From Mesorhizobium sp. AR02 (GTDB taxonomy: Bacteria > Pseudomonadota > Alphaproteobacteria > Rhizobiales > Rhizobiaceae): a DNA stretch of 64,000 nt. Where the stretch lies: contig NZ_CP080531.1 of NCBI RefSeq assembly GCF_024746835.1, forward strand, positions 186,001 through 250,000, in the 5' to 3' direction. Positions 1 to 64,000 of this stretch are shown piece by piece (positions within the stretch are counted from its first letter, which is position 1; every line of letters begins with the position of its first letter). A program made the position numbers and the translations under genes. Under the pieces are notes generated by a model. It was not told the origin of the DNA, did no database searches, and worked only from the letters and a program-made list of their open reading frames with translations.

Positions 1-1
1 G

Positions 2-568
2 GGCCTGGACCGCAAATGGCGGGTGCAGCCGATGGATTTCGGAGCCCTGATCCCGGCGCTGCAGACCGGCAACATCGACGCCATCGTGTCCCAGTTGTTC
101 ATCAAGCCGGAACGCCAGAAAGTGATCGACTTTTCCGACCCCTACTATCAAAGCGGCCTGGTTGCGGTGACCAGGGCCGACAACACGACCATCAACACAC
201 CCGACGATCTGGCGGGCAAGACAATCGGCACCGAGACGGGCACCATCGCCGTCGATTTCATCAAGGATCACATCAAGGGCGCGACGCTCGACCAGTTGCC
301 GAGCATCAACAACGCCCTGCTCGCTCTCACAGCCGGGCGGACGGATGCCGTGATCTACGACACGCCGGCGTTGATGTATTACGCCAACAATGCCGGCAAG
401 GGCAAAGTCCGGGTCATCCATCCGACGCTGGAAGGCCGCGATGTCGGCATCGGCTTCAAAAAAGGCAGCCCGCTTGTCGCCCCGGCGAATGTGACGCTGG
501 CCGCGATGAAGGCCGACGGGTGCCTGAAGGCGATCCGCGAAAAGTGGTTCGGGCCGGACGCGGCTTAG
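2..568 (+). CDS. Polar amino acid ABC transporter substrate-binding protein (5' end missing)
   Basis: This is the C-terminal 188 residues of a periplasmic binding protein of the SBP_bac_3 (glutamine/lysine-type) family. The frame is open from base 2, so the signal peptide and first lobe lie outside the window. Visible family features are the hinge-proximal stretch DLAGKTIGTETGT, the segment LLALTAGRTDAVIYDTPAL and a C-terminal helix ending in IREKWFG. It would capture an amino acid or opine-like solute and deliver it to the permease encoded 81 bases downstream. The order binding protein, permease, ATPase is the usual one for polar amino acid importers. The substrate cannot be read from the fragment. 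Confidence 0.9.
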   Translation, partial: GLDRKWRVQPMDFGALIPALQTGNIDAIVSQLFIKPERQKVIDFSDPYYQSGLVAVTRADNTTINTPDDLAGKTIGTETGTIAVDFIKDHIKGATLDQLPSINNALLALTAGRTDAVIYDTPALMYYANNAGKGKVRVIHPTLEGRDVGIGFKKGSPLVAPANVTLAAMKADGCLKAIREKWFGPDAA

Positions 569-649
569 GCGGAACTGGCCAACGGTGATGAGACCTTCGT
601 AGCCCTCATCACCGGCTTTTCGCCTCGCGAACGTTAGACTGGATCTCTC

Positions 650-1306
650 ATGACTTTCGATTGGACTGCTGTGTTCGACGCCCTGCCGGATCTGCTGCAG
701 GGGCTCGAAGTGACGATGCTGATTGCGCTTGCCGGCCTTGCCGGAGGCATTGTGGTGGGTGTGCTCACCGGCGTGCTGCTCACCTATGGTGGCTGGCTGG
801 CGCAATCCCCGGCGCAGATCTATGTCGCCTTGATCCGTGGCACGCCGATTACGGTGCAGGTGATGTTCATCTACTTCGCGCTGCCCATCCTGATGAACAT
901 CCGCATCAGCGCGACCAGCGCGGGCATCCTCACGCTGATCATCAATTCAGGCGCCTACAATGCCGAGATCGTTCGCGGCGCGCTCGACAGCGTGGCCACG
1001 GGTCTGCGCGAAGCCGGGCTGTCCATGGGCCTGAGTTTCCGCAAGGTGCTGACCTATGTCATCGCGCCCATTGCGGTCAGGCGCGCTCTTCCCGCCATGG
1101 GCAATCAGCTCGTCTCGGTGGTCAAGGACACGTCCATATTCCTGGTCATCGGTGTCGGCGAGCTGACCCGGCGCGGACAGGAGATCATGTCCGGCAACTT
1201 CCGCGCCGTGGAAATCTGGACGGCCGTGGCGGTGATGTACCTCATCGTCATCAGCATCCTTGCCCTTAGCCTGCGGTTTGTCGAACGGGCGGCGCGTCTG
1301 CCATGA
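650..1306 (+). CDS. Polar amino acid ABC transporter permease (HisM/GlnP type)
   Basis: Inner-membrane permease of 218 residues, the normal length for the HisM/HisQ family. It has about five hydrophobic segments, including residues 22-45, 60-85 and 190-210. The cytoplasmic EAA loop (EAGLSMGLSFRKVL, about residues 121-134) contacts the ATPase. A single permease gene suggests a homodimeric channel. The stop overlaps the start of the ATPase gene by 4 bases (ATGA), so the two are translationally coupled. The gene starts 81 bases after the binding protein, in a space with no strong terminator. Family assignment is firm, substrate unknown. Confidence 0.93.
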   Translation: MTFDWTAVFDALPDLLQGLEVTMLIALAGLAGGIVVGVLTGVLLTYGGWLAQSPAQIYVALIRGTPITVQVMFIYFALPILMNIRISATSAGILTLIINSGAYNAEIVRGALDSVATGLREAGLSMGLSFRKVLTYVIAPIAVRRALPAMGNQLVSVVKDTSIFLVIGVGELTRRGQEIMSGNFRAVEIWTAVAVMYLIVISILALSLRFVERAARLP

Positions 1307-2031
1307 GCATGGTCGAGTTCAAGAAGGTCTCGAAGCAATTCGGCGCGCACCGTGTGTTGCAATCTATCGACCTTGCCGTCGATCGTGGCGAGGTCGCGGT
1401 GGTGATCGGCCCGTCCGGGTCAGGCAAGTCGACCATGCTTCGCTGCATCAACGTGCTGGAGAAGGTGAGCGACGGCGACCTTTTGGTCGACGGCCTCAGC
1501 GTGCTTGGCAACCCGCGCGATATCAGGCGCATCCGGCTCGAGGCCGGCATGGTGTTCCAGCAGTTCAACCTGTTCCCGCATCTGACGGCCATGCAGAATG
1601 TGATGTTCGGCCCGGTCCGCTCACGCGGCAAGAGCAAGGCAGAGGCGCGCGAGATCGCCGCCGCGCTGCTGCAGAAAGTCGGCCTTGGCGACCGGATGAA
1701 CCACTATGCGTCGCAGCTTTCGGGCGGCCAGCAGCAGCGCGTGGCCATTGCCCGTTCGCTTGCCGTCGGACCGAAGCTGATGCTGTTCGACGAGCCGACA
1801 TCGGCGCTTGATCCGGAGTTGCGGCAGGAAGTGCTCAGGGTCATGCAGACACTGGCGATGGAGGGCATGACGATGATCGTGGTGACCCATGAAATGGGTT
1901 TTGCCAAGAAGGTTGGCTCTCGCCTGCTGTTCATGGATGGTGGCCAACTCGTCCACGACGGCAAGCCAACAGACTTGCTGTCGCACCCGCCAAGCGAACG
2001 GTTTCGCGAATTCCTGCAGCACGTTCACTGA
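1303..2031 (+). CDS. Polar amino acid ABC transporter ATP-binding protein
   Basis: ATPase subunit of 242 residues that powers the importer encoded just upstream. Walker A is GPSGSGKST at residues 36-44, the Q-loop lies in VFQQFNLFP, the ABC signature is LSGGQQQR, Walker B is [12 protein letters not shown], and the H-loop histidine is in VVTHEMGFAK. This is the GlnQ/HisP type, with one nucleotide-binding domain and no regulatory extension. The ATG start overlaps the permease stop. A serine hydrolase gene follows after 14 bases and is probably in the same transcript. Confidence 0.95.
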   Translation: MSMVEFKKVSKQFGAHRVLQSIDLAVDRGEVAVVIGPSGSGKSTMLRCINVLEKVSDGDLLVDGLSVLGNPRDIRRIRLEAGMVFQQFNLFPHLTAMQNVMFGPVRSRGKSKAEAREIAAALLQKVGLGDRMNHYASQLSGGQQQRVAIARSLAVGPKLMLFDEPTSALDPELRQEVLRVMQTLAMEGMTMIVVTHEMGFAKKVGSRLLFMDGGQLVHDGKPTDLLSHPPSERFREFLQHVH

Positions 2032-2045
2032 CGGAGCATCCGACC

Positions 2046-3233
2046 ATGATGAAAACATCGGCTTTCAAGGCCGCCTATGGGTTCAACCGCGACGAGGCCC
2101 GGCTCGGCAACTGGCGCGCCGCCCCATGGAATGTCTGGGCGTTCCGTCATGTCAGCGAATTCATCCCGACAGCGCGCATCGCGGCGACGCCTGGCCTGAT
2201 CGAAGATCCGGTCGTCGATCCCGAGGATTTGCTGCGCCAGAAGTTCTCCCTCAACGGTGAAAGGATCACAGTCGCCGAGGCCCTTCGCGAGACCTCAACC
2301 GACGCCATGGTGGTCATGAAATCCGGCCGCATCGTCGCCGACGTCCACGCGCCTGACTTCACCCTGCAGAGCCGGCACATCCTGTTTTCAACCAGCAAAT
2401 CGGTGACCTCGATCGTCGCCGGCATTCTGCGTGATGACGGCTTGCTCGATTTCGATGAACTGGTGCCGCGCTACGTGCCGGAGCTCAAATTCTCGGTCTA
2501 TGGCGATGCGCGGGTGCGCGATGTCCTTGATATGCGGGTGAGCCTGGATTTCGAGGAGGTCTATCACGATCCACACGGCCCCTACGCGCGCTATCGCCGG
2601 GCCGGCCTGCTCGATCCCTGCGAACCCGGCGAAGAGCCTGAAACGGTCGTCGCGTTCATCGCCGGGCTGAAAAAAGGCCAGGGGGACCACGGCGGCGTCT
2701 ATCACTACGCCTCCCCCAATTCCGACGTTCTGGGCTTGATCATCCAGGGCGCTTCTGGGCAGCGTTTTCCGGATCTCGCCTCGGAGCGCCTGTTTCAACC
2801 GCTCGGCGCCAGGCAGGATGCCTATGTCACGGTCGATCGAGCCGGCACACCGCGCACGGGCGGTGGCATCAACATGACGCCGCGCGATCTCGCGCGCATC
2901 GGCGAAATGATGCGGCAGGGCGGCGTCGCCAATGGAAGGCGTATCGTCTCGCAGGCCTGGGTGCACGACACCATCACCGGCGGCTCGTCCAAGGCCTGGT
3001 CCGAAAGCACTTCAGCGAGTTGGCTGCCGCAGGGCCGTTACCACAACAAATGGTATCAGACAGGGACCAGCAACGACGCCTTCTTCGCGCTCGGCATCCA
3101 TGGCCAGTGGCTCTATGTCGATCCGCGGGCCGAGATGGTCATCGCGAAGTTCTCGTCACAGCCCGATGCCATTGTCGACGACGCCAAGGATTTCAATCTT
3201 GCCCTGTTCGATGCGCTGGCGAAGATCGCCTGA
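2046..3233 (+). CDS. Serine hydrolase, beta-lactamase/NylB family
   Basis: Protein of 395 residues in the class C beta-lactamase/penicillin-binding-protein fold family, closest in layout to 6-aminohexanoate-dimer hydrolase-type enzymes. The nucleophile motif SxxK is S115-T-S-K118, the Y-x-S/N element is Y221-A-S223, and a C-terminal LGIHGQW segment fits the HxG/KTG position. No signal peptide is seen, so it is probably cytoplasmic. It starts 14 bases after the ABC ATPase gene with a GGAG ribosome site, so it probably acts on the imported compound, for example by hydrolysing an amide or ester of an amino acid derivative. That role is inferred from context only. Confidence 0.85.
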   Translation: MMKTSAFKAAYGFNRDEARLGNWRAAPWNVWAFRHVSEFIPTARIAATPGLIEDPVVDPEDLLRQKFSLNGERITVAEALRETSTDAMVVMKSGRIVADVHAPDFTLQSRHILFSTSKSVTSIVAGILRDDGLLDFDELVPRYVPELKFSVYGDARVRDVLDMRVSLDFEEVYHDPHGPYARYRRAGLLDPCEPGEEPETVVAFIAGLKKGQGDHGGVYHYASPNSDVLGLIIQGASGQRFPDLASERLFQPLGARQDAYVTVDRAGTPRTGGGINMTPRDLARIGEMMRQGGVANGRRIVSQAWVHDTITGGSSKAWSESTSASWLPQGRYHNKWYQTGTSNDAFFALGIHGQWLYVDPRAEMVIAKFSSQPDAIVDDAKDFNLALFDALAKIA

Positions 3234-3278
3234 ACTTGGCGAGATCGGGCGAACGTCCAACTTCTCGAATGACGCTAA

Positions 3279-4232
3279 TCAATTCGCAGCCGGTTTCTTG
3301 CGTGCGGGATAACCGTTGGCATGCGGTGGTATCGCCTTAAGATAGGCGGCGATGGCGGAACGATCCTCCGGCGTCAGTTCGGCCATGTTGCGCTGCACGT
3401 CGACCATGGCGCCGCCGACGGAATCGAAATCGGGCGTGAAACCGGTTTCGAGGTAGTTGGCGATATCGGCTTCCGACCAGTTGGCGATGCCGCCCTCGCC
3501 CGATGTGATATTCGACACGATGCCGCTGCCTTCGGCGGCCACGGCACCGGCAAGCCATTCACTTTTCTTGGTGCCGCCTGCGAAGTCGCGTGGCGTGTGG
3601 CATTCGCCGCAATGACCAGGCCCCTCGACCAGATAGCGGCCGGCCACCACCGGATCAGGCGCGCCATCGGGCAAGGCAACAACAGGCCGGTCACTGAGAT
3701 AGAGGCGCTTCCACAGGCCGATGCCACGCCTGATGTTGAACGGGAACGCCAGCGAATTGCCCGGCGCCTTGCCGGCGACTGCCGGCAGGGTCTTCAGGAA
3801 GGCGTAGAGATCGGCAATGTCTGATGGCTTCATGCGCGCGTAGGACGCGTAGGGAAAGGCCGGATAGAGATGCTCGCCCGAGGGCGACACGCCCTTCAGC
3901 ATGGCGTTGGCGAGATCCTCGACCGACCACGCACCGATGCCATCCTTTGGGTCTTGCGAAATGTTGGGCGGCACGAAAGTGCCGAACGGTGTCTTGAGTT
4001 CGAGGCCGCCGACGAGCTGAAGCCGCACATCGCCCTGCGAGCCCGGTTTTGCATGGCAGGAGGTGCAGCCACCGGCATAGAAAATGCGCTTGCCGCGACC
4101 CGCGTCGCCCGGCCCGAGTTGCGCCAGTGCCGTCGCGTCAAGCTTGACCGGCGCCGACAGCAGCCAGCCAGCAGCCGCGCCGGCGCCACCCAGAACGAGA
4201 GCCACGCCGACGAGCTTCTTCAGCCATGCCAT
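3279..4232 (-). CDS. Membrane-anchored di-haem cytochrome c
   Basis: Protein of 317 residues with an N-terminal membrane anchor (about residues 4-25) and two class I cytochrome c domains. The haem sites are CTSCH in the first domain and CGECH in the second. The layout matches di-haem cytochromes that pass electrons from periplasmic dehydrogenases to terminal oxidases. The ATG at 4232 (MAWLKKLVG) is preferred over an in-frame ATG at 4283, because the longer form would overlap the upstream cytochrome gene by over 40 bases and add a non-signal-like tail. It lies 8 bases downstream of the other cytochrome gene, so they form a two-gene unit. Confidence 0.9.
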   Translation of the reverse strand: MAWLKKLVGVALVLGGAGAAAGWLLSAPVKLDATALAQLGPGDAGRGKRIFYAGGCTSCHAKPGSQGDVRLQLVGGLELKTPFGTFVPPNISQDPKDGIGAWSVEDLANAMLKGVSPSGEHLYPAFPYASYARMKPSDIADLYAFLKTLPAVAGKAPGNSLAFPFNIRRGIGLWKRLYLSDRPVVALPDGAPDPVVAGRYLVEGPGHCGECHTPRDFAGGTKKSEWLAGAVAAEGSGIVSNITSGEGGIANWSEADIANYLETGFTPDFDSVGGAMVDVQRNMAELTPEDRSAIAAYLKAIPPHANGYPARKKPAAN

Positions 4233-4240
4233 GGCTGAGA

Positions 4241-4678
4241 TCAGCCCTTCTTGACCCTGTAACTCTGATGGCAGGTGCCGCAATCCGAGCCGATGATGCC
4301 GAGTTGCGCCTTCAGCGCATCGACATCGGCGGGAGCTGCTGCGACGGCGGCCTTGACGTCGGCGAGATACTTGTCCCCGGTGGCCTTGAAGCCGGCCATG
4401 TCTTCCCAGATCTTCGGCCCCGCCGTGGTGTCGCCGGCGTCGCTGCCTTTCGGGAACAACGCGTCGGCGTCGAACTTCTCGGCATTCGCCTGCAATGCCT
4501 GGAGTTGCGCTAGCACGGCAGCGGCATCAAAGGGGTCCTCGCCCTTGACTACTTTCGAAATGCCGCCGGCGATCTTTCCACGTTCCTTCATCAGAGCCTG
4601 CCGGTCGAGGATCGGGTCGGCGAAGGCCGCCGAACCGGCGAAGGCGAGCATAGAGATGGCGATGACAAGCTTTCTCAT
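4241..4678 (-). CDS. Cytochrome c' / c556-type protein
   Basis: Small periplasmic cytochrome of 145 residues. A signal peptide covers about residues 1-20 (ends AFADP). The single haem-binding motif CGTCHQSYR sits near the C-terminus, which is diagnostic of the four-helix cytochrome c'/c556 family (class II). It probably takes part in periplasmic electron transfer or nitric-oxide binding. It is the first gene of a two-gene operon with the di-haem cytochrome, which suggests they exchange electrons. Confidence 0.92.
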   Translation of the reverse strand: MRKLVIAISMLAFAGSAAFADPILDRQALMKERGKIAGGISKVVKGEDPFDAAAVLAQLQALQANAEKFDADALFPKGSDAGDTTAGPKIWEDMAGFKATGDKYLADVKAAVAAAPADVDALKAQLGIIGSDCGTCHQSYRVKKG

Positions 4679-4796
4679 TCAATTGGCTCCATGATGAAGG
4701 CATTTCAGGACAGGACGTTAACGGATGCGGCGGACGGAATATTCCTTTGCTCGGACGATTTTTGCCGGGCCTTCGCAGCCACCGACATCGCTCCAG

Positions 4797-4824
4797 AAAA
4801 AGAAAAGCCCCGGATTGCCGGGGC
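4797..4824 (-). terminator. Rho-independent terminator of the superoxide dismutase gene
   Basis: On the minus strand a 7-bp perfect GC stem (GCCCCGG pairing with CCGGGGC, 4-base loop, 4807-4824) is followed by TTTTCTTTTT. It lies 16 bases past the sodB stop codon. This is the clearest intrinsic terminator in the window. Confidence 0.9.
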
Positions 4825-4839
4825 CTTTCTGACGATCGA

Positions 4840-5439
4840 TCACTTCGCCTTTTCGTAGAGTTCCAGCACATGATCCCAGTTGATCAGGCTGTCGACGAAC
4901 GCCTCGAGATATTTCGGGCGGGCGTTGCGGTAGTCGATGTAGTAGGAGTGCTCCCAGACGTCGACGCCGAGGATCGGTGAGGCGCCGTGGACGAGCGGAT
5001 TCTCGCCGTTCGGGGTCTTCGAGATCGCCAGCTTGCCGTCCTTGACCGAAACCCAGGCCCAGCCCGAGCCGAACTGCGTCGTGCCCGCGGCGATGAAATC
5101 AGCCTTGAACTTGTCGTAGCCGCCGAGATCGCTGTCGAACGCCTTTTGCAGCGCGCCCGGCAGCTTGTTGCCGCCGCCGCCCTTCTTCATCCACTTCCAG
5201 AAATGGATGTGGTTGTAGTGCTGGGCTGCATTGTTGAAGAGACCGGCATTCTTGCCGAACGACTGCTTGACCACTTCTTCGACCGACAGGTCGCCCATGC
5301 CGGCTTCCGCGGCCAGCTTATTGCCGTTGTCGACATAGGCCTTGTGGTGCTTGTCGTGGTGATACTCCAGCGTCTCTTTCGACATGTAGGGCTGCAGGGC
5401 CTCATAGTCGTAAGGCAGAGCGGGCAATTCAAAAGCCAT
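4840..5439 (-). CDS. sodB: Superoxide dismutase (Fe/Mn)
   Basis: Superoxide dismutase of 199 residues, normal length for bacterial Fe/Mn enzymes. It converts superoxide to oxygen and hydrogen peroxide. Metal-ligand regions are visible: the N-terminal YHHDKHHKAYV segment, the HFWKWM region and the C-terminal DVWEHSYYIDY motif that supplies an Asp and a His. No signal peptide, so cytoplasmic. A GAGGGAG ribosome site precedes the ATG. Its own terminator follows, and a terminator-like hairpin lies upstream, so it is probably monocistronic. Iron or manganese preference cannot be decided by eye. Confidence 0.96.
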   Translation of the reverse strand: MAFELPALPYDYEALQPYMSKETLEYHHDKHHKAYVDNGNKLAAEAGMGDLSVEEVVKQSFGKNAGLFNNAAQHYNHIHFWKWMKKGGGGNKLPGALQKAFDSDLGGYDKFKADFIAAGTTQFGSGWAWVSVKDGKLAISKTPNGENPLVHGASPILGVDVWEHSYYIDYRNARPKYLEAFVDSLINWDHVLELYEKAK

Positions 5440-5458
5440 GGGTAGTACTCCCTCGTGG

Positions 5459-5483
5459 AAAAATCCGGTGTGGATACCGGATT
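5459..5483 (-). terminator. Terminator-like hairpin between the aminotransferase gene and sodB
   Basis: AATCCGGT pairs perfectly with ACCGGATT (8-bp stem, 6-base loop, 5462-5483), and on the minus strand the stem runs into five T residues. It sits after the aminotransferase gene and 20 bases before the sodB start. It could end the upstream transcript or act as an attenuator in the sodB leader. Confidence 0.6.
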
Positions 5484-5616
5484 AAGATAGGTCTGGATTG
5501 AGCTGGGACAACTCCGGAAGTGAAGCGCCGGTTCCCTTTCTAAGCGGGTTCCAGAAAACTGTCACACGGTTTTCCTGCGGCGAACCGCGCAGCGACAAAA
5601 CGGCCGGGCTGGCGCG

Positions 5617-6495
5617 TCAGCCAGCCGACGTCGAATGCGCCCAGTCCCAATAGAGCTCGCGCGCCTTCTTGGCCACCGGCCCGGGTTGCAAATTGCGATC
5701 CTCGATGCGCGTGATCGGCACCACCTTGGAATGGTTGCCGGTCGAAAAGATCTCGTCCGCTTCGAGGAAATCCCGAACCGACAGTGTCTTTTCCGTCGTC
5801 TTGAACCCATACTCGCCGAGCAGCGTCATCGTGCGCGAGCGGGTAATGCCGGACAGGAAGGTGCCGTTCGGCGCCGGCGTCAGCACATGGCCATCCTTGA
5901 CCAGGAAGATGTTGGAGCTTCCGGTCTCGGCGACATTGCCCAGCATGTCCAGCACCAGCGCATTGTCGAAGCCACGCATCTTGGCTTCGAGGATGGCGCG
6001 GCCATTGTTGGGATAGAGGCATCCGGCCTTGGCGTTGGTCGGCATGGTCTCGATCGTCGGACGCCGGAACGGCGACACCGTCACCGAAAACCCGGTTGGC
6101 GAGATCATCGGCGATTCATAGAGGCAGAGGCAGAAACGGGTCGAAGCGGGATCGGCCGGCACGCCCATATAGCCGCCATGCTCGGCCCAGTACATCGGCC
6201 TGATATAGACCGCTGTCTTGCCGTCGAACTTTTTCAATCCATCCCAGGTCAGCCCGACGATCTGTTCGGGCGACATGTTCGGCTTGAGGCCAAGTGCGAT
6301 CGCCGAGGCGTTCACCCGCCTGGCATGGAGGTCGAGGTCGGGCGCCACGCCCTCGAACCAGCGCGCCCCGTCGAACACGCTGGTGCCCAGCCACATGGCA
6401 TGGCTGCGCGGCCCCAGAATGGCGACATTGCCCTCGTACCAGTCGCCATCGACGAAAGTCCATGTCGCGGATTGCGCCGCTGCCGCCAGTGTCAT
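5617..6495 (-). CDS. Branched-chain-type aminotransferase (PLP fold class IV)
   Basis: Protein of 292 residues of the class IV PLP aminotransferase family, annotated in rhizobia as a branched-chain amino acid aminotransferase. The PLP-binding lysine is in TNAKAGCLYPN (about residue 156). The phosphate-binding segment ETGSSNIFLVKDG and the closing segment ITRSRTM are also present. It would transfer the amino group of Leu, Ile or Val to 2-oxoglutarate. D-amino-acid aminotransferase or 4-amino-4-deoxychorismate lyase are less likely relatives. It is divergent from the dehalogenase gene and has no obvious operon partner. Confidence 0.85.
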   Translation of the reverse strand: MTLAAAAQSATWTFVDGDWYEGNVAILGPRSHAMWLGTSVFDGARWFEGVAPDLDLHARRVNASAIALGLKPNMSPEQIVGLTWDGLKKFDGKTAVYIRPMYWAEHGGYMGVPADPASTRFCLCLYESPMISPTGFSVTVSPFRRPTIETMPTNAKAGCLYPNNGRAILEAKMRGFDNALVLDMLGNVAETGSSNIFLVKDGHVLTPAPNGTFLSGITRSRTMTLLGEYGFKTTEKTLSVRDFLEADEIFSTGNHSKVVPITRIEDRNLQPGPVAKKARELYWDWAHSTSAG

Positions 6496-6651
6496 CGCGT
6501 TATCCCGTTCCGATCAATCTTGTGTGACAACATTGGATGATGCTTTGGCCGCTGCCGTCAACGGGCATAGGGGGAGTTTTGTTGAGGCCAGCGGCGGGCG
6601 CGATGCAATCAAGGCTTGCACCTTGCCCCGCCTCGCCTCAAAACTGTTGCC

Positions 6652-7314
6652 ATGCAATACGCCGCCTATGTTTTCGACGCCTACGGCACGCTGTTCGACG
6701 TGCACGCCGCCGTGCGCCGGCATGCCGATCAGATCGGCCCGGATGGCCAGTTGCTGTCCGAAATCTGGCGCGCCAAGCAGCTCGAATATTCCTGGGTGCG
6801 CACGCTGATGGGCGCCTATGCCGATTTCTGGCAACTGACCGAACAGGCGCTCGACTTCGCCTTGCGCAAGGTCCCTTCGGCAGATCCCGGTCTCAGGTCA
6901 AAATTACTGGAAGCCTACTGGCGGCTGGATTGCTACCCGGAAGTGCCGGCCGTGCTGAAGGCGCTCAAGGCTTCGGGAGCCAGGCTGGCAATCCTCTCCA
7001 ACGGCTCGCCCGAAATGCTGGAAGCGGCGGTCAAGTCCGCCGCGCTCGACCAGGTCCTGGACGACATCTATTCCGTCGATGCGGTGCGGCGCTTCAAGAC
7101 CGATCCGGCGGTCTACGACATGGTCGCCACCGGTTGGCGCCTCTATCCCGGCGCGGTGTCCTTCCAGTCCTCCAATCGCTGGGACATTGCGGGCGCCACC
7201 AAATTCGGCTTCCGCACGGTTTGGATCAACCGCTCCAACCAACCCGAGGAATACCGGGACTTCCCGCCGGCCCTGATCCTGCCAACCCTCGAAGCCTTGG
7301 TGCCCGGCAGCTAG
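6652..7314 (+). CDS. Haloacid dehalogenase, type II (HAD superfamily)
   Basis: HAD-superfamily hydrolase of 220 residues resembling L-2-haloacid dehalogenases. Motif I is FDAYGTLFDVH near the N-terminus (nucleophile Asp), motif II is LSNGSPEML, the motif III lysine is in RFKTDP, and a SSNRWDIAGA segment matches motif IV. It would remove halide from short 2-haloalkanoic acids. The ATG at 6652 (MQYAAYVFDA) is chosen because the family starts just before motif I; an in-frame ATG at 6616 adds 12 non-conserved residues. The true substrate may differ, since many HAD relatives act on phosphates. Confidence 0.87.
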   Translation: MQYAAYVFDAYGTLFDVHAAVRRHADQIGPDGQLLSEIWRAKQLEYSWVRTLMGAYADFWQLTEQALDFALRKVPSADPGLRSKLLEAYWRLDCYPEVPAVLKALKASGARLAILSNGSPEMLEAAVKSAALDQVLDDIYSVDAVRRFKTDPAVYDMVATGWRLYPGAVSFQSSNRWDIAGATKFGFRTVWINRSNQPEEYRDFPPALILPTLEALVPGS

Positions 7315-7482
7315 GGCTGTGGCCCGGGCGCCACAGTGGCGGCGCAGTCACAGCTTCGCCTTTGTTTGTCCACGTTCGGGCCAGAATCGGAACCGCCTAT
7401 CGCGCCAGGTGTTGTCAGGCACCCGCAACGGCGGTCGGCGTATTGACGCTTTGTTGCGATTTGAGTCTTAAAGAAGGCAGTC

Positions 7483-8313
7483 ATGTCCACAACCGAAATC
7501 GAATCCTTTCGCCTGAGCCGTCGCGGCTTCCTCAACGCCGCAGCATTGGGCGCCGCATCGATCGCGGTTTCCGCATGCGCCACTACCGGGCCGGGCCCGG
7601 TCGAGCCGCCACCGCCAACCTATGTCGAGCCGCCGCTTGCCGATTATGCGTCGATGTACGCGGCCGTCAGCGATGGCGACTTCGACCTGCCGGCCATCCC
7701 CGTCGACAGGATCGATCCGCAGTTCCTGCGCCAGATCGTTCCCGACCCGACCGGGCAGAAGCCCGGAACGATCGTCGTCGATACGACAGGCCATTTCCTC
7801 TATCTGGTTCGTCCGGGCGGCCAGGCCATCCGCTATGGCGTCGGTCTCGGCCGCGCCGGCTTCGAATGGTCGGGCGACGCCGTCGTGCAGTGGAAGCAGA
7901 AATGGCCGAAATGGACACCGCCGGATGAAATGGTCGCCCGGCAGCCGGAATTGAAGCAATACAGCGCCGACAATGGCGGCATGCCTGGTGGGCTGAAGAA
8001 CCCGCTCGGCGCCCGCGCGCTCTATCTCTTCCAGGGCAATGTGGACACGCTTTACCGCCTGCACGGCTCGCCGGAATGGCGCTCGATCGGCAAGTCGGTT
8101 TCGTCGGGCTGCGTGCGCCTGATGAACCAGGACATCATCGACCTCTACGACCGTGTACCTTCGAAAACCCCTGTCATCGTGACCAGCGATGCCAGCCAGC
8201 CGATGGTGGCGGCGGCGACGGCGAACCACAAGGCCATTCCGATCGACGCCGGCGTGCCGGACGGATCGGTGCTGCTCGGGCCGGTCAAGGCGATAACGAA
8301 CGCGATCTTCTGA
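7483..8313 (+). CDS. L,D-transpeptidase (YkuD family), TAT/lipoprotein-type signal
   Basis: Exported protein of 276 residues. The N-terminus has a twin-arginine signal (LSRRGFLNAA, from residue 11) that runs into a possible lipobox ending at Cys32 (AVSAC). A Pro-rich linker (about 38-50) leads to the YkuD catalytic domain (about 93-225). The catalytic motif has His194 in HGSPEWRS and Cys210 in SSGCVRL. It forms 3-3 peptidoglycan cross-links or attaches proteins to peptidoglycan in the periplasm. This group is multi-copy in rhizobia, so the individual role is unknown. It is convergent with the CHAT operon. Confidence 0.93.
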   Translation: MSTTEIESFRLSRRGFLNAAALGAASIAVSACATTGPGPVEPPPPTYVEPPLADYASMYAAVSDGDFDLPAIPVDRIDPQFLRQIVPDPTGQKPGTIVVDTTGHFLYLVRPGGQAIRYGVGLGRAGFEWSGDAVVQWKQKWPKWTPPDEMVARQPELKQYSADNGGMPGGLKNPLGARALYLFQGNVDTLYRLHGSPEWRSIGKSVSSGCVRLMNQDIIDLYDRVPSKTPVIVTSDASQPMVAAATANHKAIPIDAGVPDGSVLLGPVKAITNAIF

Positions 8314-8370
8314 TCCGCCCGAGGTGTATATGGCGGCGGTCAAGTGATCGGTTATTCGTCTGGTGGGGTT

Positions 8371-9303
8371 TCAGTCCGCCATGCGGCTGATGCCCACCAC
8401 GAAATAGTTGTACGGCAGCAAGCTGCGCGGGCTTCCGCGAGAGGTGATGCTGCCTGACGTCGGATCGTAGACCCAGTCGGCCCAATCCCAGATTGGAGAC
8501 AACTCCTCCTGCACCTGCAGGGCGATGTATGCGCCTTCAGCAAGCCTGGCACGGCCAGGGATATTGCTGAAGTCCAGGCCCATGACGACGTCCTGGACCG
8601 GGACGTTTCGATTGCGTTTGGCTATCACGCGGGTCAATCCATAAGCCATCTCGGCGAACGGTTTCACCACGGGCTGAATGGTCTTGGTGATTTCGAGGCC
8701 CTGTTTGAATGCATCGGATTCGAGCAGATCGAGGAAACTCTCGTCGGCGTCGTTCTTGACATTTACGGTGTAGCAGCGAAATGCCAGCCCCTCTTCGCCA
8801 ACGTTGAGCCCGACGAAGATGGGGTAGCCAATGATTCCGGCCTGCTGGCCTTCCCGTACGCGGTAGGTCGAGTTGAAATGAAGGTCCGCGTCCGGGCCGG
8901 TGGATTGGTTGCGTGCATAGAAATCGAACAGGACACGGTGGGCACCTCCGCCCGGATAGTCGGCCACACGCAGCCAGTTAAGCGTGACCTTGACCCGCGC
9001 CCCACGCAGTCTCTTGTCCGGTTTGATGTTGCCGGCATGCACGATTGGCAATGGCTCCCGGGCTCCAGGCGGATGCGGCGCGATGTGCCCGAAGACGTGG
9101 GTCGTGTAACGCCACCGTCGCGGCCCGAACAAATCGTCGAACACTCCCGGGAGGCCGAAGCTACCGGGCGCTTTTTTATGACTGTCCCCGGCCGGTGCCT
9201 CGATAGTTTCGCCCGCTTCCCGCAGCGCCTCGGCGATTGCATCGTGCGACCGTTTGCCGATGACCGGTATGTCGTCGAACCAGCCTGTCTGAGGGATGCT
9301 CAT
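8371..9303 (-). CDS. Unknown protein, translationally coupled partner of the CHAT-STAND protein
   Basis: I do not recognise this 310-residue protein. It has no signal peptide, transmembrane segment or obvious catalytic motif. Residues 1-60 look flexible, polar and charged. From about residue 65 alternating hydrophobic strands dominate (VKVTLNWLRVAD, HRVLFDFYARN, GLAFRCYTVNV), which suggests one or two beta-sandwich units. A helical segment at about 185-225 is followed by more strands and a hydrophobic C-terminus (LLPYNYFVVGISR). Its ATG overlaps the TGA of the CHAT gene by 4 bases, so it is the second gene of that operon. Candidate roles are protease substrate, co-effector or regulator; none is demonstrated. 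It lacks the N-terminal Met-Cys of bacterial gasdermins. Confidence 0.8.
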   Translation of the reverse strand: MSIPQTGWFDDIPVIGKRSHDAIAEALREAGETIEAPAGDSHKKAPGSFGLPGVFDDLFGPRRWRYTTHVFGHIAPHPPGAREPLPIVHAGNIKPDKRLRGARVKVTLNWLRVADYPGGGAHRVLFDFYARNQSTGPDADLHFNSTYRVREGQQAGIIGYPIFVGLNVGEEGLAFRCYTVNVKNDADESFLDLLESDAFKQGLEITKTIQPVVKPFAEMAYGLTRVIAKRNRNVPVQDVVMGLDFSNIPGRARLAEGAYIALQVQEELSPIWDWADWVYDPTSGSITSRGSPRSLLPYNYFVVGISRMAD

Positions 9304-12300
9304 GATGGGACCTCTCCTTGCTGGTGTCTTACCGTTTCGATGAATTCGATCAGTGCGCGAGACAAAGCCACCACATGTGCTCCACCAGGGCCCAATTCTC
9401 CGGCACGAGACAATGAGGATCGGGCGTAAATCAGCGCCTCGTCAAATTCTTTCATCCTGAGTTTGAGCCGCGCCATTTCTCGACAGCCCATCGCGGCGCC
9501 CAAGAGGTCGTGCATGCCTTCAGCGATCTGAATGGCCTTTTCGTAATGAACCGCGGCATTCTCCTGATGGATTTTCGATTGTGAATAATACCCGCCGTCG
9601 TCGAGGATGTTTCCAATTAGAAGGTTCAAGTGCATCTCCGCCTGCGGATAGCCATCCTCCTGGGTATCCTTGGCCTCCAACGCTGCCGCCAAGGCTCCAT
9701 TGAACCGCTCCTGGACGACAGAAACGTCGTTGGTCGTGACAATGGCATGATGAAACCGTTTGTAGCGCAATTGCGCCAATTCGTACTTGCACATGCTGCG
9801 CGTCGCCGAGTCGCGCGAGTCCAGATGGTCAAGCGCGCGCTCATACCATTCCTGCGCGACTTCTATGTTCTGCTCGCCTTGATCGATGTCGGCATAACAA
9901 TGCCCAATGTGCATAGCCATCGGGCCCAGCTCATTCTCCAAATCCAGCCCCAAAGCCAGCTGGTACACGGTCTCGCCGAGTTGGGCGGCTTTTTCCAACT
10001 GGTCGGTTGCCTTTCGCCCGACAATGCTGGCGATGTGCATACGCACCGCGTGGACATACACCTGTGCCGCCTCGTGCAACTGCGGCGACAAATCCTGAGG
10101 TTGAATCTCTGCAATAGGGGATCCGAATTCCGTCTCCACACGCTCTTCGAGCATGCCGAAAAGTCGGTTTGCTTCGCTGACACGGGCATCCTGGCAAGCG
10201 AGAGAATGCGCCATGCCGATCGTCGCAAACCGATACTCTTCCAACCCCTCTCGCGATACCATCGTCACCGGGTCCAGCATCCTTTCGATGGTCGCAATCG
10301 CGATACGGCGGGATTCAGCATGTCGGCCAGAACTGTCGTATGAATTTCTGATTATCCAGGTCGCACTCAAGTACTCCTGCCAGAGGCAGTGGCGTTCGGC
10401 GAGCCGCCGCGCGTGGAGCAAATTTGGCTCGTGGATCTTTACGATGAATCGGCCGACTGACTGATTTTCGGTGTTATGGCGGGCAAACGAACAATAGCTG
10501 ACGACGCAGGTAACAAAGATTTTGGAGACCTCAGCCAATGGCGATCGTACGTCACCGTCATTTTCCGGATATGCGCTGTCGAACATTTTCTTGAAATACC
10601 AAGGCAGTGCAGGGTGGACGCTGAAAAGCCGGTCGCCAAGCTTTGTTAAAAGACCTATCTCGGCCGCCCGGTTCAAGAGGATCGCCCATTCCTGCATATG
10701 CGTGTCAGGGCCGCCGAATATACCTGGATCGCCGTGACTTATCGCTTCCAGCCGCGCCAGGATACCGACGTCGACAACGCTCTGAAAAAGGTGGAGCAGC
10801 GCCAGCCTTTTGCGCTCAGCTTCGCTGAAGGACCGATCGAAGCCATAGGCCAGAGATGCGCCGAGTGATCGGCTGCGGCCTTGCTCCTCGTTTTCGTCAA
10901 AGGCCGCCTCGCCATTCCGCAGCCGCTCGACCATGGCGTCTGCCGCGTCCCGAGTCGCAACCCCATCCCGCAAAGCCTGGCGGATGACCACCGTAAGCGT
11001 CAAAGGATTGCCTTGGGAGAATTCCAGCAAAGGCGTCATTACGTCCACATTTCGCATTTCGGAGTGGCGACGCCGGATGATGGCGGTGGCGAGCAGGCGA
11101 CGGTCCTGCCACGACATTGGCGGGACTCGCACTCGGACCGGAAGGTCGCCTAGCCAGTTGGTCTCGTCCCGCCGCGAAGTCAGCAGCACTTTGGCCTTGG
11201 TATGAGCGAGATCACGCAGGAAATCCCGCAAATCGGCCTGCTCGTCCTCTGTCCACGCCGATTCGGCGCCAGATGGAAAGCCCGTGATCTGCTCGACATT
11301 GTCCCATATCCAGAGAGCTGGATTTTGTTTCAGTATTTCAATCGCCAAGGTTCGGCGCCTGTCGTCGTCCAGCGTAAGCCAGGGCACACGCTTCGCCTCC
11401 AGAAGAGGAGCGAACCGCGTTCCGATCTGGTCCACCACCCGAGACAATGGAAGCCGTTGCTCAAAGCTGCTGAACAGCACCGGACCATCCACCCCACCGG
11501 TGACGGAATACCAGCGCGCGAACTCCGCCGCCGTGGTCGTCTTGCCACTGCCTGCATAGGCATGCAGCAGCACGATCGCATCCCGGTCGAAAGCGCGATC
11601 AAGGGCGAGCAGCGTCTCGTCACGACCGATGAAGCCGACATCGGGTTGCCTCGGCAGTTCAGCTGTGGCGCGGCTTGCGCTCCAATCGGTCTCATCGAAA
11701 AGCGCAGCGGCTGAATCACGCTCCGGAAACAGCCTCATCGGGGCGGCTTCGTAGATCGCCGGAACAGACCAGTCCTGCAGCTCGATCGGTTTGTCGACAA
11801 CAGTGCGGGTGCGTTCGTCACCGAGATGTTTACGCGCGCGGTTCGCGGCACGGCCGAGCGTCTGGCCCTGTGCAAGTGCTTGATAGAACTCGCCGACGAA
11901 CTGGGCCGCCGTCGCCACGTAGACGTTGTAGCGCATGGCCACGACGCCGGTGACTCCTGCATCCACCACGGACTGCGCGAAGGATCCATAGGCGCGAACC
12001 TGATCCTCATGGGTACGTGGCGCATTCGCATCGTCGTGAGGTTCTGTCACTCCGCTCTCGGAAGCGCCAAGCCCAGAGCGGCAAGCATTCAGCACGAGCG
12101 TTGGAACGCGTGTCTCGTAGAGGAGGTTGCCGACCGTCGTCCCGTCCACCGCCTGCACCCGGCTGGGATGCTTGTCATCCTCAAAACAGATGTAGCCTCG
12201 CGCCGCATCCGTTGCCGATGGCGCGGACAGCCGGCGTGGATCGAACATCTTCTGGAGGTTGAGAGCAGCCAGGCCTTTGGAATCGATGTAGAGGCCATGG

Positions 12301-12992
12301 CCGTCGAAATGAACTACATGGTACGGCGTTCCTTTTTCCTTTGCACGGCGCAATGTTTGACCCAACATGGCGAAAGTCGCCGGCCGAAGCACGTCAAGGT
12401 CGACAGCTGCCGAACCGGCTTCCGTCAGTGCCTTGACGATATGCATTGCGACAGAACGAAACGGTACGTCGTCGGCGCCGGCGGGACGACATATCACGAC
12501 TAGAATTCGCACCGGCCCGGCCGCAACGTCAGCCATGCGCGGTATACGAGCGACCTGAGATTGAACACGCACGAACTCTCCGCTCGTCAGCGCCAACGGT
12601 GCGTCGGAACGAGGATCGCGCAATAGTTCCCAAGGAAAGGCATGTGCCTCGCGGATGCCGGCCGAAATCTCGATTCGGGTGTCGGCGATGTCATCGCAGA
12701 CATCGCTCCAGAGCCGGATCGTGTCACGATTGGCTTCAAAGATCGCGCTGAACAGGGATCGGCCGATATCGGCCATCCTTCGTTCAACGCCGGCTGCAAC
12801 CTGCGGCGCAGGATCGGCGCTTCGTTCGAGGTAGTCCTCCAGATACCAGCGGAGCCGCGCCTGGTCCGTCTCGGTCATAATAGGAGCTATCGTTGCTGTC
12901 GCGGTACGACGCGCCCCGCGGCCTTCCAACGAGATTTCAATCGGATGGGCGCCACCCTCTACAGTTAGATGACTAAGTCGTAGCACAAGCAT
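9300..12992 (-). CDS. CHAT protease - STAND (NB-ARC-like) ATPase - TPR protein
   Basis: Large cytoplasmic protein of 1230 residues with three parts. The N-terminal CHAT (caspase-like) domain spans about 100-420, with the catalytic pair His232 in HFDGHG and Cys304 in LNACRSG. A STAND ATPase follows (about 450-700), with P-loop AGSGKTT (Lys484), Walker B-like LWIWDN (Asp564), LLTSRRDE and a GNP motif in SQGNPLTL. A winged-helix-like region (about 705-800) leads to TPR-like helical repeats up to the C-terminus. This is the layout of bacterial NLR-like sensors. The ATG at 12992 is chosen over a TTG at 12995 because GAGGTG lies 6 bases upstream. Base composition is visibly less GC-rich than in neighbours, suggesting transfer. 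It overlaps the 310-residue partner gene. A defence role is inferred. Confidence 0.92.
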   Translation of the reverse strand: MLVLRLSHLTVEGGAHPIEISLEGRGARRTATATIAPIMTETDQARLRWYLEDYLERSADPAPQVAAGVERRMADIGRSLFSAIFEANRDTIRLWSDVCDDIADTRIEISAGIREAHAFPWELLRDPRSDAPLALTSGEFVRVQSQVARIPRMADVAAGPVRILVVICRPAGADDVPFRSVAMHIVKALTEAGSAAVDLDVLRPATFAMLGQTLRRAKEKGTPYHVVHFDGHGLYIDSKGLAALNLQKMFDPRRLSAPSATDAARGYICFEDDKHPSRVQAVDGTTVGNLLYETRVPTLVLNACRSGLGASESGVTEPHDDANAPRTHEDQVRAYGSFAQSVVDAGVTGVVAMRYNVYVATAAQFVGEFYQALAQGQTLGRAANRARKHLGDERTRTVVDKPIELQDWSVPAIYEAAPMRLFPERDSAAALFDETDWSASRATAELPRQPDVGFIGRDETLLALDRAFDRDAIVLLHAYAGSGKTTTAAEFARWYSVTGGVDGPVLFSSFEQRLPLSRVVDQIGTRFAPLLEAKRVPWLTLDDDRRRTLAIEILKQNPALWIWDNVEQITGFPSGAESAWTEDEQADLRDFLRDLAHTKAKVLLTSRRDETNWLGDLPVRVRVPPMSWQDRRLLATAIIRRRHSEMRNVDVMTPLLEFSQGNPLTLTVVIRQALRDGVATRDAADAMVERLRNGEAAFDENEEQGRSRSLGASLAYGFDRSFSEAERKRLALLHLFQSVVDVGILARLEAISHGDPGIFGGPDTHMQEWAILLNRAAEIGLLTKLGDRLFSVHPALPWYFKKMFDSAYPENDGDVRSPLAEVSKIFVTCVVSYCSFARHNTENQSVGRFIVKIHEPNLLHARRLAERHCLWQEYLSATWIIRNSYDSSGRHAESRRIAIATIERMLDPVTMVSREGLEEYRFATIGMAHSLACQDARVSEANRLFGMLEERVETEFGSPIAEIQPQDLSPQLHEAAQVYVHAVRMHIASIVGRKATDQLEKAAQLGETVYQLALGLDLENELGPMAMHIGHCYADIDQGEQNIEVAQEWYERALDHLDSRDSATRSMCKYELAQLRYKRFHHAIVTTNDVSVVQERFNGALAAALEAKDTQEDGYPQAEMHLNLLIGNILDDGGYYSQSKIHQENAAVHYEKAIQIAEGMHDLLGAAMGCREMARLKLRMKEFDEALIYARSSLSRAGELGPGGAHVVALSRALIEFIETVRHQQGEVPS

Positions 12993-13046
12993 CAAGCACC
13001 TCGCAGCGGAGTGACGCGCGTTGGACCGGCCGATATCTGTGACAGA

Positions 13047-13090
13047 GTTACATATATAACATTATAGTAAAGCGTGAGCCATGCAATCAA
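13047..13090 (-). promoter_or_regulatory. Promoter of the CHAT-STAND operon, with an overlapping AT-rich dyad
   Basis: On the minus strand TTGATT (13085-13090) and a perfect TATAAT (13061-13066) are separated by 18 bases, a good sigma-70 promoter. Just downstream, at the expected transcription start, lies an imperfect palindrome GTTACATATATAAC (13047-13060) that could be an operator. The stretch 12996-13349 between the CHAT gene and the upstream ATPase gene holds nothing else I recognise and is unusually AT-rich for this genome. Confidence 0.65.
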
Positions 13091-13349
13091 GCAACTGAAT
13101 GAAATTGCCCGGATATCGACGCGAATCCGGGATGCAATCTTCTGCTTGAAAGACAGGCAATCATTGCTGCGATAGACGAGCGGCAAAAATGCGACCGATC
13201 GTCTTGATGGCTAAATGAACGGCAGTCTGATCAGGCCGGAACCTTTGACCTACCGACGGAAGAGTCACTACTGGCACATAGCCGACGGCTCTGGGTTCAA
13301 AACATCGGGATTTATCCGAAAACCGCTTCGCGCTTTTCGGTGGGATGTC

Positions 13350-14897
13350 CTACCGCCCCCGCGAAAGGCTCCCCAGGATCCCGCGCACGATCGCGCGTCC
13401 GACCGACGAGCCAACGGACCGAACGACCGACTTGATCGCGGCCTCCGCCACAGTCTGGCGATTGGAGGGGCGCGGCGCCGGCGCCCGACGCCCACCTGAC
13501 TGCGGTGCGGGATCGTCATTGCCGAATCCCGGAATGGTCCAGCGCGAACCGCCAGTGCCTGCCTGCTGCGCCTGCGCTTCGGCGTCCTGCGCCTCCTTGG
13601 CCCTCTTCTGCAGCATCTCGAAGGCCGATTCGCGGTCGATGACCTGATCGTACTGGCCGGCGACCGGGCTTTCCGCGATCAGTTTTTGCCGCTCGGTGGG
13701 GGTTATCGGTCCAAGCCGCGACGACGGCGGACGGATCAGCGTGCGCTGCACCATGGACGGCACACCCTTGTCCTCCAGTGTCGAGACCAGCGCTTCACCG
13801 GTGGCGAGCTGGGTGATGGTGGTGGCGCAGTCGAAGTCGGGATTCGGCCGGAACGTCTCGGCCGCCGTCCTCACCGCCTGCTGCTCTCGCGGCGTATAGG
13901 CGCGCAGCGCGTGCTGAACGCGATTGCCGAGCTGGGCCAGCACCTTCTCGGGGATATCGAGGGGGTTCTGGGTAACGAAATAGACGCCGACGCCTTTCGA
14001 GCGGATCAGGCGGACGACTTGCTCGACCCGATCGATCAGCACTTTCGGCGCTTCGTCGAACAGAAGATGCGCCTCGTCGAAGAAGAACACCAGCTTCGGC
14101 TTATCGGGATCGCCGACTTCCGGCAACACCTCGAACAGTTCCGACATCAGCCACAACAGGAAGGTCGCGTAGAGCCGCGGATTCATCATCAGCTTGTCGG
14201 CGGCAAGCACGCTGATCGCACCGCGCCCATCACGCGTGGTGCGCATGATGTCGGAGATACGCAGTGCCGGCTCACCGAAGAAATGCGCGGCACCCTGCTG
14301 CTCCAGGACCAACAGGGTGCGCTGGATTGCTCCCACGGAAGGCTTGGTGACATTGCCGTAGCGCGAGCCGATCTCGTCGGCGCGCTCGGCGATGTTGGAG
14401 AGCAGCGCCTGAAGATCCTTCATGTCGAGCAGCAGCAGGCCTTCCTCGTCGGCCAGACGGAAGGCGATGTTCATGATGCCTTCCTGCGCCTCGGTCAGGT
14501 TCATCAGGCGCGACAACAGCAGCGGCCCCATCTCCGAGACGGTGGCGCGGATGGGATGGCCCTGCTCGCCGAACAGGTCCCAGAAGATGACCGGAAATTC
14601 CTGGAAATCATAGGGCTCGAGCTTGACCTGCGCGGCCCGCTTGACCAGGAAATCCTGCGCCGTGCCCATCATGGAAATGCCGGACAAGTCACCCTTGATA
14701 TCGGCGCAGAACACAGGCACGCCGGCATTCGAAAAGCCTTCGGCCAGGATCTGCAAAGTGACGGTCTTGCCGGTGCCGGTGGCACCGGTGACCAGGCCGT
14801 GGCGATTTCCATATTGCAGCAGCAACTGCTCTGGGCGCTGATAGCTGTCGTCGGGCTTGCGGCTGGCGCCGATGAAAATACTGGTGTCGTCAGCCAT
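13350..14897 (-). CDS. HerA-like ATPase, DUF853 family
   Basis: Protein of 515 residues of the HerA/FtsK-like P-loop ATPases, DUF853 branch (YjgR-like). Walker A is GATGTGKT at 38-45, and Walker B is in [14 protein letters not shown]. The C-terminus is low-complexity and basic, rich in Arg, Pro and Gly. These ATPases are presumed hexameric motors acting on DNA or proteins, but the cellular role of DUF853 is not settled. The ATG at 14897 ([12 protein letters not shown]) is chosen; an open extension to 15353 would overlap the divergent mutase gene. It is upstream of the CHAT gene on the same strand but separated by 357 bases and a separate promoter. Confidence 0.88.
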
Positions 14898-14970
14898 ATG
14901 TCGGGTCTCCGCAAACTGATGAGTCAAAAGCCAGCCTTTGGCCGAAGGTATAGTGAGGCTGCTGCACAGC

Positions 14971-15031
14971 GACAATGATAATTGTCCAAAGCCGGGCCAA
15001 TCGTCCAAATCGGGCCAACCGCCGAAATCGG
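14971..15031. repeat. Dyad and imperfect direct repeats in a divergent intergenic region
   Basis: Between the DUF853 gene and the mutase small subunit gene there is a perfect dyad, GACAAT-gata-ATTGTC (14971-14986). It runs into two imperfect direct repeats of 19 and 18 bases (starting GTCCAAA at 14984 and 15003) and a partial third copy (15021-15031). This could be a regulator-binding array for either gene. The remaining bases of 14898-15195 show no other feature. Confidence 0.5.
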
Positions 15032-15195
15032 ATTTTTGGAACTTGCGGATTTTGCTGGTGTTTGGCAATCGTCCATGGTTCGTCGACGGAGCCGCCCTAT
15101 ATATCTGGCGGATCGAATTCAGCCCTCGGAAGTGCATTGCATTGCGGTAATGAACCGGGGACCGTAGACTGAATGCTCCCGGCTGGTGCGGCCGC

Positions 15196-16656
15196 ATGAA
15201 ACGAGGAGGATGGATGGGCGCCGGAGCCTTGATCAGGGGTACTGAACCTGTGAACGCAGAGCGCCAGCGTTGGCTGGCACTGGCGGAAAAAGCGTTGGCC
15301 GGCTCATCCTTCGAGGAAAAGCTGGTCTCGCACACCGACGACACCATCCGCATCGAGCCACTCTACGACCGTGCGACCGGATCCGAGCCGATCGTGCGCG
15401 CTAATCCTCGGTCGCCCTGGATCGTCAGCCAGCGCGTCGACGACCCCGATGTCGATCGCGCCAAGGCGCAGGTCCTGGATGATATCGCGCAGGGCGCGAC
15501 GGGATTGTCGCTCGTCTTCGAAGGTGCTCCGAACGCATTCGGCTACGGTCTGCCGAGGACTGCACAGGCGCTGGAAACGGTGCTGGAGGGTGTACCCCTC
15601 AACCGGATCCAGATCCGCATCGACACCCACCCCTGGAGCCGCCCCATGGCCGACTGGCTGGTGGCGTTCCTGAGCAAGCGCCGCTCCGATCCGGCAAAGC
15701 TTAACCTGTCGTTCGGCATCGATCCGGCGGCAATCCTTGCTGGCACCGGCCGGCTGCGCATGTCGATCGAGGCGCTGCAGGAATCGATGCCGCAATCGCT
15801 GGCACATTTCTTCTCGATGGGCGTTCCCGGCGTGCTGCTGGAGGCGGACGGTCGCGTCTTCCACAATGCCGGCGCCACGGAGGCGCAGGAACTCGGCATC
15901 ATGTTGGCTTCGGCGGTCTCGTATCTGAGAATGTTCGAGAAGGCGCGGCAGCCGCTGGTCTATGCGGCACCGCATATCGGCTTCGCGCTCAGCGTCGACC
16001 AGGACCAGTTCCTGTCGATGGCCAAGGTGCGGGCGCTGCGCAGGCTGTGGGCACGGATGCAGGAGGCCTGCTCGATCCCCAACTCCACGGCCAACATCCA
16101 TGCCGAGACATCATTTCGCATGATGACGGCATTGGACCCGGAGACCAACATCCTGCGCACGACGATCGGCTGTTTCGCCGCGGCCGCGGGCGGAGCCGAT
16201 TCGATCTCCATCCTGCCTCATACGATCGCGCACGGCCTGCCGGCGCCTTTTGCCCGCCGGGTCGCGCGCAACGCGCAGTTGATCATGGCCAATGAAAGCC
16301 ATGTCGATTACGTCGCCGATCCCGCCTATGGGTCCGGCGCGGTCGAAACGCTGACATCAGACCTTTGCGAAGCCGCGTGGGCGGAGCTGCAAACGATCGA
16401 AGCCGAAGGGGGCGTATTGTCCAGCCTTCGGGACGGACACATCCAGAAGCGCGTTCGCGCAGCGGCCGCCCTGCGCGATGCCGCCTTCAAGGCCGGTGAG
16501 CGGGCCATCATCGGCACCACACTCTATCCGCAGAAGAGCGAGCGTCCGGTCGAGACGCTGGACGCAAAACAGCGGCCTGCTTTCACCGAAGGCGTCGTCC
16601 TGTGCGAACCGCTGTTTCCGGCCCGCATCGACCAATCCATCGGGGTGGCCTCTTGA
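15196..16656 (+). CDS. mutA: Methylmalonyl-CoA mutase small subunit
   Basis: Partner subunit of methylmalonyl-CoA mutase, up to 486 residues. It contains the TIM-barrel mutase domain but stops before the C-terminal cobalamin-binding domain, so it lacks any DxHxxG motif. The large subunit downstream keeps that motif and is the catalytic one. The start is uncertain: ATG 15196, ATG 15214 (next to a GAGGAGGA that sits only 3 bases away) or GTG 15250 (AGGGG 10 bases upstream) are all possible. The stop overlaps the next gene by 2 bases (TTGA). The pair interconverts methylmalonyl-CoA and succinyl-CoA in propionate and branched-chain amino acid use. Confidence 0.88.
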
Positions 16657-18773
16657 TCCCGGATTTCAGTCAGATCGGCTGGGCGCCGCCGCGCCGCGGA
16701 CCGGTCGAGGTCAAGGGCCAGCGGACGACGCCGGAAGGGCTTGTCGTCAAGCATCTGTACAATCAGGGCGACCTCAAGGGCCTGCCGCATCTCGACACCT
16801 ATCCGGGCTTGCCGCCCTTCGTGCGCGGCCCCTACCCGACCATGTATGTCCAGCAGCCCTGGACGATCCGGCAATATGCCGGCTTCTCGACGGCCGAGGA
16901 ATCCAACGCCTTTTACCGGCGCAATCTTGCCGCTGGCCAGAAAGGCCTGTCGGTCGCCTTCGATCTCGCCACGCATCGCGGCTATGACAGCGACCACCCG
17001 CGTGTTGCCGGCGATGTCGGCATGGCGGGCGTCGCCATTGATTCCATCCTGGACATGCGGCAGTTGTTCGACGGCATTCCGCTCGGCGACATGACGGTGT
17101 CGATGACGATGAACGGCGCGGTGCTGCCGATCATGGCGCTTTACATCGTCGCGGCGGAAGAACAGGGCGTTGCGCAGAAGGATCTGGCCGGGACCATTCA
17201 GAACGACATTCTGAAGGAATTCATGGTCCGCAACACCTACATCTATCCGCCAAAGCCCTCGATGCGGATCGTTTCGGACATCTTCTCCTACACGTCGAAG
17301 AACATGCCGAAGTTCAACTCGATATCGATCTCCGGCTACCACATGCAGGAAGCCGGTGCGACGGCCGACCTGGAACTCGCCTATACGATCGCCGACGGCA
17401 TCGAATATGCCCGCGCCGGCGTCGCGGCGGGCCTCGATATCGACCGTTTCGCGCCGCGCCTGTCTTTCTTCTGGGCGATCGGCATGAATTTCTTCATGGA
17501 AGTCGCCAAGCTCAGGGCTGCACGCCTGCTGTGGGCGACCCTGATGAAGAAGAATTTTGCGCCGAAGGACGAACGCTCGCTGTCGCTGCGCACCCATTGC
17601 CAGACTTCAGGCTGGTCGCTGACGGCGCAGGACCCCTACAACAACATCGTCCGTACCATGATCGAGGCGATGGCGGCCACGCAAGGCCACACCCAGTCGC
17701 TGCACACCAACTCCTTCGACGAGGCGATGGCGCTGCCGACCGACCATTCGGCGCGCATCGCCCGCAACACGCAGCTCATCCTGCAGAAGGAATCCGGCAC
17801 CACGCGCATCATCGATCCGTGGGGCGGCTCCGCCTATCTCGAACGGCTGACCCATGATCTGGCAGCGCGCGCGTTGACCCATATCGAGGAGGTCGAGGCT
17901 CTCGGCGGCATGGCTGCGGCGACCGAACAAGGCATTCCGAAGCTGCGCATCGAGGAAGCGGCGGCGCGCACGCAGGCGCGCATCGATTCCGGCGAGCAGA
18001 TGCTGGTCGGCGTCAACGCGCATCGCCCCGAGAACGACATCGAGGTCGATGTGCTGAAGATCGACAATGCCGAGGTCAGGGCTCGGCAATTGTCGAAGCT
18101 GCAACGGCTGAAGGGCACGCGCGAGGTCGCGGCCGTCGAAAGCGCGCTCGATGCGCTGACGCGCGCGGCGCAAGGCAATGAGAACCTGCTGGAATTCGCC
18201 ATCCGTGCCGCGCGCGCCAATGCCACGGTCGGCGAAATCTCGTTCGCACTTGAAAGAGCCTTTGGCCGCCACGTCGCGACGGTGCAGACCATTTCCGGCG
18301 TCTACCGCAAGGCGCTTGGTGACAATGCCGTGGTCGACGCGCTGCAGGACAAGCTTAGCGCCTTCGAGAAGAAAAACGGCGGCAAGCCGCGCATCCTCGT
18401 TGCCAAGATGGGACAGGATGGCCACGACCGTGGGCAGAAGGTGATCGCCACGGCCTTCGCCGATCTCGGCTTCGACGTCACCGTCGGCGCGATGTTCCAA
18501 ACGCCGGAAGAGATCGCGAAACTGGCGGTCCAGCATGACGTCCATATCATCGGCGCCTCGTCGCTGGCGGCAGGACACCTGACGCTCATCCCCGAATTGC
18601 GCGACGCGCTGAAAAAGCTTGGCCGGGGCGATATGGTGATCGTTGCGGGCGGCGTCATCCCGCCACAGGATTACGACGCCGTGCTGCAAGCCGGCGCGGC
18701 GGAGATCTTCCCACCGGGGACTGTTATTCCGGAAGCGGCGGACCGGCTGATGGACCGGCTGCTGGCGGGCTGA
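16653..18773 (+). CDS. mutB: Methylmalonyl-CoA mutase large (catalytic) subunit
   Basis: Adenosylcobalamin-dependent mutase of 706 residues. The TIM-barrel substrate domain begins near residue 30 and includes [16 protein letters not shown] and the segment [12 protein letters not shown]. The C-terminal B12 domain carries D589-G-H591 in [11 protein letters not shown], which supplies the lower cobalt ligand, plus the downstream [11 protein letters not shown] and AGGVIPP segments. A TTG at 16653 overlapping the small subunit stop gives the expected N-terminus (IPDFSQIGW); an upstream ATG at 16602 would add 17 unrelated residues. Translational coupling with mutA fits a heterodimer. Confidence 0.95.
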
Positions 18774-18840
18774 GCGAAACATTCCTGTATTGCTGGAGAA
18801 GGTTGTGCCACAATGACGGGCGCAACCAAGGGTAACGACC

Positions 18841-19080
18841 GTGAAAACCGTCATCCACAGACTCGACGATGGATCAGGCGCCGTGATCTTACCACGGGAA
18901 ATGCTCGACACCCTGAACCTGCAAGTTGGCGATCAACTCCAGATTACCGAAACCGATGACGGCGTCATTCTAAGACCGGTGGGGAGTGACGACGTCGAAC
19001 GGCAGATGCGCGCTGCTCGTGATGTCATGGACAAATATGAGGCCGCATTGCAAGGCTGGCCAAATAGACGAACCAACTGA
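18841..19080 (+). CDS. AbrB/SpoVT-type antitoxin, orphan
   Basis: DNA-binding protein of 79 residues with a GTG start. Residues about 5-48 form a SpoVT/AbrB swapped-hairpin domain (SGAVILPREMLDTLNLQVGDQL), followed by a short helical tail (VERQMRAARDVMDKYEAAL) of the kind that neutralises a Doc/Fic-type toxin. No toxin gene follows: the next gene is the convergent GreA-family gene only 2 bases away. It is therefore an orphan antitoxin or a stand-alone regulator. The 67 bases upstream, after the mutase gene, could hold its own promoter. Confidence 0.8.
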   Translation: MKTVIHRLDDGSGAVILPREMLDTLNLQVGDQLQITETDDGVILRPVGSDDVERQMRAARDVMDKYEAALQGWPNRRTN

Positions 19081-19082
19081 CG

Positions 19083-19556
19083 TCAGCCATCAGAGAGCTT
19101 GACGATTTCCCATTCCTTGCCGTTGACCGCAGCCAGGTCGCCGATCTTCTTGCCGAACAGAGCGACCGCCATCGGCGAGACGTGGGAAATCGTGCCCTTG
19201 GTAGGATCTGCCTCGTCCTCGCCAACAATCTTCCAATGCACCTTCTTGCCGTCATCGCCTTCCAGCGTGACGCCCATGCCGAAGCGGACGACGTCGCTGC
19301 CGGGCTCCGGTACGGACAGCTCGGCGTTTTCGCGCCGGGCTGTCCAATAGCGCAAATCACGCGACACGACCGCGATGCGCTCGCGATCGGCCTTCCTCTC
19401 GGCTTTCGCTAGTATGTCACGCAGATCGGCCAGATTCTCCTCGATCTGCGCCAGGCCACGCTCCGTCACCAGATTGCGGTGCGTGCTGATTGGGCGCTCG
19501 CCGACACCGGCGATAGCATTCTCACTGTCTTCTTCGCGGGTGAAAGCTCTGCTCAT
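19083..19556 (-). CDS. GreA/GreB-family transcription elongation factor
   Basis: Protein of 157 residues with the Gre layout: an N-terminal helical hairpin (about 30-80, TERGLAQIEENLADLRDILAKAE) and a C-terminal FKBP-like domain (about 85-157, including TISHVSPMAVALFGKKIGD). Gre factors enter the RNA polymerase secondary channel and stimulate cleavage of backtracked RNA. The first 25 residues are an extra polar extension, so this is more likely a Gre-like paralogue than the main GreA. It could also be a nucleoside diphosphate kinase regulator (Rnk) relative. It is divergent from the TAT-exported protein gene. Confidence 0.88.
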   Translation of the reverse strand: MSRAFTREEDSENAIAGVGERPISTHRNLVTERGLAQIEENLADLRDILAKAERKADRERIAVVSRDLRYWTARRENAELSVPEPGSDVVRFGMGVTLEGDDGKKVHWKIVGEDEADPTKGTISHVSPMAVALFGKKIGDLAAVNGKEWEIVKLSDG

Positions 19557-19696
19557 TCCCTGAACCTAGGCCTCGAATGGCTGCTCGACAAGCCATTGTC
19601 GATCCTTCGCGAAGAGGAACAGAACGTCTGGCACGATTCCTGCTGTGTCAAGGCTGACACTGCGATGTCTGGGCTGAACACTGGGATTCTGTGCCG

Positions 19697-21073
19697 ATGT
19701 TGAACAGACGAACGCTGCTGACGCAAACCGCCGGCTTTGCCGTCATGGGCCTTTCGCTCGGCAAGGCGGCCGCCGCCAGCCTGACCGGCATCGAGAAGGC
19801 CTCGATGCGCGGCTCGATCAACGCCACCGACCTTGGCGTGCAGCCCGGCACCTTCGACGACCAGAGCAAGGCCTTCGCCAAGCTGCTGCGTGACGCGAAC
19901 GATCGCGACATACCGGTGTTCCTGCCGGCGGGCACCTATGTGGTGTCGAACCTCTCCCTGCCCAGCCGCGTGCGTCTTTCCGGCGTGCCGGGCGCAACGC
20001 GGATCGTCTATGGCGGCGACGGCCACCTCTTCATGACCGAACAGGCCGACCATATCGAACTGAGCGGGTTGGTCTTCGACGGTTCGAACCGCTCGATGGG
20101 CGACTATGCGCAAGGACTGCTCGATCTGCGCCGGGTCGCGCATCTCGTCGTCGACAATTGCCAGATAACCGGCAGCGGCAAGAATGGACTTGCCTTGGAA
20201 CACGCGGCCGGCCGCATCGAACGCTCCGACATATCGGGCGCGGCGGACGCCGGCATCTATTCGGTCGAGGCAGCGGGACTGGCGATCACGGCCAACACCG
20301 TCTCCGACTGCGCCAATGGCGGCATCCTGGTGCATCGCTGGCAGGCGGCGGAGGACGGCACCATGGTCACCGGCAACCGTGTCGAACGTATCGGCGCACG
20401 CAGCGGCGGGACCGGCCAGAACGGTAACGGCATCAACGCCTTCCGCGCCGGCAATGTCATCATCTCGGGCAATGTCGTCTCGGACTGCGCTTTCTCGGCG
20501 ATCCGCGCCAACAGCTCGAGCAATTTGCAGATTTCAGGCAACACCTGCTCGCGCTCGGGCGAGACCGCGGTCTATTCCGAATTCTCGTTCGAGGGCGCCG
20601 TCATCAGCAACAACATCGTCGATGGCGCGGCCAACGGCATCTCGATCGTCAACTTCAACGAAGGCGGCCGCATGGGTATCTGCTCGGGCAACATCGTGCG
20701 CAATCTGTCGACCAGCGGCCCCTACACCGCCGATCCGCCCGGATTCGGTGTCGGCATCGGCGTCGAGGCCGACACCATCGCTTCCAACAACGTCATCGAG
20801 AACGCGCCGCTCTATGGCATGTCGATCGGCTGGGGGCCATATCTGCGCAATGTGGTCGCCACGGGCAACATCATCCGCAAGGCCGGCACCGGCATCGTCG
20901 TCAGCGTGGTCGAGGGCGCCGGCACGGCCGTCATCTCCGACAATGTCATCGACGGCGCGCTGAACGGCGCCGTCATCGGCCAGCGCTGGGCGGAACCGGT
21001 GACAGCTGACCTCACCCAGTTAAGCAATAGCGGCTTTGCGCATCTGACCGTCGAGCGCAACCGCGTCAGCTGA
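19697..21073 (+). CDS. TAT-exported right-handed repeat protein (TIGR03808-like)
   Basis: Protein of 458 residues with a twin-arginine leader (NRRTLLTQTAGFAV) and then a pectate-lyase-like right-handed beta-helix. Repeated units such as SGNVVSDCAFSAIRAN, ISGNTCSRSGETAVYSE and ISNNIVDGAANGISIV occur at about 22-residue spacing between residues 130 and 430. The layout fits a Rhizobiales family of TAT-secreted repeat proteins (TIGR03808) of unknown substrate, probably active on or near envelope polysaccharide. The ATG at 19697 is preferred over a GTG at 19691. Confidence 0.85.
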   Translation: MLNRRTLLTQTAGFAVMGLSLGKAAAASLTGIEKASMRGSINATDLGVQPGTFDDQSKAFAKLLRDANDRDIPVFLPAGTYVVSNLSLPSRVRLSGVPGATRIVYGGDGHLFMTEQADHIELSGLVFDGSNRSMGDYAQGLLDLRRVAHLVVDNCQITGSGKNGLALEHAAGRIERSDISGAADAGIYSVEAAGLAITANTVSDCANGGILVHRWQAAEDGTMVTGNRVERIGARSGGTGQNGNGINAFRAGNVIISGNVVSDCAFSAIRANSSSNLQISGNTCSRSGETAVYSEFSFEGAVISNNIVDGAANGISIVNFNEGGRMGICSGNIVRNLSTSGPYTADPPGFGVGIGVEADTIASNNVIENAPLYGMSIGWGPYLRNVVATGNIIRKAGTGIVVSVVEGAGTAVISDNVIDGALNGAVIGQRWAEPVTADLTQLSNSGFAHLTVERNRVS

Positions 21074-21082
21074 GAGCGATTT

Positions 21083-22087
21083 TCAATTCAAGGCTGGGGT
21101 CGGCCTCAGCGCCCCGACCTTGGCGCCGATCCGGCTTTCGATTGGGGCGTTCGCCAGATCGAGCAGCTTCGCCGCCACGGCCTCGTCGGCACGCAACAGC
21201 CTGGCAAGGATGGCGGCAGCCATCGCCTCGCCGGCGCGACCGGCGCCATCATCGCATTTGATCGCTATGCCCAGGCCAAGTTCAGGTATCGCGCTGCAGT
21301 GGACACCTTCGGCGCCACCTTTCGCAAAGATCCGGCCCGGTGCCGCCTCCATCAAAGCGACATCGGCGCGGCCGGTGCCAGCAACGAAGAACGGCTCCGC
21401 CATGCAGGCTCCCAGCAGACGCTTCGCTGCCTTGGCTCGCTCGGGACCAAAACCATTTGCCGTGGCCATGCGGGCAAAGCCGAGGCCGAAACTCCTGAGC
21501 GGCACCGCATAGGTCGGGATCGAGCAGCCATCGGTTGCCCTCTCATCGGCGCCATGGACAGCGCCGGTGACCGACTGCATGGCGTCGCGCACCATCTCCT
21601 GCAGGCCGTGGCCCGCCTTGACGTAGCCGCGGTGTGCAATGCCGGAATGCACGCAGGTGCAGAGGAAGCCGGAATGTTTGCCTGAACAGTTGTTGTGCAG
21701 CGCGTTCGGCAAATCGCCGGTGCGGGCGAGTGCAATCTCGGCGTCATGGTTTGAAGGCCAATGCGCGCCACATTCAAGCGCCGATCCGTCCAACCCAGCC
21801 TTGGCCAGCATGGAGCGCGCCAGTTCGACATGCGCTGGCTCGCCCGAATGCGAGGCACAGGCCAGCGCCAACTCGCGATTGCCGAAGCCGTAGGCATCGG
21901 CGGCACCGGTTTCGACCAGCGGCAAGGCCTGGATGGCCTTGACCGCCGAGCGCGGAAACACCGGCTTGGAGGTGTCGCCGATCTCCAGGACCGGCTTGCC
22001 GTCGGCATCGAAGACCGCGACGGCACCGCGATGCACGCTCTCGACGATCGCGCCGCGCAGAACTTCGACCAGAACCGGATTTGTCAT
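21083..22087 (-). CDS. L-asparaginase II (rhizobial type)
   Basis: Enzyme of 334 residues of the asparaginase_II family, the thermolabile rhizobial type distinct from E. coli AnsA/AnsB. It hydrolyses asparagine to aspartate and ammonia. Family marks are FPRSAVKAIQALPLVE, the SxxK-containing NNCSGKHSGFL (about residue 132) and HLHSG-like SHSGEP. No signal peptide, so cytoplasmic. GGAGG sits 4 bases before the ATG at 22087, which decides against the upstream in-frame ATG at 22102. It is followed convergently by the repeat protein gene after 9 bases. Confidence 0.92.
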   Translation of the reverse strand: MTNPVLVEVLRGAIVESVHRGAVAVFDADGKPVLEIGDTSKPVFPRSAVKAIQALPLVETGAADAYGFGNRELALACASHSGEPAHVELARSMLAKAGLDGSALECGAHWPSNHDAEIALARTGDLPNALHNNCSGKHSGFLCTCVHSGIAHRGYVKAGHGLQEMVRDAMQSVTGAVHGADERATDGCSIPTYAVPLRSFGLGFARMATANGFGPERAKAAKRLLGACMAEPFFVAGTGRADVALMEAAPGRIFAKGGAEGVHCSAIPELGLGIAIKCDDGAGRAGEAMAAAILARLLRADEAVAAKLLDLANAPIESRIGAKVGALRPTPALN

Positions 22088-22165
22088 GTCACCTCCCGCC
22101 AAATCAAAGTGTTACCGCGTCCTTTGCGCGCCCCAAAAGGCGCGCGGCGCAGTAATGCGGGCGGT

Positions 22166-23332
22166 TTACCTGATCCGATCGAGAATGGAAACGTAGTTGG
22201 CGACGGCCGCGCCGCCCATGTTGAAGATGCCCCCCAGTTTTGCGCCCGGCACCTGGATGCCGCCGGCTTCGCCGACAAGCTGCATGGCGGTGAGCACATG
22301 CATCGAGACACCGGTGGCACCAATCGGATGGCCCTTCGCCTTCAGCCCGCCGGAAGGATTGACCGGCAGGCGGCCGTCCTTCGCCGTCGTGCCGTCCAGC
22401 GCCAGCCTGGCGCCCTCGCCCGGCTTGGCCAGGCCCATCGCTTCGTATTCGATCAACTCGGCAATGGTGAAGCAGTCATGCGTCTCGACAAAGGACAGGT
22501 CGTCGAGCGTCACGCCGGCGTTCTTCAGCGCGCGAGTCCAGGCCTGCTCGCAACCCTCGAACGACAGGATGTCGCGCTTCGACATCGGCAGGAAGTCCTG
22601 CACGTGTTCGTTGGCGCGGAAGGCGACGGCGCGGCGCATCTTCAGCGCGGTCGCCGTGTCGGCAAGGATAAGGGCGGCGGCACCGTCGGAGACCAGCGAG
22701 CAGTCGGTGCGCTTGAGTGGACCGGCGACGAAGGGGTTCTTCTCGCTCTCCTGGCGGCAGAATTCGTAGCCAAAATCCTTGCGCATCTGCGCGTAGGGAT
22801 TGTCGACGCCATTCTTGTGGTTCTTGGCGGCGATCATCGCCAGCGCATCCGACTGGTCGCCATAGCGCTGGAAATAGGCCTGCGCGATCTTGCCGAAGAC
22901 GCCGGCGAAGCCTGCGGGCGTCTCGCCATCCTCCGGCAGATAGGACGCCTTGAGAAGATTCTTGCCGATCTCAGGCCCGGGCGTCGTTGTCATCTGCTCG
23001 GCGCCGACCACCAGCACGATGCGGGCCGCGTTGGCGTCGATGGCGCGGATGCCTTGCCTGACCGCCGCCGATCCCGTGGCGCAAGCGTTCTCGACACGCG
23101 TCGCCGGCTTGAAGCGCAGCCGGTCGTCGGCCTGAAGCACCAGGCTGGCGGTGAAATCCTGCGCCGAAAAACCAGCGTTGAAATGGCCGAGCACGATCTC
23201 ATCGACCTCGTCCGGGCCGATGCCGGCGTGATCAAGCGCGTCCGTCGCGACCTTGACGATGAGGTTCTCGAGCGTCTCGCCCTCGAGCTTGCCGAAGCGC
23301 GAATGCGCCCAGCCGACGATGCATGCGGTCAT
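22166..23332 (-). CDS. Thiolase / acetyl-CoA acetyltransferase (SCP-x type)
   Basis: Thiolase-fold enzyme of 388 residues. The nucleophilic cysteine lies in VENACATGSAAV (about residue 86). The second conserved region is ETHDCFTIAELIEYEAMG, and the C-terminal NPSGGLKAKGHPIGATG carries the His site. The SCP-x/thiolase-like branch usually cleaves or forms 3-ketoacyl-CoA. The ATG at 23332 has GGAG 6 bases upstream and is preferred over the ATG at 23344. It is divergent from betI and has no visible link to betaine synthesis. The asparaginase gene follows on the same strand after 78 bases. Confidence 0.9.
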   Translation of the reverse strand: MTACIVGWAHSRFGKLEGETLENLIVKVATDALDHAGIGPDEVDEIVLGHFNAGFSAQDFTASLVLQADDRLRFKPATRVENACATGSAAVRQGIRAIDANAARIVLVVGAEQMTTTPGPEIGKNLLKASYLPEDGETPAGFAGVFGKIAQAYFQRYGDQSDALAMIAAKNHKNGVDNPYAQMRKDFGYEFCRQESEKNPFVAGPLKRTDCSLVSDGAAALILADTATALKMRRAVAFRANEHVQDFLPMSKRDILSFEGCEQAWTRALKNAGVTLDDLSFVETHDCFTIAELIEYEAMGLAKPGEGARLALDGTTAKDGRLPVNPSGGLKAKGHPIGATGVSMHVLTAMQLVGEAGGIQVPGAKLGGIFNMGGAAVANYVSILDRIR

Positions 23333-23481
23333 GGCGGTCTCCATCCTTGGCGCCAGCCTAGCCTATGGGCTCATGGCGCAGTTCGCCTTTATTGTTCAAA
23401 TATAAACATTCTTACCCGAGCCGTGAAGAGCCGGAACGAGACAATCACTTGGTGCAGGCCGCGCCAGTGTCGATTTTTTTG

Positions 23482-23501
23482 TTGATTGACTCGTCAATAA
23501 A
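23482..23501. promoter_or_regulatory. BetI-like operator upstream of betI
   Basis: TTGATTGACTCGTCAATAAA contains the perfect dyad ATTGAC-tc-GTCAAT (23485-23498), 32 bases before the betI start. Its half-sites closely resemble the known BetI recognition sequence, which is repressed by BetI and relieved by choline. It implies autoregulation of the whole operon. Confidence 0.7.
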
Positions 23502-23532
23502 AAATAATCCTGCTTCAAAGGACCGTAGAAAG

Positions 23533-24123
23533 ATGCCGAAAGTCGGAATGGAGCCACTGCGCCGCAAGGCGCTCATCGACGCGACGATCTCTGCGATCGG
23601 CGAGCGCGGCTCCCTTGACGTGACCATGTCCGAGATCGCCGGTCGCGCTGGCGTGTCCTCCGCACTTGCCCATCACTATTTCGGCGCCAAGGACGAGCTG
23701 CTGCTGGCGACGATGCGGCACATCCTCGCCGAACTGACCATCGACATGCGCCGCGCCCTGCAATCCGCCGCCTCCCCGCGCGAACGCGTCTCGGCCGTGG
23801 TCGCCGTCAACTTCTCCGACATCCAGTTCCAGCCGGAAACCATCGCCGCATGGCTTGCCTTCTATGTCGAGGCGCAGAAGTCATCCGCGTTGCGGCGGTT
23901 GCTCAGGGTGTATGCGCGGCGGCTGCACTCGAACCTAATGAGCGGGCTGACCGGCATCCTGCCCAGGGCAGAGGCCGACCGCGCCGCCGAAGCGACGGCC
24001 GCGATGATCGACGGGCTCTACATCAGGCGGGCGCTGAAGGACGGCGTGCCCGACGCCGCGACCGCGATCGCGCTGGTCGAGGACTATCTCGAAACCAAAC
24101 TCGGCGAGCGGCAAAAACAGTGA
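23533..24123 (+). CDS. betI: Choline-responsive TetR-family repressor BetI
   Basis: TetR-type regulator of 196 residues. The N-terminal helix-turn-helix (about 10-55) includes [13 protein letters not shown] and [19 protein letters not shown], the BetI-type recognition helix. The C-terminal domain would sense choline. The start [14 protein letters not shown] matches BetI proteins, so the open extension to 23365 is not used. Its stop overlaps the GTG start of betC by 4 bases, and a BetI-like palindrome lies just upstream. It represses the operon in the absence of choline. Confidence 0.95.
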
Positions 24124-25649
24124 CAGTCAAGCGACCCAATTTCCTGATCGTCATGGTCGATCAGCTCAACGGGACTTTTTTTCCCGATGGGCCGGCCGCG
24201 TTTCTGCACGCCCCGCATCTGAAAGCTTTGGCGGCGCGTTCGGCACGCTTTGCCAACAACTACACGGCCTCGCCGCTCTGCGCGCCGGGGCGCGCCTCGT
24301 TCATGAGCGGCCAGTTGCCGTCGCGCACCGAAGTCTATGACAACGCCGCCGAATTCGCCTCGTCGATCCCGACCTTTGCCCATCATCTGCGCGCCGACGG
24401 CTATCACACAGTCCTGTCGGGCAAGATGCATTTCGTCGGCCCCGACCAGTTGCATGGTTTCGAGGAGCGGCTGACCACCGACATCTATCCCGCCGATTTC
24501 GGCTGGACGCCGGACTACCGCAAGCCCGGCGAGCGTATCGACTGGTGGTATCACAATCTGGGCTCGGTGACCGGCGCCGGCGTTGCCGAGATCTCAAACC
24601 AGATGGAATATGACGACGAGGTCGCCTTCCACGCGGTGCAGAAACTCTACGACTTCGCACGCGTCTCCGACGATGCCACGCACCGGCCCTGGTGCCTGAC
24701 CGTCTCCTTCACCCATCCGCACGACCCCTACGTGGCGCGCAGGCAATATTGGGACCTCTACGAAGACTGTCCGGCACTCGAGCCCGAAGTCGGCTTCATT
24801 CCCTACGACAAACAGGACCCGCATTCGCAGCGGCTCTACAAGGCTTCCGATTACGACAGCTTTGACATCACCGCCGAACAAATCCGCCGCTCGCGGCGCG
24901 GCTATTTCGCCAACATCTCCTATCTCGACGACAAGGTCGGCGAGCTGCTGTCGGTGCTTGAGCGGACGCGCATGCTCGACGACACGATCATCCTGTTCTG
25001 CTCGGATCACGGCGACATGCTCGGCGAGCGCGGCCTGTGGTTCAAGATGTGCTTCTTCGAGGGCTCGGCGCGGGTGCCGCTGATGATCGCCGGCAACGGC
25101 GTGCCGGCAGGCCTGATCGAGGCGCCAGTCTCCAACCTCGACGTAACGCCGACGCTGTGCGATCTCGCCGGCATCGACATGAGCGCTATCGCGCCATGGA
25201 CCGACGGCCAGTCGCTGCTGCCGCTGCTCGAAGGCAAGAAGCGCAGTGAACCGGTGCTCATGGAGTATGCCGCCGAAGGCTCCAATGCGCCGTTGGTGGC
25301 GATCCGCGAGGGGCGTTACAAGTTCGTCCATTGCGAGATCGATCCGTCACAACTCTACGATATCGAAGCCGACCCGCATGAATTGAACAATCTCGCCGCC
25401 GATCCGGCGCATGCCGGTGTGGTGGCAGCTTTCCTGGAAAAGGTGCGCGCACGCTGGGACATGGCGGCTTTCGACGCCGCCGTGCGGGCCAGCCAGGCGC
25501 GGCGCTGGGTGGTCTATCCCGCTCTGCGCAACGGCACACACTACCCCTGGGAGTTCCAGCCGCTGCAGAAGGCTTCGGAACGTTACATGCGCAACCATAT
25601 GGATCTCAACGTGCTCGAAGAGCAGAAACGGTTCCCGCGAGGCGAATGA
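24120..25649 (+). CDS. betC: Choline sulfatase
   Basis: Sulfatase of 509 residues that hydrolyses choline-O-sulfate to choline and sulfate, feeding betaine synthesis. The sulfatase signature C54-A-P-G-R58 gives the cysteine that becomes formylglycine. The N-terminal metal site is in [13 protein letters not shown], and the second metal site in [18 protein letters not shown] start at 24120 (VTVKRPNFL) overlaps the betI stop; the frame extends far upstream, but that part lies inside betI and is not coding. The gene overlaps the dehydratase gene by 4 bases. Confidence 0.95.
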
Positions 25650-26650
25650 TGGCAGACCTTCTCGTCCCCTCCCTCGATCATCTCAAACAGGCCTATGCCG
25701 TCACCTCCAGGGCGACGCAGATCACGCCGCTGCTGGAATCGACAGCGCTTGCCAGGGAGACCGGCGCTGCCCGTGTTTTCATCAAGCCGGAATCGCTGCA
25801 ATGGGCAGGGTCCTTCAAGGTGCGCGGTGCCTATTGGCGCCTGAAGCAGCTTTCGCCCGATGAGGCCAAGAAGGGGGTCGTCGCCTATTCCTCCGGCAAT
25901 TTCGCGCAGGGGCTGGCCGCCGCCGGCCAGGCGCTCGGCATTCCGGTCACCATCGTCATGCCGATCGACGCACCAGCCGCCAAGCGTGACGCGACGGCGG
26001 GCTATGGCGCACGCGTCGTGCTGACCGATCATGGCGATCGTGCCCGTGAAGAGGTCGCCGCCGCCAAGGCGCGCGAGATCGCGGAGACGGAAGGCCTGGC
26101 CCTGCTACATCCGTTCGACGATCCGGAGATCGTCGCCGGCCAGGCGGGTGCCGGGCTCGAAGCGCTCGACCAGCTAGCCGCCAAGGATACCAGCGCCGAC
26201 CTGTTGTTCTGCTCGGTCGGCGGCGGTGGACTGATCGGCGGCGTTTCGCTTGCCTTCCACTATCTGTCGCCCGCGACCGAGATCATCGGCGTCGAGCCGG
26301 AAGGTTTCAACGGCATGGGCTCGTCGCTGGCGCATGGCAGCATCGAGACGATGCCGATCGGCCCGAAGTCGATCTGCGACGGGCTGATGTCGCGACGGCC
26401 GGGCGACGCGCCGTTCGCGGCGGTCAAAACCGCTGGCGTTCGCGGCATCACCGTCGACGATCAATCGGTGCGGCGCGCCATGCGGATCGCCTTCGAGCGG
26501 ATGAAGCTGGTGCTGGAGCCGTCTGGGGCAGCGTCACTGGCGGCACTGCTCGGCGGCAAGGTGGATGTGGCGGGTAAAACCGTCCTTGTGGTGGCAACCG
26601 GCGGCAATGTCTCGCTCGCCGATTTTATGGCGCATATGAACCATGCTTGA
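25646..26650 (+). CDS. PLP-dependent threonine/serine dehydratase-like enzyme inside the bet operon
   Basis: Fold-type II PLP enzyme of 334 residues. The PLP lysine is in [12 protein letters not shown] (about residue 55), the pyridine-phosphate loop is [11 protein letters not shown] (about 191-201), and the C-terminus has [14 protein letters not shown]. It has no ACT regulatory domain, so it resembles catabolic threonine/serine dehydratases, or hydroxy-aspartate dehydratase or serine racemase. It overlaps betC by 4 bases and betA by 8 bases, so it is fully embedded in the choline operon. Its link to betaine metabolism is not known; serine or hydroxyamino acid breakdown is a guess. Confidence 0.88.
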
Positions 26651-28295
26651 AGCGGATTTCGTCATCATCGGCTCCGGCTCGGCCGGCTCGGCCATGGCCT
26701 ATCGCCTGTCGGAGGACGGCAAGCATTCGGTCATCGTCATCGAATTCGGCGGCAGCGATATCGGGCCGCTGATCCAGATGCCGTCGGCGCTGTCGATCCC
26801 GCTCAATATGAGCCTCTATGACTGGGGCTTCGCCAGCGAGCCGGAGCCGCATCTCGGCGGCCGCGTGCTGGCGACGCCGCGCGGCAAGGTGATCGGCGGC
26901 TCGTCCTCGATCAACGGCATGGTCTATGTGCGCGGCCATGCCCGGGACTTCGATCATTGGGTCGAAGACGGTGCAACGGGTTGGGGCTTTGCTGACGTGC
27001 TCCCCTATTTCAAGCGCATGGAAGACAATGACGGCGGCGAGGACGGCTGGCGGGGGCACGGCGGGCCGCTGCATGTGCAGCGTGGCTCGCGCAGAAATCC
27101 GCTCTATGGTGCCTTCGTCGAAGCGGGCCGCCAGGCCGGGTTCGAACTGACCGACGACTACAACGGCTCCAAGCAGGAAGGCTTTGGGCCGATGGAACAG
27201 ACCATCCGTGGCGGCCGCCGCTGGTCGGCGGCGTCAGCCTATCTGAAGCCGGCTCTCAAACGCAGGAATGTTAGCCTGGTCAAGGGTTTCGCTCGCCGGG
27301 TGATCATCGAGAATCAACGCGCCATCGGCGTCGAGATCGAAGCTCACAAACAGATTCAGGTCGTTAAGGCGCGACGCGAGGTGATCATTGCCGCGTCGTC
27401 GATCAATTCGCCCAAGATCCTGATGCTGTCGGGCATCGGACCGGCCGCGCATTTGCGCGAAAACGGCATTGCCGTGGTCGCTGACCGGCCCGGCGTCGGT
27501 CGTAATCTGCAGGACCATATGGAGCTTTATATCCAGCAGGAATCGACCAAGCCGATCACGCTGAATTCGGTGCTGAATCCATTCTCGAAAGCATTGATCG
27601 GGGCGCAGTGGCTGTTCTTCAAGACCGGGCTTGGCGCCACCAACCATTTCGAGGCAGCGGCCTTCGTTCGCTCGCGCGCCGGCGTCGACTACCCTGACAT
27701 CCAGTATCACTTCATCCCGGCGGCGGTACGCTATGACGGCAAGGCGGCGGCGAAATCACACGGCTTCCAGGCGCATGTCGGGCCGATGCGGTCGAAGTCG
27801 CGCGGCTCGGTGACGCTGCGCTCGCCCGACCCGAAAGCGCAGCCGGTGATCCGCTTCAACTACATGTCGCATCCGGACGATTGGACCGAGTTCCGCCACT
27901 GCATCCGGCTGACCCGCGAAATTTTTGGCCAGTCGGCCTTCGACGCCTATCGCGGCCAGGAAATCTCGCCGGGTTCGCACGTGCAGTCGGACGACGATCT
28001 CGATGTCTTCATTCGCGACCATGCCGAGAGCGCCTACCATCCCTGCGGCACCTGCAAGATGGGTCGCGCCGACGACCTGATGAATGTCGTCGATCCGGAA
28101 TGCCGGGTCATCGGCGTCGAAGGCCTGCGGGTCGCGGACTCCTCGATCTTCCCGCGCGTCACTAACGGCAATCTCAACGCGCCGTCGATCATGACCGGCG
28201 AGAAGGCATCCGACCATATCCTTGGCCGCACGCCGCTGGCGCCGTCCAACCAGGAACCATGGATCAATCCGCGCTGGCAGGCGTCGGACAGATAG
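26643..28295 (+). CDS. betA: Choline dehydrogenase
   Basis: GMC-family flavoprotein of 550 residues that oxidises choline to betaine aldehyde. The N-terminal FAD-binding motif is [20 protein letters not shown] (about 5-24), GMC signature 1 is [19 protein letters not shown], and signature 2 is [17 protein letters not shown]. The catalytic histidine region is [13 protein letters not shown]. It overlaps the dehydratase gene by 8 bases and precedes betB by 78 bases. It is probably associated with the inner membrane, as other BetA proteins are. Confidence 0.96.
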
Positions 28296-28373
28296 AGCAT
28301 GATCTACCCGACAGATTGAGCCGTCCATAGATCGAGCCGCCCGTTTGGGGCGCAGACCATTCGGAGACTTCCC

Positions 28374-29837
28374 ATGCGCGCCCAGCCCACGGCATCGCAC
28401 TATGTCAACGGACGCTATATCGACGACGAGCAAGGCGCGCCGCTGCCGGTCATCTATCCGGCAACCGGCGAGACCATCGCCATGCTGCGCTCGGCAACGC
28501 CGAACGTCTTGGAGCTTGCCATCGAGGCCGCACGCGCCGCGCAACCAGCCTGGGCTCGGCTGAAGCCGGTCGAACGCGGCCGCATCCTGCGCCGTGCCGC
28601 CGACATTCTGCGCGCCCGCAATGCCGATCTCGCGCGGATCGAGACGCTCGACACCGGCAAGGCAATCCAGGAAACGCTGGTTGCGGATGCGCCTTCGGCC
28701 GCAGACTGCCTTGAATATTTCGGCGGCGCGGTGGCCGCCTACAATGGCGAGTCCGTCGACCTCGGCGGACCCTTTGCCTACACGCGGCGCGAGGCGCTCG
28801 GCGTTTGCGTCGGCATCGGCGCCTGGAACTATCCGATCCAGATAGCCGGCTGGAAATCGGCACCGGCACTCGCCATGGGCAACGCCATGGTGTTCAAGCC
28901 GTCGGAAAACACGCCGCTTTCGGCATTGGCTCTGGCCGAGATCTACAGCGAGGCCGGCCTGCCGGACGGCCTGTTCAATGTCGTGCAAGGCTATGGCGAT
29001 GTCGGTGCAGGCCTCGTTGGCCACGATGTCGTCGCCAAGGTTTCGGTGACCGGCTCGGTTCCAACCGGCCGCAAGGTGCTGTCGCTCGCAGGTTCAAAGA
29101 TGAAGCACGCGACGATGGAGCTCGGCGGCAAGTCACCGCTGATCGTCTTCGACGATGCCGATATCGAGAACGCCATCGGCGGCGCCATGCTCGGCAATTT
29201 TTACTCCACCGGCCAGATCTGCTCCAACGGCACAAGGGTCTTCGTGCAGAGCGGGATTCACGACCGCTTTGTCGACCGTCTGGTCGAGCGGACGAAGAAG
29301 ATCCGCATCGGCGATCCGCTCGACCCCGAGACGCAGATGGGGCCCCTGGTCTCCAAGGCGCAGCACGACAAGGTGGTCGGCTATATCGAGATCGGCAAGC
29401 AGGATGGCGCTGTTCTCGCCTGTGGCGGCAACGTGCCTTCACTGCAGGGTTTCGGCGGCGGCTTCTTCGTCGAGCCCACGGTCTTCACAGGCGTCACCGA
29501 TAATATGCGGATCGCGCGCGAGGAGATTTTCGGGCCGGTCATGAGCGTGCTGAAATTCGATGGCGAGGACGAGGTGATCGACCGCGCCAACGACACCGAA
29601 TTTGGCCTCGCCGCCGGTGTCTTCACCCGCGACCTGCCGCGCGCCCACCGCGTCATCGCCGAGCTGCAGGCCGGCACCTGCTGGATCAATGCCTACAATC
29701 TGACGCCGGTGGAAATCCCGTTCGGCGGTTTCAAGCAGTCCGGCATTGGGCGCGAGAACTCGCTGGCGGCACTGGCGCTCTATTCGCAGCTGAAGTCGGT
29801 TTATGTCGAAACGGGGGACGTGGCGAGCCCGTATTGA
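28374..29837 (+). CDS. betB: Betaine aldehyde dehydrogenase
   Basis: Aldehyde dehydrogenase of 487 residues that makes glycine betaine from betaine aldehyde using NAD(P). General-base Glu249 is in MELGGKSPL and nucleophile Cys283 in [11 protein letters not shown]. The NAD-binding [10 protein letters not shown] segment is also present. It is the last gene of the bet operon, 78 bases after betA, and converges with the mannose-phosphate gene after 7 bases. Length and motifs match BetB closely. Confidence 0.95.
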
Positions 29838-29844
29838 AACGGGC

Positions 29845-32085
29845 TTAAGCCGCCTCCCCCGACGTTCCATCCAGATACTGCGTCAGCGCACAAACCAGGT
29901 GATAGAAGATGCTGGCCGGCACGTCGGTCGCCAACGAGCGGCCGCGTTCGTCGATGCGGTCGATCCACAGGCCGAGGGGTGCCGGGTCGATGTGCCAGCG
30001 GAACAGCCGGCCGACGCGTTCCTCGATCTCCGGCTTGAGATCGGGTCCGCCCGAGCCATCCAGGGCAATGGCCGCCTTGACCGCTTCGGCCTGTGGCCAA
30101 CTGCGCGAGATCAGGTCCAGCGGCAGGCCCCGCCGAGAGACGGCGCCATAGGCAAGACCGGTGGCGCGGTTGAGGCCATTGGCGATGGCCGAGGCATAGA
30201 GCTTCCTGGCGAAGCCGCTCAGTTCGGCCTGGCCGCTGCGTCCGGCAAAATCGACCAGCAGCGAAGCCCACTCGAAGTGATGGCCGGGCTCGGTCCAGGC
30301 GCCTTTCTCGCCGGCTGACGGCTTCCATTCGTCATCGAAATATTCGCCCAGCGTCCAGCTTTCCCGGTCGAAGAAATGGCTCCGGAAGAGATCGATGATG
30401 CGCGCCGCACGGCGCAGATGGGCACGCTCGCCTGTGGCCTGATGCCAGGCCAGGAACGCTTCGAGCAGATGCATATGCGGGTTGGAGCGCCGCTCGCCCT
30501 CGCCGTCCGATGTTTCGAGGAAGCCGGTCATGCGATGATCCTCGAGATGTGCATCAAGGAAGGCAAAAGTTTCCTCGCCGAGCCGCAAGGCATCGGGATT
30601 GCCCGACATATGCGCATGCGCCAGCGCCAGCAGAACGCAGGAATGGTCGTAGGCATCCTCGGTGGGGTCGGCGACGGAGCCGTCAACATGCAAGGTGCGC
30701 ACCCAGCCGCCTTTGTCGGTGCGGCCATTTCTGACCATGAACTCGATCCCGTGGCTGATCAGCCGGTCGGCCGGACCGTCCCAGCCGCGCGCGCTGGCGA
30801 CCGCGAAGGCATAGACCTGCCTGGCCATTGTGCGCATGCGCTTGGGTTTCATCAGCGGCGCGCGATCAAAGCCGAGCGCTTCATGGAAACCGCCATGGCG
30901 CTCGTCGACACCCGATGTCGACCACAGCGGCAAGGTCTCCTGAAACAGCCAGTGGTGCACACGCCGCCGCCAGGCGCCGCTTTCGATGACGCGATCATGC
31001 GCCGGCGTGAACCTGGTTTCCAGCCGGCCCGATTTTTCGAGCTGCTCGACGATCTTCTTGACGTGCTGGCTGTGGCTGACCGGAGCAACGAAAGTGGCGT
31101 CGGCAGTGGAAACGATGGCGACATCCTTCATGCCGATCGCCGACAGCAGGCGGCCGTCGCTGCGGATGTAGGAGTTCTCGCAATCGATGGCGACAACATC
31201 GCCGATGACGACATTGCCGTGGTCGTCGGCCGGACCGACGTCGAGCAGCGATTGCCAGGAGCCGAGATCGTTCCAGCGGAAGTTGGCTGGCACCATGGCA
31301 ATGCCTTGCGCCCGCTCCATGATGGCATAGTCGATCGAGATCGAGGGGATGGCCTCATAGAGCTCCAGCGGCATATAGAGGCCGGACAGGTCCGATGTCG
31401 CCGCCTTGTAGGCGGCTTCTGTGGCCTGCCAGATGTCGGGCTCGAAGGCGGCGAACGCGTCACGCATGGCAGCGGCGCGAAACAGGAAGATGCCGGTGTT
31501 CCAGTAAAAGCTTTCCGCCTTGAGATAGCTCTGCGCCGTCGCCAGGTCCGGCTTCTCGACGAAGCGCGTGACGTCGAAGATGCCGCCCTGCGCGCCCGCC
31601 ACCTCGATATAGCCATAGCCGGTTTCGGGCTGCGTCGGTTTGATGCCGAACACCACAAGCCGGCCGGCACGCGCCGCCTCGGCGCCTGCCTCGACGCTCT
31701 GCCAGAATTGCCCTGGGGTTGATATTTCGTGATCCGACGGCACGACCAGGACCAGGCTGTCGCCGAATTCGGACAGGGTGCGCAGCGTTGCGAGTGCGAT
31801 CGCAGCGGCGGTGTTGCGCCCCGTGGGCTCGAACAATGGACCACCGCCGGCGAGATCGAGGCCGGCCAGGTCGGCATGGACACGATCGGCATGGCGCTCG
31901 GAGGCGATCAGGAAGATCGGTGTTTCGCCGGCCGGCCTTGCCGTCAGCCGGCGCAAGGTCTTGGCCAGCATGGAGCCATCGCCGGACAGGTCGTGAAACT
32001 GCTTCGGATTGTCCTCGCGCGACAGCGGCCAGAGCCGCGAGCCGACGCCGCCGCTCATGACAAAACTGACGATGCGCTGGCTCAT
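29845..32085 (-). CDS. Mannose-1-phosphate guanylyltransferase fused to an AGE-family isomerase domain
   Basis: Bifunctional-looking protein of 746 residues. The N-terminal half (about 1-350) is a GDP-mannose pyrophosphorylase with the nucleotide-binding signature MSGGVGSRLWPLSR and the metal site VVPSDHEI. The C-terminal half (about 370-740) is an alpha/alpha-barrel of the N-acylglucosamine 2-epimerase / mannose-6-phosphate isomerase type (GWDGPADRLI, HAEHEWASLL-like HFEWASLLVDFAG). The usual bacterial bifunctional ManC carries a cupin isomerase instead, so this is an alternative fusion for making GDP-mannose for surface polysaccharide. The ATG at 32085 (MSQRIVSFVM) is preferred, with 32124 possible, which would lie just 3 bases after the LysR stop. 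Confidence 0.9.
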   Translation of the reverse strand: MSQRIVSFVMSGGVGSRLWPLSREDNPKQFHDLSGDGSMLAKTLRRLTARPAGETPIFLIASERHADRVHADLAGLDLAGGGPLFEPTGRNTAAAIALATLRTLSEFGDSLVLVVPSDHEISTPGQFWQSVEAGAEAARAGRLVVFGIKPTQPETGYGYIEVAGAQGGIFDVTRFVEKPDLATAQSYLKAESFYWNTGIFLFRAAAMRDAFAAFEPDIWQATEAAYKAATSDLSGLYMPLELYEAIPSISIDYAIMERAQGIAMVPANFRWNDLGSWQSLLDVGPADDHGNVVIGDVVAIDCENSYIRSDGRLLSAIGMKDVAIVSTADATFVAPVSHSQHVKKIVEQLEKSGRLETRFTPAHDRVIESGAWRRRVHHWLFQETLPLWSTSGVDERHGGFHEALGFDRAPLMKPKRMRTMARQVYAFAVASARGWDGPADRLISHGIEFMVRNGRTDKGGWVRTLHVDGSVADPTEDAYDHSCVLLALAHAHMSGNPDALRLGEETFAFLDAHLEDHRMTGFLETSDGEGERRSNPHMHLLEAFLAWHQATGERAHLRRAARIIDLFRSHFFDRESWTLGEYFDDEWKPSAGEKGAWTEPGHHFEWASLLVDFAGRSGQAELSGFARKLYASAIANGLNRATGLAYGAVSRRGLPLDLISRSWPQAEAVKAAIALDGSGGPDLKPEIEERVGRLFRWHIDPAPLGLWIDRIDERGRSLATDVPASIFYHLVCALTQYLDGTSGEAA

Positions 32086-32127
32086 TCGGGTCTCGCTCAG
32101 AAGTTGGTCTGGGGTAGCAGACATGCC

Positions 32128-33027
32128 TTAAGCCGTGTTTACCCGATTCGAAATCCGCTCGACCGCGAGATCGATGAAGGCCTTGACCAACGGTGAGAGG
32201 TGTCGGCTGCTGGGATAGAGAACGTGCAGGCCGCCCTCGGGCGTCGTGTAGCCATCGAGAACGCGTTGCAACCGTCCCTCCGCGATGAGTGCCTCGGCCA
32301 TCACCTGAGGCAGTTGGGCGATGCCGAAGCCTGCGATTGCGGCCGCCACCACCGCCTGCATCTCATTGGCGGCGAAACGCCCGGCGACGTCGACACTTTC
32401 CTGGCCTTGTGGTCCATCCAGCACCCAATGAGCGCCTGAGGCCGACGGCCCCGCAATAACGCATCGATGGCGGACGAGATCGGCCGGGCTTTCCGGCATT
32501 CCGTACCGTGCGAGATAGTCGGGGCTGGCGCAGAGCAGCCTGTGCGTGGAACCGATCTTGCGGGCGATGAGCGTCGAATCCTCAAGTCTGCCTGTGCGGA
32601 AGGCGAGGTCGATGCCGTCCTCGACCAGGTTGAGCTTGTCGTCGGTGAGGCGGAGCTCGACATTGGTCTTCGGGTACAGCGCCAGAAACTCGACCACGGC
32701 ACGGATGAGGAAGTGACCGCCAAAACCGACCGGAGCCGAAATGCGGATCGTGCCCGAAGGCTCCGCCCTCGCCTCGGCGAGACGCAGATTCGCCTCCTCG
32801 ATCGTCCGCAGGCCCTGGCTGCTTTGCTCATAATAGAGACGTCCGGCGTCCGTCAGATTGAGGCTGCGTGTGGTGCGTTGCAGCAGACGCACACCGACCT
32901 CGCGTTCGAGTGCGGCGACACGGCGGCTGACCGTCGTCTTGGGCATGGCGAGCAGGCGCGCGGCTGCGGTGAAGCTGCCGGCTTCGACGACGCGGGCAAA
33001 CACGATGACATCGTTGAGGTCGATCAT
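32128..33027 (-). CDS. LysR-family transcriptional regulator
   Basis: LTTR of 299 residues. The winged helix-turn-helix is at about 1-60 (FTAAARLLAMPKTTVSRRVAALE), and the ligand-binding domain at about 88-295. It belongs to the subgroup often found divergent from oxidoreductases and efflux genes. The start at 33027 (MIDLNDVIVF) matches family starts; the open frame to 33057 adds 10 residues. It probably controls the divergent NmrA-type gene through a TTGG-N11-CCAA site lying between them. The inducer is unknown. Confidence 0.92.
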   Translation of the reverse strand: MIDLNDVIVFARVVEAGSFTAAARLLAMPKTTVSRRVAALEREVGVRLLQRTTRSLNLTDAGRLYYEQSSQGLRTIEEANLRLAEARAEPSGTIRISAPVGFGGHFLIRAVVEFLALYPKTNVELRLTDDKLNLVEDGIDLAFRTGRLEDSTLIARKIGSTHRLLCASPDYLARYGMPESPADLVRHRCVIAGPSASGAHWVLDGPQGQESVDVAGRFAANEMQAVVAAAIAGFGIAQLPQVMAEALIAEGRLQRVLDGYTTPEGGLHVLYPSSRHLSPLVKAFIDLAVERISNRVNTA

Positions 33028-33037
33028 TATGCTCAAT

Positions 33038-33058
33038 ATTGGGACAAAGTTTTCCAAT
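33038..33058. promoter_or_regulatory. LysR-type binding site (ATTGG-N11-CCAAT)
   Basis: ATTGG and CCAAT are exact inverted repeats separated by 11 bases, with the T-N11-A core expected of LysR regulators. It lies between the divergent LysR and NmrA-type genes, 10 bases from the LysR start. Its position suits autoregulation plus activation of the divergent gene. Confidence 0.55.
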
Positions 33059-33127
33059 TATAGGCAGTTATGCATCAATGAGACAGAGCCTAATTTCGCT
33101 CCAGACAAACAAGAAGGAGCAAATGAG

Positions 33128-34012
33128 ATGACCAGCAAACGAAGCATTCTTGTGACCGGCGCCACGGGCCAGCAAGGCGGCGCCGTTGCGCGTGCCCTCT
33201 TGTCCAGGGGCCATCGCGTCAAGGCGCTGACGCGCAAGCCGGACAGCGAAGCCGCACGGCAACTGGCTGCGGCGGGCGCCGAGGTCGTGGCCGGCGATCT
33301 CGCCGATGCAGCCTCCGTCGTGAAGGCCGCAACAGACGTCGACACCATGTTCCTGATGGGCAACAGCTACGAGGCCGGCCTCGAGGAGGAAACCCGCCAG
33401 GGGATCCTGGCCGCCGATGCGGCGAAGGCCGCCGGCATCGGACACCTGATCTATTCATCCGTTGCCGACGCCGACAAGCAGACCGGCATTCCGCATTTCG
33501 AAAGCAAGTATCTGGTCGAGCAGCATGTCAGGCAGCTCGGCATTCCCTATACGATCAGCGCGCCGGTCGCCTTTATGGAGAATGCCGTCGCGCCGTGGTC
33601 GATCGGCGCGCTCAGCCAGGGCACTCACGCCTTCGCCATGCCGCCGAAGCGGGTCCTCCAGCTGGTTGCGCTGGCGGATATCGGCGCTTTCGTCGCCGCG
33701 CTTGCGGAACGGCGGGAGCAGGTGTTCGGCAAGCGCTTCGATTTCGCCGGGGATGAATTGTCCGGCGAAGAGCAGGCGAAAATCCTGTCCGAGGCCATCG
33801 GCCGCCCGATCCGCTATCAAGAAATCCCAATCGCTGCTGCCCGCCAGCAGAGCGAGGACGCGGCACTGATGTTCGAATGGTTCGACCGCGTCGGCTACGA
33901 CGTCGATATCGCAACTTTGCACAGACAATTCCCCGAGGTGCGCTGGCACAGCTTTGCCGACTGGGCGCGCGCATTCAACTGGAGCGCCAGCGGCCTGCGT
34001 GGCGAAAGCTGA
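33128..34012 (+). CDS. NmrA-type NAD(P)-binding oxidoreductase
   Basis: Atypical short-chain dehydrogenase-like protein of 294 residues. The N-terminal nucleotide-binding motif is VTGATGQQGGAVARALL (about 8-24). The family NmrA/quinone-oxidoreductase 2 layout continues with DADKQTGIPHFESKYLVEQ and a C-terminal extension. It lacks the classical SDR YxxxK arrangement at the usual position, so it may be a redox sensor rather than an enzyme. AGGAG lies 9 bases before the ATG at 33128. The divergent LysR gene is the probable regulator. Confidence 0.88.
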   Translation: MTSKRSILVTGATGQQGGAVARALLSRGHRVKALTRKPDSEAARQLAAAGAEVVAGDLADAASVVKAATDVDTMFLMGNSYEAGLEEETRQGILAADAAKAAGIGHLIYSSVADADKQTGIPHFESKYLVEQHVRQLGIPYTISAPVAFMENAVAPWSIGALSQGTHAFAMPPKRVLQLVALADIGAFVAALAERREQVFGKRFDFAGDELSGEEQAKILSEAIGRPIRYQEIPIAAARQQSEDAALMFEWFDRVGYDVDIATLHRQFPEVRWHSFADWARAFNWSASGLRGES

Positions 34013-34043
34013 CGAAATGCGACAGAAGTGCTGCCATTGCCGC

Positions 34044-34072
34044 TTGCAGGAATGAAGTGTGGCGGCTATAAG
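34044..34072 (+). promoter_or_regulatory. Promoter of tRNA-Pro
   Basis: TTGCAG (34044-34049) and TATAAG (34067-34072) are 17 bases apart. Transcription would begin about 8 bases before the mature tRNA 5' end, as is usual for tRNA genes with a short leader. Confidence 0.75.
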
Positions 34073-34087
34073 CCCGCGGTCTGGTCA

Positions 34088-34164
34088 CGGAGTGTAGCGC
34101 AGCCTGGTAGCGCACCTCGTTCGGGACGAGGGGGTCGCAGGTTCAAATCCTGCCACTCCGACCA
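34088..34164 (+). tRNA. tRNA-Pro (anticodon CGG)
   Basis: A 77-base cloverleaf. The acceptor stem CGGAGTG pairs with CACTCCG, the D-loop holds AGCCTGGTAGC, and the anticodon stem CCTCG/CGAGG flanks loop TTCGGGA with anticodon CGG. The T-arm contains GGTTCAAATCC. The 3' CCA is encoded. It reads CCG proline codons, which are common in this GC-rich genome. A cluster of small accessory-type genes follows, but no integrase is seen. Confidence 0.97.
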
Positions 34165-34277
34165 GAAAAACAACGTGTTAGCGCATCCCGACTTTGGCGC
34201 TCAAACTGATATCACACCTGAGATACGGTGAGATGGGCCGCCTCCTCGGTGCAGCCCTTCCCTTTGTCGCCAACGCG

Positions 34278-34595
34278 CTACACAAGTGGGCTTGTTGAAA
34301 GCGCAGACGACGTAGCTGGCTGCAGCCTGTCGGTCATTGCGCGTGAATTTTTCATTCGCCGCGCGTCATTCAACAACGCCGCGCCATCCGTCTCGATCCT
34401 ATCGACAAGTTCGCCGGTTTGATCCACGCTGATGCCTGTTTCATTGGACAGGAACCAGACGCGAAAGCTCCTGTCATCGGATGGAACAGGGACAATGAAC
34501 TCCCCGCCATCGTTTCGGTCCTCTGCTGAAAGCCTGTGGCGCTTTCGCAGTGTTCGCTTCCACCGGTCACCTTCCAATAGAGGGTCGATGGACAT
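34278..34595 (-). CDS. Hypothetical small protein
   Basis: I do not recognise this 105-residue protein. It starts MSIDPLLEGDRWKR, is highly charged and hydrophilic, and has no signal or membrane segment. Codon choice and composition look protein-like, but the C-terminal 25 residues are low in structure. The start follows a tiny membrane peptide gene by 14 bases on the same strand, so they may be co-transcribed. There is no strong ribosome site directly before this ATG. It could be a genus-specific gene or a chance open frame. Confidence 0.4.
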   Translation of the reverse strand: MSIDPLLEGDRWKRTLRKRHRLSAEDRNDGGEFIVPVPSDDRSFRVWFLSNETGISVDQTGELVDRIETDGAALLNDARRMKNSRAMTDRLQPATSSALSTSPLV

Positions 34596-34609
34596 AGCTG
34601 ACGTCGAGC

Positions 34610-34684
34610 TTATCGCAGGCCGAAAAACCCCAATATCGCTATGACGATGACCACCGCTCCAACGAGCCAAATGATATTGTTCAT
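34610..34684 (-). CDS. Very small membrane peptide, 24 residues
   Basis: A 24-residue reading frame beginning MNNIIWLVGAVV and ending LGFFGLR forms a single transmembrane helix (about residues 4-22). A clear ribosome site AGGAGA lies 7 bases before the ATG. Single-helix peptides of this size with an FFGLR- or FLGLR-like C-terminus are familiar in rhizobial genomes, with unknown function. The gene is shorter than the usual cutoff for gene finders. A terminator-like hairpin lies upstream on the same strand, so it may be read from a short leader. Confidence 0.65.
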   Translation of the reverse strand: MNNIIWLVGAVVIVIAILGFFGLR

Positions 34685-34705
34685 GATCGTTCTCCTGTTG
34701 CCTGG

Positions 34706-34738
34706 AAAAGCCCGCGCCTCTGGCGAAGGAACGCGGGC
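34706..34738 (-). terminator. Terminator- or attenuator-like hairpin upstream of the 24-residue gene
   Basis: On the minus strand GCCCGCG pairs with CGCGGGC (7 bp, with an inner CCT/AGG pairing) and is followed by TTTT. It lies 22 bases ahead of the small membrane peptide gene, so it would act as a leader attenuator or end an unseen upstream transcript. The rest of 34685-35074 holds no gene I can support. Confidence 0.4.
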
Positions 34739-35074
34739 CGACCAGCCTTTGCCGGCTGATCTTCAGCAGACGGCAAGGCGCCTGCTACAAGGAGTAGAAC
34801 TATTAGATACGCCTAATGTTCCGCCATGCGGCAAGGATCGAGAGAGGCGGGTTTTTGGGCGCGGTGTTGCCGATGCGCGCACGACCGATGCGTCGAGACA
34901 CATCGTTCTTTGCAAGTCCCCTGAGCGAGAGGCGCTCCTTCTCAGCCCTGGGCACGTGATCGCTCGTCCTGCGAATTGCCATTGCCTTTCCGGCTGCCTT
35001 GGGAAACCCGGAACCAAAGCGACCAGCGGCAGTTATTCCAACGAAGGGCTAATCAAGACAATGGAGAAATTACA

Positions 35075-35356
35075 ATGAAAACAATGATCATGTGCGCTTT
35101 GGCGCTTTCCATCGGATTGCCGGCTATCGCTTCGGCGGCCGAAGCCGATGTCGTTATCAAAACCCACCATCGTCACCACAGCAACGTCAAGGTCATCAAC
35201 GAGGACGGCCAGCGCTTGCATCATCGTCACCATGGCACCGTTGCGTTCTACGATCATGGCCGCCGGCACCATCGTCCGGATGCCGTCATTGTCACAGGCT
35301 CCGTCTCCACCCATCATCGACATCACCCCGTGGTGATCGAAAACAACGGCTATTGA
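35075..35356 (+). CDS. Secreted histidine-rich small protein
   Basis: A 93-residue protein with a signal peptide (about 1-22, ending AIASAAEA) and a mature part dominated by His-Arg clusters: THHRHHSN, LHHRHHGT, RRHHRPD and THHRHHPV. Four clusters at about 15-25 residue spacing suggest periplasmic binding of zinc, nickel or copper, though this is inferred from composition only. GGAG lies 8 bases before the ATG at 35075. I know no named family. It has no partner gene in close contact, and its function is unknown. Confidence 0.75.
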   Translation: MKTMIMCALALSIGLPAIASAAEADVVIKTHHRHHSNVKVINEDGQRLHHRHHGTVAFYDHGRRHHRPDAVIVTGSVSTHHRHHPVVIENNGY

Positions 35357-35552
35357 TCGACGCAGCTGGCCCGGCCCTTTGTAGTTTGGGCCTGCCGGCA
35401 AAAAATCTGAAATGTGGCTGGTGATCTGGCGTGCCGATACAAGGCATCATCAACGAACCATCGTGTGAGACGACGCCATCCAGCCCCTCCGAAAAGGTCG
35501 CAGAATCTCGCCTCGTTGGCTGGAATGCAGGCCGTGGCGCCTGCAGATATTT

Positions 35553-35589
35553 AGGGTTCGCTCGCCACACGGCGCGGCGAGCGAACCCT
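35553..35589. repeat. 14-bp perfect inverted repeat
   Basis: AGGGTTCGCTCGCC and GGCGAGCGAACCCT form a perfect 14-bp dyad with a 9-base loop. It is not followed by a T run on either strand, so it is not a classical terminator. It may be a dispersed palindrome or a protein-binding site. The remainder of 35357-35654 has no recognisable gene. Confidence 0.7.
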
Positions 35590-35654
35590 ATCAGCGCAGG
35601 AAGGGACGTGGCTGCGCCAATCTGCAAATCATTCGTGCTCGACCTCTCGGATGG

Positions 35655-35747
35655 TCAGCCATGGGTCATTCCAATCGCCATGAAAGTGATGGCCACCGCA
35701 AAGATCAGTGCGAGCAACCAGCGCGCTTGGCCAACACTCTTGTCCAT
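35655..35747 (-). CDS. Very small membrane peptide, 30 residues
   Basis: A 30-residue frame beginning MDKSVGQARWLLALIF and ending AIGMTHG, with one hydrophobic helix at about residues 10-27. A perfect AGGAGG sits 6 bases before the ATG, which is a strong translation signal for a chance frame. I do not recognise the family. It is on the opposite strand to the His-rich secreted protein and the following stress-type genes. It is one of two sub-50-residue membrane peptides in this 3-kb cluster. Confidence 0.6.
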   Translation of the reverse strand: MDKSVGQARWLLALIFAVAITFMAIGMTHG

Positions 35748-35943
35748 CAGCTTCCTCCTGAACGTGCAGCGGACAACGGCTACGAACAGTGGCTGTTCCG
35801 AGCGGCACCACAGGTAAGACCATTGCATTTTACGGTCAGACTAAAGTCCGGGGCTGTACCGGACCGAAGCCCAGCCCGGGAACGTTTGCGCTGCGGCTCT
35901 GTTCGGTTGCTGGACCCGAAGATAATCAAATGAGCGGAACTGG

Positions 35944-36171
35944 ATGAACGCCACCATGTCGAACAGCGAGACCGCAAGATCCGATGCTCTGGGGACGCGC
36001 GTAGCCGACCTCAAGTGCAGGATGCAGGAAGCCCGGATTACCATGAGCGAAATGAAGACCTTCCAAAAGGTCGCAGCCATGATGGTCGACGGACGAGGAA
36101 GCATCGATGGCGACGATTTGATCGCCGCGTCCTTCGTTGCCGATACGTTGCTTCACGAGAAAACGCTCTGA
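35944..36171 (+). CDS. Hypothetical protein, 75 residues
   Basis: Small soluble protein of 75 residues (or 71 from the ATG at 35956), rich in helix-forming residues (LGTRVADLKCRMQEARITMSEMKTFQKVAAMMVDG). No signal or membrane segment is visible and no family is recognised. It ends 4 bases before the start of the next gene, so the two probably form an operon. The ribosome site is weak, and the call rests on composition and spacing. Confidence 0.5.
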   Translation: MNATMSNSETARSDALGTRVADLKCRMQEARITMSEMKTFQKVAAMMVDGRGSIDGDDLIAASFVADTLLHEKTL

Positions 36172-36175
36172 GACC

Positions 36176-36613
36176 ATGCGGACAATCAGCAAGCTTTTTG
36201 AGTCCCATGCCGAAGCCGCCCGGGTTGCTGGACAACTGGTGGCGGTCGGTGTTCCTCGCGTTCAGATTGCCATTATCGGGCCCTACCAGGACGAGGTCGG
36301 GTTTCTGAGGACTCCGTGTGTCCTCCTTGGCGCCGTCGGTGCGGTATTGGCCTGCCTGAGCGTCATGATCGTCTACGGCGCCGATCCGTTTCCGGCAGGA
36401 CTATCGGCAAGAGCACTGATTTGCGCGATCTGCGGCGGCGGTGCCGGCGGGTTGCTCGGAGCATTCATCACGGCTGCCACAAAGCTGGATGATCGGAGCG
36501 TTGCCGAGCGAATCGTTCTGGTGACCGCGCATGTCGATGACCATGAGACTGACATCGCCCAGGCAGTGCTCGGCGGTTGCGCTCCCACCGCATTCATCGC
36601 AGCAGCGGCGTGA
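36176..36613 (+). CDS. Membrane protein with a general stress protein 17M-like N-terminal domain
   Basis: A 145-residue protein. Residues 1-40 (TISKLFESHAEAARVAGQLVAVGVPRVQIAIIGP) resemble the general stress protein 17M-like (YflT) domain, which is a small alpha/beta unit. The middle has two hydrophobic, Gly-rich stretches (about 48-66 and 78-98) that look like a membrane hairpin. The C-terminus returns to a beta-alpha unit (ERIVLVTAHVDDHE) that could pair with the first. Similar proteins are linked to general stress in soil bacteria. It follows the 75-residue gene with 4 bases between. Confidence 0.7.
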   Translation: MRTISKLFESHAEAARVAGQLVAVGVPRVQIAIIGPYQDEVGFLRTPCVLLGAVGAVLACLSVMIVYGADPFPAGLSARALICAICGGGAGGLLGAFITAATKLDDRSVAERIVLVTAHVDDHETDIAQAVLGGCAPTAFIAAAA

Positions 36614-36818
36614 GTTCCGGGGAAACTGAACGAAGGGCGCGGTACGAAGGCCGGGTTGCCACAACCAGCACGAGCCGCTGAGATTGCACCGTTGGCCAAG
36701 GGCCGCCGAAAGGCCGGCCCGGCGTCAACCGAGACGGACTCTCTCCGTTTCCAGGGATTGAATTTAGACACTCGACGGATACCAACTTCGAATGACCGAG
36801 AACGTTCCCATATCGGCT

Positions 36819-36856
36819 GGAAACCCCCTGTGTGTTCATGCTCCCACAGGGTTTCC
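36819..36856. repeat. Bulged inverted repeat
   Basis: GGAAACC...CTGTG pairs with CACAG...GGTTTCC around a 12-base loop with a 2-base bulge. No T run follows. It is the only structure I see between the stress-type membrane protein and the small lipoprotein (36614-36946). Confidence 0.35.
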
Positions 36857-36946
36857 GTCGCTAGCGCATCTTTGACGAAATAATCGTCGGCTCCAGATAG
36901 TTCGGTGGATATGATGAAGCCAGTGAACGGCGAGCTGGATGTGGAC

Positions 36947-37291
36947 ATGAATTTGATTTCAACGACAGCCTCGACATCGGCTCTTGTGATTGCGGTGCTT
37001 CTCGTTACCGGCTGCTCGTCGATCGGCAGGACGGTCGATCCGACGAAATACGACAAGATGACCTGTACAGAACTCAACAGCGCGCTGGGGACCAACGCCG
37101 GCGAGATCTCGCAAACAGCTATCACCCGCGGCAAGGTCGCCAACACCAGTGTTCCGCGCTGGCTGCTTGGCGGTTCGCGTGTAAAGACTGCGGTCGCCAA
37201 CCGTGAAACGGCCAGGATCGACCGGTTGAAGCAGGAGCAGGACACCATTGCCGCCACTCGCGCACGCAAGTGCCCGAGGTCGGCGGGTTGA
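36947..37291 (+). CDS. Small predicted lipoprotein
   Basis: Protein of 114 residues from the ATG at 36947. A signal peptide with hydrophobic core SALVIAVLLV ends in VTGC-SS, a plausible lipobox with Cys24 as lipidation site. The mature part (TCTELNSALG, then a basic helix with KTAVANRETARIDRLKQEQ) is likely helical and periplasmic. Alternative in-frame starts exist upstream (GTG 36905, ATG 36911/36914) but would put charged residues before the signal. No family is recognised. It converges with the peptide transporter operon. Confidence 0.65.
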   Translation: MNLISTTASTSALVIAVLLVTGCSSIGRTVDPTKYDKMTCTELNSALGTNAGEISQTAITRGKVANTSVPRWLLGGSRVKTAVANRETARIDRLKQEQDTIAATRARKCPRSAG

Positions 37292-37336
37292 GCGAACGGA
37301 CGCCGCCACGATGATTGCCTTACCTGAAGTGCCGTC

Positions 37337-38956
37337 TCACGCGCTCAGCCGGAAGCGCGTGACATCGATCGCCGCGGCCATCAGCGTCTGCGTGTAGACG
37401 TGCTGCGGATTGCTGAAGATCGCCTCTGTCGGCCCCTCTTCGACGATCTTGCCCTGCTTCATGACGATGATGTAGTCGGCCATGGCGCGCACGACCGAGA
37501 GATCGTGGCTGATGAACAAGTAGGACAGTTCATGGTCGGCCTGCAGCTTGCGCAGCAGTTCGACGATCTGTTTCTGCACCGAACGGTCGAGCGCCGAGGT
37601 CGGCTCGTCCAGCACGACCATCTTGGGCTTCAGGATCATGGCGCGGGCAATGGCGATGCGCTGCCGTTGCCCGCCGGAGAATTCGTGCGGGTAGCGGTTG
37701 CGGGCGTTGGGATCGAGGCCGACCTCAAGCAAGGCCTCGACCGCGCGCTGGTCGCGCTGTTTGCCCGAAAGGTTTGGCTCATGCACCAAGAGCCCCTCGG
37801 TGATGACCTGGCCAACGGTCATGCGTGGCGACAGCGAGCCGAACGGATCCTGGAAGACGAGTTGCATCTGGCGCCGCAGCGGCCGCATCTGCTGCCGGTC
37901 GGCCTGGGAAATGTCGCGATCGCCGAAACGAATAAGGCCGTCGCTCGGCAGCAGCCTCAGCAAGGCGCGGCCGAGCGTCGATTTGCCCGAGCCGGATTCG
38001 CCGACAATGCCGATGGTCTGGTTGCGCTGCAGCCGGATGGAAATGTCGTCGACGGCACGCAGCATCAGCGGCTCGCCGGCCAGAAACCCGCCGCCGATCC
38101 TGAAGGTCACTTCGACGTTCCGGCCTTCGAGCACCACGGGCGCATTGGCGGGCGGAGGCGCCTTGGTTCCCGTCGGCTCGGCCGCCAGCAGCATCTTGGT
38201 GTAGGCGTGCTGCGGGTTGGCGAAGATCGCTTCCGCCTCGCCTTCCTCGACGACCTCGCCCTGGCGCATGACATAGACCCGGTCGGCGAAGCGGCGGACG
38301 ATGCCAAGATCGTGGGTGATGAAGACGATCGCCATGCCAAGCTTGCGCTGCAGTTCGGCGAGCAGCATCAGGATCTGCGCCTGGATGGTGACGTCGAGCG
38401 CCGTGGTCGGCTCGTCGGCGATCAATATGTCGGGGTCGTTGGCGAGTGCCATGGCGATCATCACGCGCTGGCGCTGGCCGCCGGACATTTCATGCGGATA
38501 CGATTTCATCCGCCGCTCCGGATCGGGGATATGCACGAGGCGTAAAAGCTTGAGCGCCTCTTCGCGTGCCTCGGCGGCATTGAGGCCGCGATGCCGGCGG
38601 ATCGGTTCGATCAGCTGGTTGCCGATCGAATAGAGCGGATCGAGCGAGGTCATCGGCTCCTGGAAGATCATGCTGATCTTGGCGCCGCGGACCTTGTTCA
38701 GGTCGGATTTGCTCAGTGTCAGCAGGTTGCGGCCGCGATAGTCGACGCTGCCGGTGGCTTCGCCATTCGAAGCCAGCAGGCTCATCGCCGCCATCATCGT
38801 CTGGCTCTTGCCGGAGCCGGACTCGCCGACCACGGCAACTGTCTCGCCCGCATTGACGTGGATGTTGATGCCCTTCACCGCTTCGACGGCACCGTCGAGC
38901 GTGCGGAAGCGGACGCGCAAATCCTTGACGCTGAGGATCGTTTCGGGAGTGGCCAT
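37337..38956 (-). CDS. Oligopeptide ABC transporter, fused double ATP-binding protein
   Basis: A 539-residue protein in which the two ATPases of an Opp/Dpp importer are joined in one chain. The first unit has Walker [11 protein letters not shown], signature [12 protein letters not shown] and Walker [13 protein letters not shown]. The second has [24 protein letters not shown] and [11 protein letters not shown]. This resembles YejF-type proteins. The ATG at 38956 ([10 protein letters not shown]) lies 1 base after the OppC-type stop, so an upstream ATG at 38977 is not used. It is the last gene of the operon. Confidence 0.94.
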
Positions 38957-38957
38957 G

Positions 38958-40079
38958 TCAGCGATCTCTCGGGTCAAGTGCGTCGCGCAAGCCGTCGCCG
39001 ACGAAATTGAGCGCGAACAGCGTCGAGACGAGGAAGAAGGCGGGGAACAGAAGCAGCCAGTTGGCTGTGCCGATGTTCTTGGCGCCGACCGAAATCAGCA
39101 CGCCCCAGCTGGTCATCGGCTCCTGCACGCCGAGGCCGAGGAACGACAGGAAACTCTCCAGGATGATGACCTGCGGCACCAGCAGCGTCATGTAGATCAC
39201 CACCGGGCCGAGCAGATTGGGGATGACATGGCGCAGCAGGATGCCGCGCTGGCCGACGCCCATGGCTTCCGCCGCCTGGACATATTCCTGGCGGCGGATC
39301 GACAATGCCTGGCCGCGCACGATACGGGCCATGTCGAGCCACAGCACCGCCCCGACCGCCAGGAACATCAGCACGAAGTTGCGGCCGAAGAACACCACCA
39401 GCATGATGACGAAGAAGATGAACGGCAAGGAGTAGAGCACATCGACGATGCGCATCATCACCTCGTCGATCTTGCCGCCGGAAAAGCCGGCGGCGGCGCC
39501 ATAGATCACCCCGATCACCACCGCCACAACGCCCGCGAGCAGGCCGATGGCCAGCGAGATGCGCCCGGCCATCAGCGTGCGCGAGAGAAGATCGCGGCCG
39601 GTATTGTCGGTGCCGAACAGGAAATATTGCTGCTTGACCGATGTGCTCATCGTCACCTCGAGGCCGTCGGGTGACTTGCTCTCGATCTTGGTGTCGTCAA
39701 AGGCATCGGAACGGTCGAGGTAGCGGATGTTGCGATCATCGATCGGCTTGGTCGAAGTGACGGTGACTGTGACGCGGCTGCCTTCCTGATGCCACTCCTT
39801 GAGGTCGACCCGCATGCGCTTGATGGCGTCCGTGAGTGCCCCCTGGATCATATCTGGCTTCGGATAGGCCGACAGGCTTGGCGGCATGCGGACATAGTCG
39901 GCATAGATGGTCGTGTACTGATGCGGCACGAACCAGGGTCCGAACACGCTGACGAGCCCGATCAAGGCGAGATAATAGAGGCTGAACATGGCGGCGCGGT
40001 TGGCCTTGAGCCGCGCCCAGGCATCGCCCCAGAGCGAACGGCCAACGATGGCGGGAGCTGTGGCTGCGATGTCAGTCAT
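38958..40079 (-). CDS. Oligopeptide ABC transporter permease (OppC type)
   Basis: Inner-membrane permease of 373 residues, longer than typical DppC because of a periplasmic insertion after the first membrane helix (about residues 55-150, with WFVPHQYTTIYADYVRMPPS). Further helices lie at about 175-365. The EAA loop is AAEAMGVGQRGILLRHVIPNLLGP. It pairs with the OppB-type permease, whose stop it overlaps by 8 bases. The long insertion is characteristic of OppC/YejE-type permeases for peptides or peptide-like compounds. Confidence 0.93.
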   Translation of the reverse strand: MTDIAATAPAIVGRSLWGDAWARLKANRAAMFSLYYLALIGLVSVFGPWFVPHQYTTIYADYVRMPPSLSAYPKPDMIQGALTDAIKRMRVDLKEWHQEGSRVTVTVTSTKPIDDRNIRYLDRSDAFDDTKIESKSPDGLEVTMSTSVKQQYFLFGTDNTGRDLLSRTLMAGRISLAIGLLAGVVAVVIGVIYGAAAGFSGGKIDEVMMRIVDVLYSLPFIFFVIMLVVFFGRNFVLMFLAVGAVLWLDMARIVRGQALSIRRQEYVQAAEAMGVGQRGILLRHVIPNLLGPVVIYMTLLVPQVIILESFLSFLGLGVQEPMTSWGVLISVGAKNIGTANWLLLFPAFFLVSTLFALNFVGDGLRDALDPRDR

Positions 40080-40995
40080 AGCGCACCCTCGGGTCGACGA
40101 CCGCGTACATGACGTCGACGATCAGGTTGAAGACGATGGTGAAGATAGCGATCACCACCACCGTTCCCATCACAAGCGTGTAGTCGCGGTTGAGCGCGGC
40201 ATCGACGAAATAGCGGCCGACGCCGGGAATGGAGAAGATCGTCTCGACGATGACCGATCCGGTCAACAGGGCCGCCGCCGCCGGGCCGGTGAACGAGACG
40301 ATCGGCAGGATGGCGCCGCGCAGGGCGTGCTTGACCACCACCGACCAGTCGGAAAGGCCGAGCGCGCGTGCGGTGCGGATATGATGGGAGCGCAGCGACT
40401 CGATCATCGAACCGCGCATGAGGCGGGCAACGATGGCGATCTGCGGCAGAGCCAGCGTCAGCACCGGGCCGACCTTGTTGATGAAGGCGCCGTCGCCCCA
40501 GCCGCCGATCGGCAACAGCTTCCAGGTCAGCCCGAACAGCAGCTGGATCAACGGCGCGATGACGAAGGTCGGGATGGTGCTGCCGGCCGTCGCCAGCGCA
40601 ATCACCGTATAGTCGCCAAGCTTGTTCTGGTTGAGCGCGGCGATGGTGCCGAGCACGGAACCGAGCAGCAGCGCCAGGATCAGCGCCGAGGCACCAAGCT
40701 GGACCGAAATGGGCAGGCCCTTGGCGAACAGTTCGGTGACGGTGAAATCCGGCATGTTGTAGCTCGGGCCGAAATTGCCGCGCAGCAAATTGCCGAGATA
40801 GTGGACATATTGCAGCCAGAGCGGATCGTTGAGGCCGAACTGGGCTTCAAGGTTGGCCTTGATCTCGGGGCTCAGCCCCCGCTCCTGGTTGAACGGACCG
40901 CCTGGCGCCACGCGCATCAGGAAGAACGCCATCGTCACGATGACGAACAGCGTCGGGATGGCGGTCAAAAGCCGCCGGAATACGTATCGCAGCAT
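40072..40995 (-). CDS. Oligopeptide ABC transporter permease (OppB type)
   Basis: Permease of 307 residues with about six membrane helices. The N-terminus MLRYVFRRLLTAIPTLFVIVTMAFFLMRVAPGGPF is the OppB/DppB signature helix. The EAA loop is RTARALGLSDWSVVVKHALRGAILP. It follows the binding-protein gene after 162 bases, an interval that holds a stable hairpin, and overlaps the OppC-type gene by 8 bases. Confidence 0.94.
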   Translation of the reverse strand: MLRYVFRRLLTAIPTLFVIVTMAFFLMRVAPGGPFNQERGLSPEIKANLEAQFGLNDPLWLQYVHYLGNLLRGNFGPSYNMPDFTVTELFAKGLPISVQLGASALILALLLGSVLGTIAALNQNKLGDYTVIALATAGSTIPTFVIAPLIQLLFGLTWKLLPIGGWGDGAFINKVGPVLTLALPQIAIVARLMRGSMIESLRSHHIRTARALGLSDWSVVVKHALRGAILPIVSFTGPAAAALLTGSVIVETIFSIPGVGRYFVDAALNRDYTLVMGTVVVIAIFTIVFNLIVDVMYAVVDPRVRYD

Positions 40996-41119
40996 CGGTG
41001 CCCCACTTGATCCGGAACACGCCCATCCAGTTGGACGATTGTGCTCCAGCCTTCAAATCTTCGCACCGGATTTTCCGAAAATCGATTGCGCTTCCCGGCC
41101 GATGCGATGGCAAACCAGC

Positions 41120-41146
41120 GCTGCCGCGCACCGAGTGCGCGGCAGC
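41120..41146 (-). terminator. Intercistronic hairpin between the oppA-type and oppB-type genes
   Basis: GCTGCCGCGCA pairs perfectly with TGCGCGGCAGC (11 bp, 5-base loop), starting 12 bases past the binding-protein stop. No T run follows, so it is more likely a partial terminator or an RNA-stabilising 3' structure. Either would allow more binding protein than permease to be made. Confidence 0.6.
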
Positions 41147-41157
41147 TTGGCCAGGGA

Positions 41158-42750
41158 TCAGTCCTTGCTGACGAAGCGCGACGGATGCACATCCATCACA
41201 TTGTCGACGAAGCCATGCAGCTTCGAGGAAACGATGTCGTGGTAGCTGTAGTAGAGCAGCGGGATCTGGCCGACATCGTCGACGAGAATGCGCTCGGCTT
41301 CGGAGAGCTCCTTCATGCGCTCCTCGGGCTTGCCGCCGGCGGCGGCCGCCTTGTCCATGGCCGCTTCGTATGGCGCGCTGTTGTAGTTCGAGTAGTTGTT
41401 GCCGCTCGCCTTGCGCGAAATGCCGAGGAAGGTTTCCGGATCCTTGTAGTCGGCGATCCAGGCGGCACGCGCCACGTCATAGTCGCCCTTCTGCTCCAGG
41501 AAGGAATAGTGGGTCTTGGTGTCGGTGTTGAGCAGCGTGACGTCGACGCCGAGCGGCTTCAGCTGCTCCTGGATGGCGACCGCGGTGTTCTTGTGGTTCT
41601 CCGAGGTGTTGTAGCGGATTTCCATCTTCAGCGGATGCTCGGGCGTGTAGCCGAGTTTCTCGAGGATCTTCTTGGCCGCGTCCTCACGGTCGATCTGCGG
41701 CATGTCGGCGTATTTGGCCATTGCGGGCGTGTAGCCCTCGATGCCGGGAGGCACCATCGAATAGCCGGGCAGCATCGAGTTCTGCCAGACCTTTTCGGCG
41801 ATGAAGTCACGGTCGATCGCCATCGAGATTGCGTTGCGCAGTTCAGGGTTGTTCCACGGCGCCTTGTCGGTCTTGATCGCATAATAGTAGGTGCCGAGAT
41901 ACGGGCCGACATGGATCTGGCCGCCGAACTTGGTCTTGAGGTCGGCAAGCTGTTCGGTCGGCAGATCGTCATAGCTGTCGAGTTCGCCGGCCTCGAAGCG
42001 CTTCATCGCCGATGAACGATCTTCGGTCGGGATGTAGTTGACCACGTCGAACTTGACGGTCGCGGCGTCCCAGAATTTCGGATTCTTGACCAGTTTCATG
42101 TGGTCGTTGGGAACCCATTCGGCCAGCGTATAGGCGCCATTCGAAACAAGATTGCCGGGCTTGATCCAGTCGGCGCCGAGCTTTTCGATCGAGGCTTTAC
42201 TGACCGGATAGGTCGCCTGATGGGTCAGCATCTCCAGGAAGTAAGGGGTCGGCGCCTTCAGCGTCACTTCCAGGGTGTTGGCGTCGATCGCCTTGACGCC
42301 CATGTCCTCGGGCTTGCCCTTCTTGGTGTTGAAATCCTCCGCACCCTTCACCGGATACAGCATCGAGGCGTATTCGGCGCCAGTTGCCGGGTCTTCCAGC
42401 CGGTGGAAGGCGTAGACGAAGTCGTCCGCCGTCACCGGGCTGCCGTCCGACCACTGGCCGTCCTTGCGCAGCTTGAAGGTGTAGACGGTGCCGTCATCCG
42501 ATACCGTCCAGCTTTCGGCGGCGCCCGGAATGAGGTTGGCCTTCTCGTCCTGCATGACGAGGCCCTGGAACAGGTCGCGCAAGACATTCGCTTCATAGAC
42601 CGTCGAGGTCTTGTGCGGGTCGACCGACTCCGATTCAGCGGCGGTGCCCCTGTTGTAGACGCTCTCGGCGAACGCTGGCGTGTAGAATGCGCCGGCGGCT
42701 ACCGCCATGGTGGTGGCGAATACCGTCGCCTTCAGCATGTTTTTCAGCAT
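41158..42750 (-). CDS. Oligopeptide ABC transporter substrate-binding protein (OppA type)
   Basis: Periplasmic binding protein of 530 residues, SBP_bac_5 family. A signal peptide covers about 1-28 (ends AFAES). The mature N-terminus has VYNRGTAAESESVDPHKTST and LPGAAESWTVSDDGTVYTFKL-like features typical of OppA/MppA. It would bind oligopeptides or murein peptides and hand them to the permeases downstream. It is the first and probably best expressed gene of the operon. The upstream region to 43033 holds a dyad GATTGAC-cctaa-GTCAATC (42902-42920), a candidate operator. Confidence 0.94.
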   Translation of the reverse strand: MLKNMLKATVFATTMAVAAGAFYTPAFAESVYNRGTAAESESVDPHKTSTVYEANVLRDLFQGLVMQDEKANLIPGAAESWTVSDDGTVYTFKLRKDGQWSDGSPVTADDFVYAFHRLEDPATGAEYASMLYPVKGAEDFNTKKGKPEDMGVKAIDANTLEVTLKAPTPYFLEMLTHQATYPVSKASIEKLGADWIKPGNLVSNGAYTLAEWVPNDHMKLVKNPKFWDAATVKFDVVNYIPTEDRSSAMKRFEAGELDSYDDLPTEQLADLKTKFGGQIHVGPYLGTYYYAIKTDKAPWNNPELRNAISMAIDRDFIAEKVWQNSMLPGYSMVPPGIEGYTPAMAKYADMPQIDREDAAKKILEKLGYTPEHPLKMEIRYNTSENHKNTAVAIQEQLKPLGVDVTLLNTDTKTHYSFLEQKGDYDVARAAWIADYKDPETFLGISRKASGNNYSNYNSAPYEAAMDKAAAAGGKPEERMKELSEAERILVDDVGQIPLLYYSYHDIVSSKLHGFVDNVMDVHPSRFVSKD

Positions 42751-42901
42751 GAAGTTCTCCCTGTCGGCGCTGCCGTCGGCGCGCCTTTTCGTGTTGACGC
42801 CCCGGAACCGATGTCTGGCCCCTTTGAGCGCGCCGCCGGTTCCCTCCGGCAGCTGGTGGCAGGAGACTAGACAGGAGGTAAGCTCTTTTCAACCGAGTAC
42901 T

Positions 42902-42920
42902 GATTGACCCTAAGTCAATC
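42902..42920. promoter_or_regulatory. Dyad upstream of the peptide transporter operon
   Basis: GATTGAC and GTCAATC are perfect inverted repeats with a 5-base spacer, about 150 bases ahead of the binding-protein start. They may bind a regulator of the divergent peptide transporter or TadE genes. No regulator gene is adjacent, so the assignment is tentative. Nothing else was seen in 42751-43033. Confidence 0.4.
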
Positions 42921-43033
42921 CTCAGAATCGAAGAAGCAACGGCTAAATTAGAGCGGCGCTTTCAATCGCGCGCATCCTCAGGTTGTACCTGGAGTTTTCG
43001 CTTTCTGCATGCGAACTTTGGCATGTTGGCAGC

Positions 43034-43480
43034 ATGGTTCAGAACCTCATTTCCAGGGTCCGAAGACGCGCGTTCCGAACAGACAATTCGGGAACTTCAG
43101 CGGTCGAGTTCGCTCTGCTGTCGCCGCTTTTTATCCTTCTTCTACTCGGAATGGTTGCGTATGGCATCTATTTTGGCGCTGCCAACTCGATCCAGCAGAT
43201 CGCGGCGGATGCCGCGCGGACGGCCATAGCCGGCTTGAACCAGACCGAGCGGCAGACCCTCGTGGCTGCCTTCCTCACCAACAACGCCAGTGGCTACCCC
43301 TTCGTGGACGCCAGCAAACTGACCTACCAGGCCAATGACAGCGTGGCCGATGGAAGCCAGTTCGTGGTGTCCATCTCGTACGATGCCCGCAACCTGCCGA
43401 TCTGGAATCTCTTCCCGGGCATAGCCATGCCGGGGACCACCATCAAGCGTCAGTCAACCATCAGGGTCGGGGGTATCTAA
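43034..43480 (+). CDS. TadE-family pilus assembly protein
   Basis: Protein of 148 residues with a short basic N-terminus (RVRRRAFRTDNSG), the TadE motif GTSAVEFALLSPLFILLLLGMVAYG (about 20-44, in pieces FALLSPLFILL) and a periplasmic C-terminal domain. TadE-like pseudopilins are cut by a prepilin peptidase and help assemble Flp pili or a surface complex. The start at 43034 (MVQNLISRV) is preferred over 42983, which would lack this basic N-terminus. The stop is immediately followed by the ATG of the TadG-like gene. Confidence 0.88.
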   Translation: MVQNLISRVRRRAFRTDNSGTSAVEFALLSPLFILLLLGMVAYGIYFGAANSIQQIAADAARTAIAGLNQTERQTLVAAFLTNNASGYPFVDASKLTYQANDSVADGSQFVVSISYDARNLPIWNLFPGIAMPGTTIKRQSTIRVGGI

Positions 43481-45250
43481 ATGCTGCAGCGTGCGGGCAA
43501 GGGCATCGGCCGGCTTGCACGGTCGATGCTGGGAGACAGGAAGGCGAACTTCGCCGTCATGACCGCACTGAGCGCGCCGGTCGCGCTGGCGCTGGCCGCG
43601 GTGGCCATAGACGAGGCCTCCATCTACGCCGAGCGCCGGCAAGCTCAGGCGATGGTCGACCTGGCGGCGATCACCGCCGCCTCGAACATCACCAATGTCA
43701 ACACGGCGGTCGTCACCACGCTCACCGACAACGGCATGCCAGGTGTCGTCGTTCAAGCTTCGGGCCAGACCATTCCCCCAGCCGTCGGGAAAACGGTGGT
43801 GACGGTCACGCAAGGCCGATATGCCTCAACGACCACCAATGTCACCCAGCGCTTCCAGGCGGGCGTGACACCTTACAATGCTGTGCGTGTCACGCTGACG
43901 AAAATCCCCGCCCGCTATTTCGCGAGCTCCATCATCCCCAGTCCGGTTATCGGTACCCAGGCCACGGCCAGCATGACGCCGCAGGCGACATTCTCGGTCG
44001 GATCGAGACTGCTCAGCGTCAATGGCGGCATCCTCAACGCTCTTCTGAGCGGACTTCTCGGCGGCAACATCTCGCTCAGCGTCATGGACTATAACGGGCT
44101 GATCTCGGCTGATGTCAGCGTGCTTTCCTTCATCAATGCGCTCGCCACACAACTGAACATCACGGCCGGCACCTATTCGGACGTGCTGGCCTCGAAGGCG
44201 ACCGTCGGCCAGATCGCCACCGCCATGGCCAACGTTCCCGGCCTCGGCAATACGGCCAAGGGCGCCCTGCAGACCATCGCCTCCAAGTCGACCAGCACGG
44301 TCAAGATCCCGCTCAGCAGTCTTGTCGACCTCGGTTCCGTCGGCAGCCTGGGTCTCGGGCAACAGCCGTCCGGCCTCGGCGTCGACGCAAGCGCCATGGG
44401 GATGCTGACCGCCGCTGCCGTGCTCGCGAACGGCACCAACCAGGCCGCGGTCAATCTCGGCGCCACCATCCCGGGGCTGCTCAACACCCAGCTCAGCATC
44501 GCCATCGGCCAGCCGGCGCAATCCTCGCCCTGGCTGGCGATCGATGGCATTGGCACTGTCGTGCGGACTGCCCAGACGCGCATCAAGCTGACAGCCTCCG
44601 TCGGTGTCGGCACGCCCGGCCTCGGCGGCGGCATCAGCCTGCTGGCCGTCAATCTGCCGCTCAATGTGGAAGTTGCCTACGCCGAAGCGAAGCTGACCGA
44701 CATCACCTGCCCGACAGGCCCTTCCAGCATCAGCGTTTCCATCGCCGCGCACCCGGGTATTGCCCAGCTGAACCTGGCTAACAGCAACAATCCCTCCGGC
44801 TTCGCCGATTTCAGCCAGCCGCAGACCTTCACCGACGCCGAGATCGCCGATGTGAGCCTCCATCTGCTGCTGATCAACATCCCGCTGATCCAGGTGATGG
44901 GTTCTGCCGCGACCGCGATCACCAACAACAGCCCGCAGACCCTGACCTTCAATGCGACAGATATCGCCAACAAGACGATCAAGACCGTTTCGACGCGCAA
45001 CATCTCGCAGTCGCTCACCACGTCGCTGGTCAACAACCTGTCGCTTTCGGCCAACCTGCTTGGTCTCGGCATCGATCTCACCGCCCTGCTCGGAACGGTC
45101 AAACCCGCAGTGGTGACCCTGCTCAACACCGTGACGGCGCCCGTCGACGACTTGCTCTACAATGTGCTGTCCGCCCTGGGTGTCGGTGTCGGCCAGGCCG
45201 ACGTGCGTGTCACCGGGGCGACCTGCGGACGCGCCGTGCTGGTTCAGTAG
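43481..45250 (+). CDS. TadG-like pilus assembly protein
   Basis: Protein of 589 residues with an N-terminal hydrophobic segment of the TadE/G type (NFAVMTALSAPVALALAAVAIDEASIYAERRQAQ, in the first 60 residues) and a long, Thr/Ser/Asn-rich periplasmic part. That part includes repeated low-complexity segments and a Cys-containing tail (TCPTGPSSISV, TGATCGRAVLVQ). It starts directly after the TadE stop codon. No CpaA-F or TadZABC genes are in the window, so this pair stands alone, at a distance from any secretion machine. Confidence 0.85.
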   Translation: MLQRAGKGIGRLARSMLGDRKANFAVMTALSAPVALALAAVAIDEASIYAERRQAQAMVDLAAITAASNITNVNTAVVTTLTDNGMPGVVVQASGQTIPPAVGKTVVTVTQGRYASTTTNVTQRFQAGVTPYNAVRVTLTKIPARYFASSIIPSPVIGTQATASMTPQATFSVGSRLLSVNGGILNALLSGLLGGNISLSVMDYNGLISADVSVLSFINALATQLNITAGTYSDVLASKATVGQIATAMANVPGLGNTAKGALQTIASKSTSTVKIPLSSLVDLGSVGSLGLGQQPSGLGVDASAMGMLTAAAVLANGTNQAAVNLGATIPGLLNTQLSIAIGQPAQSSPWLAIDGIGTVVRTAQTRIKLTASVGVGTPGLGGGISLLAVNLPLNVEVAYAEAKLTDITCPTGPSSISVSIAAHPGIAQLNLANSNNPSGFADFSQPQTFTDAEIADVSLHLLLINIPLIQVMGSAATAITNNSPQTLTFNATDIANKTIKTVSTRNISQSLTTSLVNNLSLSANLLGLGIDLTALLGTVKPAVVTLLNTVTAPVDDLLYNVLSALGVGVGQADVRVTGATCGRAVLVQ

Positions 45251-46902
45251 AGCCGACCAAGGAAGCAACCGAGAGCCGGCAGCGAGAGCGCCTCTTCCTC
45301 GACAACAGCGCCGCCATCCAGGACAGGCGCGACAGCTCCGATATCCCCGGGCAACGGCCAATTCGCCGGCTCTCCAGCGAAATTGAAGACACAGAGCAGC
45401 GTCTGCCCGCCGCCTTCGCGGATGAAGGCGAGCACGTCGCCCTCGGCATCGAGAAAGCGGATCGAACCGCTGACCAGCGCTGGATGGCGCCTGCGCAAGG
45501 CGAGGGTTGAACGGTAGGCGGTCAGCACCGATTGCTCGTCGCCGTTCTGTAGATCGGCGGCGCGGGCGCGATGGCTGGTGGGAACCGGCAGCCAGGGCTT
45601 GCCCGTTGAGAAACCCGCATTGTCGGCGCCGGCCTCCCAAACCATCGGCGTGCGGCAGCCATCCCTCCCCTTCACGCCCGGCCAGAAGCGGATGCCGACC
45701 GGATCGCGCAGATCCTCATAGGCGAGCTCCGCCTCCTCCAGGCCGAGTTCCTCGCCCTGATAGAGGCAGATCGAGCCGCGCAGGCAAGCGAGCAGCATGA
45801 TCGAGAATTTGGCCACCGCGTCGGCATCGCCGTCCGGCCTTGTCCAGCGGCTGACATGGCGCACCACGTCATGGTTGGAAAACGCCCAGCAGACCCAGCC
45901 GTCGGCGACCGCATCTTCGAAGGCCTCGACACAGCCGCGCACATGCGCCGCCGAAAATTGTGGACCGAGCAAGTCGAAGGTGTAGCACATATGCAGCTTG
46001 TCGCCGCCGGAGGTGTAGGCGGCCAGCGTCTGCAGCGAGCGGCCCTCATCGCCGATTTCGCCGACGGCGGCGCGGTCCTGATACTCGTCGAGCAGCGCTC
46101 GGAAGCGCCTGAGGAAGGCCAGGTTTTCCGGCTGCGTCTTGTCGAACAGATGCTCCTGGTAAAGGTAGGTGTTGGTCTCGCCATTGGTGCCGGCGACGCT
46201 CGACGCCAAAGGCGGGTTGCTGCGCAGCCAGCGGTCGTGGACATAGTAATTGACGGTGTCGAGCCGGAAACCGTCGACGCCACGCTCGAGCCAGAAGCGC
46301 ACCGTGTCCAGCAGCGCATCCTGGACCTCCGGATTGTGGAAATTCAGATCGGGCTGCGAGGCGAGGAAATTGTGCATGTAATATTGGCGGCGCGTCGAAT
46401 CCCACTCCCAGGACGGGCCACCGAAGACGGACAGCCAGTTGTTGGGCGCATTGGCATCGGGCTTCGTATCGGCCCAGACGTACCAGTCAGCCTTGGGATT
46501 GTCGCGGCTGGCGCGGCTTTCGATGAACCATTCGTGCTTGTCGGATGAGTGCGACAGCACCTGGTCGATGACGATCTTCAGACCGAGCCGGTGCGCCTCG
46601 GCGACCAGAGCGTCGAAATCCTCCAACGAACCGAACATCGGATCGACGTCGCGATAGTCCGACACGTCATAGCCCATGTCGGCCATCGGCGACTTGAAAA
46701 AGGGCGACAGCCAGACGGCATCGACGCCGAGCGAGGCGATGTGGGCTAGCCTTGCCGTGATCCCCTTGAGATCGCCGCTGCCGTCGCCGGTCGTGTCCTG
46801 GAAGGAGCGCGGATAGACTTGATAGATGACGCAGCCGCGCCACCATTCGGTCCGCTGCTCCGCCCCCGGGTCGGCCCAAGGGCTGGCATTGTTATCGGCC
46901 AT
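45244..46902 (-). CDS. Alpha-glucosidase (GH13)
   Basis: Glycoside hydrolase family 13 enzyme of 552 residues. Catalytic-region motifs are DGFRLDTVNYYVHD (nucleophile Asp), AAVGEIGDEG (acid/base Glu) and FSNHDVVRH (third Asp). The N-terminal GCVIYQVYPRSFQD starts the barrel. It would release glucose from short alpha-1,4 or alpha-1,6 glucans left by GlgX and GlgP, or from trehalose- or sucrose-like sugars. The ATG at 46902 shares one base with the GlgX stop (TAATG), so it is the last gene of the glycogen cluster. It overlaps the convergent TadG gene by 7 bases. Confidence 0.93.
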   Translation of the reverse strand: MADNNASPWADPGAEQRTEWWRGCVIYQVYPRSFQDTTGDGSGDLKGITARLAHIASLGVDAVWLSPFFKSPMADMGYDVSDYRDVDPMFGSLEDFDALVAEAHRLGLKIVIDQVLSHSSDKHEWFIESRASRDNPKADWYVWADTKPDANAPNNWLSVFGGPSWEWDSTRRQYYMHNFLASQPDLNFHNPEVQDALLDTVRFWLERGVDGFRLDTVNYYVHDRWLRSNPPLASSVAGTNGETNTYLYQEHLFDKTQPENLAFLRRFRALLDEYQDRAAVGEIGDEGRSLQTLAAYTSGGDKLHMCYTFDLLGPQFSAAHVRGCVEAFEDAVADGWVCWAFSNHDVVRHVSRWTRPDGDADAVAKFSIMLLACLRGSICLYQGEELGLEEAELAYEDLRDPVGIRFWPGVKGRDGCRTPMVWEAGADNAGFSTGKPWLPVPTSHRARAADLQNGDEQSVLTAYRSTLALRRRHPALVSGSIRFLDAEGDVLAFIREGGGQTLLCVFNFAGEPANWPLPGDIGAVAPVLDGGAVVEEEALSLPALGCFLGRLY

Positions 46903-48902
46903 TACGAACCCTTCCCGGCGCGGCCCTTTGCGGCCCGACCTTCGATCATGAAATGGACGCTGCGACCCGGCAGTGGTCGCGCAAGGTCGATCGGCTGCGT
47001 GTCGATCACCGGCTGCCATCGGCACCCTTCCCGCGCGGGCAAGGTGAAGACGCATTGGCGACGATCGCCGTTGACGATGACGGCAAGGCGGCCGCCGCCG
47101 GCATCGCCGAGCAGCATGACGAGGCGGTGCCGGGCGGGGTCGTTCCAGTCCGTCTCGGCAAGCGGCATGCCGGTCTCGGTCAACCAGGCGACGTCGGCGA
47201 TGCCAGAAGCCTCGGTCGGCTCTCCTGTCAGGAAATGCGTGTCCGACAGAGCGGGGACGGCACGACGAAGCATGCCGAGCGCCGATGCGTAGCGCTCCAG
47301 CGCCTGGTCGCGGCCTGCCCAATCGAGCCAGGTGATGGCGTTGTCCTGCGCATAGGCGTTGTTGTTTCCCTTCTGGGTGCGGCCGAACTCGTCGCCTGCG
47401 GTCAGCATGATGGTGCCGCGCGAGGCAAACAGCGTGGCAAGCAACGCGCACTGGTCGTCGAAGCGGTCGCGGATGATCGCCGCACTGTCCGCATCGCCCT
47501 CGACGCCGTTGTTCCACGACAGGTTCTCATTGTGGCCGTCGCGGTTCTGCTCGCCATTGGCTTCGTTGTGCTTGCGCTCGTAGCGGACGATGTCGGCCAG
47601 CGTCATGCCATCATGGGCGGCGATGAAATTGACCGTGCGGCTGGCCGGTTGACCTGCCTTGGCAAACACGTCGGACGAGCCGGCAAGCCGCGTCGCCAAC
47701 ACTCCCACCGCGCCGGCATCGCCGCGCCAGAAACGTCTGGCATCGTCGCGATATCTATCGTTCCACTCGAGAAAGGGCGGCTGAAAATTGCCAAGCTGGT
47801 AGCCATCCGGCCCGATGTCCCAGGGCTCGGCGATCAAGACGCGATCGGCCAGCAGCGTATCCTCGTGCATCGCCTTCAACAACGGCGCCTGGGTATCGAA
47901 TGCTCCTTCGACGCGGCCCAGCACCGGCGCCAGATCGAAGCGGAAGCCGTCGACGCCGGCATGGCGGACAAAGTGGCGAAGCGTGTCGAGCACCATGTCT
48001 CGCACCACCGGTTGATCGCAGGCGACCGTGTTGCCGGTGCCGGTGTCATTGACCAGCCTGCCATCCGGCAGATGCCGGTAGTAGGCCTGATTGTCGAGGC
48101 CGCGCAGCGACAGCGTCGGCCCCAGCCGGTCGCTTTCGCCTGTGTGGTTGAAGACGAGATCGAGGATGGTGCCGATGCCGGCCTGACGCAGCGCGGCGAC
48201 CGTGTCGCGCAATTCCGCCAGCCCACCGGGGGCCAGGCGCGGGTCGAGCGCCATGAAGGTGACGGGATTGTAGCCCCAGGCATTGCTCAGGCCCAGCGGC
48301 GGCAGATGCCGCTCGTCGATCGACGCCGTCACCGGCATCAGTTCGACGGCTGACACGCCGAGCTTTTTGAGATGCTCGATGATGACAGGATGAGCAAGTG
48401 CCGCGATCGTGCCGCGCTGCGCTTCCGGAATGTCCGGATGCAGCTTGGTGAACGCGCGGACATTCAGCTCATAGATCAGGCCGCCCGGGCGAAACAGCGG
48501 CGGTAGCACAGACGCCGCAACGGGCAAGGCCTTTGCCACGGTCTTTGGCATCAGCGGCGCGGTGTCGGCACCCTCATTGCGCCGCGCGGCGAGCCGCCAG
48601 TGATAGGCATAGGGCCGGTCGATTTCGACGGCGTAGGGATCGCTCAGCAGCTTGTCTGGATCGAACCACAGCCCGCGCTCGGGCGCATAGTCGCCATCGG
48701 CACGGAAGCCGTAACGGGTGCCGGCGGCAAGGCCGGAGACGAAGAGCGCATGGACGCCGTTGCCTTCCGGCTTCAGTTCCAACCGGTCGAGTTCGCGATT
48801 TCCCTGCTCGTCGAACATCGAAACCCAGAGGCGGCGGGCCGACGAGGACCATGCGGCGAAGCGGATGCCTTGGGGGGTGATGGCGGCGCCGAGTTGGGTC
48901 AC
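46902..48902 (-). CDS. glgX: Glycogen debranching enzyme
   Basis: GH13 debranching enzyme of 666 residues (isoamylase/GlgX type) that cuts alpha-1,6 branches left by glycogen phosphorylase. It has an N-terminal carbohydrate-binding module (about 1-110) and a catalytic barrel with DGFRFDLAPVLGR (nucleophile), LIAEPWDIGPDGYQ (acid/base) and FIAAHDGMTLAD. The GTG at 48902 (VTQLGAAITPQGI) follows AAGGGAAGG. An ATG at 49019 is in frame, but the extra 39 residues would be translated from the dispersed inverted-repeat element upstream, so it is unlikely to be the true start. Confidence 0.93.
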   Translation of the reverse strand: MTQLGAAITPQGIRFAAWSSSARRLWVSMFDEQGNRELDRLELKPEGNGVHALFVSGLAAGTRYGFRADGDYAPERGLWFDPDKLLSDPYAVEIDRPYAYHWRLAARRNEGADTAPLMPKTVAKALPVAASVLPPLFRPGGLIYELNVRAFTKLHPDIPEAQRGTIAALAHPVIIEHLKKLGVSAVELMPVTASIDERHLPPLGLSNAWGYNPVTFMALDPRLAPGGLAELRDTVAALRQAGIGTILDLVFNHTGESDRLGPTLSLRGLDNQAYYRHLPDGRLVNDTGTGNTVACDQPVVRDMVLDTLRHFVRHAGVDGFRFDLAPVLGRVEGAFDTQAPLLKAMHEDTLLADRVLIAEPWDIGPDGYQLGNFQPPFLEWNDRYRDDARRFWRGDAGAVGVLATRLAGSSDVFAKAGQPASRTVNFIAAHDGMTLADIVRYERKHNEANGEQNRDGHNENLSWNNGVEGDADSAAIIRDRFDDQCALLATLFASRGTIMLTAGDEFGRTQKGNNNAYAQDNAITWLDWAGRDQALERYASALGMLRRAVPALSDTHFLTGEPTEASGIADVAWLTETGMPLAETDWNDPARHRLVMLLGDAGGGRLAVIVNGDRRQCVFTLPAREGCRWQPVIDTQPIDLARPLPGRSVHFMIEGRAAKGRAGKGS

Positions 48903-48914
48903 GGGTGCGCCTTC

Positions 48915-49081
48915 CCTTCTCCCCTTGTGGGAGAAGGTGGATCGGCGCGCAGCGCCGAGACGGATGAGGGGTGCGTGACGGAACGAGGCGTTGGCAATCT
49001 GGATCGAAGAGCGCGCCAAGCTGGAGCACCCCTCATCCGACCGAGCTTCGCTCGGCCACCTTCTCCCACAAGGGGAGAAGG
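48915..49081. mobile_element. MITE-like inverted-repeat element between glgX and pgm
   Basis: A 167-base element with 26-bp perfect terminal inverted repeats (48915-48940 and 49056-49081). Each arm is itself a hairpin (CCTTCTCCC / GGGAGAAGG). An inner 13-bp perfect repeat pairs GGATGAGGGGTGC (48962-48974) with GCACCCCTCATCC (49026-49038). Small hairpins TCGGCGC-gca-GCGCCGA and CCGAGC-ttc-GCTCGG flank these. There is no coding capacity, so it would be a non-autonomous element or palindromic repeat, of a type I associate with rhizobial genomes. Only one copy is in the window. Confidence 0.85.
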
Positions 49082-49101
49082 AAAAGCCGCCACCACCACC
49101 C

Positions 49102-50733
<1,632 letters not shown>

Positions 50734-52179
50734 TCAGGCAACCCTTTTCGAAAGCAGCAGGCGATAGAGTTCGACATATTTTTCCGCGCTCTTGTCCCAT
50801 GACACATCGGCCTTCATGCCCTGGCGCTGCAGCGATTCCCAGATCACCGGATTGGCATGTGCGTCGACGAGACGGCGGATGGCGTGCAGCATGGCAATGC
50901 CATTGTTGGGCGCGAACTGAAAGCCGGTGGCGACGCCAGCAGAAACTGCGGCCTCATTGGCATCGATGACCGTGTCCGCCAGGCCGCCGGTGCGGGCAAC
51001 GATCGGCACGCAGCCATAGCGCAGACCGTATAGCTGGGTCAGTCCACAGGGTTCGAAGCGCGACGGGATAATGATGGCGTCGCAGCCGCCCTGCATGGTG
51101 TGCGACAGCCCCTCATCATAGCCGACGACCACGCCGATGCGGCCGCGATGGCGTGCAGCAGCAGCAAGCAGCGCGCCTTCCAGTCCTGCATCGCCTGAGC
51201 CCAATATGGCCAGGCGTGCACCGGTCGCGACGATGCCGTCGACCACGGTGGCCAATATGTCCATGCCCTTCTGCCAGGTCAGCCGGCTGATGACGCAGAC
51301 GATCGGGCTGTCGTCGCGGTCGAGGCCGAAGCGCTCCTCCACGGCTGCCCGGTTCGGTGCCCGTGCCTTGAGCGTGGCGGCTGTATAGTTCGACACCAGA
51401 TGCTTGTCGGTTTGCGGATCCCAGATGGCGGTGTCGATGCCGTTGACGATGCCGTAGAGGTCACTGGAGCGCATGTTGATGAGGCCGTCGAGACCCATGC
51501 CGAATTCCGGCGAGCAGATTTCCTGCGCATAGGTTGGGCTCACCGTGGTGATCGCCCAGGCCGCCTGCAGGCCAGCCTTGAGGAAGCCGACGCCGCCATA
51601 ATATTCGACGCCGTCGAGCGCCATTGCCACCGCCGGCAGACCGAGTTCGCCGAAGATACCGGCGCCGAACTGGCCTTGGAAAGCAAGATTGTGGACCGTC
51701 ATCATCGACGGGACGCCGACCGCCTTGCCGTAGCGCATATAGGCCAGCGTCATCGCCGACTGCCAGTCATGGGCGTGGACGATATCAGGCTGGTAGCCGG
51801 AGATGGCGCCGCCGGCGATGTCACCGCCGACCTGGCTGAGTGCCGCGAAGCGCCGCCAATTGTCCGGCCAGTCCGCGCCCGCAGCATTGCCGTAGGGGCC
51901 ACCGGGGCGGTCGAACAGATGCGGCGCGTCGAGCACGAACAGCTCGAGCCCGGCAATCTGGGCGGCGTGGACCGAAGCCTTGCCGCCCTGCAGCAGCGGA
52001 TATTGGTAGACGGCCTTCTTTTTCTTGAAGGCATCCATCACCACGGGAAAGCCGGGAATGAGCGTGCGCATCGTCACGCCCTTGGCGGCGAGCGCGATGG
52101 GCAGCGCGCCGGTCACGTCGGCAAGCCCGCCGGTCTTGATCAGCGGGAATATCTCGGGCGTGACCGACAGAACCTGCAT
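50734..52179 (-). CDS. glgA: Glycogen synthase
   Basis: ADP-glucose-dependent glucosyltransferase (GT5) of 481 residues that elongates alpha-1,4-glucan. The N-terminal ADP-glucose-binding loop [13 protein letters not shown] lies at about 15-27, and the C-terminal catalytic region includes [21 protein letters not shown]. Length matches rhizobial GlgA. It follows glgC after 59 bases that include a short hairpin (52218-52238), and is followed by pgm after 3 bases. Confidence 0.97.
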
Positions 52180-52217
52180 GCGTTTATGGTCCGATCCTGT
52201 CCAATTCTTTGTTTCTA

Positions 52218-52238
52218 AGCAATTCGCGTGGAATTGCT
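52218..52238. repeat. Short palindrome between glgC and glgA
   Basis: AGCAATTC and GAATTGCT form a perfect 8-bp stem with a 5-base loop, immediately past the glgC stop. No T run follows. It resembles short palindromic units dispersed in rhizobial intergenic regions and may stabilise the glgC end of the message. Confidence 0.5.
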
Positions 52239-53504
52239 CTAGAGTTTCAGCTTGTCGATCATGTCCTGGGTGACCAGGCAGATGCCCTTTTCGGAAACAC
52301 GAAAACGCTTGGCGTCGAGAGCGGGGTCTTCGCCGACGACCAGCCCTTCCGGTATCCTAACACCATGGTCGATGACGACGCGCTTCAACTTTGCGTTCCG
52401 GCCGACATGAACGTCGGGCAGCATGACGACTTCTTCCAGCGTCGAATAGGAATTGATGCGCGCGCCGGTGAAGATCAGGCTGCGTTTCAGCGATGCGCCC
52501 GAAACGATGCAATCGCCCGAGACGAGCGAGGACACGGCCGAGCCGCGCCTGCCGTCCTCGTCATGGACGAACTTTGCCGGCGGCTTCAACTCGGCGTAGG
52601 TCCAGATCGGCCAGTCGCGGTCGTAGAGATCGAGTTCCGGGGTGATATCGGTCAGGTCGATATTGGCTTCCCAATAGGCGTCGACGGTGCCGACATCGCG
52701 CCAGTAGGCCTCGTTTTCCATCGTCGAGCGGACACAGGACTTGGCGAAACGGTGGGCGATCGCCTTCCCGTGCTGGACGATATAGGGGATGATGTCCTTG
52801 CCGAAGTCACGGCTCGAACCGGGCTCGGCGGCATCGCGGCGCAATTGTTCCATCAGGAACTTGGTCTTGAAGACGTAGATGCCCATCGAGGCCAGGGCAA
52901 ACTCAGGCTTGTCGGGAATACCGGGCGGATCGGCCGGCTTTTCGACGAAGGCGATGATGTTGTCCTTGCCGTCGACATGCATGACGCCGAAACCGGTCGC
53001 TTCCATGCGCGGCACTTCGAGGCAGCCGACGGTGACGTCGGCATTGGCGTCGACGTGCTGGCGAAGCATCAGCTCGTAATCCATCTTGTAGATGTGGTCG
53101 CCGGCCAGGATGACCATGTATTCCGGGCCATAGGCCTCGATGATGTCGATGTTCTGATAGACAGCGTCGGCCGTGCCTTCATACCACTGCGTTTCCGAGA
53201 CGCGCTGGCTGGCCGGGAGGATGTCGAAGCTTTCGTTTCGTTCAGGCCGCAGGAAGTTCCAGCCGCGCTGCAGATGGCGGATCAGCGAGTGCGCCTTGTA
53301 CTGGGTGGCGACACCGAGGCGGCGGATACCCGAGTTCAGCGCGTTGGAGAGCGCGAAATCGATGATGCGCGTCTTGCCGCCGAAATAGACCGCCGGCTTG
53401 GCGCGACGGTCCGTCAGTTCCTTGAGGCGGCTGCCACGGCCGCCGGCCAATACATAGGCCATGGCATCGCGTGCCAGCGGCTGGGTCCGTTTCAAGTCTG
53501 CCAT
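52239..53504 (-). CDS. glgC: Glucose-1-phosphate adenylyltransferase
   Basis: ADP-glucose pyrophosphorylase of 421 residues, the committed step of glycogen synthesis. The N-terminus has the nucleotide-binding [24 protein letters not shown] (in part), with the activator-site Arg/Lys region and the glucose-1-P site GTADAVYQN. The C-terminal left-handed beta-helix segment holds [18 protein letters not shown]. Allosteric control by fructose-6-P or pyruvate is typical of this family but not readable here. It lies between glgB and glgA. Confidence 0.97.
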
Positions 53505-53558
53505 TTCTACCCTCCCAAGTTACTCAAGTCTCGCCCTGTTACCTCGGCCTCGACGGGC

Positions 53559-55772
53559 TCAGTCGGCAACGAATTCAAGCATGATCGTCGACAGCGGCGG
53601 CAGAATCATCGTTGCCGAGATGCTCTTGCCCTCCGCCCTCGCCTCGACCATGCCGCCATTGCCCATGCCGGAGCCGCCATATTCGGATGCGTCTGTGTTG
53701 ATGATCTCGCGCCACTTGCCGGCCTTCGGCAACGGTACGCGATAATTGTCGCGCGGCACCGGTGTGAAGTTGGAGATGACGGCCACCGGGCTGCCACCCG
53801 GCGCGTTGCGCACCCAGGCAAAAACCGAATTCTGGCTGTCATCGACGATCAGCCAGGAAAAGCCTTCCGGCTCGCAATCGCGGCCGTGCAACGCCGGGCG
53901 CGAACGATAGAGATAGTTGAGATCGCGCACCGTCTGCCAGACGCCGCGATGCGGGCGGAAATCAAGCAGGTTCCAGTCGAGCGCACGCGCCTCGCTCCAT
54001 TCGCGGCGCTGCGCGAACTCCTGGCCCATGAACAGCAGCTTCTTGCCGGGATAACCCCACATGAAGCCGTAATAGGCCCGCAAGGTCGCGAATTTCTGCC
54101 AGTCGTCGCCGGCCATCTTGCCCAGCAGCGTGCCTTTGCCGTGCACGACCTCGTCATGCGAGAGCGGCAGCACGAAATTCTCCGAGAAGGCGTAGGTCAG
54201 GCCGAAGGTCAGGTCGTTGTGGTGGTGCTTGCGGAAAATCGGCTCCTTGGCAAAATACTCCAGCGTGTCGTGCATGAAGCCCATGTTCCACTTGAAGCCG
54301 AAGCCCAGCCCGCCTTCATGCACCGGCGCCGAGACCTTCGGCCATGAGGTCGATTCCTCGGCGATGGTCATGACGCCGGGATGGTGGCCGTAGACCTCCT
54401 TGTTCATCTTCTGCAGGAAGCTGACCGCTTCGAGGTTCTCGCGGCCGCCCTTCTCGTTGGGGATCCATTCGCCGGCCTTGCGCGAATAGTCGAGGTAGAG
54501 CATCGAGGCGACCGCATCGACGCGCAAACCGTCGACATGATATTTCTCGGCCCAGAACAGTGCGTTGTTGACCAGGAACGATATCACCTCGCGGCGGCCG
54601 AAATTGTAGATCGCGGTGTTCCAGTCGGGGTGGAAGCCCTTGCGCGGATCGGCATGTTCGTAGAGCGCGGTGCCGTCGAAATGGGCCAGGCCATGCGCGT
54701 CGACCGGGAAATGCGCCGGCACCCAGTCGAGGATGACGCCGACGCCGGCGCGGTGTGCACCATCGACGAAACGGGCAAAGCCGTCCGGATCGCCGAAGCG
54801 GGCCGACGGCGCATAAAGACCAGTTGTCTGATAACCCCATGACGGGTCATAGGGATGTTCGGAGATCGGCATGAACTCGATGTGGGTGAAGCCGGTCTCG
54901 ACCGCATAGGGGATCAGCCGGTCGGCCAGTTCATCCCATGACAGGAACGTACCATCGTCGCGAAGCTGCCAGGACCCGGCGTGGACTTCGTAGATCGAGA
55001 TGGCTTCGCGGCGGTGATCGGCATTGCGCCAGAAATTGCGGTGCGCCTCATCGCCCCACTCATGCGCCGGCGGCACGGCAACAACCGAAGCCGTGGCCGG
55101 ACGCAATTCGGACTTGAACGCAAAAGGATCGGCCTTCAGCGGCAGCCTGACGCCATCGGGGCCGATGATCTCGTATTTGTAAGGCCGCCCGGCCCCGATG
55201 TCGGGCACGAACAGTTCCCAGATGCCGGTGTCGCGGCGATCGCGCATCGTGTGGCGGCGGCCATCCCAGTCGTTGAAATCGCCGACCACCGAGACGCGTT
55301 TTGCATTGGGAGCCCAGACGGCGAAATGCACGCCGGTGGCGCCTTCGTGCTCGATGACATGCGCGCCAAGCTTGTCGAACAGCCTAAGGTGCGATCCTTC
55401 GGCGATATAGTAGTCGTCCAGAGGCCCGAGCACCGGGCCGAAAGAATAGGGATCGGTCAGCCACCAGTCGCCGCCGGCATTGCGCGCGTGGTAGCGCAGC
55501 GGCTGCCGCTTCTTGATCGACAGCTTGCCTTCGAAGAAGCCGGCATCGTCTCGCCTGGACAATGCACCAGCCTCGATGCCGGTCAGCGTATAGGCGGTGA
55601 CGGTCTCGGCGTGCGGAACGAAGCAACGGGCAAACAGGCTCTTGCCGATCTCATGGACACCAAGGACCGCAAACGGATCCCCATGCGTGCCGGCAACAAT
55701 CGCCGCAACATCGCTGGCTGGCGCCAGTCCGTCCGGCCCGCTTGTCGCAGCGGTCGCGCGCGGCTTCCTCAT
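53559..55772 (-). CDS. glgB: 1,4-alpha-glucan branching enzyme
   Basis: GH13 branching enzyme of 737 residues that adds alpha-1,6 branches to glycogen. An N-terminal domain (about 20-115) with the [10 protein letters not shown] motif precedes a CBM48 module and the catalytic barrel, with [18 protein letters not shown] (nucleophile), [10 protein letters not shown] (acid/base) and [19 protein letters not shown] precedes the ATG at 55772 ([12 protein letters not shown]); the open frame to 55832 is not supported by a ribosome site. It is the second gene of the glycogen cluster. Confidence 0.96.
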
Positions 55773-55877
55773 CAGGCAGTGTCCCTCCCAGGGCACTAGG
55801 TTTTTTTTCCAGTGATGTGAGTTGGCATTCAACCCGCATCACCGGGACCACATTGTTCGTGGCCTCATGCAATCACA

Positions 55878-58346
55878 TCAGGCAGGCACGTTCCAGATTT
55901 CTTTCGCGTATTGGCGGATCGTACGATCGGACGAGAACCAGCCGACGCGCGCGACATTGCGGATTGCTCTCGCATACCAGTCTGGGCTGTTGCGCCAGAC
56001 AGCGTCGACATCCCGTTGAGCGGCGGCGTACGCGTCGAAATCGGCGGCGACCATGAACCAGTCGCTGTTGTAGAGGCCGTTGATCAGGTCGCGGTAGCGA
56101 TCGGGATCGTCGGGCGAGAAGACGCCCGAGGAAACGGCCGCGACCGCCTGCGCCAGTTCGGGGGACCCCTCGATCACGGCGCGCGGGTTGTAGCCATTGT
56201 CGCGCCGCTCGGCGACCTCCGCCGTGGTCAGGCCGAAGATGAAGATGTTGTCGTCGCCGACACATTCCTTGATCTCGACATTGGCGCCGTCGAGCGTGCC
56301 GATGGTCAGCGCGCCGTTGAGCGCGAACTTCATGTTGCCGGTGCCCGATGCTTCCATGCCCGCGGTCGAAATCTGCTCGGACAGGTCGGCGGCCGGCATC
56401 ATGATTTCGGCCAGGCTGACATTGTAGTTCGGCACGAACACCACTTTCAGCAAACCGCGAACGGCCGGATCGCGGTTGATGACCCTGGCGACGTCGTTGG
56501 CGAGTTTGATGATCAGCTTGGCGTTGTGGTAGCTGGGCGCCGCCTTGCCGCCAAAGAATTTCACGCGCGGCATCCAGTCGCGCTCGGGATGCGAGCGGAT
56601 CTGGTCGTAAAGCGCGATCGCCTCGAGGATGTTGAGAAGCTGGCGCTTGTATTCGTGGATGCGCTTGACCTGGATGTCGAACAGCGCCGAGGGATCGACC
56701 TTGATGCCGAGCCGGTCGGCGACGAGATTGGCCAGCCGCACCTTGTTCTGCCGCTTGACGCCGGCGAACTTCTCCCGGAACGCGCTGTCATCGGCAAAGC
56801 CGTCGAGCCCTTTGATGGCATCGATGTCGTCGAGAAAGCGGTCGCCGATCGCCTCGCGGGCGAGCGAGGTCAGCCCTGGATTGCACTGGATCAGCCAGCG
56901 CCGCGGCGTGATGCCGTTGGTCTTGTTGTTGATGCGATCTGGATAGAGCTTGTGCAGGTCGGCGAACACCGTTTCCTTCATCAGCTCGGTGTGCAGCGCC
57001 GACACACCGTTGATCGAGTGCGAGCCGACAAAGGCCAGATTGCCCATGCGCACGCGGCGGTCGCCATTCTCCTGGATCAGCGAGATGCGGCTGATCTGCT
57101 CGTCGGAAAACTGGTTGGTGGCACGGGCTTCAAGCAGCACCTGCGCGTTGATGGCGTAGACGATCTGCATATGGCGCGGCAAAAGCCGCTCGAACAGCGG
57201 CACCGGCCAGCTTTCCAGCGCCTCGGGAAGAAGCGTGTGGTTGGTGTAGCCGAAGGTGCGCTTGGTGACGTCCCAGGCAAGGTCGAAGTCCATGCCGTGG
57301 ACATCCATCAAGAGCCGCATCAACTCCGGCACCGCGATCGCCGGATGGGTGTCGTTCAAGTGGATCGCCGCCTTGTCGGGCAGCGACTTCAGGTCACCAT
57401 ATTGGCTGAGATGCCGCTGCACGATGTCCTGCAACGAGGCAGTCGAGAAGAAATACTCCTGCCGCAGCCTGAGCTCCTGCCCGGCCATGTGGGAATCAGC
57501 GGGATAAAGCACGCGCGACAGCGCATCCGCCTTGTTGCTTTCAGCCAGCGCGCCTATGTGGTCGCCGGCGTTGAACTTGTCGAGCAGGATCGGATCGACC
57601 GGCATGCCCGACCACAGCCGCAGCGTGTTGACGCGATTGCCACGCCAGCCGACGACAGGCGTGTCGTAGGCAACAGCCAGAACATGCTCGGTCGGCTTCC
57701 AGACATGGCGCTCGAGCCGGCCGTCCTTTGAGGTGATCGACTCCACCGAGCCGCCGAAGCCGACTTCGAAGGAGCGCTCGCGCCGTTCGAATTCCCAGGG
57801 GTTGCCGTGATCGAGCCAGGTCTCGGGCAGTTCGACCTGCCAGCCTCCTTGAATCTCCTGGCGGAACATGCCGTTGGCGTAGCGGATGCCGTAGCCATGC
57901 GCGGGAATGTCGACGGTCGCCATGCTTTCCATGAAGCAGGCGGCGAGCCGGCCAAGGCCACCATTGCCGAGCGCAGCATCGGGTTCGAGCGCCGCGATGA
58001 GATCGAGGTCGACGCCGAGCGACGACAGCGCCTCGCGCATATTGTCCATCAGGCCGAGATTGGAAAAGGCGTCGCGCATCAGGCGGCCGATGAGGAACTC
58101 CAGCGACAGGTAATAGACGCGCTTTTCCTGCTGGTCATAGGCCTCTTTCGTCGCCTGCATCCAACGATCGACGATACGGTCGCGCACGACCTTGATCGAG
58201 GCCGTCAGCCAATCGTACTGGGTCGCAACGGTGGTGTCCTTGCCGACCCTGTATTTGAGGGCCACCAAGACTTCCCTTGCGAGCGTCTTTGGATCAGGAT
58301 TTTCGAGCAGTGGCGGAAGGGGTTCGGATGTCATCACACGCGTCAT
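55878..58346 (-). CDS. glgP: Glycogen phosphorylase
   Basis: GT35 phosphorylase of 822 residues that releases glucose 1-phosphate from glycogen ends. The PLP lysine is in GTGNMKFALNGALTIGTLDGAN (in part GTGNMKFALNG), near residue 665. N-terminal substrate-binding features include EFLIGRLMRDAFSNLGL and GNGGLGRLAACFMES. It is the first gene of the cluster, with 105 bases before glgB. The ATG at 58346 has GAGAGG 4 bases upstream; the ATG at 58334 is an alternative. The frame to 58430 is not used. Most rhizobial glycogen clusters begin this way. Confidence 0.96.
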   Translation of the reverse strand: MTRVMTSEPLPPLLENPDPKTLAREVLVALKYRVGKDTTVATQYDWLTASIKVVRDRIVDRWMQATKEAYDQQEKRVYYLSLEFLIGRLMRDAFSNLGLMDNMREALSSLGVDLDLIAALEPDAALGNGGLGRLAACFMESMATVDIPAHGYGIRYANGMFRQEIQGGWQVELPETWLDHGNPWEFERRERSFEVGFGGSVESITSKDGRLERHVWKPTEHVLAVAYDTPVVGWRGNRVNTLRLWSGMPVDPILLDKFNAGDHIGALAESNKADALSRVLYPADSHMAGQELRLRQEYFFSTASLQDIVQRHLSQYGDLKSLPDKAAIHLNDTHPAIAVPELMRLLMDVHGMDFDLAWDVTKRTFGYTNHTLLPEALESWPVPLFERLLPRHMQIVYAINAQVLLEARATNQFSDEQISRISLIQENGDRRVRMGNLAFVGSHSINGVSALHTELMKETVFADLHKLYPDRINNKTNGITPRRWLIQCNPGLTSLAREAIGDRFLDDIDAIKGLDGFADDSAFREKFAGVKRQNKVRLANLVADRLGIKVDPSALFDIQVKRIHEYKRQLLNILEAIALYDQIRSHPERDWMPRVKFFGGKAAPSYHNAKLIIKLANDVARVINRDPAVRGLLKVVFVPNYNVSLAEIMMPAADLSEQISTAGMEASGTGNMKFALNGALTIGTLDGANVEIKECVGDDNIFIFGLTTAEVAERRDNGYNPRAVIEGSPELAQAVAAVSSGVFSPDDPDRYRDLINGLYNSDWFMVAADFDAYAAAQRDVDAVWRNSPDWYARAIRNVARVGWFSSDRTIRQYAKEIWNVPA

Positions 58347-58478
58347 GCTGCCTCTCGTGCTGTTGCCCCGATCATACCGGCTTTCACCAATCCTCCCAGC
58401 CCATGCTAGCGCATCTTTCAGGATGTTCAATCGATTTAGACAATCGCAGAACGAAGCGCCCCTGCGGCAACTTGGCGG

Positions 58479-59261
58479 TCAGGCTGCCAGCGCTGCCTCC
58501 GGGGGTGCCTTTGCTCCGGTCATGAAGGCGACGGCATCGGACATCGTATATTGCTTGGGATCGATGACGCACAGGCGACGGCCCAGGCGGTGAATGTGGA
58601 TACGGTCGGCCACCTCGAAGACATGCGGCATGTTGTGTGAGATCAGCACGATCGGCAGGCCGCGCTTCTTGACGTCGAGGATCAGTTCGAGCACGCGGCG
58701 GCTCTCCTTGACGCCGAGGGCAGCCGTCGGCTCGTCCATGATCACCACGCGGCTGCCGAAGGCAGCGGCGCGCGCCACCGCCACGCCCTGGCGCTGGCCG
58801 CCCGAGAGCGTCTCCACCGCCTGGCTGATGTTCTGGATGGTCATCAGGCCAAGTTCGGTGAGTTTGTCGCGGGCACGCTTTTCCATCGCCGGGCGGTCCA
58901 GCATGCGCAGCCACTGGCCGAGGAAGCCCGGTTTGCGGATCTCGCGGCCAAGGAACATGTTGTCGGCGATCGACAGGGCCGGCGACAGCGCCAGATTCTG
59001 ATAGACGGTCTCGATGCCGGCTTCGCGGGCTTCCATCGGCGACTTGAAGGCGACGGGTTTGCCTTCAAGTCGGATTTCGCCCTCGTCGGGCGCGGCCGCG
59101 CCGGAAATCGCCTTGATGAGCGATGACTTGCCGGCGCCATTGTCGCCGATGACGGCGAGGATTTCGCCGGGATAAAGATCGAAGTCGGCATTGTCGAGCG
59201 CGGTGACGCGGCCATAGCGTTTGACCAGCCCGCGAGCGGTAAGGATGGGTTCCTGGGTCAT
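58479..59261 (-). CDS. frcA: Fructose-type ABC transporter ATP-binding protein
   Basis: Single-domain ATPase of 260 residues that energises a CUT2-family sugar importer. Walker A is GDNGAGKSS, the signature LSGGQRQGVAVARA, and Walker B VVIMDEPTAALG. The short form with one domain, rather than the double-domain RbsA form, is typical of FrcA. The ATG at 59261 (MTQEPILTARG) lies 2 bases after the permease stop; a longer frame to 59342 is not supported. It is the third gene of frcBCA. Confidence 0.93.
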   Translation of the reverse strand: MTQEPILTARGLVKRYGRVTALDNADFDLYPGEILAVIGDNGAGKSSLIKAISGAAAPDEGEIRLEGKPVAFKSPMEAREAGIETVYQNLALSPALSIADNMFLGREIRKPGFLGQWLRMLDRPAMEKRARDKLTELGLMTIQNISQAVETLSGGQRQGVAVARAAAFGSRVVIMDEPTAALGVKESRRVLELILDVKKRGLPIVLISHNMPHVFEVADRIHIHRLGRRLCVIDPKQYTMSDAVAFMTGAKAPPEAALAA

Positions 59262-59263
59262 GA

Positions 59264-60325
59264 CTATGCCGAAACCTTTCTGATCCATTGGTCGATCGCC
59301 ACGGCGCCGATGATCAGCACACCGGTGAGCAGCACTTTCCACTGCGGATCGGCGCCCAGCATGTTGAGCCCCATGGAGACGACGCCGACGATCATCGCGC
59401 CGAAGAGCGTGCCCAGGATCGAGCCGCGCCCGCCGAACAGGGAAATACCGCCAATCACCGTCGCGGTGATGGCTTGGAGATTGTAGTCGGTGACGGCGGC
59501 CGAAGGCGAGATCGAGCCGTTGCGGCCGATGGAGACCCAGGCGGCGAAAGCGGCGATCAGCCCGGCAAGGGTGTAGACCGTCATCAGCACCTTCTTGGTC
59601 TGGATGCCCGACAGTTTCGCCGCCTCCTGGTCATCGCCAACGGCGTAGACATGGCGGCCCCATGCCGTGTGATTGAGCACGTACCAGAGGATCATCACGA
59701 GCACGACCGTGGCAATGACGCCGAGCGTCAGCACCGCCGTGCCGATCTTGAAGCTCAGGGCGAACAGATGCAGCAGCGGCGCCTGGGTGTCGACGTCGGT
59801 GTCGCGGATCGTCTCATTGGCGGAATAGATGAAGTTCGTGGCCATGACGATGTTCCAGGTGCCAAGCGTCACGATGAAGGGCGGCAGTTTCATATAGGCA
59901 ACCAGCAACCCGTTGAGCAGCCCGCAGGCCGCACCCGCGGCAAGCCCGATCGCCACGGCGAGAATAGCCGGCATACCGTAGCTGACCGCGCAATTGCCCA
60001 TGATGACGGCGGAAATAACCATGATGACGCCAATCGACAGGTCGATGCCGGCGGTCAGGATGACCAGTGTCTGCGCGGCACCCAGAATGCCGACGATGGC
60101 GATCTGCTGCAGGATCAGCGTCAGCGTATAGGACGAAAAGAAGCGTCCGCCGATGGCGATGCCGAAAATGATGATCGACAGGACCAGCACGATCAGCGGC
60201 ACAGCGGCCGGCGTCGAATGCAGGAAATGCTGGATGCGCTTGACGGCCGATTTGTGTTCGTCAAAAGCGGCGACGCTGGTGTCGCTGCCCGAGAGAACCT
60301 TCTCGAATTCCTGAGCTTGAGCCAT
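59264..60325 (-). CDS. frcC: Fructose-type ABC transporter permease
   Basis: Inner-membrane permease of 353 residues of the CUT2 (RbsC/FrcC) family with about ten hydrophobic segments between 40 and 345. A cytoplasmic N-terminal extension of about 35 residues precedes the first helix. The segment GGISLFGGRGSILGTLFGA is a family signature. It follows frcB after 160 bases that include a GC-rich hairpin (60429-60454), and precedes frcA by 2 bases. Confidence 0.93.
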   Translation of the reverse strand: MAQAQEFEKVLSGSDTSVAAFDEHKSAVKRIQHFLHSTPAAVPLIVLVLSIIIFGIAIGGRFFSSYTLTLILQQIAIVGILGAAQTLVILTAGIDLSIGVIMVISAVIMGNCAVSYGMPAILAVAIGLAAGAACGLLNGLLVAYMKLPPFIVTLGTWNIVMATNFIYSANETIRDTDVDTQAPLLHLFALSFKIGTAVLTLGVIATVVLVMILWYVLNHTAWGRHVYAVGDDQEAAKLSGIQTKKVLMTVYTLAGLIAAFAAWVSIGRNGSISPSAAVTDYNLQAITATVIGGISLFGGRGSILGTLFGAMIVGVVSMGLNMLGADPQWKVLLTGVLIIGAVAIDQWIRKVSA

Positions 60326-60428
60326 GTTTCCTCCCCGTGAGGTGTCAGCCTAGCGCCGACGCCCGTCCACGCCTTTCCGGTCTGTCGCCGGGATTGTTCG
60401 CGGTCACGCGACCCATCGTCCACCCGAA

Positions 60429-60454
60429 GCGGCCGGGGATCAAGCCCCGACCGC
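60429..60454 (-). terminator. Intercistronic hairpin between frcB and frcC
   Basis: On the minus strand GCGGTCGGGG pairs with CCCCGGCCGC (10 bp with one U-G wobble, 6-base loop). No T run follows. As in other CUT2 operons, it would favour more binding protein than permease and ATPase. Confidence 0.55.
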
Positions 60455-60485
60455 TCGAGTTCGGTAATTACCGGTCAGACCGGCA

Positions 60486-61520
60486 TCAGCCCCAGCACTT
60501 GGCGAGGCCTTCCTTGGTGTCGATGGACTTCACACCCTTGGCCGGCTTGTCGGTCACCAGGTTGACGCCGGTATCGAAGAAGTTCTTGCCTTCGGTCGGC
60601 TTGGGCTTCGTTCCATCCTTGGCGAAAGCGGCGATCGCCTGAATGCCAAGAGCCGCCATCTGCAGCGGATATTGCTGCGACGTCGCACCGATGACACCTT
60701 CGGTCACCGACTTCACGCCAGGGCAGCCGCCGTCGACGGAAACGATCAGCACCTGCTTTTCAAGACCCACGGCCTTGAGCGCCTGGTAGGCACCGACAGC
60801 GGCCGGCTCGTTGATGGTGTGGATGACGTTGATGGTGTTGTCCTTCTGCAGAAGGTTCTCCATCGCCTTGCGGCCGCCCTCCTCATTGCCGTTGGTGACG
60901 TCGTGGCCAACGATGCGCGGATCGGTCTCGTCGCCGATCTTGTTGGGGTCCTTCACGTCGATGCCGTAGCCCATCATGAAGCCCTGATCGCGCAGCACGT
61001 CCACGGTCGGCTGCGACGGCGTCAGGTCGAGGAAGCCGATCTTGGCGTCCTTGGCCTTGTCGCCGAGGGTGGCGGCGGCCCAGGCGCCGATCAGCTTGCC
61101 GGCCTCGAGATTGTCGGTGGCGAAGGTGGCATCGGCCGCGTCGATCGGATCAAGCGGCGTGTCGAGCGCGATCACCAGCAGGCCGGCGTCACGCGCCTTC
61201 TTCACGGTCGGCACGATGCCTTTGGTGTCGGATGCGGTGATCAGGATGCCCTTGGCGCCGTCGGCAATGCAGCTTTCGATCGCCGCCACCTGGCTCTCGC
61301 TGTCGCCGTCGATCTTGCCGGCGTAGGTCTTGAGGTCGACGCCGAGTTCCTTGGCCTTTGCGGTCGCACCTTCCTTCATCTTGACGAAGAAGGGGTTGGT
61401 GTCGGTCTTGGTGATCAGGCAAGCGCCAACACCGGCCGCGGATGCGGACGACGCAAACGCCATCAGACCCAGGGCAGCGGCGGCAAACACGGTCGATTTC
61501 AACAGTTTTGTATTGGTCAC
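60486..61520 (-). CDS. frcB: Fructose-type ABC transporter substrate-binding protein
   Basis: Periplasmic binding protein of 344 residues, CUT2 family. A signal peptide covers about 1-30 ([13 protein letters not shown]). The mature N-terminus [19 protein letters not shown] and the segments [18 protein letters not shown] and [19 protein letters not shown] closely match the rhizobial FrcB protein, which binds fructose, ribose and mannose. GGGAGGAAG lies 6 bases before the GTG at 61520. A longer frame to 61685 would read through the operator region and is not used. It is the first gene of the operon. Confidence 0.93.
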
Positions 61521-61632
61521 GATCTTCCTCCCAGTGGAACCATTCCGGATGCCGGCCAACCGGCATCTACGGCGCATCCAACGAACTTCTCCCAGCGTGG
61601 ACGCCGGTTCAACAGACACCAGACCGAAGGCG

Positions 61633-61670
61633 CTGTCAATAATTAAATCACTCTTATTTATTATTGACAG
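61633..61670. promoter_or_regulatory. Palindromic operator between frcB and the ROK regulator gene
   Basis: CTGTCAATAAT (61633-61643) and ATTATTGACAG (61660-61670) are perfect 11-bp inverted repeats separated by 16 AT-rich bases. Each arm contains TTGACA reading outwards, so a -35 element sits in each half. The ROK regulator encoded alongside is the likely ligand-controlled repressor that blocks both divergent promoters. The -10 elements are weak (CATTCT, 17 bases from the plus-strand TTGACA). Confidence 0.7.
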
Positions 61671-61731
61671 CCTTGCGCCGTTCACTCATTCTGGCCCAAA
61701 AGCATTGAGGGGAAACGACGGGAGGAACAGG

Positions 61732-62958
61732 GTGGAGACCGCCACTGCGAGGCACGGTTCGCCCGAAGCGAATGAGAGCCTGATTCACCGCGGCACCAAC
61801 CAGAGTGGCATGCGCGACCACAACGAGCGGTTGGTGCTCTCGCTGGTGCGCCAGCATGGCAGCCTGGCAAAATCCGACATCGCCCGCATGACCGGACTTT
61901 CGGCGCAGACGGTTTCGGTTATCATGCGCGAACTGGAGGAAGAAGGCCTGCTCGTTCGCCAGGCGCCGTTGCGCGGCAAGATCGGCCAACCTTCCATACC
62001 GATGGCGCTCAACCCCGAGGGCGCCTTCTTCATCGGCCTCAAGATCGGCCGCCGCAGCGCGGAACTGGTGCTGATCGATTTTCTTGGGCATGTGCGCGCG
62101 ATGCTGCAGCACTCCTACCGCTATCCGGCGCCGCGCGAGACGGTGGAATTCGTCACATCGGGCATGAAGAAGATGCGTGGCGAACTGACACCGGCGCAGG
62201 ACAAGCGCATCGCCGGCCTCGGCATCGCCATGCCGTTCGAACTGTGGAACTGGGCCGACACCGCCGGCGCGCCGCGCGACGTCATGGACGAATGGCGCCA
62301 CCGCGACATCAGGGCCGACATCCAGGCGCAATGCGAGTTTCCGGTCTATCTACAAAACGACGCCACCTCGGCCTGCGGCGCCGAACTCGTCTTCGGCCAG
62401 GCTGGCGGCGCGCGTGACTTCGTCTATTTCTATATCGGCGCCTTCGCCGGCGGCGGCATCGTGCTCAACGGCCGGTTGTTCGGCGGTCCAACCGGCAATG
62501 CCGGCGCGCTCGGCTCGATGCCGGTGCCCGGGCCGGATGGCAAGCCGACCCAGCTGATCGACGTGGCGTCGATCGCCATGCTGGAAAAGGCGCTCAATGC
62601 CCGGGGCGTCGAAGCCTCGCATCTGTGGACCTCGCCCGAAGACTGGGGCGAGATCGGCTCCGAACTCGACGACTGGATCGCCAGTGCCTCTCAGGCGCTA
62701 GCCTATGCCATCGTCGCGGCGTCCTCGGTCATCGATTTCGAGGCGGCAGTGATCGACGGCTGGATGCCGAAGGCGGTGCGCCGCCGGCTGGTCGATGCCA
62801 TTATCGCGGCCATCGCCACAATCGACGGCGAAGGCCTGAAACTTCCCGCCGTTCGCGAGGGAACCGTCGGCATCCATGCCCGGGCGCTCGGCGGCGCCAG
62901 CCTGCCGCTTTCGGAACGCTTCCTCATCGGTTCGACGACGATTTCCAGGAGCGCCTGA
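61732..62958 (+). CDS. ROK-family transcriptional regulator
   Basis: Regulator of 408 residues. The N-terminal winged helix (about 25-85) includes LAKSDIARMTGLSAQTVSVIM, and the C-terminal ROK/sugar kinase-like domain (about 95-400) holds FVYFYIGAFAGGGIVLNGRL and GNAGALGSMPV. Kinase activity is probably lost, as is common for ROK repressors (NagC/Mlc type). GGGAGGAA lies ahead of the GTG at 61732, which decides the start over the long open frame from 61330 (that would read through the operator). It is divergent from frcB and probably represses the frc operon until sugar is present. Confidence 0.9.
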   Translation: METATARHGSPEANESLIHRGTNQSGMRDHNERLVLSLVRQHGSLAKSDIARMTGLSAQTVSVIMRELEEEGLLVRQAPLRGKIGQPSIPMALNPEGAFFIGLKIGRRSAELVLIDFLGHVRAMLQHSYRYPAPRETVEFVTSGMKKMRGELTPAQDKRIAGLGIAMPFELWNWADTAGAPRDVMDEWRHRDIRADIQAQCEFPVYLQNDATSACGAELVFGQAGGARDFVYFYIGAFAGGGIVLNGRLFGGPTGNAGALGSMPVPGPDGKPTQLIDVASIAMLEKALNARGVEASHLWTSPEDWGEIGSELDDWIASASQALAYAIVAASSVIDFEAAVIDGWMPKAVRRRLVDAIIAAIATIDGEGLKLPAVREGTVGIHARALGGASLPLSERFLIGSTTISRSA

Positions 62959-62959
62959 A

Positions 62960-63406
62960 ATGCTGATCGGGATCCCGGCGCTGCTCGGTCCGGAGCTTCT
63001 GGCGACACTGCGCGCCATGGGCCATGGCGACGAGATCGCCCTTGTCGACGGAAACTATCCGGCCGAGGAGCAGGCGAGACGCCTGATCCGCGCCGACGGT
63101 CATCCGCTCATTCCGGTGCTCGATGCGATCCTGAGCATCCTGCCGGTCGACGACGCGGTACCGGAAGCGCTGTTTCGCGCGTCCGTGAAAGGTGATCCGT
63201 CGCGCGCCGATCCAGTCCATCATGAGATCGAGGCGATCTGCGCCAAACGCGCGCCGGGCCGCAAGGTGGTTGCACTGGCCGGCGCCGACTTCTATGCACG
63301 GGTCAAATCGGCGCATGCCATCGTCGCGACAAGCGAGCCGCGGCTTTACGCCAACATCATCATCCGCAAGGGCGTGATCTATCCGCCGGAGACCAGGAAG
63401 CCATGA
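62960..63406 (+). CDS. RbsD/FucU-family sugar mutarotase
   Basis: Protein of 148 residues of the RbsD/FucU family, which speed up exchange between sugar anomers or ring forms. The signature GHGDEIALVDGNYPA (about residues 22-36) carries the catalytic His/Asp region, and the C-terminal TSEPRLYANIIIRKGV is also typical. AGGAG is 8 bases before the ATG. It starts 1 base after the ROK stop and overlaps the kinase gene by 4 bases (ATGA). Substrate could be fucose, ribose or fructose-type sugars; context favours the sugar imported by FrcBCA. Confidence 0.9.
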   Translation: MLIGIPALLGPELLATLRAMGHGDEIALVDGNYPAEEQARRLIRADGHPLIPVLDAILSILPVDDAVPEALFRASVKGDPSRADPVHHEIEAICAKRAPGRKVVALAGADFYARVKSAHAIVATSEPRLYANIIIRKGVIYPPETRKP

Positions 63407-64000
63407 TCCTCTGCTGCGGCGAAGCCCTGATCGACATGCTGCCGCGCACCACGACGCAGGGTGAGCCGGCCTTTGCTCCCTATGTCGGTGGCGCGGTGTT
63501 CAACACGGCGATCGCGCTTGGCCGGCTCGGCGCGCCGGCCGGTTTCTTTTCCGGCCTGTCGTCGGATCTTTTCGGCGGCCAGTTTAGGGATGCGTTGGGG
63601 GCGAGCAAGGTCAGTTCCACCTACGCCCACACTTCGTCGCGACCAACGACACTGGCCTTTGTGAAGCTCACCAACGGCCAGGCGACATACACATTCTACG
63701 ACGAGAACACAGCCGGACGCCTGTTGACCATCGATGACCTGCCGGCGCTCGGTAACGAGATCGAGGCCATGCTGTTCGGCGCCATCAGCCTGATCTCGGA
63801 GCCCGCCGGCAGTGCTTATGAAGAATTCATGCGGCGCGAGCACGCAAGCCGCGTCATGATGCTCGATCCCAACATCCGGCCGAACTTCATCCCGGACAAG
63901 GCCAAGCACCTCAGGCGCATCCGCGAGATGATGGCGATGGCCGACATCGTGAAGCTGTCGGACGAAGATTTGAACTGGTTCGGCGAAGCCGGCTCGCATG
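63403..64000 (+). CDS. PfkB-family sugar kinase (3' end outside window)
   Basis: First 199 residues of a ribokinase/fructokinase-type kinase that would phosphorylate the imported sugar with ATP. The N-terminal substrate site ILCCGEALIDMLPR and the glycine-rich GGAVFNTAIALGRLG (about residues 29-43) are visible, along with the sugar lid segment around SSTYAHTSSRPTTLAF. The catalytic Asp and ATP-binding C-terminus lie beyond the window. In S. meliloti the frcK kinase lies in the frcBCA operon; here the kinase is in the divergent unit, after the regulator and mutarotase. The start overlaps the mutarotase stop. Confidence 0.9.
   Translation, partial: MILCCGEALIDMLPRTTTQGEPAFAPYVGGAVFNTAIALGRLGAPAGFFSGLSSDLFGGQFRDALGASKVSSTYAHTSSRPTTLAFVKLTNGQATYTFYDENTAGRLLTIDDLPALGNEIEAMLFGAISLISEPAGSAYEEFMRREHASRVMMLDPNIRPNFIPDKAKHLRRIREMMAMADIVKLSDEDLNWFGEAGSH

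What the first reader, a model, noticed from the sequence alone, without database searches (positions are those of the whole stretch)
9300..13090. CHAT protease-STAND ATPase-TPR protein: candidate NLR-like immune sensor
Seen: intact catalytic pair (His232, Cys304), P-loop Lys484, Walker B-like Asp564 and long helical repeats in one chain, in a lower-GC island with its own promoter between housekeeping genes. Known: bacterial STAND proteins (Avs, bNACHT) join an N-terminal effector, a nucleotide switch and a C-terminal sensor, and TPR-CHAT proteases act in the type III-E CRISPR (craspase) system. Inference: phage or stress recognition by the repeats triggers oligomerisation and protease activation. 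I cannot match this exact arrangement to a described system.
Basis: partly seen in the sequence, partly recalled or inferred. Interest (0 to 1): 0.85.

Follow-up and report, generated by a model that had tools for sequence, protein, structure and literature searches.

The report
Protease alarm with shared partner protein
A bacterium carries an acquired two-gene unit, a large NLR-like protease switch plus a small conserved partner protein that elsewhere also sits beside other, unrelated proteases, which suggests that the partner is a shared protease-triggered executor of bacterial self-defence.

Summary
Window 9300-12992 (minus strand, 1230 aa) encodes a CHAT protease, a STAND/NB-ARC-like switch and TPR repeats. 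His232, Cys304, Lys484 and Asp564 are kept in 43 of 43 aligned homologues. It encodes a 310-aa protein with no significant match in the family libraries tried.

The ~5.0-kb pair is an acquired insert at a variable site between two housekeeping genes. CHAT-STAND was found in none of 60 related genomes searched.

The partner belongs to a patchily distributed family with a predicted C2-like beta-sandwich. Of 32 partner loci examined, 22 have a protease gene, or a remnant of one, alongside: 11 CHAT (9 STAND-TPR, 1 WD40, 1 iSTAND-like), 8 caspase C14, 3 subtilisin IetS of the IetAS defence system. Nine have none; one has only a weak trypsin match.

Best reading: a defence or cell-death unit in which sensor activation lets CHAT cleave, and so activate, the C2-like partner. 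Cleavage, membrane action and phage defence are inferred, not shown. The mechanism kind (protease plus cleaved effector) is known; I did not find this partner family or its multi-protease association in print.

The parts
9300..12992 (-). Gene 1: CHAT-STAND-TPR protein, 1230 aa, ATG start at 12992 (TTG at 12995 is an alternative; a database entry for the same protein, P0122, has 1192 aa, starting at Met39)
11769..12647 (-). CHAT protease domain, residues 116-408; His232 codon 12297-12299, Cys304 codon 12081-12083
11196..11633 (-). P-loop NTPase part of the STAND/NOD switch, residues 454-599; Lys484 codon 11541-11543, Asp564 codon 11301-11303
   Evidence: AAA_16 E=1.1e-6, below cut-off; 6mfv, CED-4 and NB-ARC fold matches; motif counts
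9321..10394 (-). TPR superhelix, residues 867-1224, presumed sensor; the least conserved region (mean majority fraction 0.61 against 0.71-0.78 elsewhere)
8371..9303 (-). Gene 2: partner, 310 aa; 4-nt overlap with gene 1; conserved N-terminal motif (residues about 8-31), variable linker (about 41-60), C2-like beta-sandwich (about 64-310) with a helical insert (185-229)
8325..13346 (.). Inserted segment (approximate ends) absent from empty-site relatives
13061..13090 (-). Sigma-70-like promoter match, TTGATT-18-TATAAT (10 of 12); not above chance
7483..8313 (+). Left flank: YkuD L,D-transpeptidase, a match in 61 of 61 same-genus genomes (own included)
13350..15353 (-). Right flank: HerA_C ATPase, a match in 61 of 61 same-genus genomes (own included)

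Best explanation
A two-gene, horizontally acquired immune or regulated-cell-death unit. Gene 1 is an NLR-like sensor protease: the TPR arm senses an intruder or stress signal, the STAND/NB-ARC switch opens and oligomerises, and the CHAT protease turns on. Gene 2 makes an inactive C2-like protein that the protease cleaves, most likely in the variable linker between its N-terminal motif and the C2-like core. The released core then acts, probably at the membrane, to stop or kill the cell. Shown: both genes, the architecture, intact catalytic and nucleotide-binding residues, operon-like overlap, acquisition, and the partner's recurrent neighbourhood with CHAT, C14 and S8 proteases. Inferred: sensing, oligomerisation, cleavage of the partner, its site, membrane action and phage defence.
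For: Architecture and motifs. 4-nt gene overlap. Protease gene, or a remnant of one, beside the partner in 22 of 32 partner loci, in three classes: CHAT 11, C14 caspase 8, IetS subtilisin 3 (one is a remnant). A tree of 29 of the 32 partners puts the C14-linked rows (7) and the S8-linked rows (2) each on one side of a branch, 100/100. CHAT and partner distances covary, r=0.68, 0 of 5000 permutations as high, 11 pairs (host phylogeny not controlled). IetA and IetS of the PADLOC defence library are matched at 4e-125 and 1.7e-244. Some caspase-linked loci also encode EAD10 with VMAP or HEAT-repeat domains, modules of described conflict systems (PMC7159879, passages). Precedent: a pro-nuclease activated by trypsin-like and caspase partners in several immune systems (PMC12799240: abstract, discussion and passages). 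C2-like fold: the 50 VIA-align rows shown are C2 domains or chains of proteins that (recalled) contain one.
Confidence: 0.55

Rival explanations
1. The partner is not the executor but a cofactor: an inhibitor, adaptor or membrane anchor that holds or positions the protease. The protease itself, cutting cellular proteins, is the executor.
For: The partner is more conserved than its protease (mean distance 0.39 against 0.55 in 11 pairs), as expected of a binding scaffold. It persists with an open frame beside an IetS remnant (G016). C2 domains commonly serve as targeting modules (general knowledge).
Against: The same family beside three unrelated protease folds fits a shared substrate better than a fold-specific inhibitor. 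Distant CHAT-STAND genes and most plasmid IetAS loci occur without it.
Confidence: 0.25
2. The unit is a stress or developmental programme, or a transcriptional relay as in Csx29-Csx30, rather than anti-phage defence.
For: The closest studied TPR-CHAT acts on a sigma-factor inhibitor (PMC10028731, abstract). The site's other sampled cargo is mostly not defence genes. No partner was found in phages or viral contigs.
Against: Rare and patchy occurrence: own genome only among 385 sampled from its class, 6 of 386 Cyanobacteria. Association with IetAS and with EAD10/VMAP loci. The insert's two evident genes include no sigma factor or DNA-binding regulator.
Confidence: 0.15
3. The partner is an unrelated gene that merely travels with protease genes.
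For: Copies without a protease alongside occur in 9 of 32 loci.
Against: Adjacency in 22 of 32, protease-class groups on the tree, and the 4-nt overlap.
Confidence: 0.05

Closest known systems
Bacterial and archaeal STAND/NLR-like proteins (Avs, bNACHT; STAND-TPR protein of PDB 6mfv)
   Same: Effector, NTPase switch, repeat sensor in that order (Avs and bNACHT recalled); NB-ARC-like motifs; 6mfv is the best fold match
   Different: The N-terminal effector is a CHAT protease, with a separate partner gene; target and phage activity unknown
TPR-CHAT Csx29 of type III-E CRISPR (Craspase)
   Same: CHAT plus TPR in one chain and a separate protein substrate, Csx30 (PMC10028731, abstract, introduction and outline)
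   Different: No STAND NTPase in Csx29 (recalled) and a different domain order; Cas7-11 and Csx30 were not searched for in this genome, and no such gene is evident in the insert
SAVED-CHAT (type III CRISPR)
   Different: Gene 1 has STAND-TPR where that protein has SAVED
Trypsin/caspase plus gated pro-nuclease pairs (Hachiman, AVAST, Lamassu, DRT, canu)
   Same: One effector family repeatedly paired with unrelated protease classes in immune loci (PMC12799240)
   Different: The partner here is a predicted C2-like sandwich, not an MBL nuclease; cleavage untested
Bacterial gasdermins with their proteases
   Same: Small partner next to a protease, released by cleavage (recalled)
   Different: No sequence match in the libraries tried; the fold list shows C2-type chains, not gasdermins, which does not exclude one
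IetAS (IetA AAA ATPase, IetS subtilisin)
   Same: The partner family is the third gene after IetAS on a Rhizobium plasmid and, with a broken frame, on an Undibacterium plasmid
   Different: The window's two genes match neither IetA nor IetS; CHAT and S8 are different protease families

Membership tests
CHAT peptidase family (PF12770) | Profile match above the curated cut-off | tested here: met
   64.2 bits against cut-off 24
CHAT peptidase family (PF12770) | Catalytic His and Cys | tested here: met
   H232 and C304, 43 of 43
CHAT peptidase family (PF12770) | Proteolytic activity | not testable with these tools
   needs a bench assay
STAND/NLR-like NTPases | P-loop, Walker B Asp, sensor Arg, GxP and MHD-like His motifs | tested here: met
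   K484, D564, R607, N662-P663 43 of 43; H793 42 of 43. The motif assignments are my own recall of NB-ARC motifs
STAND/NLR-like NTPases | NB-ARC/NOD fold | tested here: met
   6mfv E=1.3e-10, CED-4 (8jo0) E=8.7e-8, NRC1 NB-ARC (8bv0) E=1.8e-6
STAND/NLR-like NTPases | Curated Pfam STAND, NB-ARC or NACHT match above cut-off | tested here: not met
   AAA_16 29.7 bits against 32.6; NACHT, nSTAND3 and NB-ARC below cut-off. Sequence-profile test only; fold and motifs are met
STAND/NLR-like NTPases | Ligand-driven oligomerisation | not testable with these tools
   -
Known anti-phage system of PADLOC-DB | Profile match of the window's genes to a defence family | tested here: not met
   Only SAVED_CHAT at E=0.001 for gene 1, nothing for gene 2
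C2 domain superfamily (partner) | C2-type beta-sandwich fold | tested here: inconclusive
C2 domain superfamily (partner) | Sequence profile match | tested here: not met
   No Pfam C2 match; only DUF6882 at E=0.14
C2 domain superfamily (partner) | Membrane or Ca2+ binding | not testable with these tools
   -
Bacterial gasdermin (partner) | Gasdermin fold | tested here: inconclusive
   No gasdermin row in the 50 listed by either program; absence from the list does not exclude it
IetAS | IetA and IetS genes | tested here: not met
   Neither window gene matches IetA or IetS at E<=1

The most novel reading that the evidence does not exclude
The 310-aa family is a previously undescribed class of proteolytically armed, membrane-targeting (C2-like) executioner that three unrelated protease folds (CHAT in NLR-like sensors, C14 caspases in EAD10/VMAP-type conflict loci, and the subtilisin IetS of IetAS) have independently recruited: a prokaryotic analogue of the gasdermin role with a different fold.
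Probability: 0.3. Interest if true: 0.87.

Novelty: new variant of a known kind. Interest (0 to 1): 0.64.

Why it matters
Proteolytic activation of a cognate effector is emerging as a common principle in bacterial immunity (PMC12799240, discussion). A single partner family shared by CHAT, caspase and subtilisin proteases would point to what those proteases cut, which for caspase/EAD10 loci and IetAS I did not see stated in the passages and listings I looked at. It would also add a C2-like module to the list of executors. The prediction is directly testable with two genes and one point mutation each.

Tried and rejected
Single-protein reading: rejected because of the overlapping partner gene.

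Defence island at the window's own site: not borne out. In 57 other same-genus genomes with both flanks on one contig, the gap is under 150 bp in 18, 150-1000 bp in 4 and 1-22 kb in 35 (3 further genomes have the flanks on different contigs). I scanned 48 proteins, from 17 of the 40 cargo stretches fetched. Of 75 Pfam families found, the 25 shown are mainly hydrolases, transporters, methyltransferases, cyclases and TPR. PADLOC gave 15 families at E<=1e-5, among them mad2/3/8 (4, 3 and 3 members), PycC models (up to 3), CARF (3), AriA (2), ATPase-Toprim (2) and HEC-02A (1); I did not validate these, and generic enzymes can cause such matches. In the more distant members of the genus some of the genes may be ancestral rather than inserted.

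Gasdermin: none in the fold lists; the VIA list holds C2-type chains, the Foldseek list C2-type chains plus a few others such as alginate lyase and pro-activin. This does not exclude other folds.

Mobile-element ends: no convincing terminal repeats, and the junctions are only approximate.

Partner in viral contigs (pattern scan), phage records, or a sample of 385 genomes of the class: none beyond the window's own. In the large group searches only 2-6 candidates a genome were scored, so weak or second copies may be missed. EAD10 on the caspases themselves is below cut-off where it appears. The NACHT match beside EAD10 and HEAT repeats in L156 is below cut-off.

Papers: ten searches showed no description of this partner or of a CHAT-STAND-TPR two-gene unit. 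The library holds open-licence papers only, and most hits were seen only in the listing; passages were read in PMC7159879, PMC8195603, PMC10907252 and PMC12799240.

Rows dropped before counts: a G095 C123 partner fragment (30 bits); two plasmid records with the same match (Tolypothrix PCC 7601, Microchaete) counted with Tolypothrix PCC 7712 as one locus and not opened. The tree uses 29 of 32 partner loci: L020 and L122 (broken frames) and L123 (178 aa) were left out, and L014 is labelled 'none'. In the Mantel test 5 of 11 pairs were taken as linked because both proteins list the same longest-contig length, not because the contig was seen. Of the 20 genomes, 17 have some match; in 6 of these it covers only the repeat region and was not counted as CHAT-STAND.

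Full report

ACQUISITION. Among 60 other genomes searched (36 same genus, 24 same order) gene 1 has 0 matches and gene 2 has one, 35% identical, in G016. Each flanking gene has a match in 61 of 61 same-genus genomes, own included. Where both flanks share a contig (57 other genomes), the gap is under 150 bp in 18 and larger in 39. Ten of the 18 empty sites were fetched, and in all ten the window aligns up to 8313-8324 and again from 13347-13363. The insert is GC 0.586 against 0.629; GC3 is 0.655 and 0.736 for the two genes against 0.78-0.84 for six neighbours measured. The site takes many kinds of cargo in the sample scanned, so it is a variable site rather than a defence island.

THE PARTNER'S COMPANY. 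I examined 32 partner loci: 20 from the species-genome collection, the window, G016 (L024), three plasmid loci (opened from 5 records), a second copy in Symploca (L134) and six new cyanobacterial loci in five genomes. (a) CHAT-STAND-TPR alongside: window, L002, L004, L007 (only its N-terminus, cut by the contig end, about 0.8 kb from the partner), L008 (gene 1 in broken frames, a small ORF between), L009, L019, L020 (partner frame broken, order reversed, about 0.5 kb apart) and L021; nine in all. (b) CHAT-WD40 directly upstream (L016), and CHAT with a sub-cut-off iSTAND match followed by an AAA gene (L010). (c) Caspase C14: L123, L134 and all six of L151-L156, with gaps of 33-77 bp for the six; Pfam C14 is above cut-off in all eight. 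Of four neighbouring proteins from these loci that I scanned, three carry EAD10: with VMAP domains (L153), with HEAT repeats and a sub-cut-off NACHT (L156), and with an AAA-like part (L154). (d) Subtilisin: Rhizobium plasmid IetA-IetS-partner (PADLOC 4e-125 and 1.7e-244); Undibacterium plasmid IetA-IetS with a broken partner; G016 with an IetS C-terminal remnant and an open partner frame, next to what looks by eye like an IS66-type transposase. (e) A weak trypsin-like neighbour (L014, Trypsin_2 E=0.041, below cut-off). (f) None alongside in nine: L003, L005, L006, L011, L012, L013, L015, L017, L018; several of these lie near contig ends. Of the genomes of the 20 collection loci, 11 hold gene 1's CHAT-STAND part somewhere (G090 only as a 76-residue piece at a contig end, G095 a more distant one), including those of L005, L006 and L012. 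On a tree of 29 partners the seven C14-linked and the two S8-linked rows each lie on one side of a branch (100/100), while CHAT-linked and unlinked ones intermix. Distances of gene 1 and partner covary over 11 pairs, r=0.68, 0 of 5000 permutations (caveats under Tried and rejected).

RESULTS AGAINST. More distant CHAT-STAND proteins stand without the partner: 0 of 8 Chloroflexota genomes, and none at three plasmid loci opened. G470 carries a full-length close relative of gene 1 without any partner in the assembly, and G128 likewise with gene 1 cut by a contig end. IetS occurs in 63 plasmid records but the partner in only two of them; three other IetAS loci opened have none. The partner is rare: own genome only in 385 Alphaproteobacteria sampled, 6 of 386 Cyanobacteria (centre included), 1 of 392 Planctomycetota, the last being the centre genome. 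It was not found in phage or viral collections.

HOW IT MOST LIKELY WORKS. Sensing by TPR, a nucleotide-driven opening and clustering, and CHAT activation follow from the known behaviour of STAND proteins and CHAT proteases (general knowledge; Csx29 cleaves a separate protein, PMC10028731, abstract and outline). That the partner is the thing cut is inferred from one family recurring beside three unrelated protease folds, which a fold-specific inhibitor would not explain easily. The published precedent is the pro-nuclease paired with trypsin-like and caspase proteases in several immune systems (PMC12799240: abstract, discussion and passages). That partners persist without any protease alongside shows only that they are tolerated, which fits an inactive pro-form but also fits a non-effector. 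The C2-like fold suggests a membrane, but no such activity was tested.

NOVELTY. The kind (sensor protease plus cognate cleaved effector) is known. The partner family and its shared use by CHAT, C14 and S8 proteases were not found in ten paper searches of an open-licence library. I rate it a new variant of a known kind.

Noticed in passing
L137 (G016, same genus as the window) 865-8263: The only other same-genus partner found sits in a defence-like cluster: a Prok-E2_C/ThiF (BilD-like) protein, a SIR2-like protein, a PDC-M57-like protein, an IetS remnant and (by eye) IS66-type transposase genes.
   Followed up: partly
window 8325-13346 and the same site in other genomes: The gap between the YkuD L,D-transpeptidase and HerA_C genes is a variable insertion site: 39 of 57 other same-genus genomes carry 0.15-22 kb there, with differing cargo.
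   Followed up: partly
fold search of partner model m2af35dcabccd: An uncharacterised giant-virus protein (Hokovirus HKV1, A0A1V0SF49, 323 aa) matches the partner model over 278 alignment columns, E=1.7e-5, 10% identity.
   Followed up: no
L018 9947-10882; P0260: Partner homologues in archaea: a Thaumarchaeota assembly (46% identity in the best segment, no protease alongside) and a protein named as from a Hodarchaeota archaeon.
   Followed up: no
L152 2853-4910: One partner-linked caspase is fused to a DUF900 alpha/beta-hydrolase domain, a possible additional effector activity.
   Followed up: no
window 34001-37000: A second low-GC stretch (0.57-0.59) begins near a tRNA-Pro gene (34088-34164), a possible separate island.
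   Followed up: no
L123 5734-6270: On the Tolypothrix plasmid the caspase-linked partner is only 178 aa and lacks the middle of the C2-like core.
   Followed up: no
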